DNA of 64,000 nucleotides from Archaeoglobales archaeon (GTDB taxonomy: Archaea; Halobacteriota; Archaeoglobi; Archaeoglobales; Archaeoglobaceae): NCBI GenBank assembly GCA_030055525.1, contig JASFYJ010000002.1:62001-126000 (forward strand). Reading direction: 5' to 3'. The stretch's first letter is position 1. The number at the start of each line of letters is the position of its first letter. Shown here piece by piece: positions 1-64,000 of this stretch. The translations under genes were made by a program, and so were the position numbers. The notes below the pieces were generated by a model that ran no database searches, was not told the DNA's origin, and saw only the letters and a program-made list of their open reading frames with translations.

Positions 1-573
1 CAAGGCCATAGCGTTGATAGCCAAATTCTCTTCTCCATCCAAATTGACTTCCGAATTTGTGAGGCTTAAAATGTCAACGTAAATTTCCCATACAGGATAG
101 AAGCTTATAAAATCCACGATCTCTCCGTCTTCAGCTTCTATGGCTATTTCTGGATCTTCAGCTAAGTTTCCTGTTATATACTCCCCAATCTCAACATCGT
201 TTATACTCAGAAAATAGTAAATTTCGTTGATTAGGGCAGACATTTTAAAAACCGCTTCAGCAATTGAGCTCAAATCGTCTGAATTTTTAAATTTTTCAAA
301 CTCCTCAGGCATTGCTTGTGCTAAGAAGCTTCTTTCAAAATCATCAAATTTTAAACTATTTCTTAGCAGCTCTCTAATTATATTTGTATATCTTCTCCAC
401 TTCTCAGCTTCCTCTCCACTTAACTCGCTAAGCTTTACAATTTTTAGCTTTCTCTCTTCAATTTCCCACTCTATAGCTCCTCTAAATTCAACCTTTACGT
501 TTGAGTCAATCAATTTGGCAACCATGTTTGCTGCAACATCTTTGTCAAAGTATTTACCTAGCTTAAGCCACAT
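1..573 (-). CDS. Hypothetical protein, C-terminal part cut by window edge
   Basis: The minus strand is open from an ATG at 573 to the window edge, giving 191 codons with no stop. The product begins MWLKLGKYFDKDVAAN and is acidic, rich in Glu and Lys, with no visible signal peptide, membrane segment or metal motif. It is probably a soluble cytoplasmic protein. I do not recognise the family. The plus-strand open frame across the same interval is a low-complexity Ser/Leu/Phe shadow. The gene is divergent from the aminotransferase at 647, with about 70 bases between the start codons for both promoters. Confidence 0.72.
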   Translation of the reverse strand, partial: MWLKLGKYFDKDVAANMVAKLIDSNVKVEFRGAIEWEIEERKLKIVKLSELSGEEAEKWRRYTNIIRELLRNSLKFDDFERSFLAQAMPEEFEKFKNSDDLSSIAEAVFKMSALINEIYYFLSINDVEIGEYITGNLAEDPEIAIEAEDGEIVDFISFYPVWEIYVDILSLTNSEVNLDGEENLAINAMAL

Positions 574-646
574 TCCTATGTATTGATCTTCACAACTAAA
601 TTACCTTTTCGGAAGGATTGATAAAGCGCCTTGGAACTTTCAAACT

Positions 647-1816
647 ATGTTTGAGCTATCAGAAAGATTGACCAAACTACCCCCCTACCTGTTTGCAGAG
701 ATAGATTTGATGAAGAAAAAGAAGCTTTCCGAAGGTATGAAAGTAATAGATCTCGGTATAGGTGATCCGGACCTTCCAACACCGAACCATATAGTAGAAG
801 CAATGAAAAAAGCTGTTGAAAAAGTGGAGAGGCAGAAGTATCCGAGCTACGAAGGTATGTACGAATTCAGACAGGCGGTATCAGAATTCTATATGAGAAG
901 AAAAAAGGTCAAACTTGATCCAGAAAAAGAAGTGATCTCACTTATAGGTTCAAAAGAGGGTATAGCGCATCTACCATTAGCATTTTTGAATCCTGGTGAC
1001 GTAGTTTTAGTTCCAGATCCCGGATATCCCGTATATCACGCAGGAACAATACTTGCCGGCGGAAGACCTTACCATTTTCCACTGAAGGATGAAAATGAAT
1101 TTCAGCCAGATTTTGAAAGCATTCCGGATGAAATTGTAAAAAAAGCAAAAATTATGTTTCTGAACTATCCGAACAATCCTACAGCTGCTATTATTGAGAA
1201 GGAAAAGATAAAGGAGGCCATAGATTTCTGCATAGATAACAAGATAATTCTTGCACACGATGCAGCATACAGCGAAATAACTTTTGATGACTACAAAGCA
1301 CCAAGTTTTTTAGAGTTTGATAGAGCTTTTGAAGTTACAATTGAGTTCAACTCGTTATCTAAGACTTATAACATGACCGGCTGGCGTATTGGATTCGCTT
1401 GCGGCAACTCAGAAATCTTAAGAGGTTTGCTAAAGGTAAAAACGAACATAGATAGCGGTGTGTTTGAAGCTATCCAAGAAGCTGCAATTGCAGCTTTGAG
1501 GGGTAGTGATGAAGTTATCGAGAAAAACTGCAAGATCTTTGCTGAAAGAAGAGATGTTCTTGTAAAAGGTTTGAAAGAAGCTGGCTTTGAAGTTAAAAAG
1601 CCAAAAGGAACCTTCTACGTTTGGTGCAAGGTGGGTATGAATAGTGTAGAATTTGTAAAGATGATGCTTAACAAAACGGGAGTTCTTTGTACGCCAGGAA
1701 TAGGTTTTGGAGAATATGGAGAAGGTTATGTAAGGTTCGCGTTAACTAAAAGTGTTAGCGAGGTGGAGGAAGCGATTAAAAGAATAAAAGAGTTTGCGAA
1801 AACTTTATCTCGGTAA
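647..1816 (+). CDS. dapL: LL-diaminopimelate aminotransferase-type class I/II aminotransferase
   Basis: A fold-type I PLP aminotransferase of 389 residues. Visible motifs are the N-terminal IDLGIGDPDLPTP, the substrate-loop FLNYPNNPTAA, the HDAAYSEITF aspartate region, the Schiff-base lysine in FNSLSKTYNMTGWR (around residue 240), and the C-terminal phosphate-binding YVRFAL. These fit the archaeal/bacterial DapL group, which converts tetrahydrodipicolinate to LL-diaminopimelate for lysine synthesis. The presence of dapB at 26572 in the same window supports this over a generic aspartate or alanine aminotransferase role. The length is typical. The substrate assignment is by family resemblance, so another 2-oxo-acid substrate is possible. 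Confidence 0.8.
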   Translation: MFELSERLTKLPPYLFAEIDLMKKKKLSEGMKVIDLGIGDPDLPTPNHIVEAMKKAVEKVERQKYPSYEGMYEFRQAVSEFYMRRKKVKLDPEKEVISLIGSKEGIAHLPLAFLNPGDVVLVPDPGYPVYHAGTILAGGRPYHFPLKDENEFQPDFESIPDEIVKKAKIMFLNYPNNPTAAIIEKEKIKEAIDFCIDNKIILAHDAAYSEITFDDYKAPSFLEFDRAFEVTIEFNSLSKTYNMTGWRIGFACGNSEILRGLLKVKTNIDSGVFEAIQEAAIAALRGSDEVIEKNCKIFAERRDVLVKGLKEAGFEVKKPKGTFYVWCKVGMNSVEFVKMMLNKTGVLCTPGIGFGEYGEGYVRFALTKSVSEVEEAIKRIKEFAKTLSR

Positions 1817-1833
1817 TATTTTTATTATCATTC

Positions 1834-3984
1834 ATGCAATTACAGCCAGAGAGGATATTAAGTTCCGAAGAGGGCTTGGATCGCTCTTGCCAATCGTCAA
1901 AAGGTGATTTAGTAGAGTTTGTAAAAGATGGAAAAATTTATGTGTACTCGTTAGAAAATATTTGCGAATCAATAAGAAACCTATACTCTGAATTTTGGGA
2001 TTCCGAAGTTGGTTACGTATTTACTCTGGGCTCAAAAATCTTTTTGGCCAATAAAAAATCTACGAAGATCTTTGGAAACATCGAAGGGAGGGACTTTAGA
2101 GAAGTTTTTGGATTCGAAGTTTCTGAAGGTAGAAAGTTGGCTGGTAATCTACTTATAATGTGTAGGAAGATATCAACTATACCAGAAATTTTTGAGGTCT
2201 CTCTGATAGATCTTGGATTAAATTTAGAATATTTAATGTCAAAAGCTGATATGTATAGAATGGTGGTAGAGAACTCATTCGATGCGATACTGCAGATAGA
2301 TATAAACAGAAAAATAACGTACGCAAATCCGGCAGTCAGACTTTTTGGTTATTCTCAGGAACAACTCATAGGAAAAAATATTTACGATTTTATAGACCCA
2401 AGTTGTCATGAAAAAGTTTCGAAGTCCATTGAAAACAGTATCGAAACCAGCAAGCCAAAAAGGATAGAAATAGAGATAAGAGACGCAAAGGGGAACAATA
2501 GAGTAGTTGAAGTTGTAGTCTCGGTCGTTAGAAATTCCAAGGGGGAAGTTTCTGGAGGAGTTTTGGTTTTAAGAGACGTTACAGAACGGACAGCACTTCT
2601 TGAAAAGCTTAAAAGAACAACAAAACTCTACGAAACTTTACTGGAATTCTCTCCAGAATTTATAGTTCTTGTCGATTTGAACGGAAAAATAATCTACGCA
2701 AACAAAGCTTTCAGAGAAATTGCCAGAGATTATGAGAATAAAAAAATTTACGATTACGTAAGTGAAGAAGAGCTTGAAAAAGTGACAAACCTACTATCCT
2801 ATGCTTTAGAAACTGGAGAACCTTTCAGAGATATCTTTAGAGTAAAAATAGATGAAAGAGAAATGGTACTCGAAGTTTCTGGAAAGTTTGCATACGACGA
2901 GTTGGGCAGGCCACTTTATGCAGTAATAATTACAAGGGATATCTCCGAAAGAGTAAAACTTGAAAGTAAGCTAAATGAAAGGGAGGAACTTTACAAGACA
3001 CTTGCTGAACTTTCACATACAATTATTTTAATAGTACAAGATAATAAAATAGTTTACGCAAACAAGAGAGCTGAGGAAGTTTTAGGATATACGGCAGATG
3101 ATGTGAACAAACTTGAGCATCCTTACAACATTGTACATCCTGAACACAGAGATTTCGTAAAAAGTATGCTGCAAAAAAGGCTTGCTGGAGAAAAAGTGCC
3201 GGAAAGTTACGAAATAAAGATTTTGGCAAAAGATGGTAGCGTAAAATGGATGAAAGTGCTCGCAAAATTGATAGATTTCCGTGGTAAACCAGCGATTTTT
3301 GCGAATTTGGCAGATATTACAGACATAAAGGAAAATGAGGAAAGGTTAAAGAATTTTGTTGAACTTCTGAAAGTTGCAAACAGTGTTAGCAGGATAATAA
3401 GCACTGAAAAGAGTGAATTTGGATTGTTAACTAAACCGGCGAAAATATTCGAAAAGATAGGGAAAGTTGCTGTTTTCAGTGGAGATGCCCTTACACCAAT
3501 TCGCATAAGTGCGGAGATGAACCTTAAAAAAGCCTATGAAGTTGCAAAAGTTTCTCTTGAATACAAAAAGATATCTACAGCCATAAACGACAAGTTCTAC
3601 GTAGCTATACCCGTCTTGGGCAAAAGTCCCAACGTTATGGTGATCGAATCAGAAAGAAGTTTTGATGATGAGGAGATTGGTTTATTCGATACGATATCAA
3701 AAGATATGTCTATAGCTATGAAAGCGCTTTTCGATGAAAAAATAAGGGAAAATGTTTTAAAAGTAATTATGCAAAACCTCGAACATTTTGAATCACTTGC
3801 GGATAAACTTAGAAATCCGCTTGCAATAATTATGGGACTTCTCGAAGTAAGGGAAGAGGTTAACTTCGAGAGGATCTTAAATGAAATTGAAGCCCAGGCT
3901 ACAAAAATCGAAAAAATACTTGATGAATTAAGGATGAGAGAGATCTTAACTTACGAGATGAAGAAGATGCTCGAAGGATCTTAA
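1834..3984 (+). CDS. Multi-PAS sensor protein with degenerate HisKA-like end and no kinase ATPase domain
   Basis: 716 residues, starting 18 bases after the aminotransferase and probably cotranscribed with it. An N-terminal segment (1-135) of unknown type is followed by three PAS domains at about 140-255, 260-375 and 380-500, recognisable from repeats such as ITYANPAVRLFGYS and IVYANKRAEEVLGY. A GAF-like stretch follows at about 515-640. The last 70 residues resemble the dimerisation helices of a histidine kinase (LADKLRNPLAII), but the position normally holding the phospho-accepting His is Asp657, and no HATPase (N, G1 or G2 box) follows. It is predicted cytoplasmic, with no membrane helix. 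It probably senses a ligand or redox state and signals by protein contact rather than by autophosphorylation. Confidence 0.8.
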   Translation: MQLQPERILSSEEGLDRSCQSSKGDLVEFVKDGKIYVYSLENICESIRNLYSEFWDSEVGYVFTLGSKIFLANKKSTKIFGNIEGRDFREVFGFEVSEGRKLAGNLLIMCRKISTIPEIFEVSLIDLGLNLEYLMSKADMYRMVVENSFDAILQIDINRKITYANPAVRLFGYSQEQLIGKNIYDFIDPSCHEKVSKSIENSIETSKPKRIEIEIRDAKGNNRVVEVVVSVVRNSKGEVSGGVLVLRDVTERTALLEKLKRTTKLYETLLEFSPEFIVLVDLNGKIIYANKAFREIARDYENKKIYDYVSEEELEKVTNLLSYALETGEPFRDIFRVKIDEREMVLEVSGKFAYDELGRPLYAVIITRDISERVKLESKLNEREELYKTLAELSHTIILIVQDNKIVYANKRAEEVLGYTADDVNKLEHPYNIVHPEHRDFVKSMLQKRLAGEKVPESYEIKILAKDGSVKWMKVLAKLIDFRGKPAIFANLADITDIKENEERLKNFVELLKVANSVSRIISTEKSEFGLLTKPAKIFEKIGKVAVFSGDALTPIRISAEMNLKKAYEVAKVSLEYKKISTAINDKFYVAIPVLGKSPNVMVIESERSFDDEEIGLFDTISKDMSIAMKALFDEKIRENVLKVIMQNLEHFESLADKLRNPLAIIMGLLEVREEVNFERILNEIEAQATKIEKILDELRMREILTYEMKKMLEGS

Positions 3985-3990
3985 ACTTGG

Positions 3991-5352
3991 TTATTTTTTA
4001 AAGAAACTTTTTAAAACTCCAAATACTGTAGAGATGTTGCCTTTTTTCAGTTCTCTTAAAATAAACTTGGGTCTCAGATAAAATCTCAAGTAACAGTACT
4101 TAAGAAGTTTCGCAATTTCTTTAGAATTCAAGTATAAGTTCTTTATTACTGGCTTTCCAGCAGTATAATCGTCAAAGTTTTCGCTGATTAGCAGGTTCTC
4201 TTTCTTTGCCAGTTCAAATATTTCTGTTCCAGGGTAAGGTGTAAGTACTGAAAATTGTGCATAATCCGGATCCAGTTTTATTGCAAGTTTCAAAGTTTTC
4301 ATGATCTCTTCTTTTGTTTCTATAGGTGCACCGATTATAAAAGAACATATGGTAGATATACCGACCTTCTTTGCCAGTTTAACGGCTTTAATAGCTTCTT
4401 CTATTTTTAAATTTTTTCTATAATAATCAAGTATTCTATTGCTTGCAGCTTCAACACCGAAATAGATTGCGCTGCATCCAGCATCTTTCATCTTTCGCAG
4501 AATTTCCTCATCAACGTTATTTACGCGAGAAGAGCAACTCCATTTTATGTCTAGATTTCTCTTTTTAATCTCGTCGCAGATCTCCTCGACCCGTCTTCTA
4601 CTAAGGGTGAAGTTATCATCGCTGAATGCGATATGCTTAGCTTTAAAATCGCTGCAGAGCCACTCTATCTCATCTACAACATTTTTAGCACTCCTAGCCC
4701 TAAACTTTTTACCCATGAAAGCCGAAGAAGAGCAATAACTGCAGCTGAATGGGCATCCGCGGGAAGAAATTAATGGAAAATGTTTCAATCTTTTGCCAAG
4801 AACGGTATATTTATCTAGAGGCATGAGATCATAGGCGGGATAAGGCAAGGAATCTAGATCTTCAATAAAACTTGGAGGTTGATTTTGAAAAATTTTACCA
4901 TTTTTCTTCCACACTACACCCTCAACACCTTCCAAACTTTTACCGGATTCAACTTTTTCTGCTACTTCAACTATCGTTTTTTCTCCCTCTCCGATACAAA
5001 CAGCATCCACAAAATCTTTTCCTATTGCATCGAAAGGTCTGAAAGAAACATGAACTCCGCCAAGGATTACAAAAATGTTTGGAAGAGCACTCTTTATTCT
5101 TTTTGCATAATTCAAAGCAGCGCTGAAGGTAGGAGTAGTAGAAGTTATACCTACTAGGAAAGAATCTTTCAATTTGCTGATTAGTTTTTCAAAAGTTAAA
5201 TTCTCAACTAGATCATCTATTATCCTAACTTTAAAACCAGCGTTTCTAAGCACAGCTGCTAAATAACCTAAACCCAAAGGCGGGGTAGATATATCTAGTC
5301 TTTTTACAACCTCCACATTTGCGTTGGGGTTAATGAGAGTTACATAGCTCAT
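3991..5352 (-). CDS. B12-binding domain radical SAM protein
   Basis: 453 residues. The N-terminal 130 residues form a cobalamin-binding-type Rossmann domain (STPPLGLGYLAAVLRNAG, later ILGGVHVSF). The radical SAM core follows, with the 4Fe-4S motif CPFSCSYC near residue 200 and the downstream VEAASNRILDYYRK and FIIGAPIETKEE segments typical of this class. Members methylate unactivated carbons or rearrange carbon skeletons; the substrate cannot be read from the sequence. The start overlaps the end of the upstream radical SAM/SPASM gene by 23 bases, so the two are cotranscribed and may act on the same substrate. Confidence 0.82.
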   Translation of the reverse strand: MSYVTLINPNANVEVVKRLDISTPPLGLGYLAAVLRNAGFKVRIIDDLVENLTFEKLISKLKDSFLVGITSTTPTFSAALNYAKRIKSALPNIFVILGGVHVSFRPFDAIGKDFVDAVCIGEGEKTIVEVAEKVESGKSLEGVEGVVWKKNGKIFQNQPPSFIEDLDSLPYPAYDLMPLDKYTVLGKRLKHFPLISSRGCPFSCSYCSSSAFMGKKFRARSAKNVVDEIEWLCSDFKAKHIAFSDDNFTLSRRRVEEICDEIKKRNLDIKWSCSSRVNNVDEEILRKMKDAGCSAIYFGVEAASNRILDYYRKNLKIEEAIKAVKLAKKVGISTICSFIIGAPIETKEEIMKTLKLAIKLDPDYAQFSVLTPYPGTEIFELAKKENLLISENFDDYTAGKPVIKNLYLNSKEIAKLLKYCYLRFYLRPKFILRELKKGNISTVFGVLKSFFKK

Positions 5353-6754
5353 AGCTAGCTTTTAAATAATTCCAGACCTCTTCATTCCTTATACATCCCG
5401 GATCGGGCTTTAGGTAATCTCCAAAGTAGTTGTAGGCCCTCGCTCTGCAACCTCCACAAACATATCTATAACTACAACTGCCACATCTCTCTATTATGTC
5501 TTTGTTTCTAAGGTCTTCAAATACGTGGTTGTGAAGCCATAGATCCTCTAGATCGTCATGTCGTACATTACCGACAACCAATGGAAAGAATACACATGGC
5601 TGTATATCCCCATTGGCCTTTATTGCAAAATAGAATCTTCCGGCTCCACATCCTCCTATGAATTCAGCAAGTTGATTTATCCCTCTTCTAGTGTTAACAT
5701 TGTAGAAGTGGGTTGGGACAAAAGATGCTTGATTTTGTAAAGCAACCCTCGCAAATTGCGGGGCTGTAGATAGTAAACTAACTTTCGAATTCATGTTCTG
5801 GCTGCATAAGAATTTAAGCAACTTCTCTCTCTCTTGAGGAGATAGTTCAGCTTCTATTATGTTTCTACCTCTTCCACTCGGTATGAAGTTGTAGTGCATA
5901 AACCAATTAACGCCTAGTTTTTCACAAAGCTCTATAACTTTTTCGACATCGGCGTAGTTATATTTAGTTACGGTCATCGAAACGTTTACGAAGAATCCAC
6001 ATTTTACAGCATTTTTTATACCCTCTACAGTTCTATCGAACGCTCCCTTAATACCTCTAAAACTATCGTGAGTCTCCCCAATACCATCAAGGCTTATTTG
6101 GACGTAATTTACTCCACTATCCTTCATTTTCCTAGCATTTTCTTCATTTATTAATGTTCCGTTTGTCGCTAAAGCTACATAAATTCCCTTATCTGCGGCA
6201 TACTTTGTTATTTCAAAAATGTCTTTCCTTAGCAAAGGTTCCCCGCCGGAAAAGGCTATCACAACTACTCCAAGTTTTTCAAGTTTATCAACAACATCCA
6301 ACACTTCTTCAGTACTCAGTTCATCATCCAAAGGTTTTCCGGCTGTAGCGTAGCAATGTTTGCACTTCAAATTACATGCGTAAGTTATATCCCAGACAAC
6401 TTGAAACGGTGCTCCCGGAACGAAGGGCCTTCTAACACCGAAGTTCGCTATACCTTTCAGGACGTTTGCTAAACCTCTTCTCCAGTATGCATCTCTGAAT
6501 TTTTCTTTCATCTCTTCAAAAGTGACGTTAAAAGTTTTGCAGCCATTTTCAAGTATGGGTTTAACGATCTTTGCAGCAAGCTTGCAACTTCTACATGCAT
6601 CACTTCTATACCCTAAAGCGATCTCCAGCGCAACTTCAGTCCTGTTTTTGCCACATTTTTCGCAATATGATGTAGTGAACTTTAAGCTCTCTTTTGTAAG
6701 AAGATTGTTGGCAAAAACTGTAAAGAATGATAACTTGTCGAACACATTCTTCAC
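5330..6754 (-). CDS. Radical SAM/SPASM domain protein with N-terminal Cys-rich extension
   Basis: 474 residues. The N-terminus carries two pairs of cysteines (CEKCGKN and CRSCKLA, residues about 31-57), a possible zinc or Fe-S knuckle. The radical SAM core begins at the CNLKCKHC cluster motif (about 128-135), with FSGGEPLLRKDIF and VQISLDG following. A C-terminal SPASM region holds further cysteines (GGCGAGR, QPCVFFP, CGSCSYRYVCGGCRARA) for auxiliary clusters. Related proteins modify peptides or haem and tungstopterin-type cofactors. I see no obvious precursor peptide beside it. It is first in a two-gene operon with the B12-radical SAM gene and divergent from the tatA-like gene. Confidence 0.83.
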   Translation of the reverse strand: MKNVFDKLSFFTVFANNLLTKESLKFTTSYCEKCGKNRTEVALEIALGYRSDACRSCKLAAKIVKPILENGCKTFNVTFEEMKEKFRDAYWRRGLANVLKGIANFGVRRPFVPGAPFQVVWDITYACNLKCKHCYATAGKPLDDELSTEEVLDVVDKLEKLGVVVIAFSGGEPLLRKDIFEITKYAADKGIYVALATNGTLINEENARKMKDSGVNYVQISLDGIGETHDSFRGIKGAFDRTVEGIKNAVKCGFFVNVSMTVTKYNYADVEKVIELCEKLGVNWFMHYNFIPSGRGRNIIEAELSPQEREKLLKFLCSQNMNSKVSLLSTAPQFARVALQNQASFVPTHFYNVNTRRGINQLAEFIGGCGAGRFYFAIKANGDIQPCVFFPLVVGNVRHDDLEDLWLHNHVFEDLRNKDIIERCGSCSYRYVCGGCRARAYNYFGDYLKPDPGCIRNEEVWNYLKASYELCNSH

Positions 6755-6846
6755 CTCCAGTTAGTAGTTGTAATTTACTCACAAAAACATAAATATTTTT
6801 CGGCAATTACTGAAAGATTTTTATCTTTAGGGTACAACTTCCCTCC

Positions 6847-7077
6847 GTGATTGGTTGGGGAGAGTTCATACTTATCTTATTACTAACTTTGATCTTCTTG
6901 GGTCCGGAAAAGATTACTGAATTTGCAAGAGAACTTGGAAAGCTTTATGCAGAATACAAGAAAGCAAAGAGGATGATTGAACTCGAAGTTCTGTATGGTG
7001 AGAAGATTAAGGAGGATATTGAGGAAAAATATTCAGAATTTAAGATTGAAAGTTCTTCAAAAGGTCCTCTTCAGTAA
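6847..7077 (+). CDS. tatA: TatA/TatB-like twin-arginine translocase subunit
   Basis: 76 residues from a GTG start. There is one N-terminal membrane helix (residues about 5-20), then the hallmark FLGPEKITEFARELGKL hinge with the conserved Phe-Gly/Leu-Gly-Pro turn and an amphipathic helix, and finally a charged tail. This is the plan of TatA/E or TatB components that form the pore for folded, cofactor-bearing proteins. A Tat-type signal (SRRDFLK) is present on the polyamine-binding protein at 56152-57321. The 3' end overlaps the convergent ZPR1-like gene by 38 bases. No tatC is in the window. Confidence 0.8.
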   Translation: MIGWGEFILILLLTLIFLGPEKITEFARELGKLYAEYKKAKRMIELEVLYGEKIKEDIEEKYSEFKIESSSKGPLQ

Positions 7078-7627
7078 GATTTGTCAATTCAAGTACTGTA
7101 AGACCGACTTTTAGCTTTTTTGCCTCTTCTTCTCCAATCACTTCCATAAAAGCCTCTTCACTTAAAATAGCACTGTTTCCAAACGGATCCTCAAGAACTA
7201 AAGTCAATTCGTCTTTTCCTTCCATGGTATTTCTTATTTTTTCCAATATTATTTCGCACCTTTTTACCTTTTCTTTGTCGTCGCTGTTCCATCTCATTGC
7301 AGTCCTTACCATGTTTTCTACTCTAAAAAGTACTCCCTCGAGGTTAGTTATATATGCCTGGCTAGCAGGTCCCGGTTCTATATCTACACCGATCTCTGGA
7401 ATCCTTATGGTTCCAGAAGTCGATCTGACAACCTTCGTAAATAAATTACTGCCATTTATCTTTATTTTAAACCTTACCGGTTTTTTTATATCTGTAATTA
7501 TTGAGTCGGAATGCTTAAAACCACAACTGCAAAAGACTGAAGTGAGTAACACCTTTCCAAAAAATGGAACATCATAGCTTGCGATGTTGATTTTAAGCTC
7601 TCCGCCACAAATCGGACAGGGTATCAT
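7040..7627 (-). CDS. ZPR1-related zinc-finger protein
   Basis: 195 residues. A zinc ribbon is formed by CPICGG (residues 4-9) and CSCGF (33-37), followed by the ZPR1-type beta domain (PEIGVDIEPGPASQAYITNLEGVL) that is characteristic of this family. In eukaryotes ZPR1 binds elongation factor 1A and acts in its folding. The single-domain archaeal homologues are thought to be related, but their role is less certain. The ATG overlaps the sepF stop by four bases (ATGA), so it is translationally coupled to sepF. Confidence 0.82.
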   Translation of the reverse strand: MIPCPICGGELKINIASYDVPFFGKVLLTSVFCSCGFKHSDSIITDIKKPVRFKIKINGSNLFTKVVRSTSGTIRIPEIGVDIEPGPASQAYITNLEGVLFRVENMVRTAMRWNSDDKEKVKRCEIILEKIRNTMEGKDELTLVLEDPFGNSAILSEEAFMEVIGEEEAKKLKVGLTVLELTNLTEEDLLKNFQS

Positions 7628-7989
7628 CTGATTCCACGAATCTTATTTCGATCTATCTTGATGCCTGTCGGAGTTACAACCACGTAGTCCTCTCCTATCC
7701 CTACTATATCCCCTTTTACATCTTCAGCCAATTGCTTTAAATCCTTGAGTACCCTGTCAAGGGTTAGTTTGTCATGTTTTATAAAAGCTACATCAGCTAT
7801 CACTATGTTTCCGTCGTATATCTCCCTCTTTATTTCAGGGATCTCGCTTAATCCTGTCACCTCGGCCACCTTGATATACATTTCAGCCTCTTCGGAAACT
7901 TCAGCTTCATAAGCACTTAAATCGATTTCTTCAAACTCTTCTACAGGCACTTTTTCCGATCTACCGAGCAGCTTATCTATTATACCCAT
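7624..7989 (-). CDS. sepF: Archaeal cell division protein SepF
   Basis: 121 residues. An amphipathic N-terminal membrane-targeting helix (MGIIDKLLGRSE) and an acidic linker are followed by the compact alpha/beta SepF domain from about residue 37 (YIKVAEVTGL to YVVVTPTGIKI). Archaeal SepF anchors FtsZ rings to the membrane. The start is supported by a GGTGA ribosome site four bases upstream of the ATG. It is followed by the coupled ZPR1-like gene. No ftsZ is in the window. Confidence 0.85.
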   Translation of the reverse strand: MGIIDKLLGRSEKVPVEEFEEIDLSAYEAEVSEEAEMYIKVAEVTGLSEIPEIKREIYDGNIVIADVAFIKHDKLTLDRVLKDLKQLAEDVKGDIVGIGEDYVVVTPTGIKIDRNKIRGIR

Positions 7990-8038
7990 ACTTTCACCTT
8001 TAGAAGGTTATGCGATTGTATTTAAAAATTTTAGTACA

Positions 8039-9184
8039 TCAGAACTTTATTTTTCCAGCCAAAAATCTCGCTATTACCATCCTCTGAATCTCGCTCGTCC
8101 CTTCGTATATCGTTCCAGCTCTTGCATCTCTGAAGAATCTTTCAACTTCGCTCTCTTTGGAATATCCATAACCTCCAAATATTTGGACCGCTTCATAAGT
8201 AACTTTAACAGCGGTTTCACTCGCATAAAGCTTAGCTGCTGAACTTAGCGCTGGGTTAGCTTCACCCTTATCCACAAGCCACGCAGCTTTATATACAAGA
8301 AGTTTTGCTGCTTCAATTGATGTAAACATGTCTGCCAACTTAAATTGTATTGCTTGATGATCTATTAAAGCTCTTCCAAAAGTTTTTCTTTGTTTTGCAT
8401 AGTTTAAAGCTCTTTCATATGCTCCTTCAGCCATTCCTAATTGTGCTGCAGCTACGCCTATTCTGCTTTCATTAAAAAACCTCATAAGTTGGTAAAAACC
8501 TGCATTTTCAGTGCCTACAAGATTATTTTCAGGTACAAAAAGGTTTTTAAAGAACAGTTCTGCTGTATCATGGCAATTTAGTCCCATTTTCTTTATTGGT
8601 CTTGCTTCAAAACCATCCCACTCTTTTTCAACGACAAAAGCGCTTATACCTTTATAGCCAAGCTCGGGGTTAGTCTTAGCAAGTACAACTACCCACTCAG
8701 AAATGCTACCGTTGGTTATGAAAGTTTTACTTCCGTTTATTATCCAACCTCCATCTGTTTTTTCAGCTCTCGTTTTCATTGCTGCAACATCACTTCCGGC
8801 ATCAGGCTCGGTAATGGCTATTGCAGAGGGTGTCTTACCACTTGTCACCCTTGTTAGATACCTCTCCTTCTGCTCATCACTGCCGAAGTACTTTATCATT
8901 GGACAGCCAAGAGATGCTGTAGCAATAGCTGAACCTACACTACTATCTGCTCTGCAAAATTCTTCCGTTATTATTACACAACTAACCAGATCAAGGTTCG
9001 ACCCTCCATAATTCTCAGGTATATCTGGTGCTACGTATCCGAGTTTTGCAGCTTTTTTTAGGATATCCCACGGGTAGATAGCTTTTTCGTCGTAGTATTT
9101 CGCATTGGGTGTAATCTCCTTTTCGGCAAATTCTCTTACAGCTTGTCTCAGTATCCTTTGATCTTCGCTTAGTTCAAAATTCAT
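8039..9184 (-). CDS. Acyl-CoA dehydrogenase
   Basis: 381 residues, the standard length of the FAD-dependent acyl-CoA dehydrogenase family. Diagnostic segments are the N-terminal helical domain, the FAD-binding AITEPDAGSD (about 131-140), FITNGS, and the C-terminal QIFGGYGYSKESEVERFFRDAR with the catalytic-base Glu in TIYEGTSEIQR. It oxidises acyl-CoA to enoyl-CoA and passes electrons to ETF. Chain-length specificity is not readable. Beta-oxidation is common in Archaeoglobales, and the product propionyl-CoA could feed the carboxyl-transfer genes at 14.5-17.9 kb. It is a single-gene unit between sepF and gltX. Confidence 0.88.
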   Translation of the reverse strand: MNFELSEDQRILRQAVREFAEKEITPNAKYYDEKAIYPWDILKKAAKLGYVAPDIPENYGGSNLDLVSCVIITEEFCRADSSVGSAIATASLGCPMIKYFGSDEQKERYLTRVTSGKTPSAIAITEPDAGSDVAAMKTRAEKTDGGWIINGSKTFITNGSISEWVVVLAKTNPELGYKGISAFVVEKEWDGFEARPIKKMGLNCHDTAELFFKNLFVPENNLVGTENAGFYQLMRFFNESRIGVAAAQLGMAEGAYERALNYAKQRKTFGRALIDHQAIQFKLADMFTSIEAAKLLVYKAAWLVDKGEANPALSSAAKLYASETAVKVTYEAVQIFGGYGYSKESEVERFFRDARAGTIYEGTSEIQRMVIARFLAGKIKF

Positions 9185-9267
9185 AAAAGTAATTTTCTAC
9201 AATAATTTAAAATTTACTGTTTTCGGTTACGTGAATTGTTTATAAACAGCGTATCCTATGTGCAAAG

Positions 9268-10920
9268 GTGAAGGAACTTGTAATGAAGTACGTAGTGCAG
9301 AATGCTGCCAAGTTTGGTAGCCCTAATGAAAAAGCTGTAATCGGCAAGGTCATCGCCGAAAATCCAGAATTAAAAGCAAAAGTAGGAGAGATTATAGAAC
9401 TCGTCAAAGAATGCATAAAAGAATACAATTCGCTCAACGAAGATGATAAGCGGATTCTAGCTGAAAAGTTTTCTGAAGAGAAGAAGGTAGAAAAAGAAAG
9501 AATACCCGAACTTCCACCGCTTGAAAAAGCAGAAAAAGGGAAGGTTGTAATGCGGTTCGCACCAAATCCAAACGGTCCACCAACCATAGGATCTGCAAGA
9601 GGCATAATAATAAACGGCGAATACGTTAAGATGTACAAGGGCAAATATATCATCAGATTTGACGATACTGATCCAAAGACAAAAAGACCAATGCTCGAAG
9701 CTTACGACTGGTATCTTGAAGACATAGAATGGCTTGGATACAAACCGGATGAGGTTATATACGCATCTAAGAGGATTCCAAAATACTATGAGTATGCAAG
9801 AAAGCTAGTCGAGATGGGAAAGGCTTATGTCTGTTTCTGTGAAAGAGAAAAATTCAAAGAAATAAAAGCAGCTGGTTTAGAGTGCGAGCATAGGAACGCT
9901 GCTATTGAAGATAACGTCGAAAATTGGGAAAAAATGCTTGAAGGGAAATTTAGAGAGGGTGAAGCAGTTTTAAGGATAAAAACAGACATGAAACATCCGG
10001 ATCCAGCAATAAGAGATTGGGTAGCCTTTAGAATTATCTACACTTCTCATCCACTTGTTGGGGATGCTTACTTCGTTTATCCAACGCTTGATTTTGAATC
10101 TGCTATCGAAGATAAACTCTGTGGAACAACGCATATATTGAGAGGCAAAGATTTGATGGATTCGGAGAAAAAACAGAGGTACATTTACGAATACTTTGGC
10201 TGGGAGTATCCTGTTACAAAACACTGGGGAAGAGTTAAAATCTACGAATTTGGTAAACTTTCAACTTCTGGATTAAAGAGAGATATACAAGCTGGAAAGT
10301 TTGAGGGCTGGGACGATCCAAGGGTTCCGACAGTAAGGGCTCTTAGGAGGAGAGGTTTTGATCCAGAAGCAATAAGGAAGTTCTTCATATCGCTTGGACT
10401 TGGTGAAAATGAAGTCGCTGTAAGTATGAACAACCTATACGCCGAGAATCGAAAGATAATCGACCCAAAGGCTAACAGGTACTTCTTTATGTGGGAGCCA
10501 GTAGAGATAAAAATAGAAGGTCTGCCAGAAGAGAAGAGAGTTGAACTACCTTTGAATCCAAATAGAGAGGACAAAAGAGTTTTAAAGGGAGAGAGCAGAG
10601 TTTTAATCACTCGTGAGGATTTTGAAAAGTTCAGAGGGGAGATGATAAGACTAAAGGGATTCTGTAACATAAAGCTTGACAAGGTTGCTGAATTTATTGA
10701 ATTTGAGATTGGAAATGTAAAGAAGGGCAAGATAATACACTGGCTACCTGCAAGTGAAGTAAAGAAGTGCAAGATAATTGGTGAAGTTAATATGGATGGA
10801 TTTTGCGAGGCAAACGTTGTTAGAGATCTGGGCAACGTTGTGCAATTTGAGAGGTTCGCATTCTGTAGAATAGAGAAGATGGTGGATGATTATGTTAAGG
10901 CGATATACACTCATCCATGA
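9268..10920 (+). CDS. gltX: Glutamyl-tRNA synthetase (archaeal type)
   Basis: 550 residues from a GTG start. A basic N-terminal extension precedes the class I catalytic domain, with the HIGH-equivalent in PNGPPTIGSARG (about 97-108), the KMSKS-equivalent FGKLSTSGLKR, and a C-terminal beta-barrel anticodon-binding region of the GlnRS-like archaeal type. It charges tRNA-Glu and, as archaea lack GlnRS, probably also tRNA-Gln for amidation by GatDE. It is followed 16 bases later by aspS and probably cotranscribed with it. Confidence 0.92.
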   Translation: MKELVMKYVVQNAAKFGSPNEKAVIGKVIAENPELKAKVGEIIELVKECIKEYNSLNEDDKRILAEKFSEEKKVEKERIPELPPLEKAEKGKVVMRFAPNPNGPPTIGSARGIIINGEYVKMYKGKYIIRFDDTDPKTKRPMLEAYDWYLEDIEWLGYKPDEVIYASKRIPKYYEYARKLVEMGKAYVCFCEREKFKEIKAAGLECEHRNAAIEDNVENWEKMLEGKFREGEAVLRIKTDMKHPDPAIRDWVAFRIIYTSHPLVGDAYFVYPTLDFESAIEDKLCGTTHILRGKDLMDSEKKQRYIYEYFGWEYPVTKHWGRVKIYEFGKLSTSGLKRDIQAGKFEGWDDPRVPTVRALRRRGFDPEAIRKFFISLGLGENEVAVSMNNLYAENRKIIDPKANRYFFMWEPVEIKIEGLPEEKRVELPLNPNREDKRVLKGESRVLITREDFEKFRGEMIRLKGFCNIKLDKVAEFIEFEIGNVKKGKIIHWLPASEVKKCKIIGEVNMDGFCEANVVRDLGNVVQFERFAFCRIEKMVDDYVKAIYTHP

Positions 10921-10936
10921 ATAGGGAGGTGTTTAA

Positions 10937-12229
10937 ATGAGGATGTACACATCCGAGATAACCCCAGAGATGGATGGCAAGGTCGTAAAACTCTTCGGCT
11001 GGGTTCATGAAGTGAGGGATCATGGAGGATTAATATTTTTAGTTTTAAGAGATAGAGAAGGGTTCGCGCAGATAACTCTGCCGAAGAAAGTTGTTAGTAA
11101 AGAAGTTTTTAATACTGCAAGGAGTTTGAAGAGAGAAAGCGTCGTTGCTGTTGAAGGAAAGGTAAAAGCTGAACCTAAAGCTCCAAATGGTTTTGAAATA
11201 ATCCCGGATATTATCACACTACTTAACGAAGCTGAAGCACCGTTACCGCTTGAAGTTACGGAGAAAGTTCCTGCTGAGCTAGATACGAGACTAGATTATC
11301 GATTTATGGATCTAAGAAGACCTAAAGTTCAGGCGATTTTTAGGATAAGGCACCAAGTGATGCAAAGTGTCAGAGAATTTTTAAGCAAAGAAGGGTTCAT
11401 AGAAGTCAACACGCCAAAAATTGTTTCAACAGCCACAGAAGGTGGAACTGAACTGTTTCCAATAAGTTACTTTGAAAAAGAGGCTTTTTTAAATCAGAGT
11501 CCGCAACTTTACAAACAAGTCTTGATGGGTGCTGGATTCGAGAAAGTATTCGAAATCGGACCTATTTTTAGGGCGGAGGAACACAACACTACAAGGCACT
11601 TGAATGAAGCTATATCTATAGATATAGAGATGAGCTTCACAGATCACGAAGGCGTAATGGGTGTTTTAGAGAGGTTGATTGCAAAGATCTGTGAAGATAT
11701 CAACCAGAAATGTAGCAAGTATCTGGATCTGCTAGGTATAAAACTAGAAATACCCGAACTGCCTTTGCCCCGAATAACCTATGAAGAGGCTTTGAAGATG
11801 GCAAAATCAAAAGGGGAAGAAATTCCTTGGGGGGAGGATTTAAGTTTGCAAGCTCTTAAGGCAATTGGAGAGGAGATAAATGGATACTACTTCATAGTAG
11901 ACTGGCCAACTGATGCTAAACCATTTTACGTGATGCCACATGAAAATAGACCAGAGATCAGTAAAAGTTTTGATTTGATGCACAGCTGGTTGGAGTTAGC
12001 AAGTGGAGCACAGAGAATACACAGATACGATGTTCTAGTCAACAGAATAAAAGCTAAGGGTCTTCAACCGGAAAGTTTCGGTTTCTATTTGGATGCTTTT
12101 CGCTACGGTATGCCTCCTCATGCTGGATGGGGTTTGGGGGCTGAAAGGTTACTGATGTCACTTCTTGACCTGAAAAATATAAGAGAAGCTGTGCTGTTTC
12201 CGAGAGATAGGCAAAGACTAGTTCCCTAA
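10937..12229 (+). CDS. aspS: Aspartyl-tRNA synthetase, probably non-discriminating
   Basis: 430 residues. An N-terminal OB-fold binds the anticodon (residues 1-100) and a class II catalytic core follows, with motif 2 ([14 protein letters not shown]) and motif 3 ([14 protein letters not shown]). The ribosome site GGGAGGTG precedes the ATG. In the OB-fold, His24 (GWVHEVRD) and Pro83 (PKAPNGFE) occupy positions that are Trp and Lys in tRNA-Asp-specific archaeal enzymes. His/Pro is the signature of relaxed enzymes that also charge tRNA-Asn. This implies Asn-tRNA is made by the transamidation route. It lies downstream of gltX. Confidence 0.93.
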
Positions 12230-12289
12230 TTTTATTTTTTGCTCTAAATCGAAAAGATTATTTTCTACCTCTCTAAAAATTTTTGGTGA

Positions 12290-13297
<1,008 letters not shown>

Positions 13298-13305
13298 TTA
13301 TTTTT

Positions 13306-13872
13306 TTATTCAAGCATCAGAATTCCATAAAGCGCGACTTTGGCTTTAGATGTATTTAGTACATTAATTTTATAACCGGCATTTCTTGCAGTCTGGAACA
13401 CATCTATACCTACTGCTTCAACCGATGGCCTTATTTTTTCTCTGTTTTCACAAATCTTTAACTCATTTTCCGCGTTGCATACGCTGCAATAGCCACAAGA
13501 TAGAGGATACAGAGCGAATGCTTTATAGTAACCGAAATAAAAAGCTTTTTTTTCGAATTCGAGCATTTTTTCACACGAAATTTTTGCTTTCTCTACCAGA
13601 AACTTATGTAAATCTTCAGGAGGAGTTTCAGAATCTGAATCCACCTCAAAATGGACTATTATCGCTTTTTCGTAACATTCCAAGAATTTTTTTGTATCTT
13701 CAACCGAAAAAATGAATGGAGGACAATTAAGGTATTTCCCAAAAGCTCTACATCCGAAGAAACATTTCCATCTGACCCAGTTGTCAACTACTATGTCCTT
13801 TCTGTCGATTAGCTTGAAATCTTCGTGTATCCTTTTCAAAGTTTCAAGAAGGTCGTTATCGATCTTGACCAT
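13306..13872 (-). CDS. DUF2284-type metal-binding protein
   Basis: 188 residues. Cysteines are clustered as WKCFFGCRAFGKYLNCPP (about 34-51) and SCGYCSVC near residues 122-129, followed by CENREKIRPSVEAVGIDVF. This arrangement matches the DUF2284 family of predicted metal- or Fe-S-binding cytoplasmic proteins, common in anaerobes with corrinoid or C1 metabolism. The biochemical function is unknown. It converges on mer with only nine bases between stops. Confidence 0.75.
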   Translation of the reverse strand: MVKIDNDLLETLKRIHEDFKLIDRKDIVVDNWVRWKCFFGCRAFGKYLNCPPFIFSVEDTKKFLECYEKAIIVHFEVDSDSETPPEDLHKFLVEKAKISCEKMLEFEKKAFYFGYYKAFALYPLSCGYCSVCNAENELKICENREKIRPSVEAVGIDVFQTARNAGYKINVLNTSKAKVALYGILMLE

Positions 13873-14000
13873 GTATGCTTGGGTATTAAGCTGTTGATAA
13901 AGATAGCCACGCTAAAAAATCAAGAAAATAAATCAAAAAAATTTTACAAGATGTCCAACAAATTTGCCAAAATTTAAAAAGCAATGCCAAGAATCTAACC

Positions 14001-14480
14001 ATGGATGTAATCTACACAACAGATGGCAGCGGTAAATGTATATTGAAGAGCAGTGATGAAGTTTCTGCAATTGGAGCGATGGATGAAGCTAATTCCTTCA
14101 TAGGGATCGCAAAGATCTTTTCAAAAAGAGAGGAAGTTAAAAAAATCCTTTCTGAAGTTCAAAAACTGATTTTCAAAGTTGGAGGCGAAATTTCGGGGTA
14201 CTGCAAGGTAAACGAAGATGTTTGTAAAAGGCTATCTGAATTTGTAGAGTTCTTTGAGGCTAAAGTTGAAAAACCAAGATGTTTTTTAATTCTTGAAAAA
14301 GACGAAGCTACCGCTTTTCTTAGCGCGGCAAGAGCTGTTGTAAGGAGAGCTGAGAGAGAAGCAGTGAAGTTGTATTTGAAAGGAAAAATATCTAAAACTC
14401 CAATAATTTTTCTTAACAAGTTGAGCTATCTCTTATATCTCGCCACACTCTACGAAGGGGGCGAATTTGAAAAAATTTAG
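14001..14480 (+). CDS. PduO-type ATP:cob(I)alamin adenosyltransferase
   Basis: 159 residues, about the length of the minimal PduO/MMAB domain. It has the N-terminal P-loop-like YTTDGSGKC, the ARAVVRRAERE motif with the catalytic arginines, and the C-terminal LNKLSYLLYLATLY. It transfers adenosyl from ATP to cob(I)alamin to make adenosylcobalamin, the cofactor of methylmalonyl-CoA mutase. It converges by four bases on the biotin-carrier gene of a propionyl/methylmalonyl-CoA carboxyl-transfer cluster, which fits that use. The second motif YTTDGSGKC differs from the usual T-x-x-GD-x-G-x-T (Ser-Gly-Lys-Cys ending), so activity should be judged with that in mind. Confidence 0.78.
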   Translation: MDVIYTTDGSGKCILKSSDEVSAIGAMDEANSFIGIAKIFSKREEVKKILSEVQKLIFKVGGEISGYCKVNEDVCKRLSEFVEFFEAKVEKPRCFLILEKDEATAFLSAARAVVRRAEREAVKLYLKGKISKTPIIFLNKLSYLLYLATLYEGGEFEKI

Positions 14481-14872
14481 ATTAGCAGAGATAGAATTTT
14501 ATCGTTTTTGGACACTTTATCTCCTTCTTTTATAAATATCTCTTCTACTTTTCCGCTGAACGGTGATTTGATCGTGTTTTCCATCTTCATAGCTTCAATT
14601 ATAGCTAGGTTACTTCCCTCCTCAACTTTTTCTCCTACCTTCACTAGTATCTTCGTAACGATGCCACTCATGGGTGCTGTTATAATCTTCCTTCTAACCT
14701 CTTTCTCCTCCTTCTTCTCAATTAAATCGATCTTGAAGTTTGAGCTATCTAAAACTCTTTCTACCTCGATCGTGGCTCTCTTTCCATTGACTTTTACATC
14801 AAATACATTGTAGGTTACCTCTTCAACTTCCACAACGAACTTTTTTCCTAAAACATAGACTTCATACTTCAT
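14477..14872 (-). CDS. Biotin carboxyl carrier protein (1.3S-like subunit)
   Basis: 131 residues when started at the ATG at 14872. A longer GTG/TTG-type start is possible, but this ATG overlaps the stop of the small upstream gene as ATGA, a strong coupling signal. An N-terminal beta segment (MKYEVYVLGKKFVVEVEEV) and a charged linker lead to a C-terminal biotinyl domain with the biotinylation site EAMKMENTI, Lys in the centre. It carries carboxyl groups between the two carboxyltransferase subunits encoded upstream. Length and layout match the 1.3S subunit of transcarboxylase as well as carriers of acyl-CoA carboxylases. Confidence 0.87.
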   Translation of the reverse strand: MKYEVYVLGKKFVVEVEEVTYNVFDVKVNGKRATIEVERVLDSSNFKIDLIEKKEEKEVRRKIITAPMSGIVTKILVKVGEKVEEGSNLAIIEAMKMENTIKSPFSGKVEEIFIKEGDKVSKNDKILSLLI

Positions 14873-14991
14873 TTCTTCACCCTCGAGACTATCTTCCAAA
14901 TTTTTGGAGCTTCCTTAATTTCTAAAGGCTTTTCTCGTTCCATGTAACACTTTATTGCAACTATTGCTGCAACAAACTCTTCTGGAGTCAA
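14869..14991 (-). CDS. Small 40-residue protein between 12S-like and biotin-carrier genes
   Basis: A 40-codon frame starting at TTG (14991) with a GGTGA ribosome site five bases upstream, and ending in a TGA that overlaps the biotin-carrier ATG (ATGA). The product starts MTPEEFVAAIVAIKCYMERE and is predicted to be a short alpha helix plus a basic tail (KIWKIVSRVKK). It begins five bases after the 12S-like stop. Small helical proteins with an Ala/Ile-rich motif occur at this position in acyl-CoA carboxylase and methylmalonyl-CoA decarboxylase operons, where they help assemble the complex. I infer the same role. It was seen only from spacing and signals because it is so short. Confidence 0.7.
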   Translation of the reverse strand: MTPEEFVAAIVAIKCYMEREKPLEIKEAPKIWKIVSRVKK

Positions 14992-14995
14992 TATC

Positions 14996-16483
14996 TCACC
15001 TCAAACTTCTTTTACTTTCAAGCAATCTTAAAGCCGAAATCAGCTTGATCCTGGTATACTTTGGATCTATCACATCGTCAATATATCCTCTCGCAGCGAC
15101 TCTGTAGGGATTAGTATGTTTTTCTCTGTACTCTGCTAATTTTTCCGAAAGTTTTTCTATCTTAGTTTTTTCAAGTTCATCTCTATATAAAATTTCTACA
15201 GCTGTTTCAGGGCCTACAACTGAGATTTCAGATGTTGGAAAGGCAAAAACAAAATCTGCACCAACATGTTTGCTTCCCATTGCAATGTAAGCCCCTCCAT
15301 AAGCTTTTCTCACTATGACAGTTAATATTGGAATACTCGCTCTGCTGTAAGCTAAAACCACCTCGAAAACGTGCCTTGTTAAGCCCTCCTGCTCCTCCTC
15401 CGCCGAAGGTAGGTAGCCTGGAACATCGACAAAGTTTATTACTGGTATGTTAAAACTATCGCAAAACCTGACAAAATTTGCTATCTTCATGCAACCTTTT
15501 GAATCCAGACAACCCGCTAAAATTGCGGGATTGTTTGCAACCACCCCTACGCTTCTACCATCCAGCCTTGCGAAGCATGTAAAAACGTTCTGGGCAAATT
15601 TTTCCTGAACCTCTATGAATTCTCCATCATCTACAACGCTTTTCACGACATCCCTTATATCATAAGCCTTTTGTTGATCTTCAGGCACGATCTTATTTAT
15701 CTCGTGATTTAACCTGTTTGCTGGATCTTTGCAATCAATCTTTGGAGGATCTTCTAAATTGTTGAGTGGAAGATAGCTTAGAATTTTTTTTGCAAGCTGT
15801 ATAGCTTCGAAGTCGTTCTCTGCAACAAAATGACAGTTACCACTTTTAGCAGCAGCTTCCCAACCTCCTAGTTCCAGAGAAGAAATTTCCTCCCCGGTTA
15901 CAATCTTAATAATTTGCGGATCTACGATGTAGGAGTAACATCTTGGATCCTTGATCATTATAACAAAATCGGCATTCATCAGAAAAGTAGCCCCAATTGT
16001 ACATGGACCACAAATTATATTTATTTGTGGTACAACACCTTTTGCACGAGCAATTCTATTAACAACCTCACCAAGTCCTTTGAGTGCGTCAACCCCCTCT
16101 TGAATCCTTGCACCACTACTTTCCACTATCCCTACTACTGGAATACCAACCTTGAGAGCATGATCGTAAAGGTTTGCTATCTTAATACCATGCATTTCTC
16201 CAATGCTTCCATTCAGAACGGAGAAATCCTGAGAGTAGATTGCTACCGGGCGACCATCAATCGTACCAATACCAGTTATGACTCCATCGTAGGGTAATTC
16301 AAGTTCTTTTAACCCAAATTCTTCGCTACGCTTCTCAACAAATGCATTTAACTCCAAAAAGCTTCCAGAATCTATTAAAAGGTTGATCCTTTCTCTGGGT
16401 CCTATTTTACGGGTTTTCATTATATCTTGCAGTCTCTTTTTTCTTTCGTAAAGTTCGTTAAGTTTTCTCATAGGACCCCTCAT
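14996..16483 (-). CDS. Acyl-CoA carboxyltransferase (12S-like / PccB / MmdA family)
   Basis: 495 residues, crotonase-fold carboxyltransferase with two homologous halves. Landmarks are the first-half oxyanion region (VESSGARIQEGVDALKGLG), and in the second half FVDVPGYLPSAEEEQEGL and RKAYGGAYIAMGSKHVGAD. The family acts on propionyl/methylmalonyl-CoA (12S of transcarboxylase, PccB, MmdA). The ATG overlaps the upstream 5S-like stop by four bases. With the adjacent oxaloacetate-type carboxyltransferase and a biotin carrier but no biotin carboxylase, transcarboxylation is the simplest reading. Propionyl-CoA carboxylase with an AccC encoded elsewhere is the alternative. Confidence 0.88.
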   Translation of the reverse strand: MRGPMRKLNELYERKKRLQDIMKTRKIGPRERINLLIDSGSFLELNAFVEKRSEEFGLKELELPYDGVITGIGTIDGRPVAIYSQDFSVLNGSIGEMHGIKIANLYDHALKVGIPVVGIVESSGARIQEGVDALKGLGEVVNRIARAKGVVPQINIICGPCTIGATFLMNADFVIMIKDPRCYSYIVDPQIIKIVTGEEISSLELGGWEAAAKSGNCHFVAENDFEAIQLAKKILSYLPLNNLEDPPKIDCKDPANRLNHEINKIVPEDQQKAYDIRDVVKSVVDDGEFIEVQEKFAQNVFTCFARLDGRSVGVVANNPAILAGCLDSKGCMKIANFVRFCDSFNIPVINFVDVPGYLPSAEEEQEGLTRHVFEVVLAYSRASIPILTVIVRKAYGGAYIAMGSKHVGADFVFAFPTSEISVVGPETAVEILYRDELEKTKIEKLSEKLAEYREKHTNPYRVAARGYIDDVIDPKYTRIKLISALRLLESKRSLR

Positions 16484-17916
16484 CTTGTCGAAACTTTCAC
16501 CCTGTATTTTACGCCATCTATCTCTACCTCGTAAGAACCCTCTATTTTTCCAACTGACGGGAACTGCTCCTCTTTCAGCTCACCTTTTAAAAATTTCAGC
16601 CCAGTCTGTGGGAACAGAGCATATATCAGCACATCTTCATCGCTTGGGTTCTTTATACCAAACTCTATGAGTTCTCTTTTTCTTTTTTCAAATTCTGGTT
16701 CTAAAAGATCTGCTGGTCTGCATTCTATAGGTTTCTCATCTCCGAGAATCTTTTTCATAACTTCAGGATTTATGTTCGCTGGAGTTTTTCCATACATTCC
16801 TCTAACAAGATCTTTTGTTTCTCTTGTAACGATCTTGTACCTTTCACCGCTTAAAACATTCATAACTGCCTGAACACCAACTATCTGACTCGTTGGAGTT
16901 ACGAGAGGTGGGTGACCTAGGTCTTCCTTAACTCTTGGTACTTCCTTCAGAACTTCATCGAGTTTATCTAATGCGTTTTGTTCTTTAAGCTGCGAGATGA
17001 GGTTACTGAACATACCTCCTGGGATCTGGTATATCAAAACTCTTGTATCTGGGATCGTAGAAAGCTGATCCAAATAACCTTGGTACTTTTCTCTGATCTT
17101 CATGAAGTACTCTCTTACTTCAAGAAGCACATCTAGGTTTACTCCAGTTTTGTAACCTAGTTCTTCAAGAGCATAAACCATGCTTTCTGTAGGAGGATGA
17201 GAAGTTCCGCAGGAGAGTGGGGACATGCAAGTATCTATAATGTCCGCTCCAGCCTTTACAGCCTCAAATAATGCCATCGAAGCCATACCACTCGTGTAAT
17301 GAGAGTGGATATCTAAAGGCAATTGTACTTCCTTCTTTATAGCCTTAACTAGTTCGTAAGCAATTTTTGGAGACATCAAACCGGCCATATCTTTAATACA
17401 AATTGAATCTACCTCTAAAGCTGCTAATTCCTTCGCGTTTTCGACATAGCTTTCAATCGTATGCACTGGAGAAATTGTATAGCAAATAGTTCCCTGTACA
17501 TGCGTCGCTCCGTACTTTTTTGCAGCTTTGATAGAGGAAATCAGATTTCTTACATCGTTTAAGGCATCAAATATTCTGAATACGTCTACACCATTTTCTA
17601 TCGATTTCTGGACGAACTTTTCGACTATATCGTCAGGGTAGTGTCTGTATCCGACGAGGTTCTGACCCCTTAAAAGCATCTGAAGGTAAGTATTCTTTAC
17701 CCTCTTTCGAATCTCCCTCAGCCTTTCCCAAGGATTTTCATTCAAAAATCTATGTGCGACATCGAAAGTCGCCCCCCCCCAAACTTCAAAGCTATATAAT
17801 CCTGCAGAATCGAACTTCTCGAGTATAGGTACAATGTCTCTAGTCCTGAGCCTCGTAGCTAACAGTGACTGATGACCATCTCTAAGTGTGAGATCTACGA
17901 TCTTGACTTTTGGCAT
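16480..17916 (-). CDS. Pyruvate/oxaloacetate carboxyltransferase (5S-like / PycB / OadA family)
   Basis: 478 residues. A TIM-barrel carboxyltransferase with DLTLRDGHQSLLATRLRT at the N-terminus (metal Asp, substrate Arg), FEVWGGATFDVA, the lysine that is carbamylated in CIKDMAGLM, and the metal-binding DIHSHYTSGMA. The chain ends just after a short biotin-domain-like beta segment (YEVEIDGVKYRVKV) and lacks the biotin site, which is supplied by the separate carrier at 14477. The reaction is transfer of carboxyl between biotin and pyruvate to give oxaloacetate. It is first gene of the coupled cluster 5S-12S-small-1.3S. Pyruvate carboxylase subunit B is the alternative name. Confidence 0.88.
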   Translation of the reverse strand: MPKVKIVDLTLRDGHQSLLATRLRTRDIVPILEKFDSAGLYSFEVWGGATFDVAHRFLNENPWERLREIRKRVKNTYLQMLLRGQNLVGYRHYPDDIVEKFVQKSIENGVDVFRIFDALNDVRNLISSIKAAKKYGATHVQGTICYTISPVHTIESYVENAKELAALEVDSICIKDMAGLMSPKIAYELVKAIKKEVQLPLDIHSHYTSGMASMALFEAVKAGADIIDTCMSPLSCGTSHPPTESMVYALEELGYKTGVNLDVLLEVREYFMKIREKYQGYLDQLSTIPDTRVLIYQIPGGMFSNLISQLKEQNALDKLDEVLKEVPRVKEDLGHPPLVTPTSQIVGVQAVMNVLSGERYKIVTRETKDLVRGMYGKTPANINPEVMKKILGDEKPIECRPADLLEPEFEKRKRELIEFGIKNPSDEDVLIYALFPQTGLKFLKGELKEEQFPSVGKIEGSYEVEIDGVKYRVKVSTR

Positions 17917-18064
17917 GCGAGTTGAGCTTCAAGAGATTAAAAAAACTTTACTCTGGATTCACTACTAAGCATTCTAACATGCGTACGAAGATTTCAGTAG
18001 GATATTGGCCCAACTTAATATTACACTAAGTTTTGCGGACGGCTAAGTATCTAATCAAAAAATT

Positions 18065-18412
18065 TTAAAATAGAAACATTATATACAATCCAACGATCAA
18101 TGCTGCCAAGAAGACAACTACCATCGACCAGTTTACAAGTTTCTTTCTTTTCATTCCGAACTCTGTGTCTAATGCTATCGCTCTAAGCCCGTTGAAGGCA
18201 TGAAAAGCTACAAAAATCAGAAGTAGAGCGTAAATTATCTTATAGCCGTAATCTTGAAATCTTAGGGACACAGACTCAAAAGATAAAGCGTGTTCGACCA
18301 TGTGTGTTGTTAGAAAATGGAAAGTTACAAGCCCAACCATAGCCAAGCCAGTTATTATCTGCAGAAGCCAAGCATATGGTTCGAGAACATTTTTTGCAGA
18401 TTTTTCTGCCAT
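18065..18412 (-). CDS. sdhD: Succinate dehydrogenase/fumarate reductase membrane subunit D
   Basis: 115 residues from the ATG at 18412, which shares a base with the sdhC stop (TAATG); a longer frame upstream overlaps sdhC and is unlikely. Three membrane helices are visible. Histidines in TFHFLTTHMVEH and FVAFHAFNGLRA are candidate haem ligands. With SdhC it anchors the flavin and Fe-S subunits in the cytoplasmic membrane and exchanges electrons with the quinone pool. It is last gene of sdhABCD. Confidence 0.8.
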   Translation of the reverse strand: MAEKSAKNVLEPYAWLLQIITGLAMVGLVTFHFLTTHMVEHALSFESVSLRFQDYGYKIIYALLLIFVAFHAFNGLRAIALDTEFGMKRKKLVNWSMVVVFLAALIVGLYIMFLF

Positions 18413-18768
18413 TAAACCACCTCGTACATGACCCAAGTTGCATAAAGCCATGCAATTACGGTTAATATCGCACAAATTACAAGTAAAGCTTTTCTGTGCT
18501 CGTGTAAATAACCGAGCTCGTGTATGATAACTCTAATCCCATTAAGCCCGTGATATATACCACAAAGCACTAACAAACTGTCAAGAGGTAAGAAAGTCGG
18601 TGAAACTGTAATTGCAATGAGGGACTCGTAAGTTAAAGGATCAGAGAGCGTCGAAAGGAAAGCCAGATGCAGAATCAGATACATGGCAAGTATAAAGCCT
18701 GTAAGACGTTGAAATGCAAACGCTAAATCCTGCAAGCTAACAGGTTTGAACCATTTCATTATCCTCAT
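18412..18768 (-). CDS. sdhC: Succinate dehydrogenase cytochrome b subunit C
   Basis: 118 residues from the ATG at 18768, directly behind the sdhB stop with an AGGTGG ribosome site; a GTG nine bases upstream is possible. It has three membrane helices, the conserved Ser/Arg start of the family (FAFQRLTGFILAMYLILH), and a GIYHGLNGIRVIIHELG segment carrying the likely haem-binding His. It is the membrane anchor of the succinate:quinone oxidoreductase, coupled to sdhD. Confidence 0.82.
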   Translation of the reverse strand: MRIMKWFKPVSLQDLAFAFQRLTGFILAMYLILHLAFLSTLSDPLTYESLIAITVSPTFLPLDSLLVLCGIYHGLNGIRVIIHELGYLHEHRKALLVICAILTVIAWLYATWVMYEVV

Positions 18769-18770
18769 TT

Positions 18771-19478
18771 TTACCACCTAAAAAGCTTCTTAATCGAATG
18801 AATGATTGCCTTTCTTCTCAGAAGCTGTACTGCTTTTGCAGGCTCAATCTTCTTTGGACAAACCTCACTACAAGCCATTGCAGAATGGCATCTCCACACT
18901 CCACGCTCGCTACTGATTATTTCGATCCTATCTTTACAGTCTTTATCTCTACTATCAGCGCAGAAACGATAAGCAGCGACTAAAGCTGCTGGACCTAGGT
19001 AGTCCTCACTTGTTGCCGCTGCTGGGCAGACAGATACGCATGCACCACATTTTATGCAGAGAGAGTAGTTGTAGTATTTTGCCAACTCTTTCGGAGTTTG
19101 TATTAGCTCAACTGGGCTGTTGTAATCTATGTCATCTCTAACTATGAAGGGTTTCACCATCTTGTGTTTTGCAAAGAATCCCTCGAAGTCGACTACTAGA
19201 TCTTTCAGAACCTTGAAGTTGTCTAGAGGTTCAACGACAATGGGATTTTTAAGTTCAGACACCTGAGTTTCGCATGCAAGTTTCGGTTTTCCATTAATTT
19301 TCACTGCACAGCTCCCGCATATTCCCATCCTGCAAGAAGCTCTAAAGGATAGCGTTGAGTCTAAGTTGTCTCTTATGTAGTAGAGGCATTCAAGAACAGT
19401 CATACCTTTTTTTGTTGGAACTTCGTAGCTCTGCCAAAAGCTATTTTCGCCATCAAACCTTCTTATACGAAACTCCAT
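18771..19478 (-). CDS. sdhB: Succinate dehydrogenase/fumarate reductase iron-sulfur subunit
   Basis: 235 residues with all three cluster sites: a plant-ferredoxin [2Fe-2S] set (CRMGICGSCAVKINGKPKLAC, about 59-79), a [4Fe-4S] set (CIKCGACVSVCP) and a third set (CHSAMACSEVCPK). These pass electrons from SdhA flavin to the membrane subunits. The start lies nine bases after sdhA. The length and motif order are those of the standard subunit. Confidence 0.92.
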   Translation of the reverse strand: MEFRIRRFDGENSFWQSYEVPTKKGMTVLECLYYIRDNLDSTLSFRASCRMGICGSCAVKINGKPKLACETQVSELKNPIVVEPLDNFKVLKDLVVDFEGFFAKHKMVKPFIVRDDIDYNSPVELIQTPKELAKYYNYSLCIKCGACVSVCPAAATSEDYLGPAALVAAYRFCADSRDKDCKDRIEIISSERGVWRCHSAMACSEVCPKKIEPAKAVQLLRRKAIIHSIKKLFRW

Positions 19479-19487
19479 AGCCTCACC

Positions 19488-21185
19488 TCAATATTTTCTC
19501 TCAACAGGCTGCCATTTTGTTATCGTAACAGGAATGTACTCGAACCTTGGCCCATCTGGCGTGTAGTAAGCCATACTGTGCTTTAACCAGTTTACATCGT
19601 CCCTCTTCGGATAATCCAATCTGTAATGCGCTCCTCTACTTTCGGTTCTCTTTAAAGCTGCTATAGCTACAACCTCAGCTAGGTCAAGCATGTAGCCAAT
19701 TTCCATCGTTGATAGGAGATCAGTATTAAAGCCCTTCCTTGTATCGTTTATTTCAACATCTTTGTATCTTTCCTTCAACTCCTTGATCTTCGCTACAGCA
19801 TCTTTGAGTTCGCTCTCAGTTCTGAATATCCAAACGTTTTTATCCATCGTTTCGTTAAGCTCTTTCTTGATCTGATACGGATTTTCGTCTCCGCTTTTTC
19901 CAAGGATACTATCATAGATTCTTTTCTCCTCTATTGCAATTTCTTCGCTCGTTATTTTCATTCTACCATTTCTTAAAGCGTATTCTGCAGCCATGTTTCC
20001 CGCTACGTTTCCGAAAACGAGACATTCTATTGTGGAATTGCTACCCAATCTGTTTGCTCCATGTATGCTTACACAAGCACATTCACCAGCAGCATAAAGC
20101 CCCGCTACAGGTGTCTCGGTTTTTATGTTCGTATGGATTCCGCCCATGGTGTAATGAGCTACAGGTCTTACAGGAATTGGCTCTTCAACTGGATCTATCC
20201 CCACGAACTTTTTAGCAGCATCTCTTATTAGGGGTAGCCTTTCATTTATTTTTTCCTCACCAAGATGCGTTAGATCGAGAGCTATGTAAGGCCCAAATTC
20301 ACTTTCAAAACCCCGTCCCTCGATTATTTCCCTCCACATCGCTCTGGAAACTATATCTCTTGGTGCTATCTCCATCTTTTCTGGAGCATACCTCTTCATG
20401 AACCTTTCTCCTTCTTTGTTTATCAGATATCCTCCTTCGCCTCTACAAGCTTCGGTCATGAGAATTCCAGAAGGTACTAAACCGGTAGGATGGAATTGAA
20501 AGAACTCCATATCCTTCAAAGGTAGTCCATTTCTGTAAGCTATAGCGATGCCATCTCCAGTAACCTGATGGCTATATGTTGTAAATCCATAAAGCCTCCC
20601 CGCTCCGCCAGTTGCAAGAATAACTGCCTTTGATTCAAAAGCTACAAGTTCTCCGTTTTTTAGATTTATAGTTGCGACGCCTTTAACTTTGTTGTCCTCT
20701 ATGAAAAGATTTGTCAGAAAGTGTTCTGGGAAAATTTCAACGTTGTCATAGCTGACCATCTTCTCATACAGCGTGTGAACTTCATGGAACCCTGTTCTGT
20801 CAGCTGCAAATACTGTTCTATTTACACTATGTCCTCCAAAGGCTCTTTGGGCAATTCTTCCATCTTTTAATCTGCTCCAAGGGCATCCCCAGTTGTCAAG
20901 CCTTAAAATTTCTTTTGGACATTCTCGGACAAAAAATTCTACTGCATCTTGGTCTGCAAGAAAGTCAGAACCCTTTATTGTATCCCAAGCATGCAGATCA
21001 TAGCTATCATCATCTCTTAAAACGGCAGCAGTTCCACCTTCAGCACAAACGCTGTGACATCGAATTGGATAGGTTTTCGCTATTATTGCAATTGAAAGGT
21101 CTTTGCTTTTTTGCGCCGCAGATATTGCAGCTCTCATCCCTGCTAAACCCGCCCCTACGACAACCACATCATACTCCTGCTTCAC
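19488..21185 (-). CDS. sdhA: Succinate dehydrogenase/fumarate reductase flavoprotein subunit
   Basis: 565 residues. The N-terminal dinucleotide-binding motif VVVGAGLAGMRAA is followed by the His of covalent FAD attachment in RCHSVCAEGGTAA, then the active-site FFQFHPTGL, GEGGYLINKEGERF, and the capping Arg region GANRLGSNSTIECLVFG. It interconverts succinate and fumarate. It is the first gene of sdhABCD with an AT-rich box (TTTAAATA) upstream around 21210. Placement next to the transcarboxylase-like genes suggests shared use in succinate/propionate metabolism. Direction in vivo is not determined by sequence. Confidence 0.93.
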   Translation of the reverse strand: MKQEYDVVVVGAGLAGMRAAISAAQKSKDLSIAIIAKTYPIRCHSVCAEGGTAAVLRDDDSYDLHAWDTIKGSDFLADQDAVEFFVRECPKEILRLDNWGCPWSRLKDGRIAQRAFGGHSVNRTVFAADRTGFHEVHTLYEKMVSYDNVEIFPEHFLTNLFIEDNKVKGVATINLKNGELVAFESKAVILATGGAGRLYGFTTYSHQVTGDGIAIAYRNGLPLKDMEFFQFHPTGLVPSGILMTEACRGEGGYLINKEGERFMKRYAPEKMEIAPRDIVSRAMWREIIEGRGFESEFGPYIALDLTHLGEEKINERLPLIRDAAKKFVGIDPVEEPIPVRPVAHYTMGGIHTNIKTETPVAGLYAAGECACVSIHGANRLGSNSTIECLVFGNVAGNMAAEYALRNGRMKITSEEIAIEEKRIYDSILGKSGDENPYQIKKELNETMDKNVWIFRTESELKDAVAKIKELKERYKDVEINDTRKGFNTDLLSTMEIGYMLDLAEVVAIAALKRTESRGAHYRLDYPKRDDVNWLKHSMAYYTPDGPRFEYIPVTITKWQPVERKY

Positions 21186-21298
21186 ATTTCAATTAACGAT
21201 CGATTGTATTTAAATCTATTCAAAGTTTCGCTTGTAGATGTAATGAAATTTGTAAAAGGGTAACAACCTTAATAACAATACATATTAAACAGTAAAAC

Positions 21299-22027
21299 CT
21301 ACATCTTGCTTAAATCGTCCCAAATCTTTTTTACAGCATCTTTCACAATTTCTAGACAGACTTTTGCATTCTCTTTGGCTCTTTTTACGATCTCCTGATA
21401 GTCTACGCTTAAGTTCCTTATTCCGTGTGCATAGTTGTCCATTGTACACACTACAGCATATCTTAGCCCAAGTTCTTTTGCAACAGTAGCTTCACTTCCA
21501 GCACTCATGCCTACACAGTCAGCGAAATTCTTTATTAAAGCGATTTCAGCCTTTGTTTCCAGTCTTGGGCCTCTAGTTTGAAAATAGACCCCCTTATCTA
21601 TAACAGGGTAAGGAGATCTAGCTTTTGCCGATTCTATAAGCTTTTTTCTTACGTACTCGTCAAATCCAGGAGTTATATGAACCAATTCTGAATTGAATAC
21701 AGTTGCAGAGCTGAAAAAGTCTATATAATCGTCCGGAATTATGATCGCCGGTATTTCTATGTTTTCCTTCAAACAACCAACAGATCCCATACCCACAACG
21801 TACTTAACGTTTAGAAATTTAAAAGCGTAGAAATTCGCTGCATGGTTTATTCTGTGTGGCGGCTTATCTTTTTTCTTTCCGTGCCTTTGGATTACTACAA
21901 CCTCTAAACCTTCTATCTCTCCAAAATTTACCTCTGCCGAGCCAAAAGGTGTAGATATCTCGGCATCTTTTTTAATTGAAAGATGTTCCATATCTAGGAT
22001 GTGTGTACCACCTATAATACCAATCAT
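21299..22027 (-). CDS. S-methyl-5'-thioadenosine/thioinosine phosphorylase family protein
   Basis: 242 residues, purine nucleoside phosphorylase family 2. Landmarks are IGIIGGTH, RHGKKKDKPPHRINHAAN, FQTRGPRLETKAEI and GMSAGSEATVAKELGL. It cleaves methylthio-nucleosides (or related 6-oxopurine nucleosides) with phosphate for salvage. Adenosine versus inosine preference cannot be settled here. The ATG overlaps the upstream phosphoribosyltransferase stop by four bases, consistent with a purine-salvage operon, and the cluster is led by the PolD small-subunit gene. Confidence 0.85.
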   Translation of the reverse strand: MIGIIGGTHILDMEHLSIKKDAEISTPFGSAEVNFGEIEGLEVVVIQRHGKKKDKPPHRINHAANFYAFKFLNVKYVVGMGSVGCLKENIEIPAIIIPDDYIDFFSSATVFNSELVHITPGFDEYVRKKLIESAKARSPYPVIDKGVYFQTRGPRLETKAEIALIKNFADCVGMSAGSEATVAKELGLRYAVVCTMDNYAHGIRNLSVDYQEIVKRAKENAKVCLEIVKDAVKKIWDDLSKM

Positions 22028-22638
22028 TCTACAGCCCTCCAGTAGACCACATCTTCTAAAATTCTTCTTTTAATTTTTCCTCTCTCCTCTAAAACTTTTA
22101 AAACATCATCGAATCTACCAGGCAAGGAAACTTCAAGGCTCAATGGATCTATCTTATAACTTTCCAGCATTTCAGAAAGAATCATCGATTTTGTTGCTTC
22201 ACCATGTTTTCTAAGAATTTTTAATACAATTTCAGATATGTCCTCTATAAAATTCCATGGAAAAACGATCCAAGAGTAATCGAAGAGGTATTCTGAAAAG
22301 TAGTCTGGCACAAATTCAGAATTTCTAAGCATAAAAAGTGCAGCAGTTTTAACTTCGTTTGCTTTAACCATCTCTAAAGCTCTTTTCATAGTTTTGCCGG
22401 TGTTTATTAGATCGTCAGCTATTAAGGTTTTTTTACAACTAATCTCTTTTTCAGAACAGGAATCTAAGCTTACCAACCTCTGTACGCCAAGATAATCACT
22501 CAGTATTCTGCCAACAAACCATCCACCTTTTGCAAGAGCTACGATGCAATCGGGCTCGAATCCATCTTCTATAATATCAAAAGCCAACCTTCTTGACAGT
22601 CTATCAACGTAATCCCAATTAACTACCACAAATTTCAT
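22024..22638 (-). CDS. Purine-type phosphoribosyltransferase with C-terminal winged-helix-like region
   Basis: 204 residues from the ATG at 22638, preceded by GGTGG; a GTG nine bases upstream is possible. The PRPP-binding loop is TLIADDLINTGKTMKRALE (about 69-88) and the family's CIVALAKGGWFVGRILSDYLG lies before it. It makes a nucleotide from PRPP and a base, probably hypoxanthine, guanine or xanthine. The last 65 residues (ILRKHGEATKSMILSEML to VVYWRAVE) look like a winged helix, which could sense or regulate. It overlaps the end of the PolD small-subunit gene. Confidence 0.82.
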   Translation of the reverse strand: MKFVVVNWDYVDRLSRRLAFDIIEDGFEPDCIVALAKGGWFVGRILSDYLGVQRLVSLDSCSEKEISCKKTLIADDLINTGKTMKRALEMVKANEVKTAALFMLRNSEFVPDYFSEYLFDYSWIVFPWNFIEDISEIVLKILRKHGEATKSMILSEMLESYKIDPLSLEVSLPGRFDDVLKVLEERGKIKRRILEDVVYWRAVE

Positions 22639-24070
22639 TGGAACCACCGTAAAACTTTATTCTATAAAGGTCTCCTCCTGGTTTATAAACAGCAACGTTA
22701 CATGGCATCGGATTCAGATTCATTTTTCTCTGAAATTCTGTCTGATTCTGCCAAGTTGAAGAATTAACCAGAAGAACACCTCTATAAAACCCCGCACCAT
22801 ATGTATGAACATGGCCGCAGTGGATAACATCTGGGATATCCTCAATAACTAGGTAGTCCTCTTTTTCCGGAGCTATTGGACTTCTACCACCATACATGGG
22901 ACTCAAATGTCTTCTCTTCAAAAGTTCCTCCATAGCAAAGTGCGGACTTTCATAGTTAAGTTTTGGAATCTTTGAGACTACATCATCAAGACTTCTACCA
23001 TGGTATATCAAGACTTTTACACCGTCCAAGCTTATGTAGCATGGATTTCCTACGTGCACTACGTTATTGGAGAAAAGTTTTCTTATCTCCTTTGGCAATG
23101 CTGGCTGTGGTTCCGCTTGTCTAACCGCATCGTGGTTGCCTGGAGACATTATTATTTTTATATCTTTTCTTATCTCATCGAAGTGCTTAGCTGCAACTTC
23201 GTACTGTTCATATATGTTCACGATTTTAAGATCGTTCTCTTGCCCAGGGTAGATCCCAACTCCATCTACTATATCTCCTGCAACAATCACATATTTCACC
23301 ATTTCGGCAATTTCAGAACCCTTCGTCTCGCAGTTAAGCCAAGAGACGAACTTATTCCAGTCATCTTCAAGAAATTCCTTGCTGCCAAAGTGGGTATCGG
23401 AGATAAAGACGATAAAGAAATCTTTTACTATTTTTCTATTTCCGTTTACCGGAACGTCTGGAAATATGATCCTATCGGCAATAATATTCCTATCCTTCAA
23501 AGTTCCGCTGACAGCTATAACTTCATCTCCAAGGAGAGTTTGAGCGATTTCTGCAAGTTTACCGCTTGCTATGCAATTAATAAATCCAGTAGGGTCTTCC
23601 AATTCTATGTAATACCCGCGAGGTGTTTCTTTGATGGAGTTAACCATTCCTACAACCGTTACATTTTCACCTTTAAACCTACCTAAACTTGCGATCGGGA
23701 CGCTAGAAACCCTGCTTCTTAAGATCCTGGATATTTTTTCGTAGCGAGAGTTGAAATAAAGTTGAAAATCCTCAAGTTTCCCTTCCGTGAGGGAATTTCC
23801 AGTTACATCCTTTAGAATCTTGATCTCCTCAATCTCTTTTTTCTTCTCCAAATTTGGTATTACGATCTTTTTATTGTTTAGAGATTTTAGGGCTGCTTCG
23901 ACATCGTTTTCGGTGATTATAAATCTACCTGCAGCGTTTCGACAAATTTCATCCACAACCTCATCAAGGTTTTCAACCATCTGAAGCATCTCCACAGCCT
24001 TCGGATTTACATTGTAGCCCCTTACAAGAAATTTCTTAACAATGATTGAAGCAACATTTTTAACCATCAT
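22619..24070 (-). CDS. polB: DNA polymerase D small subunit DP1 (Mre11-like proofreading subunit)
   Basis: 483 residues. An N-terminal helical region is followed by an OB-fold (VTVVGMVNSIKETPRGYYIE) and a calcineurin-like phosphoesterase with intact metal ligands: ISDTHFGS, GDIVDGVG, SPGNHDAVRQAEPQPAL and CGHVHTYG. PolD is the replicative polymerase of euryarchaea. DP1 gives 3'-5' exonuclease activity and binds DP2 and PCNA. No DP2 gene is in view. It is first of an operon with the phosphoribosyltransferase and nucleoside phosphorylase, and divergent from signal peptidase. Confidence 0.93.
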   Translation of the reverse strand: MMVKNVASIIVKKFLVRGYNVNPKAVEMLQMVENLDEVVDEICRNAAGRFIITENDVEAALKSLNNKKIVIPNLEKKKEIEEIKILKDVTGNSLTEGKLEDFQLYFNSRYEKISRILRSRVSSVPIASLGRFKGENVTVVGMVNSIKETPRGYYIELEDPTGFINCIASGKLAEIAQTLLGDEVIAVSGTLKDRNIIADRIIFPDVPVNGNRKIVKDFFIVFISDTHFGSKEFLEDDWNKFVSWLNCETKGSEIAEMVKYVIVAGDIVDGVGIYPGQENDLKIVNIYEQYEVAAKHFDEIRKDIKIIMSPGNHDAVRQAEPQPALPKEIRKLFSNNVVHVGNPCYISLDGVKVLIYHGRSLDDVVSKIPKLNYESPHFAMEELLKRRHLSPMYGGRSPIAPEKEDYLVIEDIPDVIHCGHVHTYGAGFYRGVLLVNSSTWQNQTEFQRKMNLNPMPCNVAVYKPGGDLYRIKFYGGSNEICGS

Positions 24071-24085
24071 AGCTAAGTCCTCCTT

Positions 24086-24628
24086 ATGGACAAAGATTCA
24101 AAGTTATTTCAGTTCATAAAAGATTTGGTCGAAACGGTAGCTGTACTTGCAATCATTGTAGGGGTTGGTGTTGCAATAACAGGAACTTGGCCGTTTGTTG
24201 TTGCTGTAGAAAGCGGTAGTATGAAGCCAAACCTGCAGCCGGGAGATATAGTGTTTTTGATTGGGACTGAAAGAAATGGGGGAGTGGTAACTTGGATGGA
24301 AGGTTTTGAAAAGAACTATAAGAGCTTCAACAACTACGGGGATGTGATCGTTTATAAGCCGAACGGTGAGGGCAAACCTATAATACATAGAGCTATAGCT
24401 TACGTGAATGCTGGCGATAGAATACCAGTTTTGGTAAACGGCAAGCTTTTGTACACAGACTACATAGCGGAGAGTTCCGGATATATCACACAGGGAGATA
24501 ACCCATACACAAACCCTATTCCTGATCAACTTGCGAACATAGAACCGGTAAAAAAGGAATGGATAATAGGCGTTGCAAAGTTTAGGATACCATTTATCGG
24601 ATATCTAAGACTTCTAATACCCATCTAA
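24086..24628 (+). CDS. Signal peptidase I (archaeal S26B type)
   Basis: 180 residues. One N-terminal membrane helix (about 14-34) precedes the catalytic Ser in VESGSMKPNLQPGDIV (Ser47 region), and the His of the Ser-His/Asp archaeal type sits in PIIHRAIAY. A large insertion (residues 57-85) lies between the two motifs. The YITQGDNPYTNPIPD box is well kept. It removes signal peptides from secreted precursors outside the membrane, such as the exported proteins at 27-29 kb and 47-55 kb. It overlaps convergently with sepS by four bases. Confidence 0.9.
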   Translation: MDKDSKLFQFIKDLVETVAVLAIIVGVGVAITGTWPFVVAVESGSMKPNLQPGDIVFLIGTERNGGVVTWMEGFEKNYKSFNNYGDVIVYKPNGEGKPIIHRAIAYVNAGDRIPVLVNGKLLYTDYIAESSGYITQGDNPYTNPIPDQLANIEPVKKEWIIGVAKFRIPFIGYLRLLIPI

Positions 24629-26229
24629 TCGATTTTAGCCTTTACAGTAACAAACATCGGTCCTCGCACATCAATTTTACCTTTCCTCCACATTATGTAA
24701 CGTCTCACATTTTCGTGGATTGATAAATTGATATCACTTAAGCTCTCCACGACTCTTACCTTCTCTGAAACCTCCTTTTCTCCCTTTATAGCAGCAACTT
24801 CAATTCTTCTTGCAACCTCGTATGCAAACGAGTCGATATATCTGAACCCCGTACTAATACCATTTTCAAAAATTTCTTTGAACCTCTCATCTCTCGGAAC
24901 TCCATAGATGCTCCCATTGTAAACAAACACTTCATTAGCGTAAGCTGGTCCGCATAACTTCTGATTTTCCTCCTCCTCAACAACGTAAACTTCCACTCTT
25001 CTCCCAAATAGTTCTCCATCAAAAGCCTTGAAATTACATGGTGAATTTTCGTTCGCGTACCTTGTTGCTGTTTCAGATATCTTTAAAGCGATCTTAAATC
25101 CCTCCTTGCTTTCTGGCTTTTCTATTAACCTTACATTTCTTGCAATATCGATATCGCTCAAATTTATTTCTCCATAGAACTGTGGATAAACGAGTTTTCT
25201 GACATCTTCGTATCCATATATTATCATTGCAAGCCTTTCAACTCCTAAGCCTAGATTCATAACAGGATACTCTATGTCGTACTCTGCAAGAGCCGTTGGG
25301 GAGTAGATTCCAAAGGTAGCAACCTCTACCCATCCATCTGAATATTTAGTTTTTGAACCGACAAGTTTTGGGTGGAATGCATAAACTTCCGTCTGCGTAT
25401 CGGGAATGTAATATTTACTTCTCTTCTCATCTTTCCTAAATTTGAACTTTATAAAACCGAACTGGCGAAGTAAAGATTCTGCTACAGCTTTCCCATCTTC
25501 AACTGTGACATCCTCATCAACAACTACGCAGCTTGCTGAGAAATAACTGTAAAGTCTTGTGGCATCCTCTCCCTGCTCTTTTCTGAAGCATCTATCCACG
25601 CTGAAGAGTTTTATGGGTAACGGTAATTTGTTCGCAACCTCGCTCAAAGTTATAAACCAGCCAGTGGTCATGTGGCTTCTCAGAGTGAGTGACGAAGGTT
25701 CAGGCTTTAAAGCCTTGAATTCAGGGAAAACCTCTTCAATAATTCTTACAGCTGTTATATCATCGATCTTCAAAACTTCGGCTATTTCATAGCTTAGATC
25801 ATCGCCATCTATTTTTCCTTTCTTGTATTTGTGGAATACAACCTGCAAAGCCTTTTGATTGAAATCCTTCCCTATTATCTCTCTTATCTTTTCGACTTTT
25901 TCTTGCGAGATTCCAACATTTGGTTTTGGCAGAGATGCTAGATAGAAACACCTATCCAGGACGGCAAGTGCCTCTTTTCCAAACTGTCTTTTCACGTGGG
26001 TATCTTCAACTATTATTGGGTTGACAACCTCTTTAAAACCCATGGCTATGTAAGCTTTCCTCAGCATGTTTATGGTAGAAAAAAGGGGGTGTTCCTCCCC
26101 GTAACTGTAAGCTATTCTTGGATAAATCTTTTCTGGATCTTCAACTTCTGCTATTTCTTTTCCCATAAGCCAAGCTCTCTCAAAATCCTTTTCTGCAAGT
26201 TCTTTGTATCTCTGTATATCAAATTTCAT
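24625..26229 (-). CDS. sepS: O-phosphoserine-tRNA(Cys) ligase (SepRS)
   Basis: 534 residues, class II synthetase related to PheRS alpha. Recognisable segments are KPEPSSLTLRSHMTTGWF, the motif 2 region VDRCFRKEQGEDATRLYSYF, and NLGLGVERLAMIIYG as motif 3. SepRS charges tRNA-Cys with phosphoserine, which SepCysS converts to Cys-tRNA. This route is restricted to methanogens, Archaeoglobales and some relatives, and is a strong lineage marker. No SepCysS gene is in view. Confidence 0.93.
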   Translation of the reverse strand: MKFDIQRYKELAEKDFERAWLMGKEIAEVEDPEKIYPRIAYSYGEEHPLFSTINMLRKAYIAMGFKEVVNPIIVEDTHVKRQFGKEALAVLDRCFYLASLPKPNVGISQEKVEKIREIIGKDFNQKALQVVFHKYKKGKIDGDDLSYEIAEVLKIDDITAVRIIEEVFPEFKALKPEPSSLTLRSHMTTGWFITLSEVANKLPLPIKLFSVDRCFRKEQGEDATRLYSYFSASCVVVDEDVTVEDGKAVAESLLRQFGFIKFKFRKDEKRSKYYIPDTQTEVYAFHPKLVGSKTKYSDGWVEVATFGIYSPTALAEYDIEYPVMNLGLGVERLAMIIYGYEDVRKLVYPQFYGEINLSDIDIARNVRLIEKPESKEGFKIALKISETATRYANENSPCNFKAFDGELFGRRVEVYVVEEEENQKLCGPAYANEVFVYNGSIYGVPRDERFKEIFENGISTGFRYIDSFAYEVARRIEVAAIKGEKEVSEKVRVVESLSDINLSIHENVRRYIMWRKGKIDVRGPMFVTVKAKID

Positions 26230-26276
26230 AAAATAAAGCGTACGAAAGGCTATTTATCTCTTGCTTTACTCAATGT

Positions 26277-26597
26277 ATGCCAGTTAGGAGAGATAAGAAG
26301 TTGGAGAAAATGATCGCTAAGGAGAGAATAAGTTTCTTGATAAAGCGAGCTATCGATTATAAAAAAATGGATTATCATCTGGCAAGGCGCTATGTTGAAC
26401 TTGCAATAAAGATTGCTGAAAGGTATAGGGTGAAGATGAAAAAATACGAAAAAAGATCTTTTTGTAAAAATTGTTTGTATCCATATCGTTCAGACAGAAT
26501 GAGGGTCAGGATAAAGAAGGGAAGAGTGATAATTACGTGTCTCAACTGTGGAAAAACGAGAAGGTTCAAAATTAAAAGCCTAGAACGTCGAGCATAG
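26277..26597 (+). CDS. rnp4: Ribonuclease P protein component 4 (Rpp21 homologue)
   Basis: 106 residues, very basic. Two N-terminal helices (RISFLIKRAIDYKKMDYHLARRYVELAIKIAE) are followed by a zinc ribbon from CKNC (62-65) and CLNC (88-91). This is the Rpr2/Rpp21 protein that binds the RNase P RNA specificity domain. It is divergent from sepS and converges on dapB with a 26-base overlap. Confidence 0.9.
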   Translation: MPVRRDKKLEKMIAKERISFLIKRAIDYKKMDYHLARRYVELAIKIAERYRVKMKKYEKRSFCKNCLYPYRSDRMRVRIKKGRVIITCLNCGKTRRFKIKSLERRA

Positions 26598-27348
26598 TAT
26601 AAATTCCCGGTTTATCCACATTAAATACCCATTTCGCAGCTTTTACAGCTCCAAAAGCAAAAGCCTCTCTGCTCATCGCACGATGCGTTATCTCTACTCT
26701 TTCACCATCTCCAAAGAAGAAAACCGTATGCTCTCCTACGACATCTCCTCCTCTTACACCAAAAACTCCTATTTCAGAACCTCTTGGTGAGCTACCTTGC
26801 CTGCAGGATTTTATTTCTAGATTTTTTCCTTTTTGAGCTAGCACATGTTGAATTATCTCTGCTGCCTTCAAAGCTGTTCCACTTGGCGAATCTCTTTTGT
26901 TTTTGTGGTGAACTTCAACTATTTCAATATCTGCATCGTACAGATACTTAGTGGCGAATTCGATGATCTTCCAGAAAACGTTAACTCCAACGCTAAAGTT
27001 TGGTGAAATTACCGATGGAACCTTTGAACACAAAGTGTAGAGTTCTTTTCTCTGTTCTTCGCTAAAACCTGTTGTACCTATTACCATCTTTATTCCCTTT
27101 TGTGAGGCTATTCTGGCAATCTTAAGTGTAGCTTCGGGATTCGTGAAATCTATCAAAACGTCGGCTTTTAATTCCTCGATTTTGTCACTAATCTTTACAC
27201 CGATTTTACCAACACCTGCAACTTCTCCAGCGTCTTCACCTATTTTAACGATGTCAAAAGCCTGTGAAACAGATACACCCCCCTCTAATGCTTTCTTAAT
27301 AACAATTCTACCCATCCTTCCAGCAGCACCACTTACAGCTATCTTCAT
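26572..27348 (-). CDS. dapB: 4-hydroxy-tetrahydrodipicolinate reductase
   Basis: 258 residues. The N-terminal nucleotide-binding motif VSGAAGRMGRIV is followed by the catalytic/substrate motifs EVHHKNKRDSPSGTA (His and Lys) and the C-terminal HRAMSREAFAFGAVKAAKW. It reduces the DapA product to tetrahydrodipicolinate, the substrate of the DapL-type aminotransferase at 647. It is a single-gene unit followed by the exported-protein gene at 27386. Confidence 0.92.
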   Translation of the reverse strand: MKIAVSGAAGRMGRIVIKKALEGGVSVSQAFDIVKIGEDAGEVAGVGKIGVKISDKIEELKADVLIDFTNPEATLKIARIASQKGIKMVIGTTGFSEEQRKELYTLCSKVPSVISPNFSVGVNVFWKIIEFATKYLYDADIEIVEVHHKNKRDSPSGTALKAAEIIQHVLAQKGKNLEIKSCRQGSSPRGSEIGVFGVRGGDVVGEHTVFFFGDGERVEITHRAMSREAFAFGAVKAAKWVFNVDKPGIYTMLDVLGF

Positions 27349-27385
27349 AAACCTAAATATTGCTTTAGATTAAAAGACTTTGGAT

Positions 27386-27715
27386 CTACTTTTTTTCAAA
27401 TATCGAACCATCTTTGAAAGTTATCTTGCTACCCTCTATCAGTCCCTCAAACAAGTATTTTGTCCCAAGTATAGAAACAGTTATTGTAACCCTGTTCCCA
27501 TTCACTTCATAGTTTCCTACAACTCCTTGACCACTGGAAGATTTTATGTAGACTTCTCCATTCTGTTTAAATTCTAAAATGTCTCCTTCATGGAACCCAA
27601 GAAGTTTTTCGCTGCTTTTTGTGCAGACATAGGTACCGCCAACTCCTGAAGCGATGCAACAGATTAAAATTAGAACTAGCAAAGCTAAAGCCAAATTTTT
27701 TGTTACTTTCCTCAT
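27386..27715 (-). CDS. Small exported protein, possible lipoprotein
   Basis: 109 residues. A hydrophobic N-terminal signal (NLALALLVLILICCIASG) contains two cysteines at a lipobox-like site. The rest is a small beta-rich domain (YEVNGNRVTITVSILGTKYLFEG) ending in SIFEKK, like the short beta-sheet modules that report cell-envelope proteins. The family is not recognised. It is followed on the same strand side by two other exported proteins, but each is separated by over 15 bases. Confidence 0.65.
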   Translation of the reverse strand: MRKVTKNLALALLVLILICCIASGVGGTYVCTKSSEKLLGFHEGDILEFKQNGEVYIKSSSGQGVVGNYEVNGNRVTITVSILGTKYLFEGLIEGSKITFKDGSIFEKK

Positions 27716-27841
27716 CCAATAGCACCCTTTCTTAAAATTTTTAAATTTTTTGTTCTAAGACTCCCCCGAGATAAGTGGGCAAGAGTTGATGTGGAAAAGT
27801 TTTTTGAATCTAAAAAATAATTAAGTTAAGTTGTGTTTTTA

Positions 27842-28123
27842 TTAATATTCTGAGCTTAAGTTTTCAAGTTCAGCCTCCAAGTTTTCAAGTTCTTCTAGCA
27901 TTTTTTCGATTTCTTCAATTTCTTTTTCTAGATCTGACACGTTTAATTCTTCTGGTAATTCGGACGTTTCGAGTGCTTGATTTGAAGTCGTAGTTGAATT
28001 AGTTGTGGGGGTATTCGTCTGTGTTTGATTCCTATCAGTGTTCTTTGAGATATCTTCAGCTCCTATACATCCTAAAAAAATTAGTGAAGATAGAAGCAAT
28101 AGAGTTAATTTCGAAATTCTCAT
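27842..28123 (-). CDS. Small lipoprotein with coiled-coil tail
   Basis: 93 residues. The signal peptide ends in a clear lipobox (LIFLGC, Cys19). A Thr/Asn/Ser-rich spacer (about 28-55) of the kind used as a glycosylated stalk is followed by a heptad-like Glu/Leu coiled coil (residues about 60-93). It lies directly downstream of the exported coiled-coil protein at 28145, with only 21 bases between, so the two probably form an operon and may interact through their coiled coils. Function unknown. Confidence 0.7.
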   Translation of the reverse strand: MRISKLTLLLLSSLIFLGCIGAEDISKNTDRNQTQTNTPTTNSTTTSNQALETSELPEELNVSDLEKEIEEIEKMLEELENLEAELENLSSEY

Positions 28124-28144
28124 AAACTTCTCTCCTCTAATTTA

Positions 28145-29203
28145 TTAGCAAGTTCCGAAGGATATTGTAACTCCATCGGAGAATGTTCCATTGATATACT
28201 CCTCGCTTATGCATTCTTTATATTTGTAAGCTCCGACGCCGTGCATCGTAATTATTCCACTTCCATGTGCCACTATTTTGAACGATCCATTGCCCTCTAT
28301 TTTAACATCTTCTCCTCTAACGACGATTGAAGTTGCGTTTTTAGCGTTGACAATTGCGTTCTCTGGATTTGTACTCAAATCTCCCGAACCAACTATCGTA
28401 GCACTCAGATTTCCGGTTAAAGTAAAATTGCCATTAATGCTTGCAAGGAGTATCCCTCTATAGGACTTCTGTATATTTAAATACTCTTTTGAAAGTTTTT
28501 TAACTTCATCAAATGCTTTCTGGACAATCCTGTTTAACTCCGAAAAGTCTTTCGCCGAAACTTCGCCACTAACTATCTTAGATTCTATTTCTGCGAGCTT
28601 CACTTCTATTTCGTTTATCATCTTTTCAAGTTCAGTAGTATCCAATCCCAAGCTTTTGAATCTATCCACAAGATTCTTCAGTTTATCAACAATATCTCTA
28701 ATTTTCTCCAACTGGATTTCATACGCAATATTCCTCATCTCTTTTCCTGCATCTTTCCAGAATTCTTTTATGTTATCTCCAGCCTTTTTCAGGCTTTGAG
28801 AGTCATTCGCGGAGTTTAATTCACTCTCGATCTGCTTTAATCTGCTTTCGAGGTTTCTTATCCTCTCTTGGATTCTGAGTTTTGTCTCTTCACCAAAGTT
28901 GTATGTATCTATTCTACTTTGCAATCTTTCAAGCCATGAATAGCAGTTTTCAGTCCATTTTTGCATCTTTTCTTTTGTTTCGTTGAATATTCTATCTCTT
29001 AATCTATCTCTCTCCCTCAAAGTATCTCCAGCACCTTTTTCATCGTTATCGTTTGTTTTACCCTGCGATCCTCCCTTCTGTTCCCCTACGAACTTCCAAA
29101 CCACTGGACCTTTCTCGGAAATTTTATCCGAAGCTTCCACCGAGCCTATCAACACCAGTAGTACAAACACCAAAGCAGTGTACTTCCATCTCATGCAACT
29201 CAC
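28145..29203 (-). CDS. Secreted coiled-coil protein with C-terminal beta domain
   Basis: 352 residues with an N-terminal signal peptide (KYTALVFVLLVLIGSVEAS). Residues about 60-240 are almost entirely charged coiled coil, with repeated RIRNLESRLKQIESEL-type heptads. The last 100 residues switch to a beta-rich, Gly/Asn-rich domain (ATIVGSGDLSTNPENA, IEGNGSFKIVAHGSGI) similar in feel to parallel-beta surface domains. It is probably attached to or part of the cell surface. The family is not recognised. It is upstream of the lipoprotein gene at 27842. Confidence 0.7.
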   Translation of the reverse strand: MSCMRWKYTALVFVLLVLIGSVEASDKISEKGPVVWKFVGEQKGGSQGKTNDNDEKGAGDTLRERDRLRDRIFNETKEKMQKWTENCYSWLERLQSRIDTYNFGEETKLRIQERIRNLESRLKQIESELNSANDSQSLKKAGDNIKEFWKDAGKEMRNIAYEIQLEKIRDIVDKLKNLVDRFKSLGLDTTELEKMINEIEVKLAEIESKIVSGEVSAKDFSELNRIVQKAFDEVKKLSKEYLNIQKSYRGILLASINGNFTLTGNLSATIVGSGDLSTNPENAIVNAKNATSIVVRGEDVKIEGNGSFKIVAHGSGIITMHGVGAYKYKECISEEYINGTFSDGVTISFGTC

Positions 29204-29582
29204 CTCAGTTATAGACTCCGCAACCTTAAATATAAAGAAAGTTTTTAGTCAAGTTTTTGTAGAAATTTAAAATGACTCCTAAAGCTTTAGAAAACTTTAA
29301 AAAAATTAAAAAACGTTCAATCAAAAGCTACACCCTTAAAAAGGAGAATTTAATTGTAAAGATGACACCTCACCTTTCGATTTCCTAGCTCGATCAACTT
29401 CAGCTTATCACTTTTACAGATCTTAACTCAAGCAGAGTTCCAATTGTTGCAGATATCGAGACGATTACTAAACTTAAGCATATGTCTATGCTCAAAGTTT
29501 CAAAACTTTTGAAAAAAGTCTTCCAAGATAGTCTTTAACAAACGGGTTTTCAAAATTTGGAGCTACAAGAACTCTTTCAAAA
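29204..29582. other. Non-coding stretch with no recognisable gene
   Basis: About 380 bases between the secreted coiled-coil gene and the permease relic. I find no complete frame with a start and ribosome site. A short stretch near 29400-29540 is open in one plus frame for about 44 codons, but has no start codon and no recognisable product, so it may be debris. The beginning of the stretch should contain the promoter of the gene at 28145. Confidence 0.5.
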
Positions 29583-30134
29583 TCATCTATTTTTTAATTC
29601 ATTTGGGAGATTTAAGCTCAGGAGTAGAATAAATGCAATGAGAAAAAGATAGATCTTATTCATATTCTTACCCTTTGGCTCTGGGATTCTATAGGACAAA
29701 TCCACAAGTAGGTTCGTAATAGCAAATAACAGAGCTATGAAGGTTAAAAATCCATGAATTATCGTTAAACCTCTATAGTTCAGAGCATCTAAAAGTAATT
29801 TTCAATGCTGGGCCAGCTAAAAATGGTTTCAGTTATAACAACTCCGCTCATTAGGTTTGCGAATTGAAGTCATGCGAGAGCTATAACTGGGATCTTTGAA
29901 TTTCTCAATACATGTTCTCTGACGATCGCAACTTCTTTCAGCTCCTTTGATATAGCAATATTCACATATTCTTTTTTATTTCTCCCAAGGTAGAAGATCT
30001 CCAACACTGCAAGGCCATGGATCAGAGCTGTGTACATAGTCTTCAACAATTGTTATCGAATATTCGTAGCCATACACTGCTGAGATTGTAAGGAGCACGG
30101 AAATAACCAATATTGTCGAGCTCCACCGCTCCAT
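29583..30134 (-). pseudogene. Decayed peptide/nickel ABC transporter permease (DppB-like), with remnant of next gene
   Basis: Translating the minus strand piecewise gives the C-terminal half of a DppB-family permease: a segment with HVLRNSKIPVIALA, then after an in-frame TGA the typical LQFANLMSGVVITETIFSWP, and after a further disruption HGFLTFIALLFAITNLLVD followed by LSYRIPEPKG. A frame change is needed near 30020 to join the N-terminal hydrophobic part (ATG at 30134, MERWSSTILVISVLL). A new start, MNKIYLFLIAFILLLS, follows at the permease end and resembles the beginning of a DppC partner before stopping at 29583. At least two stops and one frameshift show it is dead. The cognate binding protein and ATPases are absent. 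Confidence 0.75.
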
Positions 30135-30658
30135 GGAAAAAATATGGCAAAATTTTGAAAAAACTGCCGAAATTGTTAGAAAGCCTTCTAAAAGTTTCGT
30201 AAAATTTTTATAGAGGATTTCAAAGTTTACAAAAATGCTGGAAGAGAGATACCACTGGAGGAGACAAAAATACTCCTCAACAGAAAGAGGTCCAGTATTT
30301 TGAGACTTTTAAACAACAGGAAATACAACGCTTCAGAGCTTGCAAAGACCTTGAATTTGTCCATTCCGATGTTATATCATCTCTCACTTCTTGAAACTCA
30401 TGATTACATAAAAAGGGTTGACACAGGAAAGAAATGGGTTTACTATGAGTTAACCGAAAAGGGTTCAAAGATTATGTTAAAACTTCTAAAATCGCTACTG
30501 GCGATGTTTTTGGCAGTAACGGTGATCTTTTTAGCATTCTTAGCGAGAAAAAGTAGTCAGGGAGCATTGGGAGCTGAAAAGAGTATAACAGTTTTATCTT
30601 AGCGGCATTTGTTCTGTTAGTCGCGTCGTATTTAATTTGGAAGCTTGTTAGAGCTTAA
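30133..30658 (+). pseudogene. Frameshifted winged-helix regulator with two C-terminal membrane helices
   Basis: From an ATG at 30133 the frame reads MEKIWQNFEKTAEIVRKPSK and stops at TAG 30211. Adding one T to the five-T run at 30205-30209 joins it to FIEDFKVYKNAGREI and on to an ArsR/MarR-like winged helix (ILRLLNNRKYNASELAKTLN, then KKWVYYELTEKG) and a membrane helix (LLAMFLAVTVIFLAFLA). A second single-base loss near 30598 precedes LAAFVLLVASYLIWKLVRA, a second membrane helix, which ends at TAA 30656-30658. The only uninterrupted part is 30300-30602. It would have been a membrane-anchored DNA-binding regulator. Sequencing error in two short T-rich runs is the alternative. Confidence 0.7.
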
Positions 30659-30738
30659 GAGTTTCCCAAATAAAATAATACTTATTGCTTTTGAAAACTG
30701 CTCTCCGCTCTTTAGCCTCATTCAAAAGTTGCTATTTA

Positions 30739-30906
30739 CTATTTTTTCCTCAACCTGCTGTAGAAACCAAAGACCGCTGAAATGCCAAGAGCTACTGCAA
30801 AACTTCGTAGTATCTCGAGTAATTCCAGATGACCATCGATGTAGCTCAGAGTTAAGCCTAAAGAAAAAGCTGCAATAAAAAATATGAGAACGTATTTTCC
30901 ATTCAT
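30739..30906 (-). CDS. Small two-helix membrane protein
   Basis: 55 residues from the ATG at 30906: MNGKYVLIFFIAAFSLGLTL, a short polar turn, then FAVALGISAVFGFYSRLRKK. Two membrane helices with a basic tail, no recognised family. The upstream in-frame extension to 31005 lacks support. It sits downstream of the interrupted ABC ATPase gene at the edge of a region with several broken genes, so it may itself be a remnant. Small two-helix proteins are also typical immunity proteins of peptide antibiotics. Confidence 0.4.
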   Translation of the reverse strand: MNGKYVLIFFIAAFSLGLTLSYIDGHLELLEILRSFAVALGISAVFGFYSRLRKK

Positions 30907-31074
30907 GCTCTCGCAATTCAAGATAAACAAAAGCAATATAAGTTTTTTGCTACTTGTAGAAATAAAAATTCCAACTAGAAATACAGCTCTACAATTCAGT
31001 AACACTTTTAAGTTCGAAAAATCGAAAATTCAAGAGAGACTTTTACGATATAGGAGTAAAATTGAAAGAAGCAT

Positions 31075-31719
31075 TTAAACACCACTCTGTTTTTTAACCT
31101 CTCCTTTTTCTATTTTCAGCTTCTTAGCAAATTTCCAGAAATCGTAAGTTCTTTCGCTCGCGATTGTGACTCCGTTCAATTTTGTTAGCAAGCTTTTTAC
31201 GATTTCGCCATAAGTTTCGATGTCTATGCCAAGAAGCGGATCGTCGAGTATATTCACTTTTCTCGCAGTTCCGTATGCTGAAATTAGCTGAACTAATCTC
31301 CTTTGACCCTGTGAAAGATTAGAAATATTTGCATTGATTAACTAGCCCAAATCGAACTGATTGAGAAATTCTTTTACTTTTTCAATTGTTCTTCTTAGTT
31401 CCAAACCATAAAACGAGAACACAAAACCCAAATAATCCTTTGTCTTTAAAAATTCAGGAGGATTTATTTTCTCTGATAGATAGAATAAATTTTTTAATAT
31501 CCTTCTTTCTCGATATATGTCTCTTCCGCAAAAATATACTTTTCCTTTAATTGGTCTTAAAAGCCCTGAAATCGTTTTTAAGATCGTTGTTTTACCCGAA
31601 CCATTTGGACCGTAAATTAGATAAATGCCCTCATTGAAACACAGGTTCAACTCTTTTGTAACTGCAAATTTTCCGTAACCACAAATCAATTCTTTCGTAT
31701 CTATCATTTTTCTCTTCAC
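31075..31719 (-). pseudogene. ABC transporter ATPase interrupted by an in-frame TAG
   Basis: A single frame of 215 codons with one internal TAG at 31344-31342. The first 125 codons have the Walker A motif IYGPNGSGKTT and Q-loop region (FYLSEKINPPEF). After the TAG the same frame continues with the ABC signature NLSQGQRRLVQL, the Walker B-like NILDDPLLGID and the C-terminal tail ending KKQSGV. There is no second start before the signature. Walker B ends in Asp-Asp rather than Asp-Glu. It is last gene of the operon that begins at 33663, overlapping the HExxH gene by four bases. It would have powered the polytopic permease at 32111. Confidence 0.8.
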
Positions 31720-32126
31720 CTCTCATTTAGCACAAAATTTGCAAAGTCTGGTGGAAGCAATAGTAAATGGAGTATAAAAGGAGAGGATATCCATATATCA
31801 CCCGTAAGTTCGTAAAGTAGAGCACCGAGTAGAAAAGTAAATATAGGAGCATTTATCGATACAAGCAATCGCTTTTTATCGTTTTTTTCAGATACAACTT
31901 CGATGAAAAAGATTGAGAACTTCAATTTAGGTTTATTCGAAGAAATTATATGAATAGATTCATGAATAATTATTGATATTAATAAAGAAATGATAAATAA
32001 TTCAAACTTTATCCACAGTTCCGGATATAGAAAAATTAGAGGAAAAATAGAGCACTGGAGGAGCAAAAAAATACGACATCTTATAGCCAATCCAAATAGT
32101 TCAAGCAATTTTAAGCGATTCTCCAT
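31716..32126 (-). CDS. Membrane protein with HExxH metalloprotease-like motif
   Basis: 136 residues from the ATG at 32126 with a GGAGGG ribosome site; a GTG 15 bases upstream is possible. Three or four membrane helices. The helix IISLLISIIIHESIHIISS contains HESIH, the zinc-binding motif layout of membrane-embedded M50/DUF3267-type proteases, and a second hydrophobic stretch near PPDFANF ends the chain. A third zinc ligand (Asp) could be that PPDFAN Asp, as in site-2 proteases. It lies between the permease gene and the ATPase, overlapping both. It may process a peptide exported by the operon. Confidence 0.6.
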   Translation of the reverse strand: MENRLKLLELFGLAIRCRIFLLLQCSIFPLIFLYPELWIKFELFIISLLISIIIHESIHIISSNKPKLKFSIFFIEVVSEKNDKKRLLVSINAPIFTFLLGALLYELTGDIWISSPFILHLLLLPPDFANFVLNER

Positions 32127-33247
32127 TTCAGATCCCTCCACAGGAAGCTCAACTTAACATCTACATCGTATGCCAAAATAAGATAGATCAATAGAAAGAT
32201 GTCCAGAAAAATTGAGAAGTTCATAACTAAAATAAAGAAAATGAATAGCGATAAAACCAGTTTGGAACTTTGAGTAGTGGTGGGAATTAACAGATTAGCA
32301 AAAACTGCAGTAAGACAGCAGTGAATCATGAATAGTGCGTCGACGTACATAACTCCTCTCAAAGTTAAAGCGAAATAACTCGGAATAACAAAAGCTATTG
32401 CCACGGATAGAGCGGTTGTAATTGTGATAACTCTTCTTCTCATAAATGTTCCGCCACACAAGTATCTGAGATCACTGAGGTGATAATCTGCACTCCTCGA
32501 AAAAGCTAGGCTCATAAAAGGTAAAAGTATCAGAAGCAGCTGTGAGGATGTCAAGAGAAGAATACTGAGAGGATTCGAAAAGTCTGGGTTGATTATTCCT
32601 GCACCAAACACGGTGAGATAACCACTAAAAGAAGTGGGCGAAGAAATTGCATATAGGATGAGGAAAGTGGATATCAGGAGAGCATGCCGATAGAAGACCG
32701 ACAATCCACCTAAGAAGATCGGTCTAATATTCGCCGACAGTATAATTAACAACACAGCCAGCGGGAGAAAAGTGAAAATAAGAGTTGTCGTTTCTTGGTA
32801 TAGTGACATGTAATGGAGTGAAAGATAAATTGCAAGCGGTAAAAGCGAGAAAAATCTTGGTCCATGGGAGATTGATAAAGAAATGGAATAAAGAGACAGT
32901 GTTGCAATAACTAATTTAATCAAATCTCCTGTTATAAAAATAAGAAGCAAAATTGGAACTGCGGGGAATAAGTTTAGAAAAGCTATGAGAGATACCACAT
33001 CCATGGTCTTTGGGAAACATAGATTAAATATACTGAAAATATTTAAATTATATATCAAAATAGAGGTTAGGCATATTAGACAAAAAAGATTATAATCGAT
33101 GAAATATTTGACTTCAGACATCGATGCACTTACATTGGGATATAGAAAAGCCATGAGAAGAGATAAAGCTAAGATCGTAACAAATCCTAAGTCTTTAATT
33201 ACTCTTTTTAAATAAAGTCTAAAAATAAAAAATAAATTTAAGATCAT
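32111..33247 (-). CDS. Polytopic membrane protein, probable ABC transporter permease
   Basis: 378 residues from the ATG at 33247, which overlaps the stop of the Cys-rich gene (ATGA). At least ten hydrophobic helices, no soluble domain of note, and a short basic cluster (FMRRRVITITTALS). It resembles no permease family I can name. Operon position directly before the HExxH gene and the ABC ATPase argues for the membrane part of an exporter. It contains many Leu/Ile/Ser residues and few charges, like fast-evolving bacteriocin exporters. Confidence 0.6.
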   Translation of the reverse strand: MILNLFFIFRLYLKRVIKDLGFVTILALSLLMAFLYPNVSASMSEVKYFIDYNLFCLICLTSILIYNLNIFSIFNLCFPKTMDVVSLIAFLNLFPAVPILLLIFITGDLIKLVIATLSLYSISLSISHGPRFFSLLPLAIYLSLHYMSLYQETTTLIFTFLPLAVLLIILSANIRPIFLGGLSVFYRHALLISTFLILYAISSPTSFSGYLTVFGAGIINPDFSNPLSILLLTSSQLLLILLPFMSLAFSRSADYHLSDLRYLCGGTFMRRRVITITTALSVAIAFVIPSYFALTLRGVMYVDALFMIHCCLTAVFANLLIPTTTQSSKLVLSLFIFFILVMNFSIFLDIFLLIYLILAYDVDVKLSFLWRDLKWRIA

Positions 33248-33663
33248 ATACAAACGCAGCTTATCTTAACTTCTATTATATTTCGCCACACTATACCGCA
33301 TTCCTGAACTTTTCCAGAACCGCATACCAAAGTAGCGCAAGCACCGCATGCACCACCGTATAGGGCAAGAGCAGCTACTGCTATTACTATTATAACAACC
33401 ACTACGCCATAGTAGTAATATTTTTCCCTGTCGGTCTTTTGCAATACCAAATGATAAAAGACAGCCATTATTGTAGAGAGAACTATTACAACTAATGGCT
33501 CAACGAAGTAAGTTCTCCCGCCACTGCTCTCTATATACGAGACCCAAGGCAGCGTTATGCCTTTGGAAGTAAGATATATACTAACAATACTTAACGCTGG
33601 AATCAAGATCGCTGCAAAAAATATTAGGCGAATCAGACTTTTGATCCCCTTTTTCTTTACCAT
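33244..33663 (-). CDS. Three-helix membrane protein with Cys-rich C-terminal tail
   Basis: 139 residues. Three hydrophobic helices (about 12-32, 52-70, 84-102) are followed by a Gly-Gly and a compact tail with six cysteines, spaced C-GA-C-ATLV-C then -C- and C-V-C at the end (GGACGACATLVCGSG, then VKISCVCI). It is first gene of the operon with permease, HExxH protein and ABC ATPase, and is driven by promoter block A. The GG before the Cys tail is reminiscent of peptide precursors cut after double glycine, but the helices make an unusual leader. No family recognised. It could be a peptide precursor or an immunity/sensor protein. Confidence 0.6.
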   Translation of the reverse strand: MVKKKGIKSLIRLIFFAAILIPALSIVSIYLTSKGITLPWVSYIESSGGRTYFVEPLVVIVLSTIMAVFYHLVLQKTDREKYYYYGVVVVIIVIAVAALALYGGACGACATLVCGSGKVQECGIVWRNIIEVKISCVCI

Positions 33664-33780
33664 GCTCTCACTAAGCTATGTTGCATGCTACTAATATATA
33701 ATAATTTCACTACTTGCTGACATATATGTAAAGAGAAGTTTTTGATTTGGAATAAAATTCTGTAGCTTAGTAACACTTTT
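33664..33780 (-). promoter_or_regulatory. Promoter block A with palindromic motif ACATATATGT
   Basis: On the minus strand the block contains AAAAGTGTTACTAA, the sequence TTTACATATATGTCAGCAAG (perfect 10-base palindrome at 33720-33729), a TATA-like ATTATATATT nearer the gene, and GTGAGAGC just before the ATG at 33663. The palindrome centre is about 60 bases before the start codon. The same block, with the same spacing, precedes genes at 48759, 50871 and (weaker) 51789. It drives the Cys-rich/ABC operon and faces the divergent HEPN/MNT pair. Confidence 0.8.
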
Positions 33781-33848
33781 TACACTCTTTAAATCTAAAA
33801 CAAACCTCACGTCAAAAGATTTATAACTCACGGAAAAAAATAATAAGG

Positions 33849-34265
33849 ATGTTTGACGAAGAAGAGTTCAAGAGATGGAAAAAACAGGCGGAACAGACGC
33901 TTAAAAGTGCTGAAAGAGATAAAAATGCTGGAGATTATTCTTGGGGATGTTTTAAAGCTCATCAGTCTGCAGAATTCGCAATTAAGGGCTTGCTTTATGG
34001 ACTTGGAATAATGGTCTATGGTCAATCGCTCAAAAAGTTGCTCGAAACACTTTCTCAGCGAATTAAAGTTCCAGAGGAGATTGCAAGGAAAGCAAAAATC
34101 CTTGACAGGCACTATATTCCAACAAGATATCCAGACGCCCACGTTGAAGGTTCTCCTTTTGAATTTTACGATGAAGAGGATGCAGAAGAGGCTTTAAAAT
34201 CCGCTGAAAAAATTTTGGAATTCGTTAAAGGCGTTGCTTATGATTCCCTACGAGAAAGAGATTAG
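33849..34265 (+). CDS. HEPN domain protein (toxin-type partner of MNT)
   Basis: 138 residues. An all-helical HEPN domain: the FKAHQSAEFAIKGLLYGLG stretch is the characteristic helix, and DRHYIPTRYPDA the usual C-terminal motif of the two-gene HEPN/MNT set. The Arg-x4-6-His catalytic motif is not of the canonical form but DRHYIPTRYPD is in the expected place. It overlaps the MNT nucleotidyltransferase gene, forming a toxin-antitoxin-like module. HEPN proteins of this type are modified by the MNT partner. It is divergent from promoter block A. Confidence 0.8.
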   Translation: MFDEEEFKRWKKQAEQTLKSAERDKNAGDYSWGCFKAHQSAEFAIKGLLYGLGIMVYGQSLKKLLETLSQRIKVPEEIARKAKILDRHYIPTRYPDAHVEGSPFEFYDEEDAEEALKSAEKILEFVKGVAYDSLRERD

Positions 34266-34641
34266 AATTTACCTTGAAGCCCTGAAAATTCTTGAACCGA
34301 AGCTTGTAATCTTTTTCGGCTCAATAGCGAAGAAAAAATTCGGCGTTGGGAGTGATGTGGACTTGCTCGTCGTTTCAGATAAATTGCCTGAGAACTTCAA
34401 AGAGAGGATGAAGTTGTTATATGAGCTTGACAAAACCAATGCCCCTCTGGATGTAAAGGCTTACAAAAGCGAGGAAGTAAAGAAGATGCTTATAAAAGGA
34501 AATCCGACGATTCTCGATGCGTTGGAAGATGGAATAATCTTGTTTGCTGAAAAGGATTTCCTTGAAGAGCTGATGGAGCTTTATGAGGCTGAGAAAAGGA
34601 GATTTAGGCGCTTTGAGAGGGGTTGGATTAGAGTAGGTTGA
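34240..34641 (+). CDS. MNT-type minimal nucleotidyltransferase
   Basis: 133 residues from the ATG at 34240, overlapping the HEPN gene end by 26 bases; a TTG at 34234 is possible. Catalytic motif FFGSIAKKKFGVGSDVDLLV (GS-x9-11-DxD) is intact, with a further acidic residue at DVKAY. It is expected to modify the HEPN partner (AMP or similar transfer). The C-terminal stretch is charged and helical. No other gene shares the unit. Confidence 0.82.
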   Translation: MIPYEKEIRIYLEALKILEPKLVIFFGSIAKKKFGVGSDVDLLVVSDKLPENFKERMKLLYELDKTNAPLDVKAYKSEEVKKMLIKGNPTILDALEDGIILFAEKDFLEELMELYEAEKRRFRRFERGWIRVG

Positions 34642-34787
34642 TTTTCTGCAAATTTAAAGAATAATCCTCAGTTTCTGAATTTCTTAAAAGCAAGAAAAGC
34701 AAGGAATGGAACCAGAACAAAAGTTGCACCCTGCTTTTAGCTCTTTCAGAGCCTGATTTTAAATCTATAGATACCTTTTTAGGGGAT

Positions 34788-35654
34788 TCAATGTTGTGAC
34801 CATTTTTGGAGCACTAAAATAATGAGGAAAAAGTAGATGAGAATTGAACTAATTGCGACAGCTGGAATTCTTTCGGAAAATAGCATTGGATTGATGAAGT
34901 TTAGGAGTAGCACTATAGAAGAGGCTCCGAAGAAGTAATAGACTGAGATCGTCAGTTTTGATAACGCCTTTGTCTTCTCTATTAAGTATTTCAAAGAGCT
35001 GAGAAGAATGTTTAGGAGAGATGCAAAGACCAAAAGATCCTGATATTTCGAGATGTTATAAAAAAGCTTAATTTTTTCCTTTTCAGGTTCATCAATCAAA
35101 GCCAGAGAGAGCAAGAGAGAGAAGAGACCAATTGTTGTAACCTTTATCCAATACCCTGAAAAACCTTTTGGTAACTGCTTTTTGACGAATATATAGTAAG
35201 TGAAGAAAACGAGAACAAGTGGATAAATCGAAATCTGGATTAATGGGATCATAAAACCAAGGAAAGCAAACAGGAACTTAAATGCGACCACTGGACTGCC
35301 AAACTCCAAGATTGAGCCAGAGAGAATTATGGCCATTGTAGGAAATCCGATGATTGTGTAAACGAAAATGTTAAACAGTTTCCGCTCCTTCTCAACAAAA
35401 TTGGCAAAATCTCTATCCCCTACTCCTAAGAATCGCCATAAGATTTTAAGAATTTCACTTTTTTCATATCCGTATAACTTAAAGATCGCAAATAGAAAAA
35501 CGAGCTCGGAGGCATAGATGGCTAAAGAAACAGCAGAAGCTAACAAAATTCTATCTTGAGTGAGATTTTCTTTTTCAACAAAAAAGAATGGTAACAAAAA
35601 CGAACCGATGTAGAGGAGTGCCAGCAGAATGAGATTTCTTTTCTCTATTTCCAT
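34788..35654 (-). CDS. Polytopic membrane protein, paralogous family member 1
   Basis: 288 residues, seven or so hydrophobic helices with a cytoplasmic loop containing KLYGYEKSEILKILWRF and an acidic/basic segment. The GY-x-x-x-[DE]-I motif after the third helix recurs in the membrane proteins at 35930 and 36778, which suggests a shared fold and local duplication. Function not recognised. It could be a permease-like or immunity-type protein. A 275-base gap upstream of it holds no convincing gene. Confidence 0.55.
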   Translation of the reverse strand: MEIEKRNLILLALLYIGSFLLPFFFVEKENLTQDRILLASAVSLAIYASELVFLFAIFKLYGYEKSEILKILWRFLGVGDRDFANFVEKERKLFNIFVYTIIGFPTMAIILSGSILEFGSPVVAFKFLFAFLGFMIPLIQISIYPLVLVFFTYYIFVKKQLPKGFSGYWIKVTTIGLFSLLLSLALIDEPEKEKIKLFYNISKYQDLLVFASLLNILLSSLKYLIEKTKALSKLTISVYYFFGASSIVLLLNFINPMLFSERIPAVAISSILIYFFLIILVLQKWSQH

Positions 35655-35929
35655 AGCTATCCTCTTTCAAAGATTAAAAAATTTTTAGGTAAATGTGTCA
35701 ACCAAAGCACAAAACTGTGGGCAAAAATTTGGTTCTATTGCTTTTTGGCATAGTGATACTGCAAAACTCGCAAATTTTGAACAAATTCCGTAAAAAAACG
35801 AGGAGCATTCTGCGATATGACTTCAATAACGTTTCTACTGTCTCAATTCCCCGTAAATTATGCGAGGAGAAAATTTCTGGATAGCTACAATCCTTCGAAC
35901 ACACCTATTATCGCAGTATAAAAATTAGT

Positions 35930-36748
35930 TTAAATTAGAGTTGTCTTAAGGATATAAAGGTAAGGGCTCGTCAACGCGAGCGAAAAGAGAAGTATTAAAA
36001 ACCTTGACTGAATTTTTATATAAACATATGATACGATGCCCATAGAAATAGCTGAAATAGCGGTAATAAAATAGAATTCGGACATCTCTGTTAAATTCAA
36101 CATTAAGACTGTTGAGCCAGCTATAATCCATCCTTTTGGATGAATACCAAAACAAATGTCTTTTTTATCGCTTAAGGACCCTTTTCCAGCAAAATAAATT
36201 GCAGGAATTAAAAAATTTGCTATAAGAATGCCGTAAACAACTCCTCTTATTATCCCACCAAGGAAAACTTTAACTCCCTCCTCGCCATAAGCGATTACGG
36301 ACAAAACTGCTAAGCAATAGAAAAATACGCTACCAGAAATTATAGATAGCAGATAATACCCCAAATCATATTCTTTTTGTCTATTTGCTATTTCTTTTTC
36401 TTCAATTGATGCAGCAGTTGCTATGAATCTGGGCACGTGTTTGATGTCTGCGATACTGTAGCCAAATTTCATGAGAATGAAGAAAATTCCAAGTATAGAG
36501 AAAGCCAAGAAAAAGATCGTAAGATTGAGGATCGTTACCGCCTTAATTTCACTCATTCCATGGATTCTAATAAGTTCATAAGCTTCCCAGATAAGAAGGA
36601 GCAGAATAAAAAAGAAAATAAAAACTATTGCAGCCATTCGTCTCTTTCCGCTCACATTTCTTTTTCCCGCTGAGATACTCATAAACCTTACTATCTTGGG
36701 CATTGCAAATTTGGGTATTTTTACAAGCTTGTGAACAGATAATTCCAC
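35930..36748 (-). CDS. Polytopic membrane protein, paralogous family member 2
   Basis: 272 residues. A basic cytoplasmic N-terminus (about 1-38) is followed by helices at about 40-60 and 70-95, then the shared FGYSIADIKHVPRF loop, a charged segment and five further helices. The HG-x-x-x-x-K between the first two helices and the GY-x-x-x-D motif match the shorter protein at 36778. No domain recognised. The two genes are 29 bases apart on the same strand. Confidence 0.55.
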   Translation of the reverse strand: MELSVHKLVKIPKFAMPKIVRFMSISAGKRNVSGKRRMAAIVFIFFFILLLLIWEAYELIRIHGMSEIKAVTILNLTIFFLAFSILGIFFILMKFGYSIADIKHVPRFIATAASIEEKEIANRQKEYDLGYYLLSIISGSVFFYCLAVLSVIAYGEEGVKVFLGGIIRGVVYGILIANFLIPAIYFAGKGSLSDKKDICFGIHPKGWIIAGSTVLMLNLTEMSEFYFITAISAISMGIVSYVYIKIQSRFLILLFSLALTSPYLYILKTTLI

Positions 36749-36777
36749 AGACAGGATTGCAATGTTTTCTATGGAGT

Positions 36778-37419
36778 TCAGTTTTGTTTTAATAAATTAT
36801 ATTTATTTATTATAATTAATATTACTCCGAAGGTTATAATTATCCCGGAAAAATAAAAGACCAAAAAATCCGCCTGAAAAAGCAAAATAGTGATGCCAAA
36901 GAGTATAAGGGCAATTCCAAGTGTTAACAATTTTTTAAATTTTTTGAAGATCCCTAAAAGCAGTATAAGAATAAAAATAAATAAAACTATTTTAAAGAGC
37001 ATAATAAAAACATCATATAGAAAACTATCCACTCTCTCGACTATCACATATTCAGCAAAACCAATTATGATTGCAAAGAATAAAAATATACTATATATTA
37101 TATGCGAGCATAAATTGTGTATAGTTCTTTCCTTTTCAGTTTTAGTAACAGAAGATTTTGGAATTTTGGAGCATTCTATTAACACTTTTCTGAAGTCTCT
37201 TAATCTGTATCCACTTCTACGAAAAGCCCAATAGAGCCATGAAAACGTAAACAAGGATGTAATAAGTGCTCCAAGAATTATTAAGGTAATCTTTGAGCTA
37301 TCAATTCCATGGAGAGAGATTTCTCTCGACAATTCCTGAGCCGAAAAAATAGCGATGAATAAGGCAAAAAAAGCGATTATAATATAATCTCTCTTTTTCC
37401 AAAATTTCTGCAACTTCAT
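36778..37419 (-). CDS. Polytopic membrane protein, paralogous family member 3
   Basis: 213 residues. Two N-terminal helices separated by SLHGIDSSKI, then SGYRLRDFRKVLIE and a charged loop, then four helices ending in a polar tail. The arrangement repeats that of the neighbours at 35930 and, more weakly, 34788. No known family. It is probably first gene of a two-gene unit with 35930. It lies directly downstream of the foreign-looking cmr cassette end at 37530. Confidence 0.55.
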   Translation of the reverse strand: MKLQKFWKKRDYIIIAFFALFIAIFSAQELSREISLHGIDSSKITLIILGALITSLFTFSWLYWAFRRSGYRLRDFRKVLIECSKIPKSSVTKTEKERTIHNLCSHIIYSIFLFFAIIIGFAEYVIVERVDSFLYDVFIMLFKIVLFIFILILLLGIFKKFKKLLTLGIALILFGITILLFQADFLVFYFSGIIITFGVILIIINKYNLLKQN

Positions 37420-37529
37420 ATTTTTAGGACTGTAGAAAAATTAAAAAATTTATTGGACGAACGCAAAGGCTCCTGAGCATGCAAATGGACAAATGTGTGT
37501 CTGACTTTTCCCTACAGATCTGTGCTAAT

Positions 37530-38747
37530 TCAACGTCGTGAGTTATAATTTAAAATTCCCCGTAGCCTTTTTGGAATATCTTTTGCGATTTTTTCGATTT
37601 TTTCAGCTTCTAAAGCCTCTTCCCTCATTCCACAGTGTGCGACATCGTTTCGAAGTCGAGTCAACCAATCCCAAAGTTTTGCAATTTCTTCACTTTTTTG
37701 AAATTGGCTAAACCATTCTGGCAAATATCTTTGCTCGCCACGAATTCTTGCAGCTGCATCGCCAAGAACTTTTTCAATCTCCTCTCTGAAATCCCTTTTC
37801 AACCAATTCTCAGCACTTTTCTGTAAAGCAACCAAACTAACAATCCATTCCCTCGCAAGAGTTATTGCTTGAATTGTTAGACCTTTCTCCAAGTAATGCT
37901 CAATCAGTTCAATTTGTTTCTTTAGGTTCTCACAATTTAAGAGCTCTGGTTCATCATACGCAAACTTTTTTGCCTCTCCTTTTACTTGGTCTAAGATCGC
38001 TGCAAAAGGCTTTGCCCATCGCTCGACTTCTTGTCCAACTTTTTCAATAGCCTCGAGTAACTGAGTTGCGGATTTCATAACATCAAGAGGTCTTGAAAAG
38101 TGCAAGGCCTTTGAAAATTCACCCAAAATCTTGCCAAAGGACTCAAGCTTTCTCGGTAATTCATCACTTACTTTCTTACGCCAGAGCGTTTTATGGATCT
38201 GCTCTAATTTTTCGGAAATTAAAGTCGCATCGCTTCTCCTTAACAAAAACTCTACACCAGTAAGCCAGTCTATTAAATCTAGAAGAGGTGTTAAATCGAA
38301 TATTGGCACACGATCTCCTGGTTCACGAGCTTCGTAAGCTCCGTAAATTATTTGACGTATAGTAGCATTCTTCGTTCTTCTCAGATAAATTGCCACCGCA
38401 AAAACGATGAATGGAATTGATCGGAAAGCATGAGTTATGTCGAACAGAAGCTCATCACCATCTTCGACGATTTTGCTACATTCCTCAAAGATTCTCCAAA
38501 CTTCATCTTCTTTTTTACCTTCTGGGATACTAACAAACTCAACCAAACTGCCCAAGTTTTTCTTCAGTTCTTCGATGTAACCTCTGCTTTGAATTTCAAC
38601 GGTTGGTGTAATCAGAACAAATATCTTTTCAGGCTCAAAAATTTTCGCCACTGCTTCCGGAAAAAGATTGGTTTTAAACTCTTTATTTTGCCAGTAATAG
38701 ATTACAGTATTATATTTACCCGTACCGAGAAAAGATATTGCCTTCAT
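37530..38747 (-). CDS. CARF-HEPN CRISPR ancillary ribonuclease (Csx1/TM1812 family)
   Basis: 405 residues from the ATG at 38747, which overlaps the cmr6 stop (ATGA). The N-terminal CARF domain carries AISFLGTGKYN and the ligand-site region LFDITHAFRSIPF. The long helical C-terminal region ends in a HEPN domain with the catalytic RNDVAH (Arg-x4-His). Proteins of this type are activated by cyclic oligoadenylates made by Cas10 and cleave RNA. Cmr2 in the same operon has an intact GGDD site, so the signalling pair is complete. It is last gene of the cmr cassette. Confidence 0.85.
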   Translation of the reverse strand: MKAISFLGTGKYNTVIYYWQNKEFKTNLFPEAVAKIFEPEKIFVLITPTVEIQSRGYIEELKKNLGSLVEFVSIPEGKKEDEVWRIFEECSKIVEDGDELLFDITHAFRSIPFIVFAVAIYLRRTKNATIRQIIYGAYEAREPGDRVPIFDLTPLLDLIDWLTGVEFLLRRSDATLISEKLEQIHKTLWRKKVSDELPRKLESFGKILGEFSKALHFSRPLDVMKSATQLLEAIEKVGQEVERWAKPFAAILDQVKGEAKKFAYDEPELLNCENLKKQIELIEHYLEKGLTIQAITLAREWIVSLVALQKSAENWLKRDFREEIEKVLGDAAARIRGEQRYLPEWFSQFQKSEEIAKLWDWLTRLRNDVAHCGMREEALEAEKIEKIAKDIPKRLRGILNYNSRR

Positions 38748-39514
38748 ACATCCCAATAGCCATAGTTAGCACTCGTTTTCGCACCAATGCCAAGTTCTCT
38801 CAATGCACCTTTAAGCCACTTTTCGGCTGTGAGGAGTAAGTCATTAGCATCATTTGTGCGAGCGGCAATTGCGAACAAGTAATTTATTTCACTTACGGTC
38901 AGGAAAAATACTGGCTTTGGCGATTGCCAATCTGACGGCGCTTCTTTGCCCTTAGTGCGATAGTAATCGGGAAAGTGCGGATTCATGATGTCAAGGGTAA
39001 ATTTTGGTGGCTGGGTTGGCAAAGCGTCCAAAAACACGATTTTACCTGTCTGCTTCGTTGTGCCGAAGATGGCGATAAACTCTTGGTCGTTTTCGCTTTT
39101 GCCTTCAATTAATTGCGCATACGCTCTTGCTGCCCCTTTAAGTCCACTTGCAGGGATAATTGGCAAGCCAAAGATGCGATGGAGTGTTATGCTTGTCTCC
39201 AAAACATGTGCTGCCCCCAACCCAACGACGAAGCGCCAAGCAGGCTTTGCTTCAAATTGGCGAACTTCAAAGCCTCTTTGCCGATACCAGTGGAGTAGTG
39301 CTTTGTGGCGCTGTTTCAGGAAATTTAAAATTTCACGAAGTTTTTGTTGCTGTTCTAACTCAAAAACCTTTTTCCGCTGTTTTGTGTCCTGCGTCAGTTC
39401 CCATTTTTCGTTGAGAGTCAAATATTTGTCAAGCCATAAACCGATGTTTTGGCAACGATTGCCACCATCCGCAACTTTAACCGTATCAGATGGCAAGGGC
39501 AGGTTTCTTTCCAT
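38744..39514 (-). CDS. cmr6: Type III-B CRISPR RAMP protein Cmr6
   Basis: 256 residues from the ATG sharing a base with the cmr5 stop (TGATG). A lysine/glutamine-rich N-terminal helical region is followed by the RAMP fold with the glycine-rich PASGLKGAARAYAQL loop. Cmr6 caps the 5' (tag-distal) end of the Cmr backbone next to Cmr1. Order and overlaps with cmr5 and csx1 support the call. Confidence 0.85.
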   Translation of the reverse strand: MERNLPLPSDTVKVADGGNRCQNIGLWLDKYLTLNEKWELTQDTKQRKKVFELEQQQKLREILNFLKQRHKALLHWYRQRGFEVRQFEAKPAWRFVVGLGAAHVLETSITLHRIFGLPIIPASGLKGAARAYAQLIEGKSENDQEFIAIFGTTKQTGKIVFLDALPTQPPKFTLDIMNPHFPDYYRTKGKEAPSDWQSPKPVFFLTVSEINYLFAIAARTNDANDLLLTAEKWLKGALRELGIGAKTSANYGYWDV

Positions 39515-40008
39515 CACTCTTCACCTTTCGGCAAAATTGCCTCAGCGAAACGCCTGAGCCATTGCAAAAGCGCCAAAGCTTCCATCGTGGCAATGCGATA
39601 TTGCTGGCTGTTAGCGGAGTTGACGATCCATTCAAGCAGGTCATCGGTTAGTTTCAACTGTTGCTTCAGCCAATTTGAGATGTGTTGATAAAACACTTCA
39701 TGTTCATCAGAGGGGTCGCCTTTTCCTTTCGCCTTCAAAAAAGCCAGAGTTTGCCCCAAACCATTTGTCAAAATGAGTGATGGGACCTTGCGAGCAAGTG
39801 AGCCATATCCCTTTTTCCAGTTTTTGCCTCCTTCTTCGGATTGCAAAGTTTTTAGGCGCCTTTGGAGTTCTTCACGGTTTTTTTCGTTCCTTTCTTCAGC
39901 AATCCTCGCCCGCAATCCTTCAATAGCATGGTCAAGACAGTGCTGAATGCACTGCCACGCATATCTCGCCCGTTCCTGTTCCAGTGTCCTCATCATTGAT
40001 TGCATCAT
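39514..40008 (-). CDS. cmr5: Type III-B small subunit Cmr5
   Basis: 164 residues, all alpha-helical, starting MMQSMMRTLEQERARYAW with the usual RxxxAW pattern of the small subunit and GYGSLARKVPSLILTNGLGQT near the middle. Cmr5 lines the minor filament that contacts target RNA. The ATG overlaps the cmr4 stop by four bases. It is about 30-40 residues longer than many Cmr5 proteins, because of a charged insertion at about 35-60. Confidence 0.88.
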   Translation of the reverse strand: MMQSMMRTLEQERARYAWQCIQHCLDHAIEGLRARIAEERNEKNREELQRRLKTLQSEEGGKNWKKGYGSLARKVPSLILTNGLGQTLAFLKAKGKGDPSDEHEVFYQHISNWLKQQLKLTDDLLEWIVNSANSQQYRIATMEALALLQWLRRFAEAILPKGEE

Positions 40009-40949
40009 TTTTCACCTCTACAATAGAGCCGAACTTTTACAATTCCCCGTCCAACAGTTTCATCGCCGCCAATTTGTAAGCGGTCAAGTTTCAATTCCGA
40101 AAGTAACTTCAGAGCATCGTCAGCATTTGTCAATCCTAAGTTTTTAGCATTTGGTGCTAACGGTTTGCTTACAAAAATCGGCGCATAAAGCAAAGTTTCA
40201 CTGGGCAAGTGCTCTTCCGTCCAGAGTGCACCTTCGGCAACGGTCTTCTTCTCTTGGTCAAGCCGAATTCGGCTGATGACTTCTGTCGCCATCTGTGTGA
40301 AATCTCGGAAGGCATCGTCGGGTAAAATCACAAAGCGCTTCGGCAACCACTCACGCCATTGCTGGTATTCTTCGCTTTTGGGCAGAGCATAGTCCCTGAT
40401 CCACTCGGCAATCTGTTGTGCTTCCTCGTTTTCTTTTGCGTCAAAAGCAAACTCCTCAAGCACAACTTTGTCCTGAGCCTTGACTTCGCTTCCGTTGACA
40501 ACCAATGCTTGATTGCTGTTCGCTTGTAGTTGCGGAATTTCCCTAATTTCCCTATCAATTTGCATTCCCGCAGCAGTTGCTTCCCGCTTGAACCTTTCAA
40601 GCACGAATGGGCAAGTCGTCCATGCAAAAACACCAACAAGCGAGCGGACAGGGAAGAGTAAAACTCTTGCATCATGCGGACTAACACAACCTGCATATTC
40701 GTGTGCCCTTTGAGTTTCCGGACCAAACAACGCCTGAACTTTGTCGTTTGCTTGCGGGTCATTCCGTTGCTCAAGAATGCGCTTTGCTTCAGCCCTCAGC
40801 ACACCTTTCAGGCTTGAAGCTTGAATTATGGGTAAATTCGTAATTCTTTCCCGTTGGATTGGCAAATCAACGATACTCATACTACTTCCGCTACCCGCAT
40901 GCAAGGGAGTTTCGCAATATAGAAACAAAATTGCGGCCTTCTCAAACAT
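40005..40949 (-). CDS. cmr4: Type III-B backbone and target-RNA cutting subunit Cmr4
   Basis: 314 residues from the ATG at 40949 behind GGGAGGTGG; the longer TTG frame overlaps cmr3 and is unlikely. RAMP fold with SSLKGVLRAEAKRI as the glycine-rich loop and ETPLHAGSGSS at the start. The catalytic-loop Asp normally follows SIVDLPIQRE, which is present. Several copies form the backbone and cut target RNA every six nucleotides. Confidence 0.88.
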   Translation of the reverse strand: MFEKAAILFLYCETPLHAGSGSSMSIVDLPIQRERITNLPIIQASSLKGVLRAEAKRILEQRNDPQANDKVQALFGPETQRAHEYAGCVSPHDARVLLFPVRSLVGVFAWTTCPFVLERFKREATAAGMQIDREIREIPQLQANSNQALVVNGSEVKAQDKVVLEEFAFDAKENEEAQQIAEWIRDYALPKSEEYQQWREWLPKRFVILPDDAFRDFTQMATEVISRIRLDQEKKTVAEGALWTEEHLPSETLLYAPIFVSKPLAPNAKNLGLTNADDALKLLSELKLDRLQIGGDETVGRGIVKVRLYCRGEK

Positions 40950-40950
40950 A

Positions 40951-42111
40951 TTACCACCTCCCAATTAAAACTTTACCAAAACCAATATTTGCCCATGCGT
41001 TTTTGCCATTGTTCTGTTGACGCACTTCGTCGGGTGTTTCGGTGAACGCAAAGTTTTCGTCAAGTTTTGGTAGTTCATTAGCTTCAAAAAAGTAAACCGA
41101 ACCAGCTGAGACGAAGTTGCGAATAGGCTTCGGTTCGTTTCTTGCCATATCAAACCCACCAAACTTCTGCGCTCGCGGAATGGCTGCAGCGATCAGCCGA
41201 ACAGGTGCACCGAAAATCTTGCTCCAATCACCATCTTTAGGTTGCCAGCCGCCGGAAAACCACGCAGGTGAAATCAGCACGACTTTAAACCGCACAACTC
41301 CGGACTGCTTCTCCAACTTCGGCATGTAACTTGTGAAACTCGGCAATGGCTCAACTGCTTCATAAATTGCGCTTCGCCCTTCGCCACCAAATCGCAGAAA
41401 ACCTTCTTTACTTTGCAAATTCACACCTTCAACCTTTGCCCAAAGCGCCACGCCATATCTCAACCGCACAAAAGTTGCTCGGTAAAGCATCTGCGTTTGC
41501 GTTATGCGCTTGCTTCTGTCAATAGCAATGCCGAAGCGGGACTCAAGGGCGAAAAGGGAGTCGTTGTTTACAACTTGCTTCGGCGCTTCGCCTTGCAAAT
41601 ATCTTGCCCATTCGCTTTCTGGAAGCCAGCCTTTTGCTTCTTCTAACCTCCAATTCAAATCCTTCAGTTTGCTCAGAAGTTCGCTCTTCACTTCCGCCCA
41701 AAGCAATTGAAGTCTTTCGGGCAAATTCGTTTTGAAAGACAAGTCTGTTTTTGGCTTGAGCAAAATGAACCTCTCCTCAATCCTTTTCATATCATCTTCT
41801 ACTCTGACTTCCATTAACTCCACGGGCACTGGGATGAGTCTTTCCCACTTATCTTGCCTTTTGCGCGCAAGCATCGGTCCTATCAAACGCAACTTGCCGA
41901 AGTTATCGCCATAGCCGACATCTAAGTCAAGCGATTTGAATTGCGTAAAATCAACGCCTTTGTCAACAAGCACTTTGGTCCTGATTGCGCCTTGCAAAGT
42001 GAAAGGTGTCGGCGGGAAAATCGTCGCAGCATCGTGGTCTTCTCCCGCCGAAAACGGGCGACCGTCACGAAACAACCAAACATCAACGGGCTTAATAATT
42101 AACTCCATCAT
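40951..42111 (-). CDS. cmr3: Type III-B subunit Cmr3
   Basis: 386 residues. It starts MMELIIKPVDVWLFRDGRPF, diagnostic of Cmr3, with PPTPFTLQGAIRTKVL following, and ends with the Gly-rich IGFGKVLIGRW. Cmr3 binds the crRNA 5' tag and Cmr2. The ATG overlaps the original stop of the embedded HEPN gene as ATGA. That shows the HEPN/MNT pair was part of the same transcript before the HEPN gene was cut. Confidence 0.9.
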   Translation of the reverse strand: MMELIIKPVDVWLFRDGRPFSAGEDHDAATIFPPTPFTLQGAIRTKVLVDKGVDFTQFKSLDLDVGYGDNFGKLRLIGPMLARKRQDKWERLIPVPVELMEVRVEDDMKRIEERFILLKPKTDLSFKTNLPERLQLLWAEVKSELLSKLKDLNWRLEEAKGWLPESEWARYLQGEAPKQVVNNDSLFALESRFGIAIDRSKRITQTQMLYRATFVRLRYGVALWAKVEGVNLQSKEGFLRFGGEGRSAIYEAVEPLPSFTSYMPKLEKQSGVVRFKVVLISPAWFSGGWQPKDGDWSKIFGAPVRLIAAAIPRAQKFGGFDMARNEPKPIRNFVSAGSVYFFEANELPKLDENFAFTETPDEVRQQNNGKNAWANIGFGKVLIGRW

Positions 42112-42191
42112 CTATCACCTACCAACAACTTCTCACACTGTTCCAAGACAAATTTGGCTTTTTCTATCGCATTCTGGGCATCTTCATCGGA

Positions 42192-42530
42192 TTAAAGGGC
42201 TTCTGGCTGCACACCGCTTTCTTCGTCACCATACATGCTTAATTCCCTTTCAGCCCTCAAGGTGCGTGAGATGGATGCTAACTTCGGGATATATTGGGCA
42301 AATTCTTTCGGAAACATCCCAGCATTTTCCCTAAGCGCCGGTCCTACATCGTGCACTCGTGGAGGCTGAATCCCAACCCACACTAAGGCGCTTTTCAATG
42401 CCAACTCTACGGCTTCTTGACTTCGCCTAACAGCCAGATTCCAAAGACCCTTTGTACGCATGTTTATCGCTTCTTCAAGAATAGCCTTTGCCCTTGCAAG
42501 CATCAAATTTGCGCCTTCTTTGTTTTTCAA
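42192..42530 (-). CDS. HEPN domain protein inside the cmr operon, C-terminus lost to in-frame TAA
   Basis: 112 residues from a TTG that overlaps the MNT stop (TTGA). The helix NLAVRRSQEAVELALKSALVW is the HEPN signature, and VHDVGPALRE the following motif. A TAA at 42194-42192 ends it early. The same frame continues for 28 codons, beginning SDEDAQNAIEKAKFVLE, a good HEPN last helix, and stops at 42108 exactly over the cmr3 ATG. So the gene was 140 codons long and is truncated here, either by mutation or by a sequencing error. It is paired with the MNT gene. Confidence 0.78.
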   Translation of the reverse strand: MKNKEGANLMLARAKAILEEAINMRTKGLWNLAVRRSQEAVELALKSALVWVGIQPPRVHDVGPALRENAGMFPKEFAQYIPKLASISRTLRAERELSMYGDEESGVQPEAL

Positions 42531-43027
42531 AGTTCCACCACCTCGCCAGGCTTAAGGTCGGGCTTTAAAACCCAATAACGAACTTTGCCTAAATTTCTCC
42601 GCTGCGCGCCCAGTTCCTGCAAACGCTTCCTTAAAAGGTTCAACATGCCTTCCAAAAAACCATCACGGTCAAACAATATGACCGCATCTTCCACCATGTC
42701 TAAATAAATCCAGCGAAGTTGCCGTGCCTCTTCTTCCGTGAAGGCTAACTCCGAAAGGTTGGCGTAAATGTCTTGTTCCCAAAGCCTTTTCAACTCAGGG
42801 TAAAGCCTTTCCCTGATTGGCTCAAGCAACTCGTGACGCTTGAACACTCCATTCGGAAGTTGGCGACAAACGACAAAAAGGTCAATGTCAGAAGTCTCCG
42901 TTGCCTCTCCCCTCGCCACAGAACCGAAAAGAGCGATTGACATAAGGTTATCGCCTAAAACCTCGGCAGCAATTTGAACATACTTTTCTGCAAGTTGCCT
43001 GAGCCTTTCACTTATGCTCGTAGCCAT
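42527..43027 (-). CDS. MNT-type nucleotidyltransferase inside the cmr operon
   Basis: 166 residues from an ATG sharing a base with the cmr2 stop (TGATG); a GTG three bases upstream is possible. The motif SIALFGSVARGEATETSDIDLFVV contains the intact GS and DxD catalytic residues. The C-terminal region is basic and long for this family. It pairs with the HEPN protein downstream. Its base composition is like the cmr genes, not like the archaeal MNT at 34240, so it travelled with the cassette. Confidence 0.83.
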   Translation of the reverse strand: MATSISERLRQLAEKYVQIAAEVLGDNLMSIALFGSVARGEATETSDIDLFVVCRQLPNGVFKRHELLEPIRERLYPELKRLWEQDIYANLSELAFTEEEARQLRWIYLDMVEDAVILFDRDGFLEGMLNLLRKRLQELGAQRRNLGKVRYWVLKPDLKPGEVVEL

Positions 43028-45786
43028 CACTCACCACCTGCCAAAAACCTCATTAGCGTGATCCACTTCGCCAACTCAAGCAATCCATATTGCGGCTTAG
43101 TCAAGTCGTATGGGTCAGCATCTCTTTTCGCATGACAATTCAACGCATCTGCCAGTTGAGCCAGTTGGTGAGCAAGTTCGGGCAAGACTCGTTCCTTCGC
43201 TTCTTTTTCACCCTCGCTGTGCCTTCTAAGCAACCTGAGCAATTCAGCCTCTTGAGCCTCAACGGGCAAGTGCACAAGTGCGAATGCTTCTTCCATCAAT
43301 GCATTTGCAAACCGACTTGACAGTTTCACTTCGCCTTTGCCCTCCATCATCGCTTTGACTTTCAAAAGCAACTCCAGCGTGTCTTTGACACAATGCTTTG
43401 GGTAGAAGAACTTAGCACCCATTTGCACGCGTTCGCCAGAGCGCTTTAGCCATCTAACGCAAATTGCGTTGCGACCGTAACGCTCTTTCGCATCTTCCTC
43501 CGCTTCTCTCGCCTGCTGCAACGCATCGCGCAATGGATGCAAGCGGTGAGCGATAACGATGCCAACGCTTGCAGTTGCTTTATTTCCCATTGTGAGCAAC
43601 TTTTTCCCATCCCAATCAATCCATCCAGTCCATCGCCCGCTATCAAACTCAACTTCAATATCGCCGTTAAATTTTCGTTCCGCTTCGCCAGAAAAGAGTG
43701 CTCGCAACTTGTAAGCAGCAGACAAGGCTTCAGCAAGGGGCAGAAAGGCGAGCACATCGTCGCCGCCAGCGTAAACAAGTCGGCCATAATGAAGTTCCTC
43801 AACGACATAGGGAACACAGTGGAGCGCAAAATTAGTGAGGGCTTGGCTTATCGCAGCATGAAGTGAAGGAGAGATTAAGCGCTTTTGGCTCAAAACTTTT
43901 TGCCATTGCTGATCATCCTTCAACTGCTCAAGAGCCTTTGGATGAAGCATTGCTTCAAAATTCGCCAAACCTTCATGCGTCCCACTCAGCCATTTGCCCA
44001 TCCCATCGCCATCCATGATCAAGATGGCGTAGTAATCGGTTGGATGAGCATCGGCAACTTTGCACAAATCGCTCAATGCCTTTCGCAATTCTTGCAAATC
44101 ATCTTCATTCAGCTTGACACCATGTGTTCGTTCAAGTCGCTCACGGTCGTAACTTTCCAAGAAAAACCATTCACCATCAAGGCTGACAAATTTCTTTGCA
44201 TCGTCGCCAATTTTCTCTGCCATTTCAATCAACTTCGGGATATCCATCTCGGTGAAAGCAACTCTCTTGAGCGCAGTTCTTTCAATGGTTGCAATTAAAT
44301 CCCGCATTTCGCTTTTGGTTTGCTCCCACTTTTCCAGCACAGTTTTCACAAAGGTTGCTGCAGCAACGCTGTCAGTTGAAGGGAAATCGCCCTTTAAGCC
44401 AAGTTTGTCTTTGAGCACGAAGGGTAAGACGAAGCGTTTAATGGCACAGATAGCGCAAAGTCTTTCACTGCCATCTTGCTTAACATGCCCAGAGAGTTTC
44501 TTCGCAACTTCTTGCCAAAACTTTCTACCTTGCCAATCTCTTTGGTCATGCAGAACTTCTCGCTCCCCGCAAATAGTGCACTTGCCTGCGGGTTCGAAAA
44601 TTTGCTCAAAGTTACGAGTTGACTTTCGTGCTGCCAAAGCCCTTTCCGACAAATCGTGGCAGGCAGCGTAAACCGTGCCTTGATTGGATGGATAAGCACC
44701 TTTGAGTTCAAGCAACTCTTCAAACCGTTCATCGCCTGTCAGTTCCTTGTAAAGCCCAGCAATTTCCTCAGGCGTGTTGTTCCATTCATAAATCGCCCAG
44801 TAAATTTCTGAAAACTGCTCAACTTGGCGCTGCCAGATTTTGCTTACTACATTATTGAACTCAGGCGCTTCTTGAGTTAACTGCTTCCAAACTTCATCAG
44901 CCAACCGCTTCCATTCGTTGCACACAGCTTTTTCGCATTCCTTTGCCAAATTTTCCGCTTCTTCAGCAGGCACAATTGCGTTGAACTTGTTCGGAAAAGT
45001 TGCCAGACGCAAACGGCTGTCATCTGGATCAGCAATTTGCAAATCCTTTTCGCTCAGCCAAAAGTCAACGAGCGGTTGTTCAAGCAACGATGGGTAAATC
45101 ACATGGTCGGGACCGAGTTTTTCAGCGATGACCTTGATTGCGTGCCAAATAAGGTAAGAGAGCAAGTAACTCCCCATCCAAAGGTCGCGTGTTTTTCTTG
45201 CAGTGGCGATGAAACTTTGAACCGGTCCAATGCTAAAAACGAGCGTCGCAGGTTTTGCAATAGCAGCGAAAGCACTTGCGACGCGGTTGTGGTGCAAGAG
45301 CGAGTGGTTTGGGACGCGAGTGTCAGCAGGCAGAAGTTCCCAGGGCAAATTTGGCTCATGGCGATGCAGTTCCTCTTCAAAACAGCGCCAGAAAAGCAAA
45401 AATCGCTTTTGCGGATCATTGGACTTTTGGCTTAAAGAGCGAACGGCTTCTTCTTGAGCATTGTGGGATTGTTTTGGGGAAGTGATGTTCAAGGGCAAAC
45501 GTTGCCCCGAGAGCGGATGAATGATGAGCGAATTTATTGGATGAGTCCAGTCAAGGACTTCCACATTCCCAGGGAAATTCGGTCTGTCGGCAGCGGAAGC
45601 GATTTTGTCGGCATTTTTCGCAGCCCTGACCCATGAAGCATCTGGAATTTCCGTTGATGGAACAGGCAAATCCTTAAGCGCAAGTTGCATTAAAACGCTG
45701 GCACGATCTTCGTGTCTCGAAATTTGCAATGCTTTATCGGGTGGATCGTGAAGTAAGGCGACTATTTTACGTTGCCAGTAGGCCAT
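43027..45786 (-). CDS. cmr2: Cas10-type subunit Cmr2 with intact cyclase GGDD motif
   Basis: 919 residues from an ATG behind GGAGGTG, overlapping cmr1 by 25 bases. The N-terminal region has WQRKIVALLHDPPDKAL, an HD-like start whose catalytic set looks incomplete. A zinc-binding cysteine set follows (CTICGERE, then CAICAIKRF). The first palm has DGDGMGKWLSG, the second palm the active YAGGDDVLAFLPLAEAL. It makes cyclic oligoadenylates upon target binding, which would activate the Csx1-type protein in this operon. Confidence 0.92.
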   Translation of the reverse strand: MAYWQRKIVALLHDPPDKALQISRHEDRASVLMQLALKDLPVPSTEIPDASWVRAAKNADKIASAADRPNFPGNVEVLDWTHPINSLIIHPLSGQRLPLNITSPKQSHNAQEEAVRSLSQKSNDPQKRFLLFWRCFEEELHRHEPNLPWELLPADTRVPNHSLLHHNRVASAFAAIAKPATLVFSIGPVQSFIATARKTRDLWMGSYLLSYLIWHAIKVIAEKLGPDHVIYPSLLEQPLVDFWLSEKDLQIADPDDSRLRLATFPNKFNAIVPAEEAENLAKECEKAVCNEWKRLADEVWKQLTQEAPEFNNVVSKIWQRQVEQFSEIYWAIYEWNNTPEEIAGLYKELTGDERFEELLELKGAYPSNQGTVYAACHDLSERALAARKSTRNFEQIFEPAGKCTICGEREVLHDQRDWQGRKFWQEVAKKLSGHVKQDGSERLCAICAIKRFVLPFVLKDKLGLKGDFPSTDSVAAATFVKTVLEKWEQTKSEMRDLIATIERTALKRVAFTEMDIPKLIEMAEKIGDDAKKFVSLDGEWFFLESYDRERLERTHGVKLNEDDLQELRKALSDLCKVADAHPTDYYAILIMDGDGMGKWLSGTHEGLANFEAMLHPKALEQLKDDQQWQKVLSQKRLISPSLHAAISQALTNFALHCVPYVVEELHYGRLVYAGGDDVLAFLPLAEALSAAYKLRALFSGEAERKFNGDIEVEFDSGRWTGWIDWDGKKLLTMGNKATASVGIVIAHRLHPLRDALQQAREAEEDAKERYGRNAICVRWLKRSGERVQMGAKFFYPKHCVKDTLELLLKVKAMMEGKGEVKLSSRFANALMEEAFALVHLPVEAQEAELLRLLRRHSEGEKEAKERVLPELAHQLAQLADALNCHAKRDADPYDLTKPQYGLLELAKWITLMRFLAGGE

Positions 45787-46676
45787 TTTTCTGGCACCTC
45801 CTTAAAACCAAAAACAACCTCGCCCTCAAAAGCATTAAGGAAGGCAACAAGTTTTCCGCGATCAACACGGCCTAAGCTCGGGTTCATTTTAGACAGCAGA
45901 GTCGTCAACACCAACGCGTATTTGCCATTCGTCAATTTTGTGACATGGACATGTATGGGTGATGCCTGTCGTTTCTCCTTACCGCCAGCCCAACCTAAAC
46001 TGGGATTTCTGTGCTCATGGGCTTTTTCCATTACGAACCTAATCGCTTCCTCCCAACTGCCAAACTCTTTTTTGTAAACTCTGATTTGGGTCCACCAAGG
46101 ATGAAGTATGGGAAAACTGGGTGTTGAACTCACAGATGCAAATTTGTTACCTGTTATTTTCTCCAACTGCTCCTTTAAACGCGAAGACAATTCTTTGGTC
46201 GTGCTGGCTTCCAATTTGGGTAAATCTCCATTGACAATTTGCAAACTTCCAAACCCGCGACGGCTGCGCCTTCCGAGTCCGCCAAGAAGACAAAGCAACT
46301 GCAGCGCTTTGGCTGCTTGTTCGAGAGCGCCTTCATCACGACTTAGCAAGGTAAGGGTGAAGTTCTGGTCTGGAATAAAGCCCTTGAAGGTGAACTTTTT
46401 TGATTCTTTTCTGTGTGGAAGTGGGTCAAATTCACCAGAATCTGGTCTGCAGAGATGCCGAACCCTCACAATCACAGGCGAAGCATGTTCAGTGCTACCG
46501 AAAACTGCACTTTCGTGCTTGAAAATTTCCTGCGGATTATTGCCTAAAACGCCCCCAAGAAGAGCTCGGAGCCAAAACCTCATCACTCCACGAAACGATG
46601 GAGCACGAAGCTCTGGTTCTCTTTGATTTGCACCGGCCAAGAATAGAGGTGTTACTGTTTCAAGTTCCGCTCTCAT
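45762..46676 (-). CDS. cmr1: Type III-B RAMP protein Cmr1
   Basis: 304 residues from the ATG at 46676 (MRAELETVTPLFLAGAN), the usual Cmr1 start; an in-frame GTG 60 bases upstream would add an unmatched extension. The RAMP loop APSFRGVMRFWLRALLGGVL and the second Gly-rich LLGGLGRRSRRGFGSL are typical. Cmr1 sits at the crRNA 3' end next to Cmr6. It is first gene of the cassette. The upstream flank (46680-46800) has the archaeal AT-rich style again, marking one island edge. Confidence 0.87.
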   Translation of the reverse strand: MRAELETVTPLFLAGANQREPELRAPSFRGVMRFWLRALLGGVLGNNPQEIFKHESAVFGSTEHASPVIVRVRHLCRPDSGEFDPLPHRKESKKFTFKGFIPDQNFTLTLLSRDEGALEQAAKALQLLCLLGGLGRRSRRGFGSLQIVNGDLPKLEASTTKELSSRLKEQLEKITGNKFASVSSTPSFPILHPWWTQIRVYKKEFGSWEEAIRFVMEKAHEHRNPSLGWAGGKEKRQASPIHVHVTKLTNGKYALVLTTLLSKMNPSLGRVDRGKLVAFLNAFEGEVVFGFKEVPEKWPTGNVK

Positions 46677-46800
46677 CAGACCATTTTTAGTAATCAACAA
46701 TTTAAAGTTTGCGATAAAATATTCAAGTCGATTCACAAGTTATAGCAGCTTTAACATGAGAAGCCAGCAATATTCTCCTGCGTCTGCGATAATCTTGTCT

Positions 46801-46974
46801 CTAAAAAACTCTAAAAAACATATAACAACTGTACAGAAAATTTATAAATGATAGAATGAATAAAAAAAGAATAATGTAATCCCAAAGAGAGTCGATTGGC
46901 AAATTTATTGCGAGGAGTATTAAAAAGACCAAAAGAGTTAAAATTGAAGATATCAGTCTTCTTTTCTCCTCCAT
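46801..46974 (-). CDS. Small two-helix membrane protein, possible immunity protein
   Basis: 57 residues from the ATG at 46974 behind a GGTGA ribosome site; the longer frame starting at 47031 overlaps the upstream gene. Two hydrophobic helices (LISSILTLLVFLILLAI and YIILFLFILSFINFLY). It is last gene of the halocin-like operon, 20 bases after that gene. Small membrane proteins in this position commonly protect the producer from its own pore-forming peptide, which I infer here without sequence proof. Confidence 0.6.
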   Translation of the reverse strand: MEEKRRLISSILTLLVFLILLAINLPIDSLWDYIILFLFILSFINFLYSCYMFFRVF

Positions 46975-46994
46975 TAAATCACCATAATTTGAAA

Positions 46995-47756
46995 CTATAA
47001 ATGGGTTACAGATATCCAAGACAACGAGCACAATCTGTACAGGAGATTACAGGAGATTACAGAACCGGCAAAGCTCAGAATTGTACCTATGTTGGCTATT
47101 ATACAGTAAGTTACCAAACAGAGGGCACAAGTCCATGCTGTAAACACTGCTATACACGGAGCAAAACAAGGCCAGCAGTTGTATATAACTGCTCCCGTAG
47201 CTATAACGCAACCCAAACAAGACCATGCACACTGTGTTTGATCAAAAACGATAGCGCTCCCTTTCCCCTCAACATTAAACTCAGCCAAATTCCTCTCAAC
47301 CGCTCTGCCCAAATAGCCCAGCTCAAGCTTAGCCTTATTCCAAATCCAAGAAGTCTCATCTTGCTTTCTTATCTCATTCAGCACTTCAGCAAGAATTCTG
47401 TAGTGCTCAGAGAGCTTGGCTTTGCTTTTGATCTCGATGACATCAGCGAATGGAGCGAACTTCTTTTCATCCTTAGGAGCTACATTAACAGCGGTTACAA
47501 AGTAATTCTCGCCTTCAACTTGTATCATTCTTGTCACCAAGCTCATATTATAGCTAGCGGTTTCGGCGAAGTAGCTAAGCACTTTGAAATCGAAGCTCGC
47601 TGTTGCGTTGTAAACTTTTACTTCGCTGAAATTTAGCTTCTTGCCATTGTTTGAGTAATTGTAGATCTCTTTGATCTCCACTTGGTAATCAAATGCTAAG
47701 CAGCTTTGATCTTGGCAAGAGCTTTCGCTACTTCTTTTCTCTATCATTTCAATCAC
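46995..47756 (-). CDS. Halocin-C8-like Cys-rich protein (candidate archaeocin precursor)
   Basis: 253 residues from a GTG overlapping the upstream stop (GTGA); an ATG nine bases on is possible. Residues 1-165 are soluble and mixed alpha/beta. The last 80 residues are very hydrophobic with eleven cysteines, including C-AWS-C-LG-C, NC-WP-C-FAP-C and TC-AL-C-LVTY-C. This resembles the layout of halocin C8, in which an N-terminal immunity/leader region precedes a C-terminal 76-residue peptide with ten cysteines. No N-terminal signal is visible; export might depend on partner proteins. It is cotranscribed with 47950, 47753 and 46801. The halocin link is by pattern, not proven homology. Confidence 0.6.
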   Translation of the reverse strand: MIEMIEKRSSESSCQDQSCLAFDYQVEIKEIYNYSNNGKKLNFSEVKVYNATASFDFKVLSYFAETASYNMSLVTRMIQVEGENYFVTAVNVAPKDEKKFAPFADVIEIKSKAKLSEHYRILAEVLNEIRKQDETSWIWNKAKLELGYLGRAVERNLAEFNVEGKGSAIVFDQTQCAWSCLGCVIATGAVIYNCWPCFAPCIAVFTAWTCALCLVTYCIIANIGTILSFAGSVISCNLLYRLCSLSWISVTHL

Positions 47757-47953
47757 TTCCTAATCCGCAGCAATTTTTTACTTACAACTTTAAAAATAGC
47801 AAATATTACAAGCAAGAGTCCGATTAGGAAAATCGTCCCAAATAAGAACATGACTGGCTTTGCAAAACACGGAGCAATTGTTGCTGAAATTAGCAAGTAG
47901 ATAAGTAAAAATATTAGCAAATAATAGATTACATTATTATTCCTTATCTTCAT
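47753..47953 (-). CDS. Small two-helix membrane protein
   Basis: 66 residues. Two membrane helices (YYLLIFLLIYLLISATIAP and FLFGTIFLIGLLLVIFAIF) and a basic end KKLLRIRK. It is flanked by four-base overlaps: its start with the secreted protein at 47950 and its stop with the halocin-like gene. It could be an immunity or export partner for the Cys-rich protein. No family recognised. Confidence 0.6.
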   Translation of the reverse strand: MKIRNNNVIYYLLIFLLIYLLISATIAPCFAKPVMFLFGTIFLIGLLLVIFAIFKVVSKKLLRIRK

Positions 47954-48759
47954 GATACTGTCACCGTAAAGCTATCTGAGGATACATCACCCCAACCGAT
48001 GATAGCATCCACAACCGCAGTTCCGGCTTCAAATTTGAATTTTCCAGAGTTAGTGTATGTAACGTCAAGCACAACCTGTTTTTTGTATCCAGAAAGATGA
48101 ACCGCTTGCCAGAAAAGAAGTTCCCCTTTGCCGCAAACAACGCCATACTCTGGGACTGGATAACATCCATTTGTCTCTGTCAGGTGAATCTTAGCTATTA
48201 GCTGTGGACCATCAAGAACTCCATTATAAGTAACACCTTGTGGAATTATGATGAAGTAGGAGGTATACCCTATTGTTACACCTCCATTATCGACGAATAA
48301 AGTAACTATTCCATTCTCGCCTTTTCTATAGCTATATTTGTCAGGATATATGTCTAAATAAGCGTCTGGAGGAATTGGAACACTCAGTCGATAAGTTCTT
48401 TCTCCAAGGTTCTCAATTGGATTGTAATTTGAGACTCCACTCCAAATTTCCAAATTCCTGCTATTCAAAATCTTGATGATGTATGTGCTATTTGTATGGG
48501 GAAGGACTAAGATCCTGTATTTTTGACCTTTGATCTCTGTTTCAGCAATCCATTCGCTTAAGCTTTTGTTCACTTCTGTAATGTTCAAAATCGCCTTTCC
48601 ATTCTTTGCAATTTCAACTTCCACAATTCTCTTCAGCGTTATGTCGGTGCAACTGTTTTCACTATCTACTTCAGCCTTTTTTGCCATCACTGGCGTCGCT
48701 AAATTGCAAAGCATGACCAAAACCAGAAACAGGCTTATTATTTTCTTAGCCATTGCCAT
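47950..48759 (-). CDS. Secreted beta-rich protein, first gene of the halocin-like operon
   Basis: 269 residues. The N-terminal signal MAMAKKIISLFLVLVML is nearly identical, also at DNA level, to that of the C39-like protease at 49717. The mature part (after about residue 27) is beta-rich and Gly/Tyr/Asn-rich, with four cysteines (SCTD, GCYPV, VCGK) that could form disulfides outside the cell. Several NxS/T sites suggest glycosylation. Promoter block B precedes it. Function unknown; a carrier or tolerance protein for the Cys-rich peptide is one guess. Confidence 0.65.
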   Translation of the reverse strand: MAMAKKIISLFLVLVMLCNLATPVMAKKAEVDSENSCTDITLKRIVEVEIAKNGKAILNITEVNKSLSEWIAETEIKGQKYRILVLPHTNSTYIIKILNSRNLEIWSGVSNYNPIENLGERTYRLSVPIPPDAYLDIYPDKYSYRKGENGIVTLFVDNGGVTIGYTSYFIIIPQGVTYNGVLDGPQLIAKIHLTETNGCYPVPEYGVVCGKGELLFWQAVHLSGYKKQVVLDVTYTNSGKFKFEAGTAVVDAIIGWGDVSSDSFTVTVS

Positions 48760-48860
48760 GCTCTCACTAAGCTATGTTGTGTGCTACTAATATATAAGTA
48801 TTTCGCTACTTGCTGACATATATGTAAAAAGAGGTTTTTGATTTGGAATAAAATTTTGAA
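48760..48860 (-). promoter_or_regulatory. Promoter block B with palindromic motif ACATATATGT
   Basis: Minus-strand order: AAAAGTGTTACTAAAATT, TTTACATATATGTCAGCAAG (palindrome 48816-48825), then CTTATATATTAG as TATA-like box, then TTAGTGAGAGC and ATG. It matches block A almost base for base outside short stretches. The palindrome starts 57 bases before the start codon of the secreted protein, the same as in block A. It drives genes 47950, 47753, 46995 and 46801. Confidence 0.82.
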
Positions 48861-49026
48861 TTTTAGTAACACTTTTTAAGCTTAAAAAATACAAAATACT
48901 AAAATAATTCGGGGCTAAAATTGCTGAAATTCTGCGTTTAGAAATGGGATCAAAAAATTGAGTTGAATCTGTAATCCTAACAAGAGAATACTCCTCTCTT
49001 AGAGATGCCCAAAAAGCAATTGAAGA

Positions 49027-49716
49027 TTAGAAAAATTGTTGAAAAGAAATTCCACCCGCTATTAATTCGCTCAGCAGGCTAATTTCGCTCTTTGAGATTT
49101 TTGCAAGCAATATGATGTCTCCATCGAGTTTAGAATATACACAAATCTCTCCTTTTTCAGCTATAAATCCATCTTGGAATTCCTGAATTGAATAATTTTG
49201 CTTTCTGAGCCGTTCTCGGAATTCAAAATAGGATTCATTAGCATTCGAATGGCAGAACTTGAATAAGTTTTTAATACATTCTACACACCCCAAACGTCCC
49301 CCTCCAAAGTAAAAAGTCGCGATTTTTAGAGATTTATTTGTAAAGGCAGCAGAATATTGTCCACTAAAACATTCTGGTGCATCAAAATCCCAGATCGATT
49401 TTTCAGCTCCCGTAGTGTTAACATTTCTGATCAGATACATGTATGCGAACTGATCCGGATTCTCTCCAATTGTAGATAGATCAGCTATGAGACAAAAAGA
49501 AAAGAACATGGAAAGCAAAAAGGGGACTATGTAGATTACGCTTTTCTCTTTTATAAACCACATAAAAAAGAGAATTATAGGTATTAGAATTTGAGAGAGG
49601 GATACAACAGCAGGATTAAGAGGCAGCGAAAGGAGATCGAAAATAAAAATTGTTAATACAAAAATTAGAAGCGGAGTTAGACCAAACAAAAAGGAAATAA
49701 GCAATTTTATTTTCAT
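49027..49716 (-). CDS. Membrane protein with extracytoplasmic Cys-containing domain
   Basis: 229 residues. Four N-terminal helices (to about residue 90) are followed by a soluble domain of about 130 residues, probably outside. It contains CFSGQYS and the cluster GCVECIKNLFKFCHS, four cysteines within 17 residues, which could hold a metal or disulfides. It starts right after the C39-like protease gene and is probably cotranscribed with it from block C. No family recognised. A role as immunity, substrate-binding or thiol-redox partner of the protease is possible. Confidence 0.6.
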   Translation of the reverse strand: MKIKLLISFLFGLTPLLIFVLTIFIFDLLSLPLNPAVVSLSQILIPIILFFMWFIKEKSVIYIVPFLLSMFFSFCLIADLSTIGENPDQFAYMYLIRNVNTTGAEKSIWDFDAPECFSGQYSAAFTNKSLKIATFYFGGGRLGCVECIKNLFKFCHSNANESYFEFRERLRKQNYSIQEFQDGFIAEKGEICVYSKLDGDIILLAKISKSEISLLSELIAGGISFQQFF

Positions 49717-50871
49717 TTAAACCACTGGTCTGACCCAAGTCGCGGAAACGAACCACCAGTTTCCGAAAGCCAAGTAGTGGACATTAGTGTCCCAAGTATC
49801 ATATAGCAACAAGAATTTCTCGTTATTAGTGCCTATAGCGTAACCGATTACTGTGACTGCGTGATTTCCATACGGAATTGTCCATCCGCTCCCATTCCCC
49901 CCATTCCACATACTCAACACAAAGGGTCTACTTTGGTTTATCTCTCCTGTAATTTCGCTCCAACTTGGCTGAGGTAGCCACCTGTTTGAAGCCCAAGAGC
50001 TATACCCTCTCTTATTAAGAACGTTGTTAATGCCATCATCTATCAGATACCACCACGTAGCTCCGCTGTTGTCTGTCCCCATCTCTATGTGCAGTTCCTC
50101 TGTTAAATCTCTGTGTTCATTTACTGGATCGTCGAAACTATTTCCGCTGAGGTCTGAAGGTTCAAAATACCAAGAGTCAGGTAAATTTATATTAACATAT
50201 TCCCTATACCCCCAATATTCCAAAACCATTGCTGCAGCAGTAGGAGCGCATCCGTCATCCCAATAAAATGCTGGAACACCATAAATTCTCCTTTCATAAT
50301 AAGAGAATTTTTGATTTGCTGAGCCTTCATAAGCCTTCCAGATTTTCTCCGCCTCTAAAGTTCGGTTCTCAAACTCTTTTTTTATTTTCTCATCCGACAA
50401 AGCTTTTTTAAGCTCACTTTGAAGGGCGTTAAAGTCAACCTCTCTTCCAAAAAGGTCATAGTATCTCTTTTCTTTCTTGAATATGTAAATTGTTCCACCA
50501 AGATAATACACTTTGTCAGCGTGTATTCCTGCCTCTTTAGCAACCATTATTGGAGATTTTCCTCTCGAGAATTCAAGAATTGGATAATTCGTCTTCTTTG
50601 CTGAAACTACCACATATCCAGAATAATTCCCGTTCTTTGTCAGCTCAAATAGGTATGCATTTAACTCCCCGTTGAAGTCGTGAAGTTCAGAAATTTTTCC
50701 TATTTCTGCCTTATCCCACTCTTTAAATTCTTCAATTTCGGAGATTTTTTGAATGAATTTTATTACAACTTTGGTGCTTTGATTAGCTTCGTTAGCTATC
50801 ACTGACATTGAAGTGCTAACAACCATAACTAAAACCAGAAACAGGCTTATTATTTTCTTGGCTATTGTCAT
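49717..50871 (-). CDS. Secreted C39-like papain-fold cysteine protease
   Basis: 384 residues. The signal peptide MTIAKKIISLFLVLVMVV matches that of the protein at 47950. A pro-like region (about 30-190) is followed by the catalytic domain with DDGCAPTAAAMVLEYWG (Cys around residue 207), PYGNHAVTVIGYA (His) and LLYDTWDTN (Asp), the C39_2 layout shared with bacteriocin-processing peptidases. Active outside the cell. In this setting it could cut a peptide precursor such as the halocin-like protein. It is directly behind promoter block C. Confidence 0.78.
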   Translation of the reverse strand: MTIAKKIISLFLVLVMVVSTSMSVIANEANQSTKVVIKFIQKISEIEEFKEWDKAEIGKISELHDFNGELNAYLFELTKNGNYSGYVVVSAKKTNYPILEFSRGKSPIMVAKEAGIHADKVYYLGGTIYIFKKEKRYYDLFGREVDFNALQSELKKALSDEKIKKEFENRTLEAEKIWKAYEGSANQKFSYYERRIYGVPAFYWDDGCAPTAAAMVLEYWGYREYVNINLPDSWYFEPSDLSGNSFDDPVNEHRDLTEELHIEMGTDNSGATWWYLIDDGINNVLNKRGYSSWASNRWLPQPSWSEITGEINQSRPFVLSMWNGGNGSGWTIPYGNHAVTVIGYAIGTNNEKFLLLYDTWDTNVHYLAFGNWWFVSATWVRPVV

Positions 50872-50975
50872 GCTCTCACCAAACTATGCTAACCCTTATA
50901 GTATATAATTTTTGCTACTTGCTGACATATATGTAAAGAGAAGTTTTTGATTTTAGATAAAATTTTGTATCCTAA
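50872..50975 (-). promoter_or_regulatory. Promoter block C with palindromic motif ACATATATGT
   Basis: Minus-strand order: AAAAAGTGTTATTAGG, TTTACATATATGTCAGCAAG (palindrome 50925-50934), AATTATATACTATAAG as TATA-like element, then GGTGAGAGC and the ATG at 50871. The palindrome starts 54 bases before the start codon. It drives the secreted C39-like protease and the membrane protein at 49027. The stretch between 50976 and 51091 has no further recognisable feature. Confidence 0.82.
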
Positions 50976-51091
50976 TAACACTTTTTAAGCTCGAGGCTTT
51001 CTAAGGTTAAAGAGTATAAAATGATCACTAAACCCGAACTTCTTGAGCTAACAATAAGCAATATTAAAAATTTCTGAATCGAGAGCATATT

Positions 51092-51697
51092 TTAAATTGA
51101 GAAGAACAACGCGTAGCCGAGAACGATTGGCATTGGAAGAAAAACTAAGAATGCTTTTATTTTCCTGAAAACAAAACAGAAAGCAGAGGGGATTAAGGAG
51201 AATTCGAGATAAATTGTAACCAATAGTATAAACCGAAGTTCTGCTGGTAAATTATGAGCAAAACCAACCGACTCTGCTCTTCCAGTCGGGAGCAGAAAAA
51301 GAATTGCCAGTCCGGCAGAGATCAGAAACCAGAAGTAGAAGGCAAAGATTTCCCTTCTGCTTACTCCCGCAGAGAGCAAAAAAGAGCTTGCAAAGATGGC
51401 TGGAAAGACTATGAGAGTTATGGGTAGCAAAGACGCTAAGATACTTACAAGATCTATCTCTTTCACCAAATAGAGCAATGCTGAGCCCAGAAGGAGATTA
51501 GCAATGAGCCCAGCAATAAAAATTCCCAAAATTGTTGTCTTTTTTGAAAAGAAGCTTTGGAATCTAAGCATAATCGCGGGAACTATTGCGAGGAGTAGAA
51601 TTAAACCGAGAAAGGACAGGCTTGGAATGAATTTAAGCCCAACTGCGACCAAAAGAACTGCAAGGAAAAAGATTAGGACGTTCAGATTCTCCCGCAT
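51092..51697 (-). CDS. Polytopic membrane protein
   Basis: 201 residues from the ATG at 51697, behind a GGTGA ribosome site at 51707-51703. Six hydrophobic helices, few charged loops, including the loop SRREIFAFYF between helices four and five. No family recognised. It follows the small leader frame 51703-51789 and so comes under promoter block D. It is a candidate permease or immunity protein of the same regulon. Confidence 0.58.
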   Translation of the reverse strand: MRENLNVLIFFLAVLLVAVGLKFIPSLSFLGLILLLAIVPAIMLRFQSFFSKKTTILGIFIAGLIANLLLGSALLYLVKEIDLVSILASLLPITLIVFPAIFASSFLLSAGVSRREIFAFYFWFLISAGLAILFLLPTGRAESVGFAHNLPAELRFILLVTIYLEFSLIPSAFCFVFRKIKAFLVFLPMPIVLGYALFFSI

Positions 51698-51702
51698 TAA
51701 GA

Positions 51703-51789
51703 TCACCTCACGTATTTAATCACTCCGAGGGATATTTGGCTGTTTCGCAAACAGCTCAGAATAAGGCTTATTTTCTCAAGGATAGCCAT
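51703..51789 (-). CDS. 28-codon leader frame, apparent decayed copy of the shared signal-peptide segment
   Basis: It starts at an ATG at 51789 with GGTGAAAGC upstream. The product, MAILEKISLILSCLRNSQIS and eight more residues, resembles the shared signal MTIAKKIISLFLVLVM over its first twelve positions, including its DNA. It then stops just before the membrane-protein gene at 51697. I read it as a leftover from a duplicated promoter-plus-signal unit whose original coding part was replaced. It may still be translated as a short leader. Confidence 0.45.
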   Translation of the reverse strand: MAILEKISLILSCLRNSQISLGVIKYVR

Positions 51790-51855
51790 GCTTTCACCTA
51801 ACTAAGCATAGATTTACAGAATATAAGAATTTCGCTCCTTGCTGACATATTTACT
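51790..51855 (-). promoter_or_regulatory. Promoter block D, degenerate copy
   Basis: Minus-strand order: AAATATGTCAGCAAGGAGC, then TTCTTATATTCTG as TATA-like box, then TTAGGTGAAAGC and the ATG at 51789. Only half of the palindrome survives (ATATGT at 51845-51850 side), but the CAGCAAG-x-AGC extension and the 56-base distance to the start codon are kept. The left part runs into the end of the MFS gene, so the copy is truncated. Confidence 0.6.
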
Positions 51856-53355
51856 TTAAGTCCTATTTGCCTTTAAGCTGTTCAAATGTTCTTCGCCACT
51901 CAAAAAAAGTAGGGTTAGAAGCGAGGCAAAGATTGGGAGCCATAGCATTGTAGAGAAAACGAAGGCAAAGCTGTTCATGAAACCTTCAACCATTCCAATC
52001 AGTGGAACTGGTTTGCCCTGAACCGCTAAATAGAACAACAAATTCATCGTGCCTGGATCGGGTATCTGGTTGCCGTAGCTTGGAATCCAGTCCTTCATTC
52101 TGTTTGTAAGCAAAACGCCACCAACCGCAACACCCATCGCCTGAGCTAAGGTATTCATCGATCTTAGCGTTCCATTTGCCACTCCCGCCTTTTCTATTGG
52201 AATCGAAGCCATCAAAACGTTTAATGTCGGAGATATAAGCAATCCATTGCCTATTCCGAGAGGTATGAGCATAACAAAGAATTCCCAGTAGGTAACTTCG
52301 ATCCTTACATCCATCAGGTTGAACATGCCGAAAGCGAAGAGCAGAGGACCGAGACACATGAGATATTTTGGATTCATCTTGTCACTAAGCCTTCCCGCAA
52401 TTGGAGACACTATTGTGTTCATAATTGGCATTGCGATCATCCAGTAGCCCGCCTGTTCTGCACTTAGAGATTTTATTCCCTGAAGGAAGTATGGAATTAG
52501 AAAGATTGAGGCTGACATTCCAAAAAATAAAATTGACGACGCCAAGCACCCTACTGTGAAATTACGAACTCTAAATAAGCTCAAATCGAGCAAAGGATAT
52601 TCATAGGTTATTTCTCTGAAAACGAATGCTATTAAGTATGGAATCGAAATCACAAAGCATGCTAAGGTTTTTTCATCACTCCATCCCCAGTTCTGCCCCT
52701 CTATGATGCCCAAAGTCAGTGAACCCAAGCCGATGGCGAGCAAAAAAGTTCCGAGATAGTCTATTGGCATTTTCTCTCTCGCCCCAAGCTTTGGAATTGT
52801 GAACCAGCCCGCAATTGTAGAGATTATTCCGATTGGGACGTTTATATAAAAAACCCAGTGCCAGCTCAAATGCGTAGTGAGCCAACCACCTATTATTGGA
52901 CCAAGAGTAAAGCTTGATGCCATCAGAATGCCATTTAAGCCCATTACTGTTCCCCTTTTTCCCGCTGGGAAAAGTTCAGTTGCTATTGCCAATGTATTTG
53001 CGCTCAAAATCGTTCCTCCGACTGCCTGAATTATGCGGAAAAAGATTAGTGACTCTATGTTCCACGATTGCGCACAGAGAAAACTGCTTGCTGTGAATAT
53101 GACCATGCCGAGAATGAAAAGCCTATCTCGCCTATACATGTCTCCAAGCCTGCCAGTGAGCACAAGCAACACAACCATCGTTAGCGTGTAGGAATTCAGA
53201 ATCCACTGCAAATCCGACATCTTTGCGTTGAAATCCTCTGCAATTCTTGGTAAGGCTACATTAAGAACGCTGACATCGAGCAAAACCATGAATAGACCGA
53301 AGCTTACAGGTAAGAAGGCTATCCAGCTCTTTAACAAGCTTTCTTGCTGGTTCAT
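51856..53355 (-). CDS. DHA2-type MFS multidrug exporter (EmrB/QacA family)
   Basis: 499 residues with 14 predicted helices. Motif FMVLLDVSVLNVALPRIAED in helix 1, GRLGDMYRRDRLFILGM (MFS motif A) between helices 2 and 3, and GPIIGGWLTTHLSWHWVFYINVP (motif C and end) are typical for proton-driven drug exporters of the DHA2 group. It is downstream of the large exported protein at 53352 with a four-base overlap. Substrate not readable. An export or resistance role fits the surrounding peptide locus. Confidence 0.87.
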   Translation of the reverse strand: MNQQESLLKSWIAFLPVSFGLFMVLLDVSVLNVALPRIAEDFNAKMSDLQWILNSYTLTMVVLLVLTGRLGDMYRRDRLFILGMVIFTASSFLCAQSWNIESLIFFRIIQAVGGTILSANTLAIATELFPAGKRGTVMGLNGILMASSFTLGPIIGGWLTTHLSWHWVFYINVPIGIISTIAGWFTIPKLGAREKMPIDYLGTFLLAIGLGSLTLGIIEGQNWGWSDEKTLACFVISIPYLIAFVFREITYEYPLLDLSLFRVRNFTVGCLASSILFFGMSASIFLIPYFLQGIKSLSAEQAGYWMIAMPIMNTIVSPIAGRLSDKMNPKYLMCLGPLLFAFGMFNLMDVRIEVTYWEFFVMLIPLGIGNGLLISPTLNVLMASIPIEKAGVANGTLRSMNTLAQAMGVAVGGVLLTNRMKDWIPSYGNQIPDPGTMNLLFYLAVQGKPVPLIGMVEGFMNSFAFVFSTMLWLPIFASLLTLLFLSGEEHLNSLKANRT

Positions 53356-55430
53356 GCTTTCCTTCTTTTTCTCGCAAACCTTACAATTGCAATTATTGCA
53401 AAGGAGATTAGGGCTAAAGTGGTGATTGTGACGAAATTAAGCAGAGGTCCCTCTTTGACTTCGATTGAAACCGTTATTGGATTTGACTTCTGCTTGTAGC
53501 CATCTTCATTCTCAAAGCCCAAAGTAATCGTTGCGGGATAAAATCCAATTCCAGCATCCTTGCTTGCCTCAATCCTGAACTTAGCTACAGCGGTATCTCC
53601 TGGATTCATAGTCCCAACAAAGTAAACTCCCGGCTGAGATACACCAATCATGCTCGCAATCGAGCTCACTCCAGCAACGCTGAGAGGTGGTGAAACCTGC
53701 AATTCAACAACAGCATTCTTTGCAACAGCACTCCCAGAATTCTTTATCTTAACCGCTATCTCTCCAGTTGAATCTGGATAAAGCTCCCCATCTACGCTGA
53801 GGACTTCAAAGGCTGAAAATTTCGGTGCGACGAAAACGGGAACCTCGATTATGCTTAGTAGATCTTCAGCATTTCCAATTTTATACTTTGCGAGAATATA
53901 AAGCCTGTAATAACCACCAAGAGCGTCTTCAGAAACTGAAAGCCTGAACTTAGCCTCTCCAACATCATTTGGGTTCAACTTCTGCAGATAAGAGCTTTGA
54001 CTAAGAGTGGTTATAAAAGAGGGGACAAAAATATAGAGTTCCACGGATTCCAAGGCATAATCAATCTTATTTTTAAGCGAAACCCTCAAATCCCCCTTTA
54101 AACCAACCCCAAGCTGGGATTCAACCTTTTCAATGCCTATAAGCGACGGGCTCACTTCTACTTCAACGAATTCCTGAGGTGTAGCAACTTCGCTTCCAAG
54201 TTCGTTCCTGTATTTCAGCAAAAAGCTTCCCCGATAGCTCCCAGCGGGAGCCATGGATTTTACATAGAACAACGCAATCTTCTTTTCTCCTTTTTTGATA
54301 TTGCCTATATAAGGCGTGTTTTCTGGCTGAAGAGCTTGATTATCAAATGAGAGTATTGCAACCACATTTTGAAGGTCTTCCTGACTTTCGAATTCAACGC
54401 TCACAACTCCTCTTGAAGCCATAGTCACGAATTGTGTTGAACTTTGCGACTGAGTTTGCATCAGGCTGGAAAGCAAGCTTGATTGACCAATGGAAACCGC
54501 TTGAGTAGCTTGGGAGCTTTGAATGGATTTTGCTGGAGTTAAAAAGCTTTCAACTTTCGATACCGAGAAAACCTTTCCCTTTTCAACCGCTAAACCAATT
54601 TGCTTTGAAATCGCAATCTGCCCAGAATTTGTGCTGAATTTTAATGTCAGCGATGCGGGATAATCTTGGCTTAAAGCTTTATCGCTCACAAAGACTTTAA
54701 AAGATACCGAGATCTTTTCGCCTGCTTTTAGCTCACTTATGTAAGTTGAAATCGCATCTGGATTTGGCAGAATCGGAGCGGAGACGTTCAAGAATACTAC
54801 TGCATCTTTTATATCCTTTTCACCGACATTCTCTATGACTAAATCAACCTTTCCTTCTCTTCCAGCTTTTAATGGACCGCTTACAACCTTAGCACTGAAA
54901 TCGTAGTCTTTCTTTGCGATTTTGATTTTAAAGTATTCCGTGACCTTTTGAGCTCCTGAATAGCTTAGAAGGTAATTTGAGCCTACTGCGGATAGGGAAA
55001 CCTTTGTATAACTTATTTCAACTGGAATCGAGTATTCACCAAGCGGGGCATTTTCATCAATCTTAACTCTAAAAGTGGCGCTTGCAGTTCTTCCAGCTGG
55101 AAGGTCTCCGATTATTTGTGCGTTAGCTGTTTCAACGCTTATTGGATAACCTCCTTCAAGCTCAACCCTCACGTCTTTGGCTGTTGTCAGTAAGGTTAGC
55201 AGTTGCGAAGTGTTCTCGTTTGCAGGAAAGTCGGTTATTTTGGCTTCATTTTCTATCAAAAGGGTTAAGGCAGTATCGTCGCCAAGATAAAGCTTTCCAT
55301 CTCCAGCAACTGAAACTTGAAAATCTATTTGAGGTTCAATTGCATAGGTTATAGGTATCGTTAAAATGAAAGCTATTAGAACGAGAACTATATACTTACT
55401 ATATCCTACAGATATTTTTATCTGATTCAA
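53352..55430 (-). CDS. Large exported protein with repeated Ig-like (COG1361/NEW3-type) domains and C-terminal anchor
   Basis: 692 residues. A signal sequence (IVLVLIAFILTIPITYAIEP) starts the chain. Four to five repeated beta-sandwich units follow, recognisable by patterns such as GEYSIPVEISYTK, APAGSYRGSFLLKYRNE and IGFYPATITLGFENEDGY, each ending with a tyrosine/glycine strand. A single C-terminal membrane helix (FVTITTLALISFAIIAIV) and RFARKRRKA end it. This is the plan of the archaeal S-layer-like COG1361 proteins. It overlaps the DHA2 exporter by four bases; such pairs suggest an extracellular partner of the exporter. Confidence 0.78.
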   Translation of the reverse strand: MNQIKISVGYSKYIVLVLIAFILTIPITYAIEPQIDFQVSVAGDGKLYLGDDTALTLLIENEAKITDFPANENTSQLLTLLTTAKDVRVELEGGYPISVETANAQIIGDLPAGRTASATFRVKIDENAPLGEYSIPVEISYTKVSLSAVGSNYLLSYSGAQKVTEYFKIKIAKKDYDFSAKVVSGPLKAGREGKVDLVIENVGEKDIKDAVVFLNVSAPILPNPDAISTYISELKAGEKISVSFKVFVSDKALSQDYPASLTLKFSTNSGQIAISKQIGLAVEKGKVFSVSKVESFLTPAKSIQSSQATQAVSIGQSSLLSSLMQTQSQSSTQFVTMASRGVVSVEFESQEDLQNVVAILSFDNQALQPENTPYIGNIKKGEKKIALFYVKSMAPAGSYRGSFLLKYRNELGSEVATPQEFVEVEVSPSLIGIEKVESQLGVGLKGDLRVSLKNKIDYALESVELYIFVPSFITTLSQSSYLQKLNPNDVGEAKFRLSVSEDALGGYYRLYILAKYKIGNAEDLLSIIEVPVFVAPKFSAFEVLSVDGELYPDSTGEIAVKIKNSGSAVAKNAVVELQVSPPLSVAGVSSIASMIGVSQPGVYFVGTMNPGDTAVAKFRIEASKDAGIGFYPATITLGFENEDGYKQKSNPITVSIEVKEGPLLNFVTITTLALISFAIIAIVRFARKRRKA

Positions 55431-55525
55431 CTTTCCACCTCTTTTTGTTTTATTTTTAGACTCGAATTCAGATTATAACGGTTTTGGACATCTTCTTGTT
55501 ACGTCGGAGATAAAAAATTTTGAAA

Positions 55526-55608
55526 TGCGGGGGGAGGGATTCGAACCCCCGAACCCCTACGGGACTGGACCCTAAATCCAGCGCCTTTGTCCACTCGGCA
55601 ACCCCCGC
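55526..55608 (-). tRNA. tRNA-Leu (anticodon UAG)
   Basis: 83 nucleotides on the minus strand. The acceptor stem GCGGGGG (55608-55602) pairs with CCCCCGC, followed by discriminator A at 55526; no CCA is encoded. The anticodon stem CTGGA/TCCAG encloses the loop TTTAGGG, with anticodon TAG at 55574-55572. A long variable arm (CCCGTAGGGG region) marks the class II tRNA, and the T arm GGGTTCGAATCCC is intact. It reads CUA leucine codons. No intron is visible. Confidence 0.93.
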
Positions 55609-55699
55609 TTGCAGTAAGTTGAGCAATCGTTTTATGTGCTTTTTGGTGTTGAAGTATCTTTTGGTAAGATATTTAGGTTGGGAGTGCTGTGGCAAAATT

Positions 55700-55882
55700 A
55701 TGATCGAGGTTGGAGAAAAAATGTTAAAGAGAGCAAATTTTTGCAAGGAGAAATGTCCCATCTGTACAAGAGGAAGAAAGGGTAACAAGATTGCGAGAGG
55801 ATTTACAAAACATTTTTGTCGAAAAGTTTGTCCCTACTGCAAAGCTTATGAACAGATTTTCAAAAAGAAGGCCTACGAGTAA
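55700..55882 (+). CDS. Small Cys-rich protein with two CxxxCPxC motifs
   Basis: 60 residues from the ATG at 55700; the longer frame from 55520 runs through the tRNA and is not real. Two motifs, CKEKCPIC (residues about 15-22) and CRKVCPYC (about 42-49), share the C-x3-C-P-x-C spacing, which could hold a [4Fe-4S] cluster or two zinc sites. Surrounded by Lys/Arg, so possibly nucleic-acid binding. Family not recognised. Divergent from the tRNA. Confidence 0.6.
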   Translation: MIEVGEKMLKRANFCKEKCPICTRGRKGNKIARGFTKHFCRKVCPYCKAYEQIFKKKAYE

Positions 55883-55985
55883 CCAAATTTTTCCGGAATA
55901 ATAGGATCTCATAAGTATAATCATTATTACAATTTTTATAGAAAAATTTAAATAGGTTCAGATCAAAACAAATTGAGGTGATTAG

Positions 55986-56141
55986 ATGGAGATATTGATA
56001 GTAGCAACGATGTTCGTAGTAGGAGTTAGTGTGCTGCAGTTTTTACATTTCAGAAAGACAAGGTCAAAAATGGAAGCAATAAAAAGAAGTGCTTCAGAAA
56101 TAGAAAATGAAAGTAAAAAATTAAAAGTAGATTGCACTTAA
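55986..56141 (+). CDS. Small single-helix membrane protein
   Basis: 51 residues. It starts from an ATG preceded by GAGGTGATTAG (GGTGA ribosome site) and, further up, a TTTAAATAG box. One membrane helix (ILIVATMFVVGVSVLQFL) is followed by a basic/acidic cytoplasmic tail (KRSASEIENESKKLK). It converges on potD with ten bases between stops. Function unknown. Good signals despite its size support a real gene. Confidence 0.6.
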   Translation: MEILIVATMFVVGVSVLQFLHFRKTRSKMEAIKRSASEIENESKKLKVDCT

Positions 56142-56151
56142 TAAAAATAGC

Positions 56152-57321
56152 TTAAAACTTTTTCTTAAGTGCTGCTGCAGCGGCCGTTCCTGCCAAAGTT
56201 AGTGCCATCTCAAATCCAGGGACTTTTTTAGCTGCTTTAACCTCTATCATCAGGTTTTCTATCTTCCTTCTAGTTGCATCGTCTATGGATGGGGTGTACC
56301 ACATCTTCTTGTAAAGCTCTGTGGGTATGTAGACGGCTGGATTGTTAAGAATTTCTTCGCTTATGTATTCTTTAGCCTCTGTTACAGGGCTTGCGTATTT
56401 TATATATTCAGAATTTCGTGCTGAAATCTCTGGTTCAAGCATGAAATTTATAAACTCATGGGCAAGTTCTATGTTTTCGGCATCTCTGGGGATACACATG
56501 CTATCCGTCCAGATGGTTGCCCCCTCTTCGGGAATAGCAAAGCTAACCTCCTTTAAACCTTCTTCATACTGAAGCCTCACGATATCTCCGTTATAAGCGT
56601 GAGCAACGTAAATGGAGGCATTTTTTAACCCTTCATAATATACGTTAGCTCCGGCATAGGCTGCCAAGTAATCTTTTTGTTTTATAAGTACCTCCTTCAC
56701 TTCATTCATCGTACTATCACTCCAGTCGTCTGGAGCTTTTCCAAGATACGCCTTGCAAGATAAAATCACCTCCATTGGTTCTTCAAGCATAGTAATCTTC
56801 CTTTTGTATTTCTCCAAGAAACCGTAGCTTGGATCAAAGATCTGTTTCAGGCTTGTAATTTTTTCTGCAAGATCGCTTCTATATCCAAAACCCGTGGAAC
56901 CCCACATGTATACTACGCTGTACTTTCCTTCTGGGTCATAGGGTGTACTTCTAAACTTTTCATCAACCTTTGAATAGTTTGGAATTAGACTCTTGTTCAA
57001 TTCTAAAAGCAAGTTTTTTCTTCTAGCGATATCAAGCACGTAATCTGGGAGAATGACCACATCATATCCACTTTTCCCTGCTTCAAGCTTTGAAAGTACC
57101 ACGTTTGGATCGTCGTATTCGTCGTAAACTATCCTACTTCTCGGTATCCCTGCATATTCTGAAAACTCGTCGAGAAGGGTCTCATCTATGTAATACGACC
57201 AGTTATAAATTTTTAGGCTCTTTTCTGATTTAACTTGGGCTCTTACAATTTTTGCACCACTTAAGCTAACAATTCCTACCACAACAGCCTTCAAGAAGTC
57301 TCTCCTGCTAAGTTTTGCCAT
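56152..57321 (-). CDS. potD: Spermidine/putrescine-type ABC transporter binding protein with Tat signal
   Basis: 389 residues from the ATG at 57321; an upstream extension of 26 codons has no support. The N-terminus is a twin-arginine signal (KLSRRDFLKAVVVGIVSLSG). The mature PotD-type fold contains LKIYNWSYYIDETLLDEF, KLEAGKSGYDVVILPDYV and FINFMLEPEISARNSEY, as in polyamine binding proteins. The C-terminus is hydrophobic (ALTLAGTAAAAALKKKF), possibly a membrane anchor. Last gene of the pot operon; export would use the Tat system. Confidence 0.87.
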   Translation of the reverse strand: MAKLSRRDFLKAVVVGIVSLSGAKIVRAQVKSEKSLKIYNWSYYIDETLLDEFSEYAGIPRSRIVYDEYDDPNVVLSKLEAGKSGYDVVILPDYVLDIARRKNLLLELNKSLIPNYSKVDEKFRSTPYDPEGKYSVVYMWGSTGFGYRSDLAEKITSLKQIFDPSYGFLEKYKRKITMLEEPMEVILSCKAYLGKAPDDWSDSTMNEVKEVLIKQKDYLAAYAGANVYYEGLKNASIYVAHAYNGDIVRLQYEEGLKEVSFAIPEEGATIWTDSMCIPRDAENIELAHEFINFMLEPEISARNSEYIKYASPVTEAKEYISEEILNNPAVYIPTELYKKMWYTPSIDDATRRKIENLMIEVKAAKKVPGFEMALTLAGTAAAAALKKKF

Positions 57322-57352
57322 GTTTAAAGCATATTTTCTAAGAATAAAAAAA

Positions 57353-58081
57353 TTACTCCTCTCTGATAGATATCCGCACGTAAAGGTAAGACAGTACAAT
57401 CGATATCAGGAGCATTAAAGATGCCAAAGCGTTTATCGACGGGCTTACAACACCCCTGGCCGCCTGAGACCATATCAAGAGTGGAAGAGTGTTGAATCCA
57501 GGTCCAGTTGTAAATGCAGTTTTTATAAAATTATCCCAAGAAAGCGTAAAAGCAATAAGGGATGCTGCTACAATACCTGGCATTAGAAGTGGTAGCACTA
57601 CTTTTGTGAAGGTCTGAAATTCATTGGCTCCAAGAGTGTAAGATGCTTCTTCAATTGATTTTTCGATAGAGGATGCCCTTGCGTAGACTACTACGTAAAC
57701 AAAGGCAACGTTAAAAGCTATGTGCCCTGTTAGAACGGAATAGTAACCCAATGGAAACTCCAACATCTTAAAGAACAAAAGTAAAGCTACAGCTTCGGTT
57801 ATTTCTGGTATAACAATTGGAGGATAAAAAAGAGACTCCAAAAAGTGCCCTCTTTTTTTAAAGCTGTATGCAGCTAATGTGCCTAAGATCACGGAGATCA
57901 AAGTTGAGAGGATTGCGACGTTTAAGCTGTTAAAAAAAGCAGTTGTTACGTTTCTATCGTTTAAAATTGCTTCGTAGTTGCGAAAGGTAAACCCATCATC
58001 GTAGAACGATGAAAAGACCAGATATATTATTGGAACGTAAAGGAATGCAAAAACAGCCACTGTTAAGATTTTTAAGATCAT
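57353..58081 (-). CDS. potC: Polyamine-type ABC transporter permease PotC
   Basis: 242 residues with six helices. The cytoplasmic coupling motif EEASYTLGANEFQTFTKVVLPLLMPGI is the EAA loop that docks on PotA. NVAFVYVVVYARASSIEKS precedes it. Start overlaps potB by four bases. Forms the membrane channel with PotB for import of polyamine-like substrates. Confidence 0.87.
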   Translation of the reverse strand: MILKILTVAVFAFLYVPIIYLVFSSFYDDGFTFRNYEAILNDRNVTTAFFNSLNVAILSTLISVILGTLAAYSFKKRGHFLESLFYPPIVIPEITEAVALLLFFKMLEFPLGYYSVLTGHIAFNVAFVYVVVYARASSIEKSIEEASYTLGANEFQTFTKVVLPLLMPGIVAASLIAFTLSWDNFIKTAFTTGPGFNTLPLLIWSQAARGVVSPSINALASLMLLISIVLSYLYVRISIREE

Positions 58082-58821
58082 ATCTCAAGCCTCCCTACTC
58101 TCTTTATGTAGTATAAGATTGCCGCAACTACTATGATCATGTAGAAGACAGATAATGCAGAACCTCTCCACCAGTTGTGGTATTTTATAAAAAGATCCCA
58201 AGTTAGTGTTCCAAGCGTTGTGATCGAAACACCGCCGAGCATTGTTGGAACTACAAACTCCCCAAGTGCTGGAACAAAAACGAGTAAACACCCAGCTACC
58301 ATTCCTGGTTTAGATAGAGGAACCATCACCTTGTAGAAAGTTTCAAGTGGTTTAGCGCCCAAGGTGTAGGATGCTTCAATAACAGAAACTTTCAGTTTTT
58401 CCAGAGACGCGTACAGAGGTAAGATCATGAAAGGTAGATAGTCGTATACCATACCTATTATCACGGCCGTAAAAGTAAACAGTAGATCGAATTTTGAGAG
58501 AATTGCCATTAAAGCGTAAGTTCTTAGAAGAAAGCTGATCCAGAAGGGTAATATTATAAGTATCAGAAGCGTGTTTTTCCATTTTTTTGATTTTACTGCG
58601 ATGTAGTAAGCTACGGGATAGGCTATTAACAAACAAAGAAGCGTTGTAATTGCTGCTATTATGAACGAATTCAGGAAGAACTGTGCGTATATAGGATTAA
58701 AAATTTCAAAGAAGTGTTTTAAAGTAAATTCGGGATATCCAAAGCCATAAGCAACTACTATAGCAAATGGAAGGTAGAAAAAAACTGCTAGATAAGCTAT
58801 CGCTGGAAGAGACAGCTTCAT
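58078..58821 (-). CDS. potB: Polyamine-type ABC transporter permease PotB
   Basis: 247 residues, six helices. EASYTLGAKPLETFYKVMVPLSKPGM is the EAA loop. The LPFWISFLLRTYALMAIL stretch is typical of PotB. Overlaps both potA and potC by four bases, so the four genes are tightly coupled in the order A-B-C-D. Confidence 0.87.
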   Translation of the reverse strand: MKLSLPAIAYLAVFFYLPFAIVVAYGFGYPEFTLKHFFEIFNPIYAQFFLNSFIIAAITTLLCLLIAYPVAYYIAVKSKKWKNTLLILIILPFWISFLLRTYALMAILSKFDLLFTFTAVIIGMVYDYLPFMILPLYASLEKLKVSVIEASYTLGAKPLETFYKVMVPLSKPGMVAGCLLVFVPALGEFVVPTMLGGVSITTLGTLTWDLFIKYHNWWRGSALSVFYMIIVVAAILYYIKRVGRLEI

Positions 58822-59855
58822 GCTTCAAGCAATATTGCATCTTCGCTGTTCCAGCCAGCCACAACCTTTTCTGCTTCTTTGATCCTGACACTAGATGGTG
58901 TCAAAGCTTTAAGATACGCATTTCCAACTCTTAGCTTAAGCAAAAGGTGACTTCCGAGATAGTTTACCTCTTCAACCACTGCTTCAAACGAGTTTTCGGC
59001 GGAATCATTTATTCGTACTTTTTCTGGTCTTATAGAGATTAGAAATTCTCTCGATCCATTCAATTTTTTAACTCTAACTCTTCCTATCTCGCTGAAAACT
59101 TCTCCATTTTCAACCCTTGCACTGATGAAGTTCATCTCCCCTATGAATGAAGCGACAAATTTCGTAGCTGGTTTTTCGTAGATCTCTTGTGGCGTTCCTA
59201 TCTGTTCTATTTTTCCGGAATTAATAACTGCAATCCTGTCTGATAAAGTCAGAGCTTCGCTCTGGTCGTGGGTTACATATATGAAAGTAGTTTCAACAGT
59301 TTTTTGAATTCTTTTAAGTTCCATTGCCATATGTTGTCTTACTTTAAAATCTAAAGCTCCAAGTGGTTCGTCGAGCAGTAAAACTGAAGGTTCAGTAATT
59401 AGGGCCCTTGCTATTGCCACTCTTTGCTGCTGACCCCCTGAGAGTTGATTGATCCTTCTTTTAGCATATATTTTTGGATCTAAATTTACTAACTCAAGGT
59501 ATTTGAATACTTTCTCTCTTATCTCCCCTTCGTCAACTTTTCTGATCCTTAGACCATATGCAACGTTTTCATAGACGTTTAAGTGTGGAAATAAAGCTAA
59601 ATCTTGAAAAACCATACCTATATTTCTTTTGTACGGAGGTTTATTCGTACAGTCTTCCCCGTTAAATTTTACACAACCTCTATCCGGAGATACAAGCCCT
59701 GCAATAATTTTTATTATCGTTGTTTTTCCAGATCCGCTTGGGCCGAGAATTGAGAAGAATTCACCTTTGCGGATGCGTAGAGTTATGTCCTTCAGAACTT
59801 CATAACTGCCGTAGTGCTTTGATACGTTTTCGAGTTCGACGGCATACGTAACCAC
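58818..59855 (-). CDS. potA: Polyamine-type ABC transporter ATPase PotA
   Basis: 345 residues. Walker A LGPSGSGKTT, signature [16 protein letters not shown] and Walker B VLLLDEPLGALD are intact, as is the switch His in YVTHDQSEALTLSD. The C-terminal 110 residues form a TOBE domain (FLISIRPEKVRIND). First gene of the operon. The 219-base upstream gap holds nested inverted repeats at 59961-60004. Confidence 0.9.
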   Translation of the reverse strand: MVTYAVELENVSKHYGSYEVLKDITLRIRKGEFFSILGPSGSGKTTIIKIIAGLVSPDRGCVKFNGEDCTNKPPYKRNIGMVFQDLALFPHLNVYENVAYGLRIRKVDEGEIREKVFKYLELVNLDPKIYAKRRINQLSGGQQQRVAIARALITEPSVLLLDEPLGALDFKVRQHMAMELKRIQKTVETTFIYVTHDQSEALTLSDRIAVINSGKIEQIGTPQEIYEKPATKFVASFIGEMNFISARVENGEVFSEIGRVRVKKLNGSREFLISIRPEKVRINDSAENSFEAVVEEVNYLGSHLLLKLRVGNAYLKALTPSSVRIKEAEKVVAGWNSEDAILLEA

Positions 59856-59960
59856 GTATTAGTTTCGATCCTTTTTGTATAAAAACCTTGCGTCTTAGGT
59901 AATTTTTTTGTAGGACAGTAAATTAAACTTCTAGTAAACTTTTTAACAATTTTTTTGCCT

Positions 59961-60004
59961 TAAACGGCTTTAGAAAATTTAAAAAGGTATTAAATACCGT
60001 TTAG
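59961..60004. promoter_or_regulatory. Nested inverted repeats between pot and wtp operons
   Basis: An inner hairpin-like repeat GGTATT-A-AATACC lies at 59986-59998. An outer pair is TAAACGG (about 59961-59967) and CCGTTTA (59997-60003). The stretch is 106-150 bases upstream of the potA ATG in an otherwise empty, very AT-rich interval. It could be a regulator site for the polyamine operon, or a structure in the end of the wtp transcript's opposite flank. No TATA box can be tied to it with certainty. Confidence 0.35.
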
Positions 60005-60074
60005 ACTTTTAAAAAAGACAAAAAATGTTGAAATAAATATCTTGCTATAAATCATCTCAAAGCCACGCCAAATG

Positions 60075-61115
60075 CTAAAAAACGTGAATTGCTGTGGATT
60101 TGAAGCTTACATAGACTTCTTCATCTTCTTTAATACCCATATCGACAAAAGATGCTTTTGTAAGATGTGCTGCCAACTTAATCCCATTAACACGTAATTT
60201 AAGTTTAATCAATGCTCCTAAATCTTCGAATTCTTCTACAATAGCCTTAAAATTGTTCCTTGCAGAACTAAATATCATGTTCTTTGAGATCAGTATGTTC
60301 TGAGGCGGGATCATAACTCTAACTCTGCCATAAAACTCTTGGGGCAACTCAATTTTTATGTTCTCGGAGTATAAAATTTTTCCTTCAGCATGGCCCTCCA
60401 AAATGTTTTCATAACCTAAAAATCTTGCGATATCTTCTGTTTTGGGTTTAGAGAATACTTCTTTCACTTCTCCAACCTGATCCATTTTTCCATTCATCAT
60501 TATACCCAGTTTATCTCCCAAGCTGAGTGCTTCATCGAAAGAATGTGTCACATGAATGGCTGTAAAATTTAGTTCTCTTCTCCATCTTTTCATCTCTCTC
60601 AAAAGTTTGTTTTTCAAGTTCACATCCAGATTCGAGAACGGCTCATCAAGCAATATAACCTGCGGGCTTATAACTATCGCCCTCGCTATTGCCACTCTTT
60701 GCCGTTCTCCAGCACTTAAATTTTTAACTTTTCGGTCTAATAGATGTTTGATGTCTAGAGCTTTTGCTATCTCCTCTACCTGTTTTCTTATCTCTTCCCT
60801 AGCAAATTTTCTTACCTTTAAACCATAAGCTATGTTGTCGAAAACTTTCATATGGTCAAAAAGGCCGTAATTTTGAGGGATATAAGCTATCTCTCTTTTT
60901 TCTGGTGGTTTTTCAGTTATATCTTCGCCATTTAGCAAGATCCTTCCACTGTCTGGTATAAAAATTCCAGCAATTGCTTCGAGTAAAAGAGTCTTTCCAG
61001 CACCGCTTGGGCCAAGAATAACAAAATATTCTCCTTTTTGGATTTCAAAATTGATTCTTTTTAAGCTAAAATCTTTCCAACTTTTAGATAGATCCTCCAC
61101 CTTTAACAACCGCAA
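60075..61115 (-). CDS. wtpC: Tungstate/molybdate ABC transporter ATPase
   Basis: 346 residues. Walker [12 protein letters not shown], signature [16 protein letters not shown], Walker [13 protein letters not shown] and the switch His in [14 protein letters not shown] are intact. The C-terminal regulatory region is a TOBE/MOP-like domain ([15 protein letters not shown]). The TTG start overlaps wtpB by 32 bases; a GTG at about 61100 is an alternative. Last gene of wtpABC. Confidence 0.85.
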
Positions 61116-61833
61116 CCCTCCTTAGGGTTACAAATATGACCAGACTTATAAGAATTAAAATAACTGCAATTGGTCTCGAAGCGCTCAAGCCATAGTTGTT
61201 GAAATAATCCATAACTAAAACCTGTGCGGTTTTTGGATAGTAGGCAACTATTAATATAGCTCCAACTTCGCTAATAGCTCTTGCCCAGCTCATTATAGCC
61301 CCAGTAAAGATAGAATGCAAAGCGAGTGGTAATGAAATCGTAAAGAATACCCTCACTTTACTCGCACCGAGAGTTCTTGCTACGTATTCGATTTTTTCGT
61401 TCACAGACATAAAGCCATCTCTTGCCGAGTTTACAGTAAAAGATGCAGAAACGAATAGCATTGCAGCTATTATACCTAAGTAGTTATCCAGTATAGCCTC
61501 CGAATAAGCAAAGAGGAGCATGATACCGACAACGGAGTGTGGGATAGTGACCGGGATATCTACAACGGCCTGAATAAAGTTTTTTCCTTTAAAGTTCTTT
61601 CTAGCAAGAACATAACCCAAAGGAACACCAAAAACCAGAGAAATTAATGTGGCAACCGTTGAAGTAAAAATTGAGTTGAATAAGGAGTTTAGTACGACTT
61701 CATCGTTTAAAGCTTTGATTAAAGCGTTTAAATCGAATAACTGAGTGCTTACAGTTACTGCTATTGGTATTATCAAAAAGGCCACTAGAAAAGCTCCTAA
61801 GGAAGCAAGAAAAACTGAAAAATTATCTTTCAT
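61084..61833 (-). CDS. wtpB: Tungstate/molybdate ABC transporter permease
   Basis: 249 residues with six helices. Coupling loop [22 protein letters not shown] and [19 protein letters not shown] are typical of ModB/WtpB. Moves the oxyanion through the membrane with WtpC energy. Overlaps wtpA by four bases. Confidence 0.87.
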
Positions 61834-62795
61834 CTTATCACCAAACCATCAGGAGGTATGCCAACAATAACTGGAGGATCCAAAAGCTCATGAAAGTTAT
61901 CCTTGAAGATCTTTCTACCCTCATCACTTAGCATAAAGTTCAGGTATTCAATGGCTAGATTTTTATTTTGAGAATTTTTTAGAATCGTTACAGCGTAAGC
62001 TATCGGCTGTATTTTGAAGCTTTCATTTCTGATATAAACATCCACTTTTGAGTAATAATCTATAAGTTCGTAATTTCCAAGATTTATCTCTGCTGGAAGT
62101 TCAACATAGCTCAAATTGTGCTGTTTTGCAACACTTTTGTATATGAAGTAGTAATCTAAAGCTCCAGTTTCTACGAGAGCTGTCAATTCGACTTCTTTTG
62201 GTCTTAATACTATTTTCGAGTTGCTTTCGACCTTTTCAGGAACAAATATAGTGTTGTTTGAGGACCTGATGTTTGAGTTTCTCTCTACGAGCATCTCAAA
62301 GATCGATTTTTTATAGTAAAGATCTGCAAGCTTTAAAACCGCCAGCGCTCTGTAACCACAAGGGTCCATGTTCGGGTCGCTGAAACCGAAGGTAACATCA
62401 TCTCGCTGAAGTATTTCAAACCAGTTTGTTTCATTTATTATCTCTGAATACTTGCTTTTTCCAGAGAAGGCTATTACCATCTCGTTTCCCGCAAACAGGA
62501 TGTAAAAGTCAGTGTAGTTTGGGATCAACATTTGGGGAATCAAAAAATAATCTGCAACTGCAATTATGTCGACACTTTTCTTTAAATCTGTAACCTTTCT
62601 TACAGCTTCAATACTTCCACTGGATTCTAGAAAAACGTCAACTCCATATTTTTTCTGAAATTCCCTACTTAATTCTGAGATAGGAACACTTAAAGAACCC
62701 GCATGAAAAATTTTTATCTTGTTCTCTGTTTCTTGAGCGATACAGCAAAACATCAAAGTACAAAGTAAAACTACCAGTATTGCAAGCTTCCTCAT
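61830..62795 (-). CDS. wtpA: Tungstate/molybdate-binding lipoprotein
   Basis: 321 residues. Signal with cysteines at the cleavage region ([13 protein letters not shown]) suggests a lipid anchor. The mature protein has [25 protein letters not shown] and [20 protein letters not shown], diagnostic of archaeal WtpA/ModA proteins that hold the oxyanion in six-fold coordination. Tungsten is the likely ion in an anaerobic thermophile, but molybdate is not excluded. First gene of the operon; divergent from the ModE-type regulator. Confidence 0.88.
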
Positions 62796-62829
62796 AGAAT
62801 TGCTTTTACATTTTCGCTGAAAAATTTTT

Positions 62830-62851
62830 CGTTATCAAAAAACGGATAACG
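62830..62851. promoter_or_regulatory. ModE-like operator palindrome between wtpA and regulator
   Basis: A perfect seven-base inverted repeat CGTTATC (62830-62836), eight-base spacer, GATAACG (62845-62851). The E. coli ModE operator is built on CGTTAT and ATAACG arms, so the resemblance is direct. The site lies 35 bases upstream of wtpA and 28 upstream of the regulator ATG. It can therefore control both divergent promoters in response to molybdate or tungstate. Confidence 0.65.
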
Positions 62852-62878
62852 CTTTTATTGCCGCTAACCACATGAATT

Positions 62879-63907
62879 ATGGACGAACTAAACATAGTAT
62901 ATGAAGCTTTTGTGGAATACAAAGGAGAAAAAATCGTTGATTCAGAGATCGCAAACATTCTTAGAGAGATAAGAGAAAATAAATCTCTTTTTTCAGTCTC
63001 AAAATTGCTCGGAATATCTTACGCAAAGCTTTGGAGTACTATCAGCAAAATAGAACGAATATACGGCAGAAAGATAGTAGATACGAAGAGAGGAGGTAGA
63101 GGTGGTGGAAAAGCCGAACTTACAGACTTTGGAATGAAACTGCTAGAACTTTATGAAAGAGCAGTATCTAATCTTGAAAAGAGTGGTCTTAAGGGAAAAA
63201 TTCATGAAATTGCCGAAAAACCAGAATTTACGGTAGCTCACAGCAGCGATCCGATATTTTCCGCAGTTTTAGAAAGGTTAGGCGAAGAAATGAGCATAGA
63301 GAGTTTTTGTGTAGGTTCCGGAATGGCCTTGGCAATGTTAACACTAGGTGAAGTAGACGTTGCGTGTATCCACCTCTATGATGCGGAAGATAGAAGCTAC
63401 AACGAAAGGTACTTGGAAAGATTTTGGCTTAAAGATAAGGTCGAGAAAATAGGTTCGTTCGAGAGAGAATTAGTAATCGCCTACAGGAAAAATCTGAATT
63501 TTGAAAGTTTGGAAGAGATTATATATGAAATACTCAAGGGAAATCTTACAGTTGCGAACAGAAATAGGGGCTCAGGAACGAGGGTTTACTTTGACCAAAT
63601 CCTTTTAGATTATTCAAAGAAGCTCAATATGAATTTAAATGACATAAAAGGATACAAGACGGAATTTTATTCTCATGAGGAAGTTGCAAAACAGATATTT
63701 GATTCGAAGTTCGATGTAGGTGTTTTGCTTCGCTATCATGCTGCAAAATACAATCTGAAGTTCATTCATCTGACATGGGAAAAATACGAATGTTATGCGC
63801 TTAGAGACAGATTGTGTAAGGTTAAGCGTTTAAGAGAGCTCATGAACTCCCAGTGGTTCAAGAGCTTGATTGAATTGACTCCTGGGTATACTTTAAAACA
63901 TGGATAG
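62879..63907 (+). CDS. ModE-type winged-helix regulator with periplasmic-binding-protein-like domain
   Basis: 342 residues. The N-terminal 100 residues are a ModE/LysR-like winged helix (FSVSKLLGISYAKLWSTISK, then GGRGGGKAELTDFG). The rest is a PBP-like domain of the PF12727 type (FTVAHSSDPIFSAVLERL, NRNRGSGTRVYFDQIL, EEVAKQIFDSKFDVGVLL). The combination is found in archaeal and bacterial regulators of molybdenum/tungsten uptake or cofactor genes. Divergent from wtpABC across the palindrome at 62830. Ligand not determined by sequence. Confidence 0.83.
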   Translation: MDELNIVYEAFVEYKGEKIVDSEIANILREIRENKSLFSVSKLLGISYAKLWSTISKIERIYGRKIVDTKRGGRGGGKAELTDFGMKLLELYERAVSNLEKSGLKGKIHEIAEKPEFTVAHSSDPIFSAVLERLGEEMSIESFCVGSGMALAMLTLGEVDVACIHLYDAEDRSYNERYLERFWLKDKVEKIGSFERELVIAYRKNLNFESLEEIIYEILKGNLTVANRNRGSGTRVYFDQILLDYSKKLNMNLNDIKGYKTEFYSHEEVAKQIFDSKFDVGVLLRYHAAKYNLKFIHLTWEKYECYALRDRLCKVKRLRELMNSQWFKSLIELTPGYTLKHG

Positions 63908-64000
63908 ATTCATTTAAGTTTTATATAAGGTTTCGAAATCTGGCAGATGTGTTAAGTATGGAAAGATTTAAATAATAAAAAAACAATTTGAAAACGGCAC

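Follow-up and report, generated by a model that had tools for sequence, protein, structure and literature searches.

We consider it likely that the 64,000-nt window analyzed here, part of a 1.56-Mb metagenome-assembled genome (MAG) of the Archaeoglobaceae, contains a displaced cassette belonging to a polymorphic archaeocin-immunity system, in which a conserved carrier is joined to exchangeable, cysteine-rich tails, each followed by a membrane protein gene. Antagonism among archaea is poorly known, and the archaeocins described so far come mainly from haloarchaea and Sulfolobales. The host had been guessed from the letters of the sequence to be a euryarchaeal anaerobe, and this guess was borne out by its placement in the Archaeoglobaceae.

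The core of the cassette is gene C (46,995–47,756, minus strand), which codes for an orphan archaeocin-like pre-protein of 253 aa, starting with GTG, and consists of a carrier domain (47,241–47,756, minus strand) followed by a hydrophobic, Cys-rich tail that we designated type T1 (46,998–47,240, minus strand). The original prediction of an ORF with 11 cysteines in its last 80 residues was correct, although it named no strand; the ORF occupies the minus strand, and the plus frame contains stops. The tail has the highest Cys count among the 63 ORFs of at least 100 aa in the window, an enrichment with P ~8e-9, given a local Cys rate of 1.3%. Gene C differs from its relatives predominantly at the third position of codons (for example, 4/4/18 and 11/10/37 differences at positions 1/2/3), which argues that it is a real coding gene whose product is, or was, under selection. 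A plus-strand ORF (47,001–47,636) was rejected, the substitutions fitting the minus frame. Searches of the window proteins retrieved no match for gene C in Pfam, NCBIfam or PADLOC.

The signal peptide of the intact relatives is absent from gene C, and the missing leader, together with some 65 carrier residues, is carried by the upstream 269-aa gene A. The T1 tail and the gene behind it, gene D, show ~99% DNA identity to contig 10 of the genome of a sister species (G008), where the tail is otherwise nearly identical, reads ...SVISCTDCARCLGYL and has 12 cysteines. The odd count in the window (11 vs. 12) is explained by a 10-bp tandem duplication (caggagatta, twice; 47,040–47,059, assigned to no strand), which puts the last ~18 residues of the tail out of frame. 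Being leaderless and frameshifted, gene C is probably not itself a working archaeocin, and the window copy is probably an inactive, displaced orphan cassette. An AF2 model of the carrier plus T1, built on an alignment of ten sequences, displayed a beta sheet and two helices in the carrier (pLDDT 60–80; 57 for the whole model); structure prediction had been proposed as a check of the Cys-rich tail and did yield helices there, but with pLDDT below 50. A Foldseek comparison of this model with the PDB returned nothing significant, just weak NTF2-like folds.

A genome scan recovered relatives from five Archaeoglobi/Archaeoglobales loci (MAGs), including Archaeoglobus sp. UBA230. Intact members of the family start with a Sec-like leader (MTAKK.../MLKKV...LVLVML...PVMA), continue with a conserved carrier of ~190 residues, which closes with NVEGxGxAxxxD, and finish with a hydrophobic tail that is rich in cysteines and varies between members; examples of leader-bearing genes are those of G060 (350 aa), G062 (343 aa), and G063 (339 aa). 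The carrier domain was present in 10 Archaeoglobaceae genomes, corresponding to five of the ten genomes of genus g1 and to five genomes of genus g5, among them the complete, single-contig genome G060 (2,178,400 bp). Beyond these two genera we found only weak matches, limited to the leader or to a halocin C8 tail; a scan of IMG/VR revealed no viral copies of the carrier.

Across the genomes of g1 and g5, the same carrier bears at least six types of tail: T1 (window and G008), T2 (G004 and G008), T3/T3b (G003, G060, G063, and G008; with the halocin C8 domain TIGR04449 where tested), T4 (G024 and G063), T5 (G062, G024, and G013), and T6 (G060, G062, and G024); types T7 and T8 are borne by a different carrier. 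Types T4, T5, and T6 are distantly related to one another, and in the tail comparison T1 and T2 matched no other type. The tails contain no Pfam toxin domain, and some of them contain a halocin C8 domain. Intact tails have 10, 12, 12, 12, 12, 12, 14, 14, 16, or 18 cysteines, all the counts being even. A second type of carrier with a T8 tail of 16 cysteines was seen in G020 (locus L136) and G024 (locus L109; positions 3,971–5,099 of its reverse complement); a TM gene follows the T8 gene in G020, and a 65-aa ORF with 15 cysteines lies near the copy from G024.

Behind every Archaeoglobaceae tail checked there is a TM gene, usually overlapping it or within ~60 nt, against a background rate of TM genes of 16–24% of the window ORFs. 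The TM genes that follow the same type of tail in different species are 94% (T1), 44% (T4), 65% (T5), and 85% (T6) identical, the T6-type TM gene from G024 being more distant (25% identity, E 4e-8), and a single weak link was found between TM families (T4–T5, E 1e-3). The TM genes behind two T2 tails did not match each other using blastp, nor did those behind two T3 tails, so that the linkage is either not universal or beyond the reach of blastp for such short proteins. Given that the type of membrane gene goes along with the type of tail, the two-helix gene downstream makes a good candidate for immunity, although the tail-specific TM genes could serve for export or anchoring rather than for immunity.

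Homologs of these TM genes also occur without tails, which is what would be expected of immunity genes. The window contains an orphan 55-aa two-TM gene (30,739–30,906, minus strand), which shares 95% identity with the TM gene following a TIGR04449 tail in G008, and an orphan multi-TM gene (34,788–35,654, minus strand) homologous to the TM genes behind T4 tails (35% identity, E 1e-39). The latter closes a series of three tail-less multi-TM genes (34,788–37,419, minus strand; the other two at 36,778–37,419 and 35,930–36,748), which looks like an immunity-gene array. Another tail-less array is found at ~1,917.4–1,919.7 kb of the single contig of G060 (locus L147), with T5-like and T4-type TM genes; its third TM gene resembles, as read by eye, one from G024.

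The Cys-rich gene had also been described as accompanied by two-helix ORFs and by a secreted protein, all of them present (the secreted protein with 269 aa), and both two-helix genes had been proposed as immunity candidates. This proposal fits gene D (46,801–46,974, minus strand), located directly behind the T1 tail, whereas gene B (47,753–47,953, minus strand) partners gene A. Gene D most likely starts at the ATG at position 46,974 and would thus code for a 57-aa two-TM protein, a candidate for cognate immunity; among 55 genomes of the family, its homologs are found only beside T1 tails (two out of two). Gene A (47,950–48,759, minus strand) is a chimera in which an export leader and some 65 aa from the archaeocin carrier are fused to a beta-rich body, and gene B, of 66 aa and with two TM helices, is a candidate for its immunity or partner protein. 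In genus g9 (G073), the body of gene A exists by itself as a secreted protein (56% identity over its full length), which has its own leader, lacks the carrier piece and is followed, in the same place as gene B, by a two-TM gene of 65 aa; both small proteins are alike in size, place and topology, with no significant blastp score. The existence of this stand-alone version suggests that the body of gene A and the TM gene B form a portable pair, apparently spliced into the carrier. Genes A and B, as well as B and C, overlap by 4 nt, the GTG start of gene C overlapping the stop of gene B. The same order is seen in G060, with a leader-bearing pre-protein, a TM gene, a leaderless ORF with carrier and tail (4-nt overlap), and a two-TM gene. 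Gene A has no sequence relative in the PDB, and its single-sequence AF2 model reached a pLDDT of 40, too low for a fold search.

Synteny with two loci from G008 places a crossover inside the carrier (47,253–47,305, assigned to no strand). Positions 39,890–47,726 of the window are collinear with contig 10 from G008 (95.9% identity), and positions 47,260–48,885 and 50,821–55,485 with its contig 7 (95–96%); these blocks overlap only inside the carrier and, at around position 47,260, the identity drops sharply for contig 7 and goes up for contig 10. As the window belongs to a MAG, what looks like a crossover within a repeated carrier may be a join made during assembly; the order of genes A, B, and C, which is independent of the crossover, is also found in G008. 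The extra stretch at 48,886–50,820, containing a C39-like peptidase gene and a TM gene, is flanked by leader repeats that comprise promoter and signal peptide, one belonging to gene A (48,716–48,885, minus strand) and the other to the peptidase gene (50,821–50,991, minus strand); a third copy (33,661–33,782) retains the upstream part only. Directly downstream of the cassette there are type III-B (Cmr) CRISPR genes (38,744–46,736, minus strand; Cmr2, of 919 aa, and RAMPs), syntenic with contig 10 from G008. A 204-aa multi-TM protein (51,092–51,706, minus strand) belongs to a family that recurs near such loci in G008, where it is split by a frameshift, G013, and G060.

Judged from its sequence, gene C would work like a halocin pre-protein, but it is not a member of the halocin C8 family. 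The profile search that had been suggested for its tail gave no match: neither the window T1 tail nor the intact copy from G008 matched TIGR04449 (halocin_C8_dom, NCBIfam; curated cut-off of 24 bits), and T1 scored below most of its own shuffles with an in-house halocin C8 HMM, that is, it has no detectable homology. Of the other types put to this HMM with shuffled controls (T2, T4, T5, T6, and T8), T2 and T8 were unmatched and T4 was weakly positive. Other tails on the same carrier did pass TIGR04449, both in open frames (38.5–38.7 bits in G003 and 62.6 bits in G060) and in the frameshifted gene from contig 9 of G008 (43.4 bits). The halocin-C8-like reading thus stands for an archaeocin-like family with same-carrier relatives in TIGR04449, but not for the T1 tail. 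The soluble N-terminal part had been likened to the immunity region of halocin C8, a likeness to which profile comparison lent no support: using hhalign with four groups of N-domains, the carrier was not homologous to the HalI-type N-domains of haloarchaea. A single hhalign match to methanogen-type domains (residues 5–67) was disregarded because it covers the leader region. It is therefore unlikely that gene C is a plain halocin C8 pre-protein, with a HalI-type immunity domain as its N-terminal part, the halocin C8 peptide as its tail and incidental neighbors; such a reading would account for the shared leader-domain-Cys tail layout and for the two carrier-bearing relatives above the cut-off, but it is at odds with the behavior of the T1 tail and of the carrier in these searches, as well as with the recurrence of tail-matched TM genes.

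Hydrophobic tails and membrane partners would also suit a polymorphic system for surface or self/non-self recognition, in which the tails hold the carrier in the membrane, or cluster it there, along with a tail-specific TM protein. A parallel is offered by the VARTIG modules from Thermococcales, which combine variable secreted proteins and matched membrane proteins, with no known toxin domain (PMC8416519). Likened here by description, these modules also come from hyperthermophilic archaea, and their hypervariable secreted proteins are likewise arranged in arrays together with matched membrane proteins; on the other hand, no Ig-domain lead protein was identified in our loci, whose tails are Cys-rich and partly halocin C8-like. 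We regard a recognition system as rather unlikely, because some tails are members of the halocin C8 family, named after a known secreted antimicrobial, even numbers of cysteines would suit a peptide that is released and rich in disulfides, and the orphan TM genes without tails fit immunity best. Finally, gene C might be no more than a decaying pseudogene from an ordinary family of membrane proteins, without a role today, in agreement with its lack of a leader, its frameshifted tail end and the many broken relatives (in G002, G013, G024, and contigs 7 and 9 of G008). Nevertheless, the carrier frame shows protein-level selection and there are intact leader-bearing genes in G060, G062, and G063; this explanation, which we find very improbable, would account for the state of the window copy but not for the family pattern.

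In the polymorphic archaeocin-immunity system that we favor, an intact unit would be formed by a secreted pre-protein, with a Sec-type leader, a beta-rich carrier of ~190 residues and an exchangeable tail, plus a tail-matched membrane protein. The pre-protein would be exported, the tail cysteines would pair into disulfides and a protease would cut near the conserved carrier end (NVEG-x-G-x-A-x-x-x-D); the released, putatively helical peptide would then attack the membrane of close relatives, with the cognate membrane protein shielding the producer. The maturation protease of halocin C8-type peptides is still unidentified (PMC12893001). Recombination within conserved sequence, that of the carrier and leader, would generate the diversity. 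As for the window, the body of gene A and the TM gene B would have been spliced into the carrier as a new unit that took over the leader, and the old carrier-T1 tail would have been left downstream with the TM gene D as an orphan, like the orphan tips of CdiA/Rhs.

The halocin C8 family (HalC8/HalI; TIGR04449) resembles the system proposed here in having secreted pre-proteins in which a soluble N-terminal part precedes a hydrophobic tail, mostly with 10–12 cysteines, and in other archaea small TM genes likewise lie behind many TIGR04449 genes. Conversely, the T1 tail of the window does not belong to TIGR04449, the N-domains of haloarchaea are unrelated to the carrier, one carrier bears several unrelated tails, and the leaders are Sec-like and lack a twin arginine, whereas HalC8 is exported by Tat (PMC11509114). 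In other families of the phylum, three halocin C8-type genes (loci L102, L103, and L104, from G173, G185, and G276, respectively) are overlapped by a 3-TM gene, possibly their immunity partner.

The swapping of tails with a matching membrane gene is a layout better known from bacterial polymorphic toxins. As in CdiA/Rhs (PMC3482391), there is a conserved N-terminal trafficking part with several unrelated, variable C-terminal modules, an immunity-like gene directly downstream, orphan modules downstream that retain a carrier piece, recombination at the border, and orphan immunity-like genes; the family of the TM gene follows that of the tail for T1, T4, T5, and T6, and no match was seen between the TM genes of T2 or between those of T3. 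The differences are that the carrier is secreted and small (250–350 aa), not a giant surface protein, that disulfide-rich hydrophobic peptides are predicted in place of nucleases as C-terminal modules, and that the putative immunity proteins are integral membrane proteins. Archaeal PTS are also on record, as far as Makarova et al. (2019) are cited in PMC8416519.

If our reading is true, G060 and its relatives hold exchangeable archaeocin cassettes with matched membrane immunity proteins, in which the logic of polymorphic toxins is applied to small disulfide-rich peptides. This would provide concrete toxin-immunity pairs, several new families of Cys-rich tails and candidate immunity proteins for halocin C8-type peptides. 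The 2019 survey by Makarova and coworkers reportedly expanded the range of halocin C8 to a large number of archaea; the halocin tails from Archaeoglobus may thus already be known, and carrier swapping and the linkage of tails and TM genes may or may not have been described previously in this genus.

The platform may carry more than peptides, because genes for other secreted proteins have similar leaders and TM followers. The C39-like cysteine peptidase (PF13529; 49,717–50,871, minus strand) is a secreted protein with the same type of leader, possibly an effector or a processing enzyme, and has a TM gene directly behind (49,027–49,716, minus strand); this pair recurs in another genus (G067), with 46 and 28% identity, respectively. 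Likewise, zinc phospholipase C-like secreted proteins with similar leaders and TM followers are found in G060 (PF00882, 1.9e-13), and there is a sub-threshold match to one on contig 5 of the window genome. We tentatively propose, as a possibility that we place somewhat below even chances, that a single recombining leader/carrier platform serves a whole effector set in Archaeoglobaceae, including several disulfide-rich archaeocin families, C39-like peptidases, zinc phospholipase C-like proteins and the beta-rich protein, each with its own membrane immunity protein, as well as orphan tips and immunity arrays; this would be a membrane-attack polymorphic toxin system of hyperthermophilic archaea, with carrier recombination as its switch. 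Behind the partial leader repeat at 33,661–33,782 there is a gene for a 139-aa membrane protein with six cysteines in its last ~38 residues (33,244–33,663, minus strand), which overlaps a 380-aa multi-TM gene (32,111–33,253) followed by an ABC-type ATPase fragment (31,342–31,719); this locus perhaps represents another peptide with its exporter or immunity.
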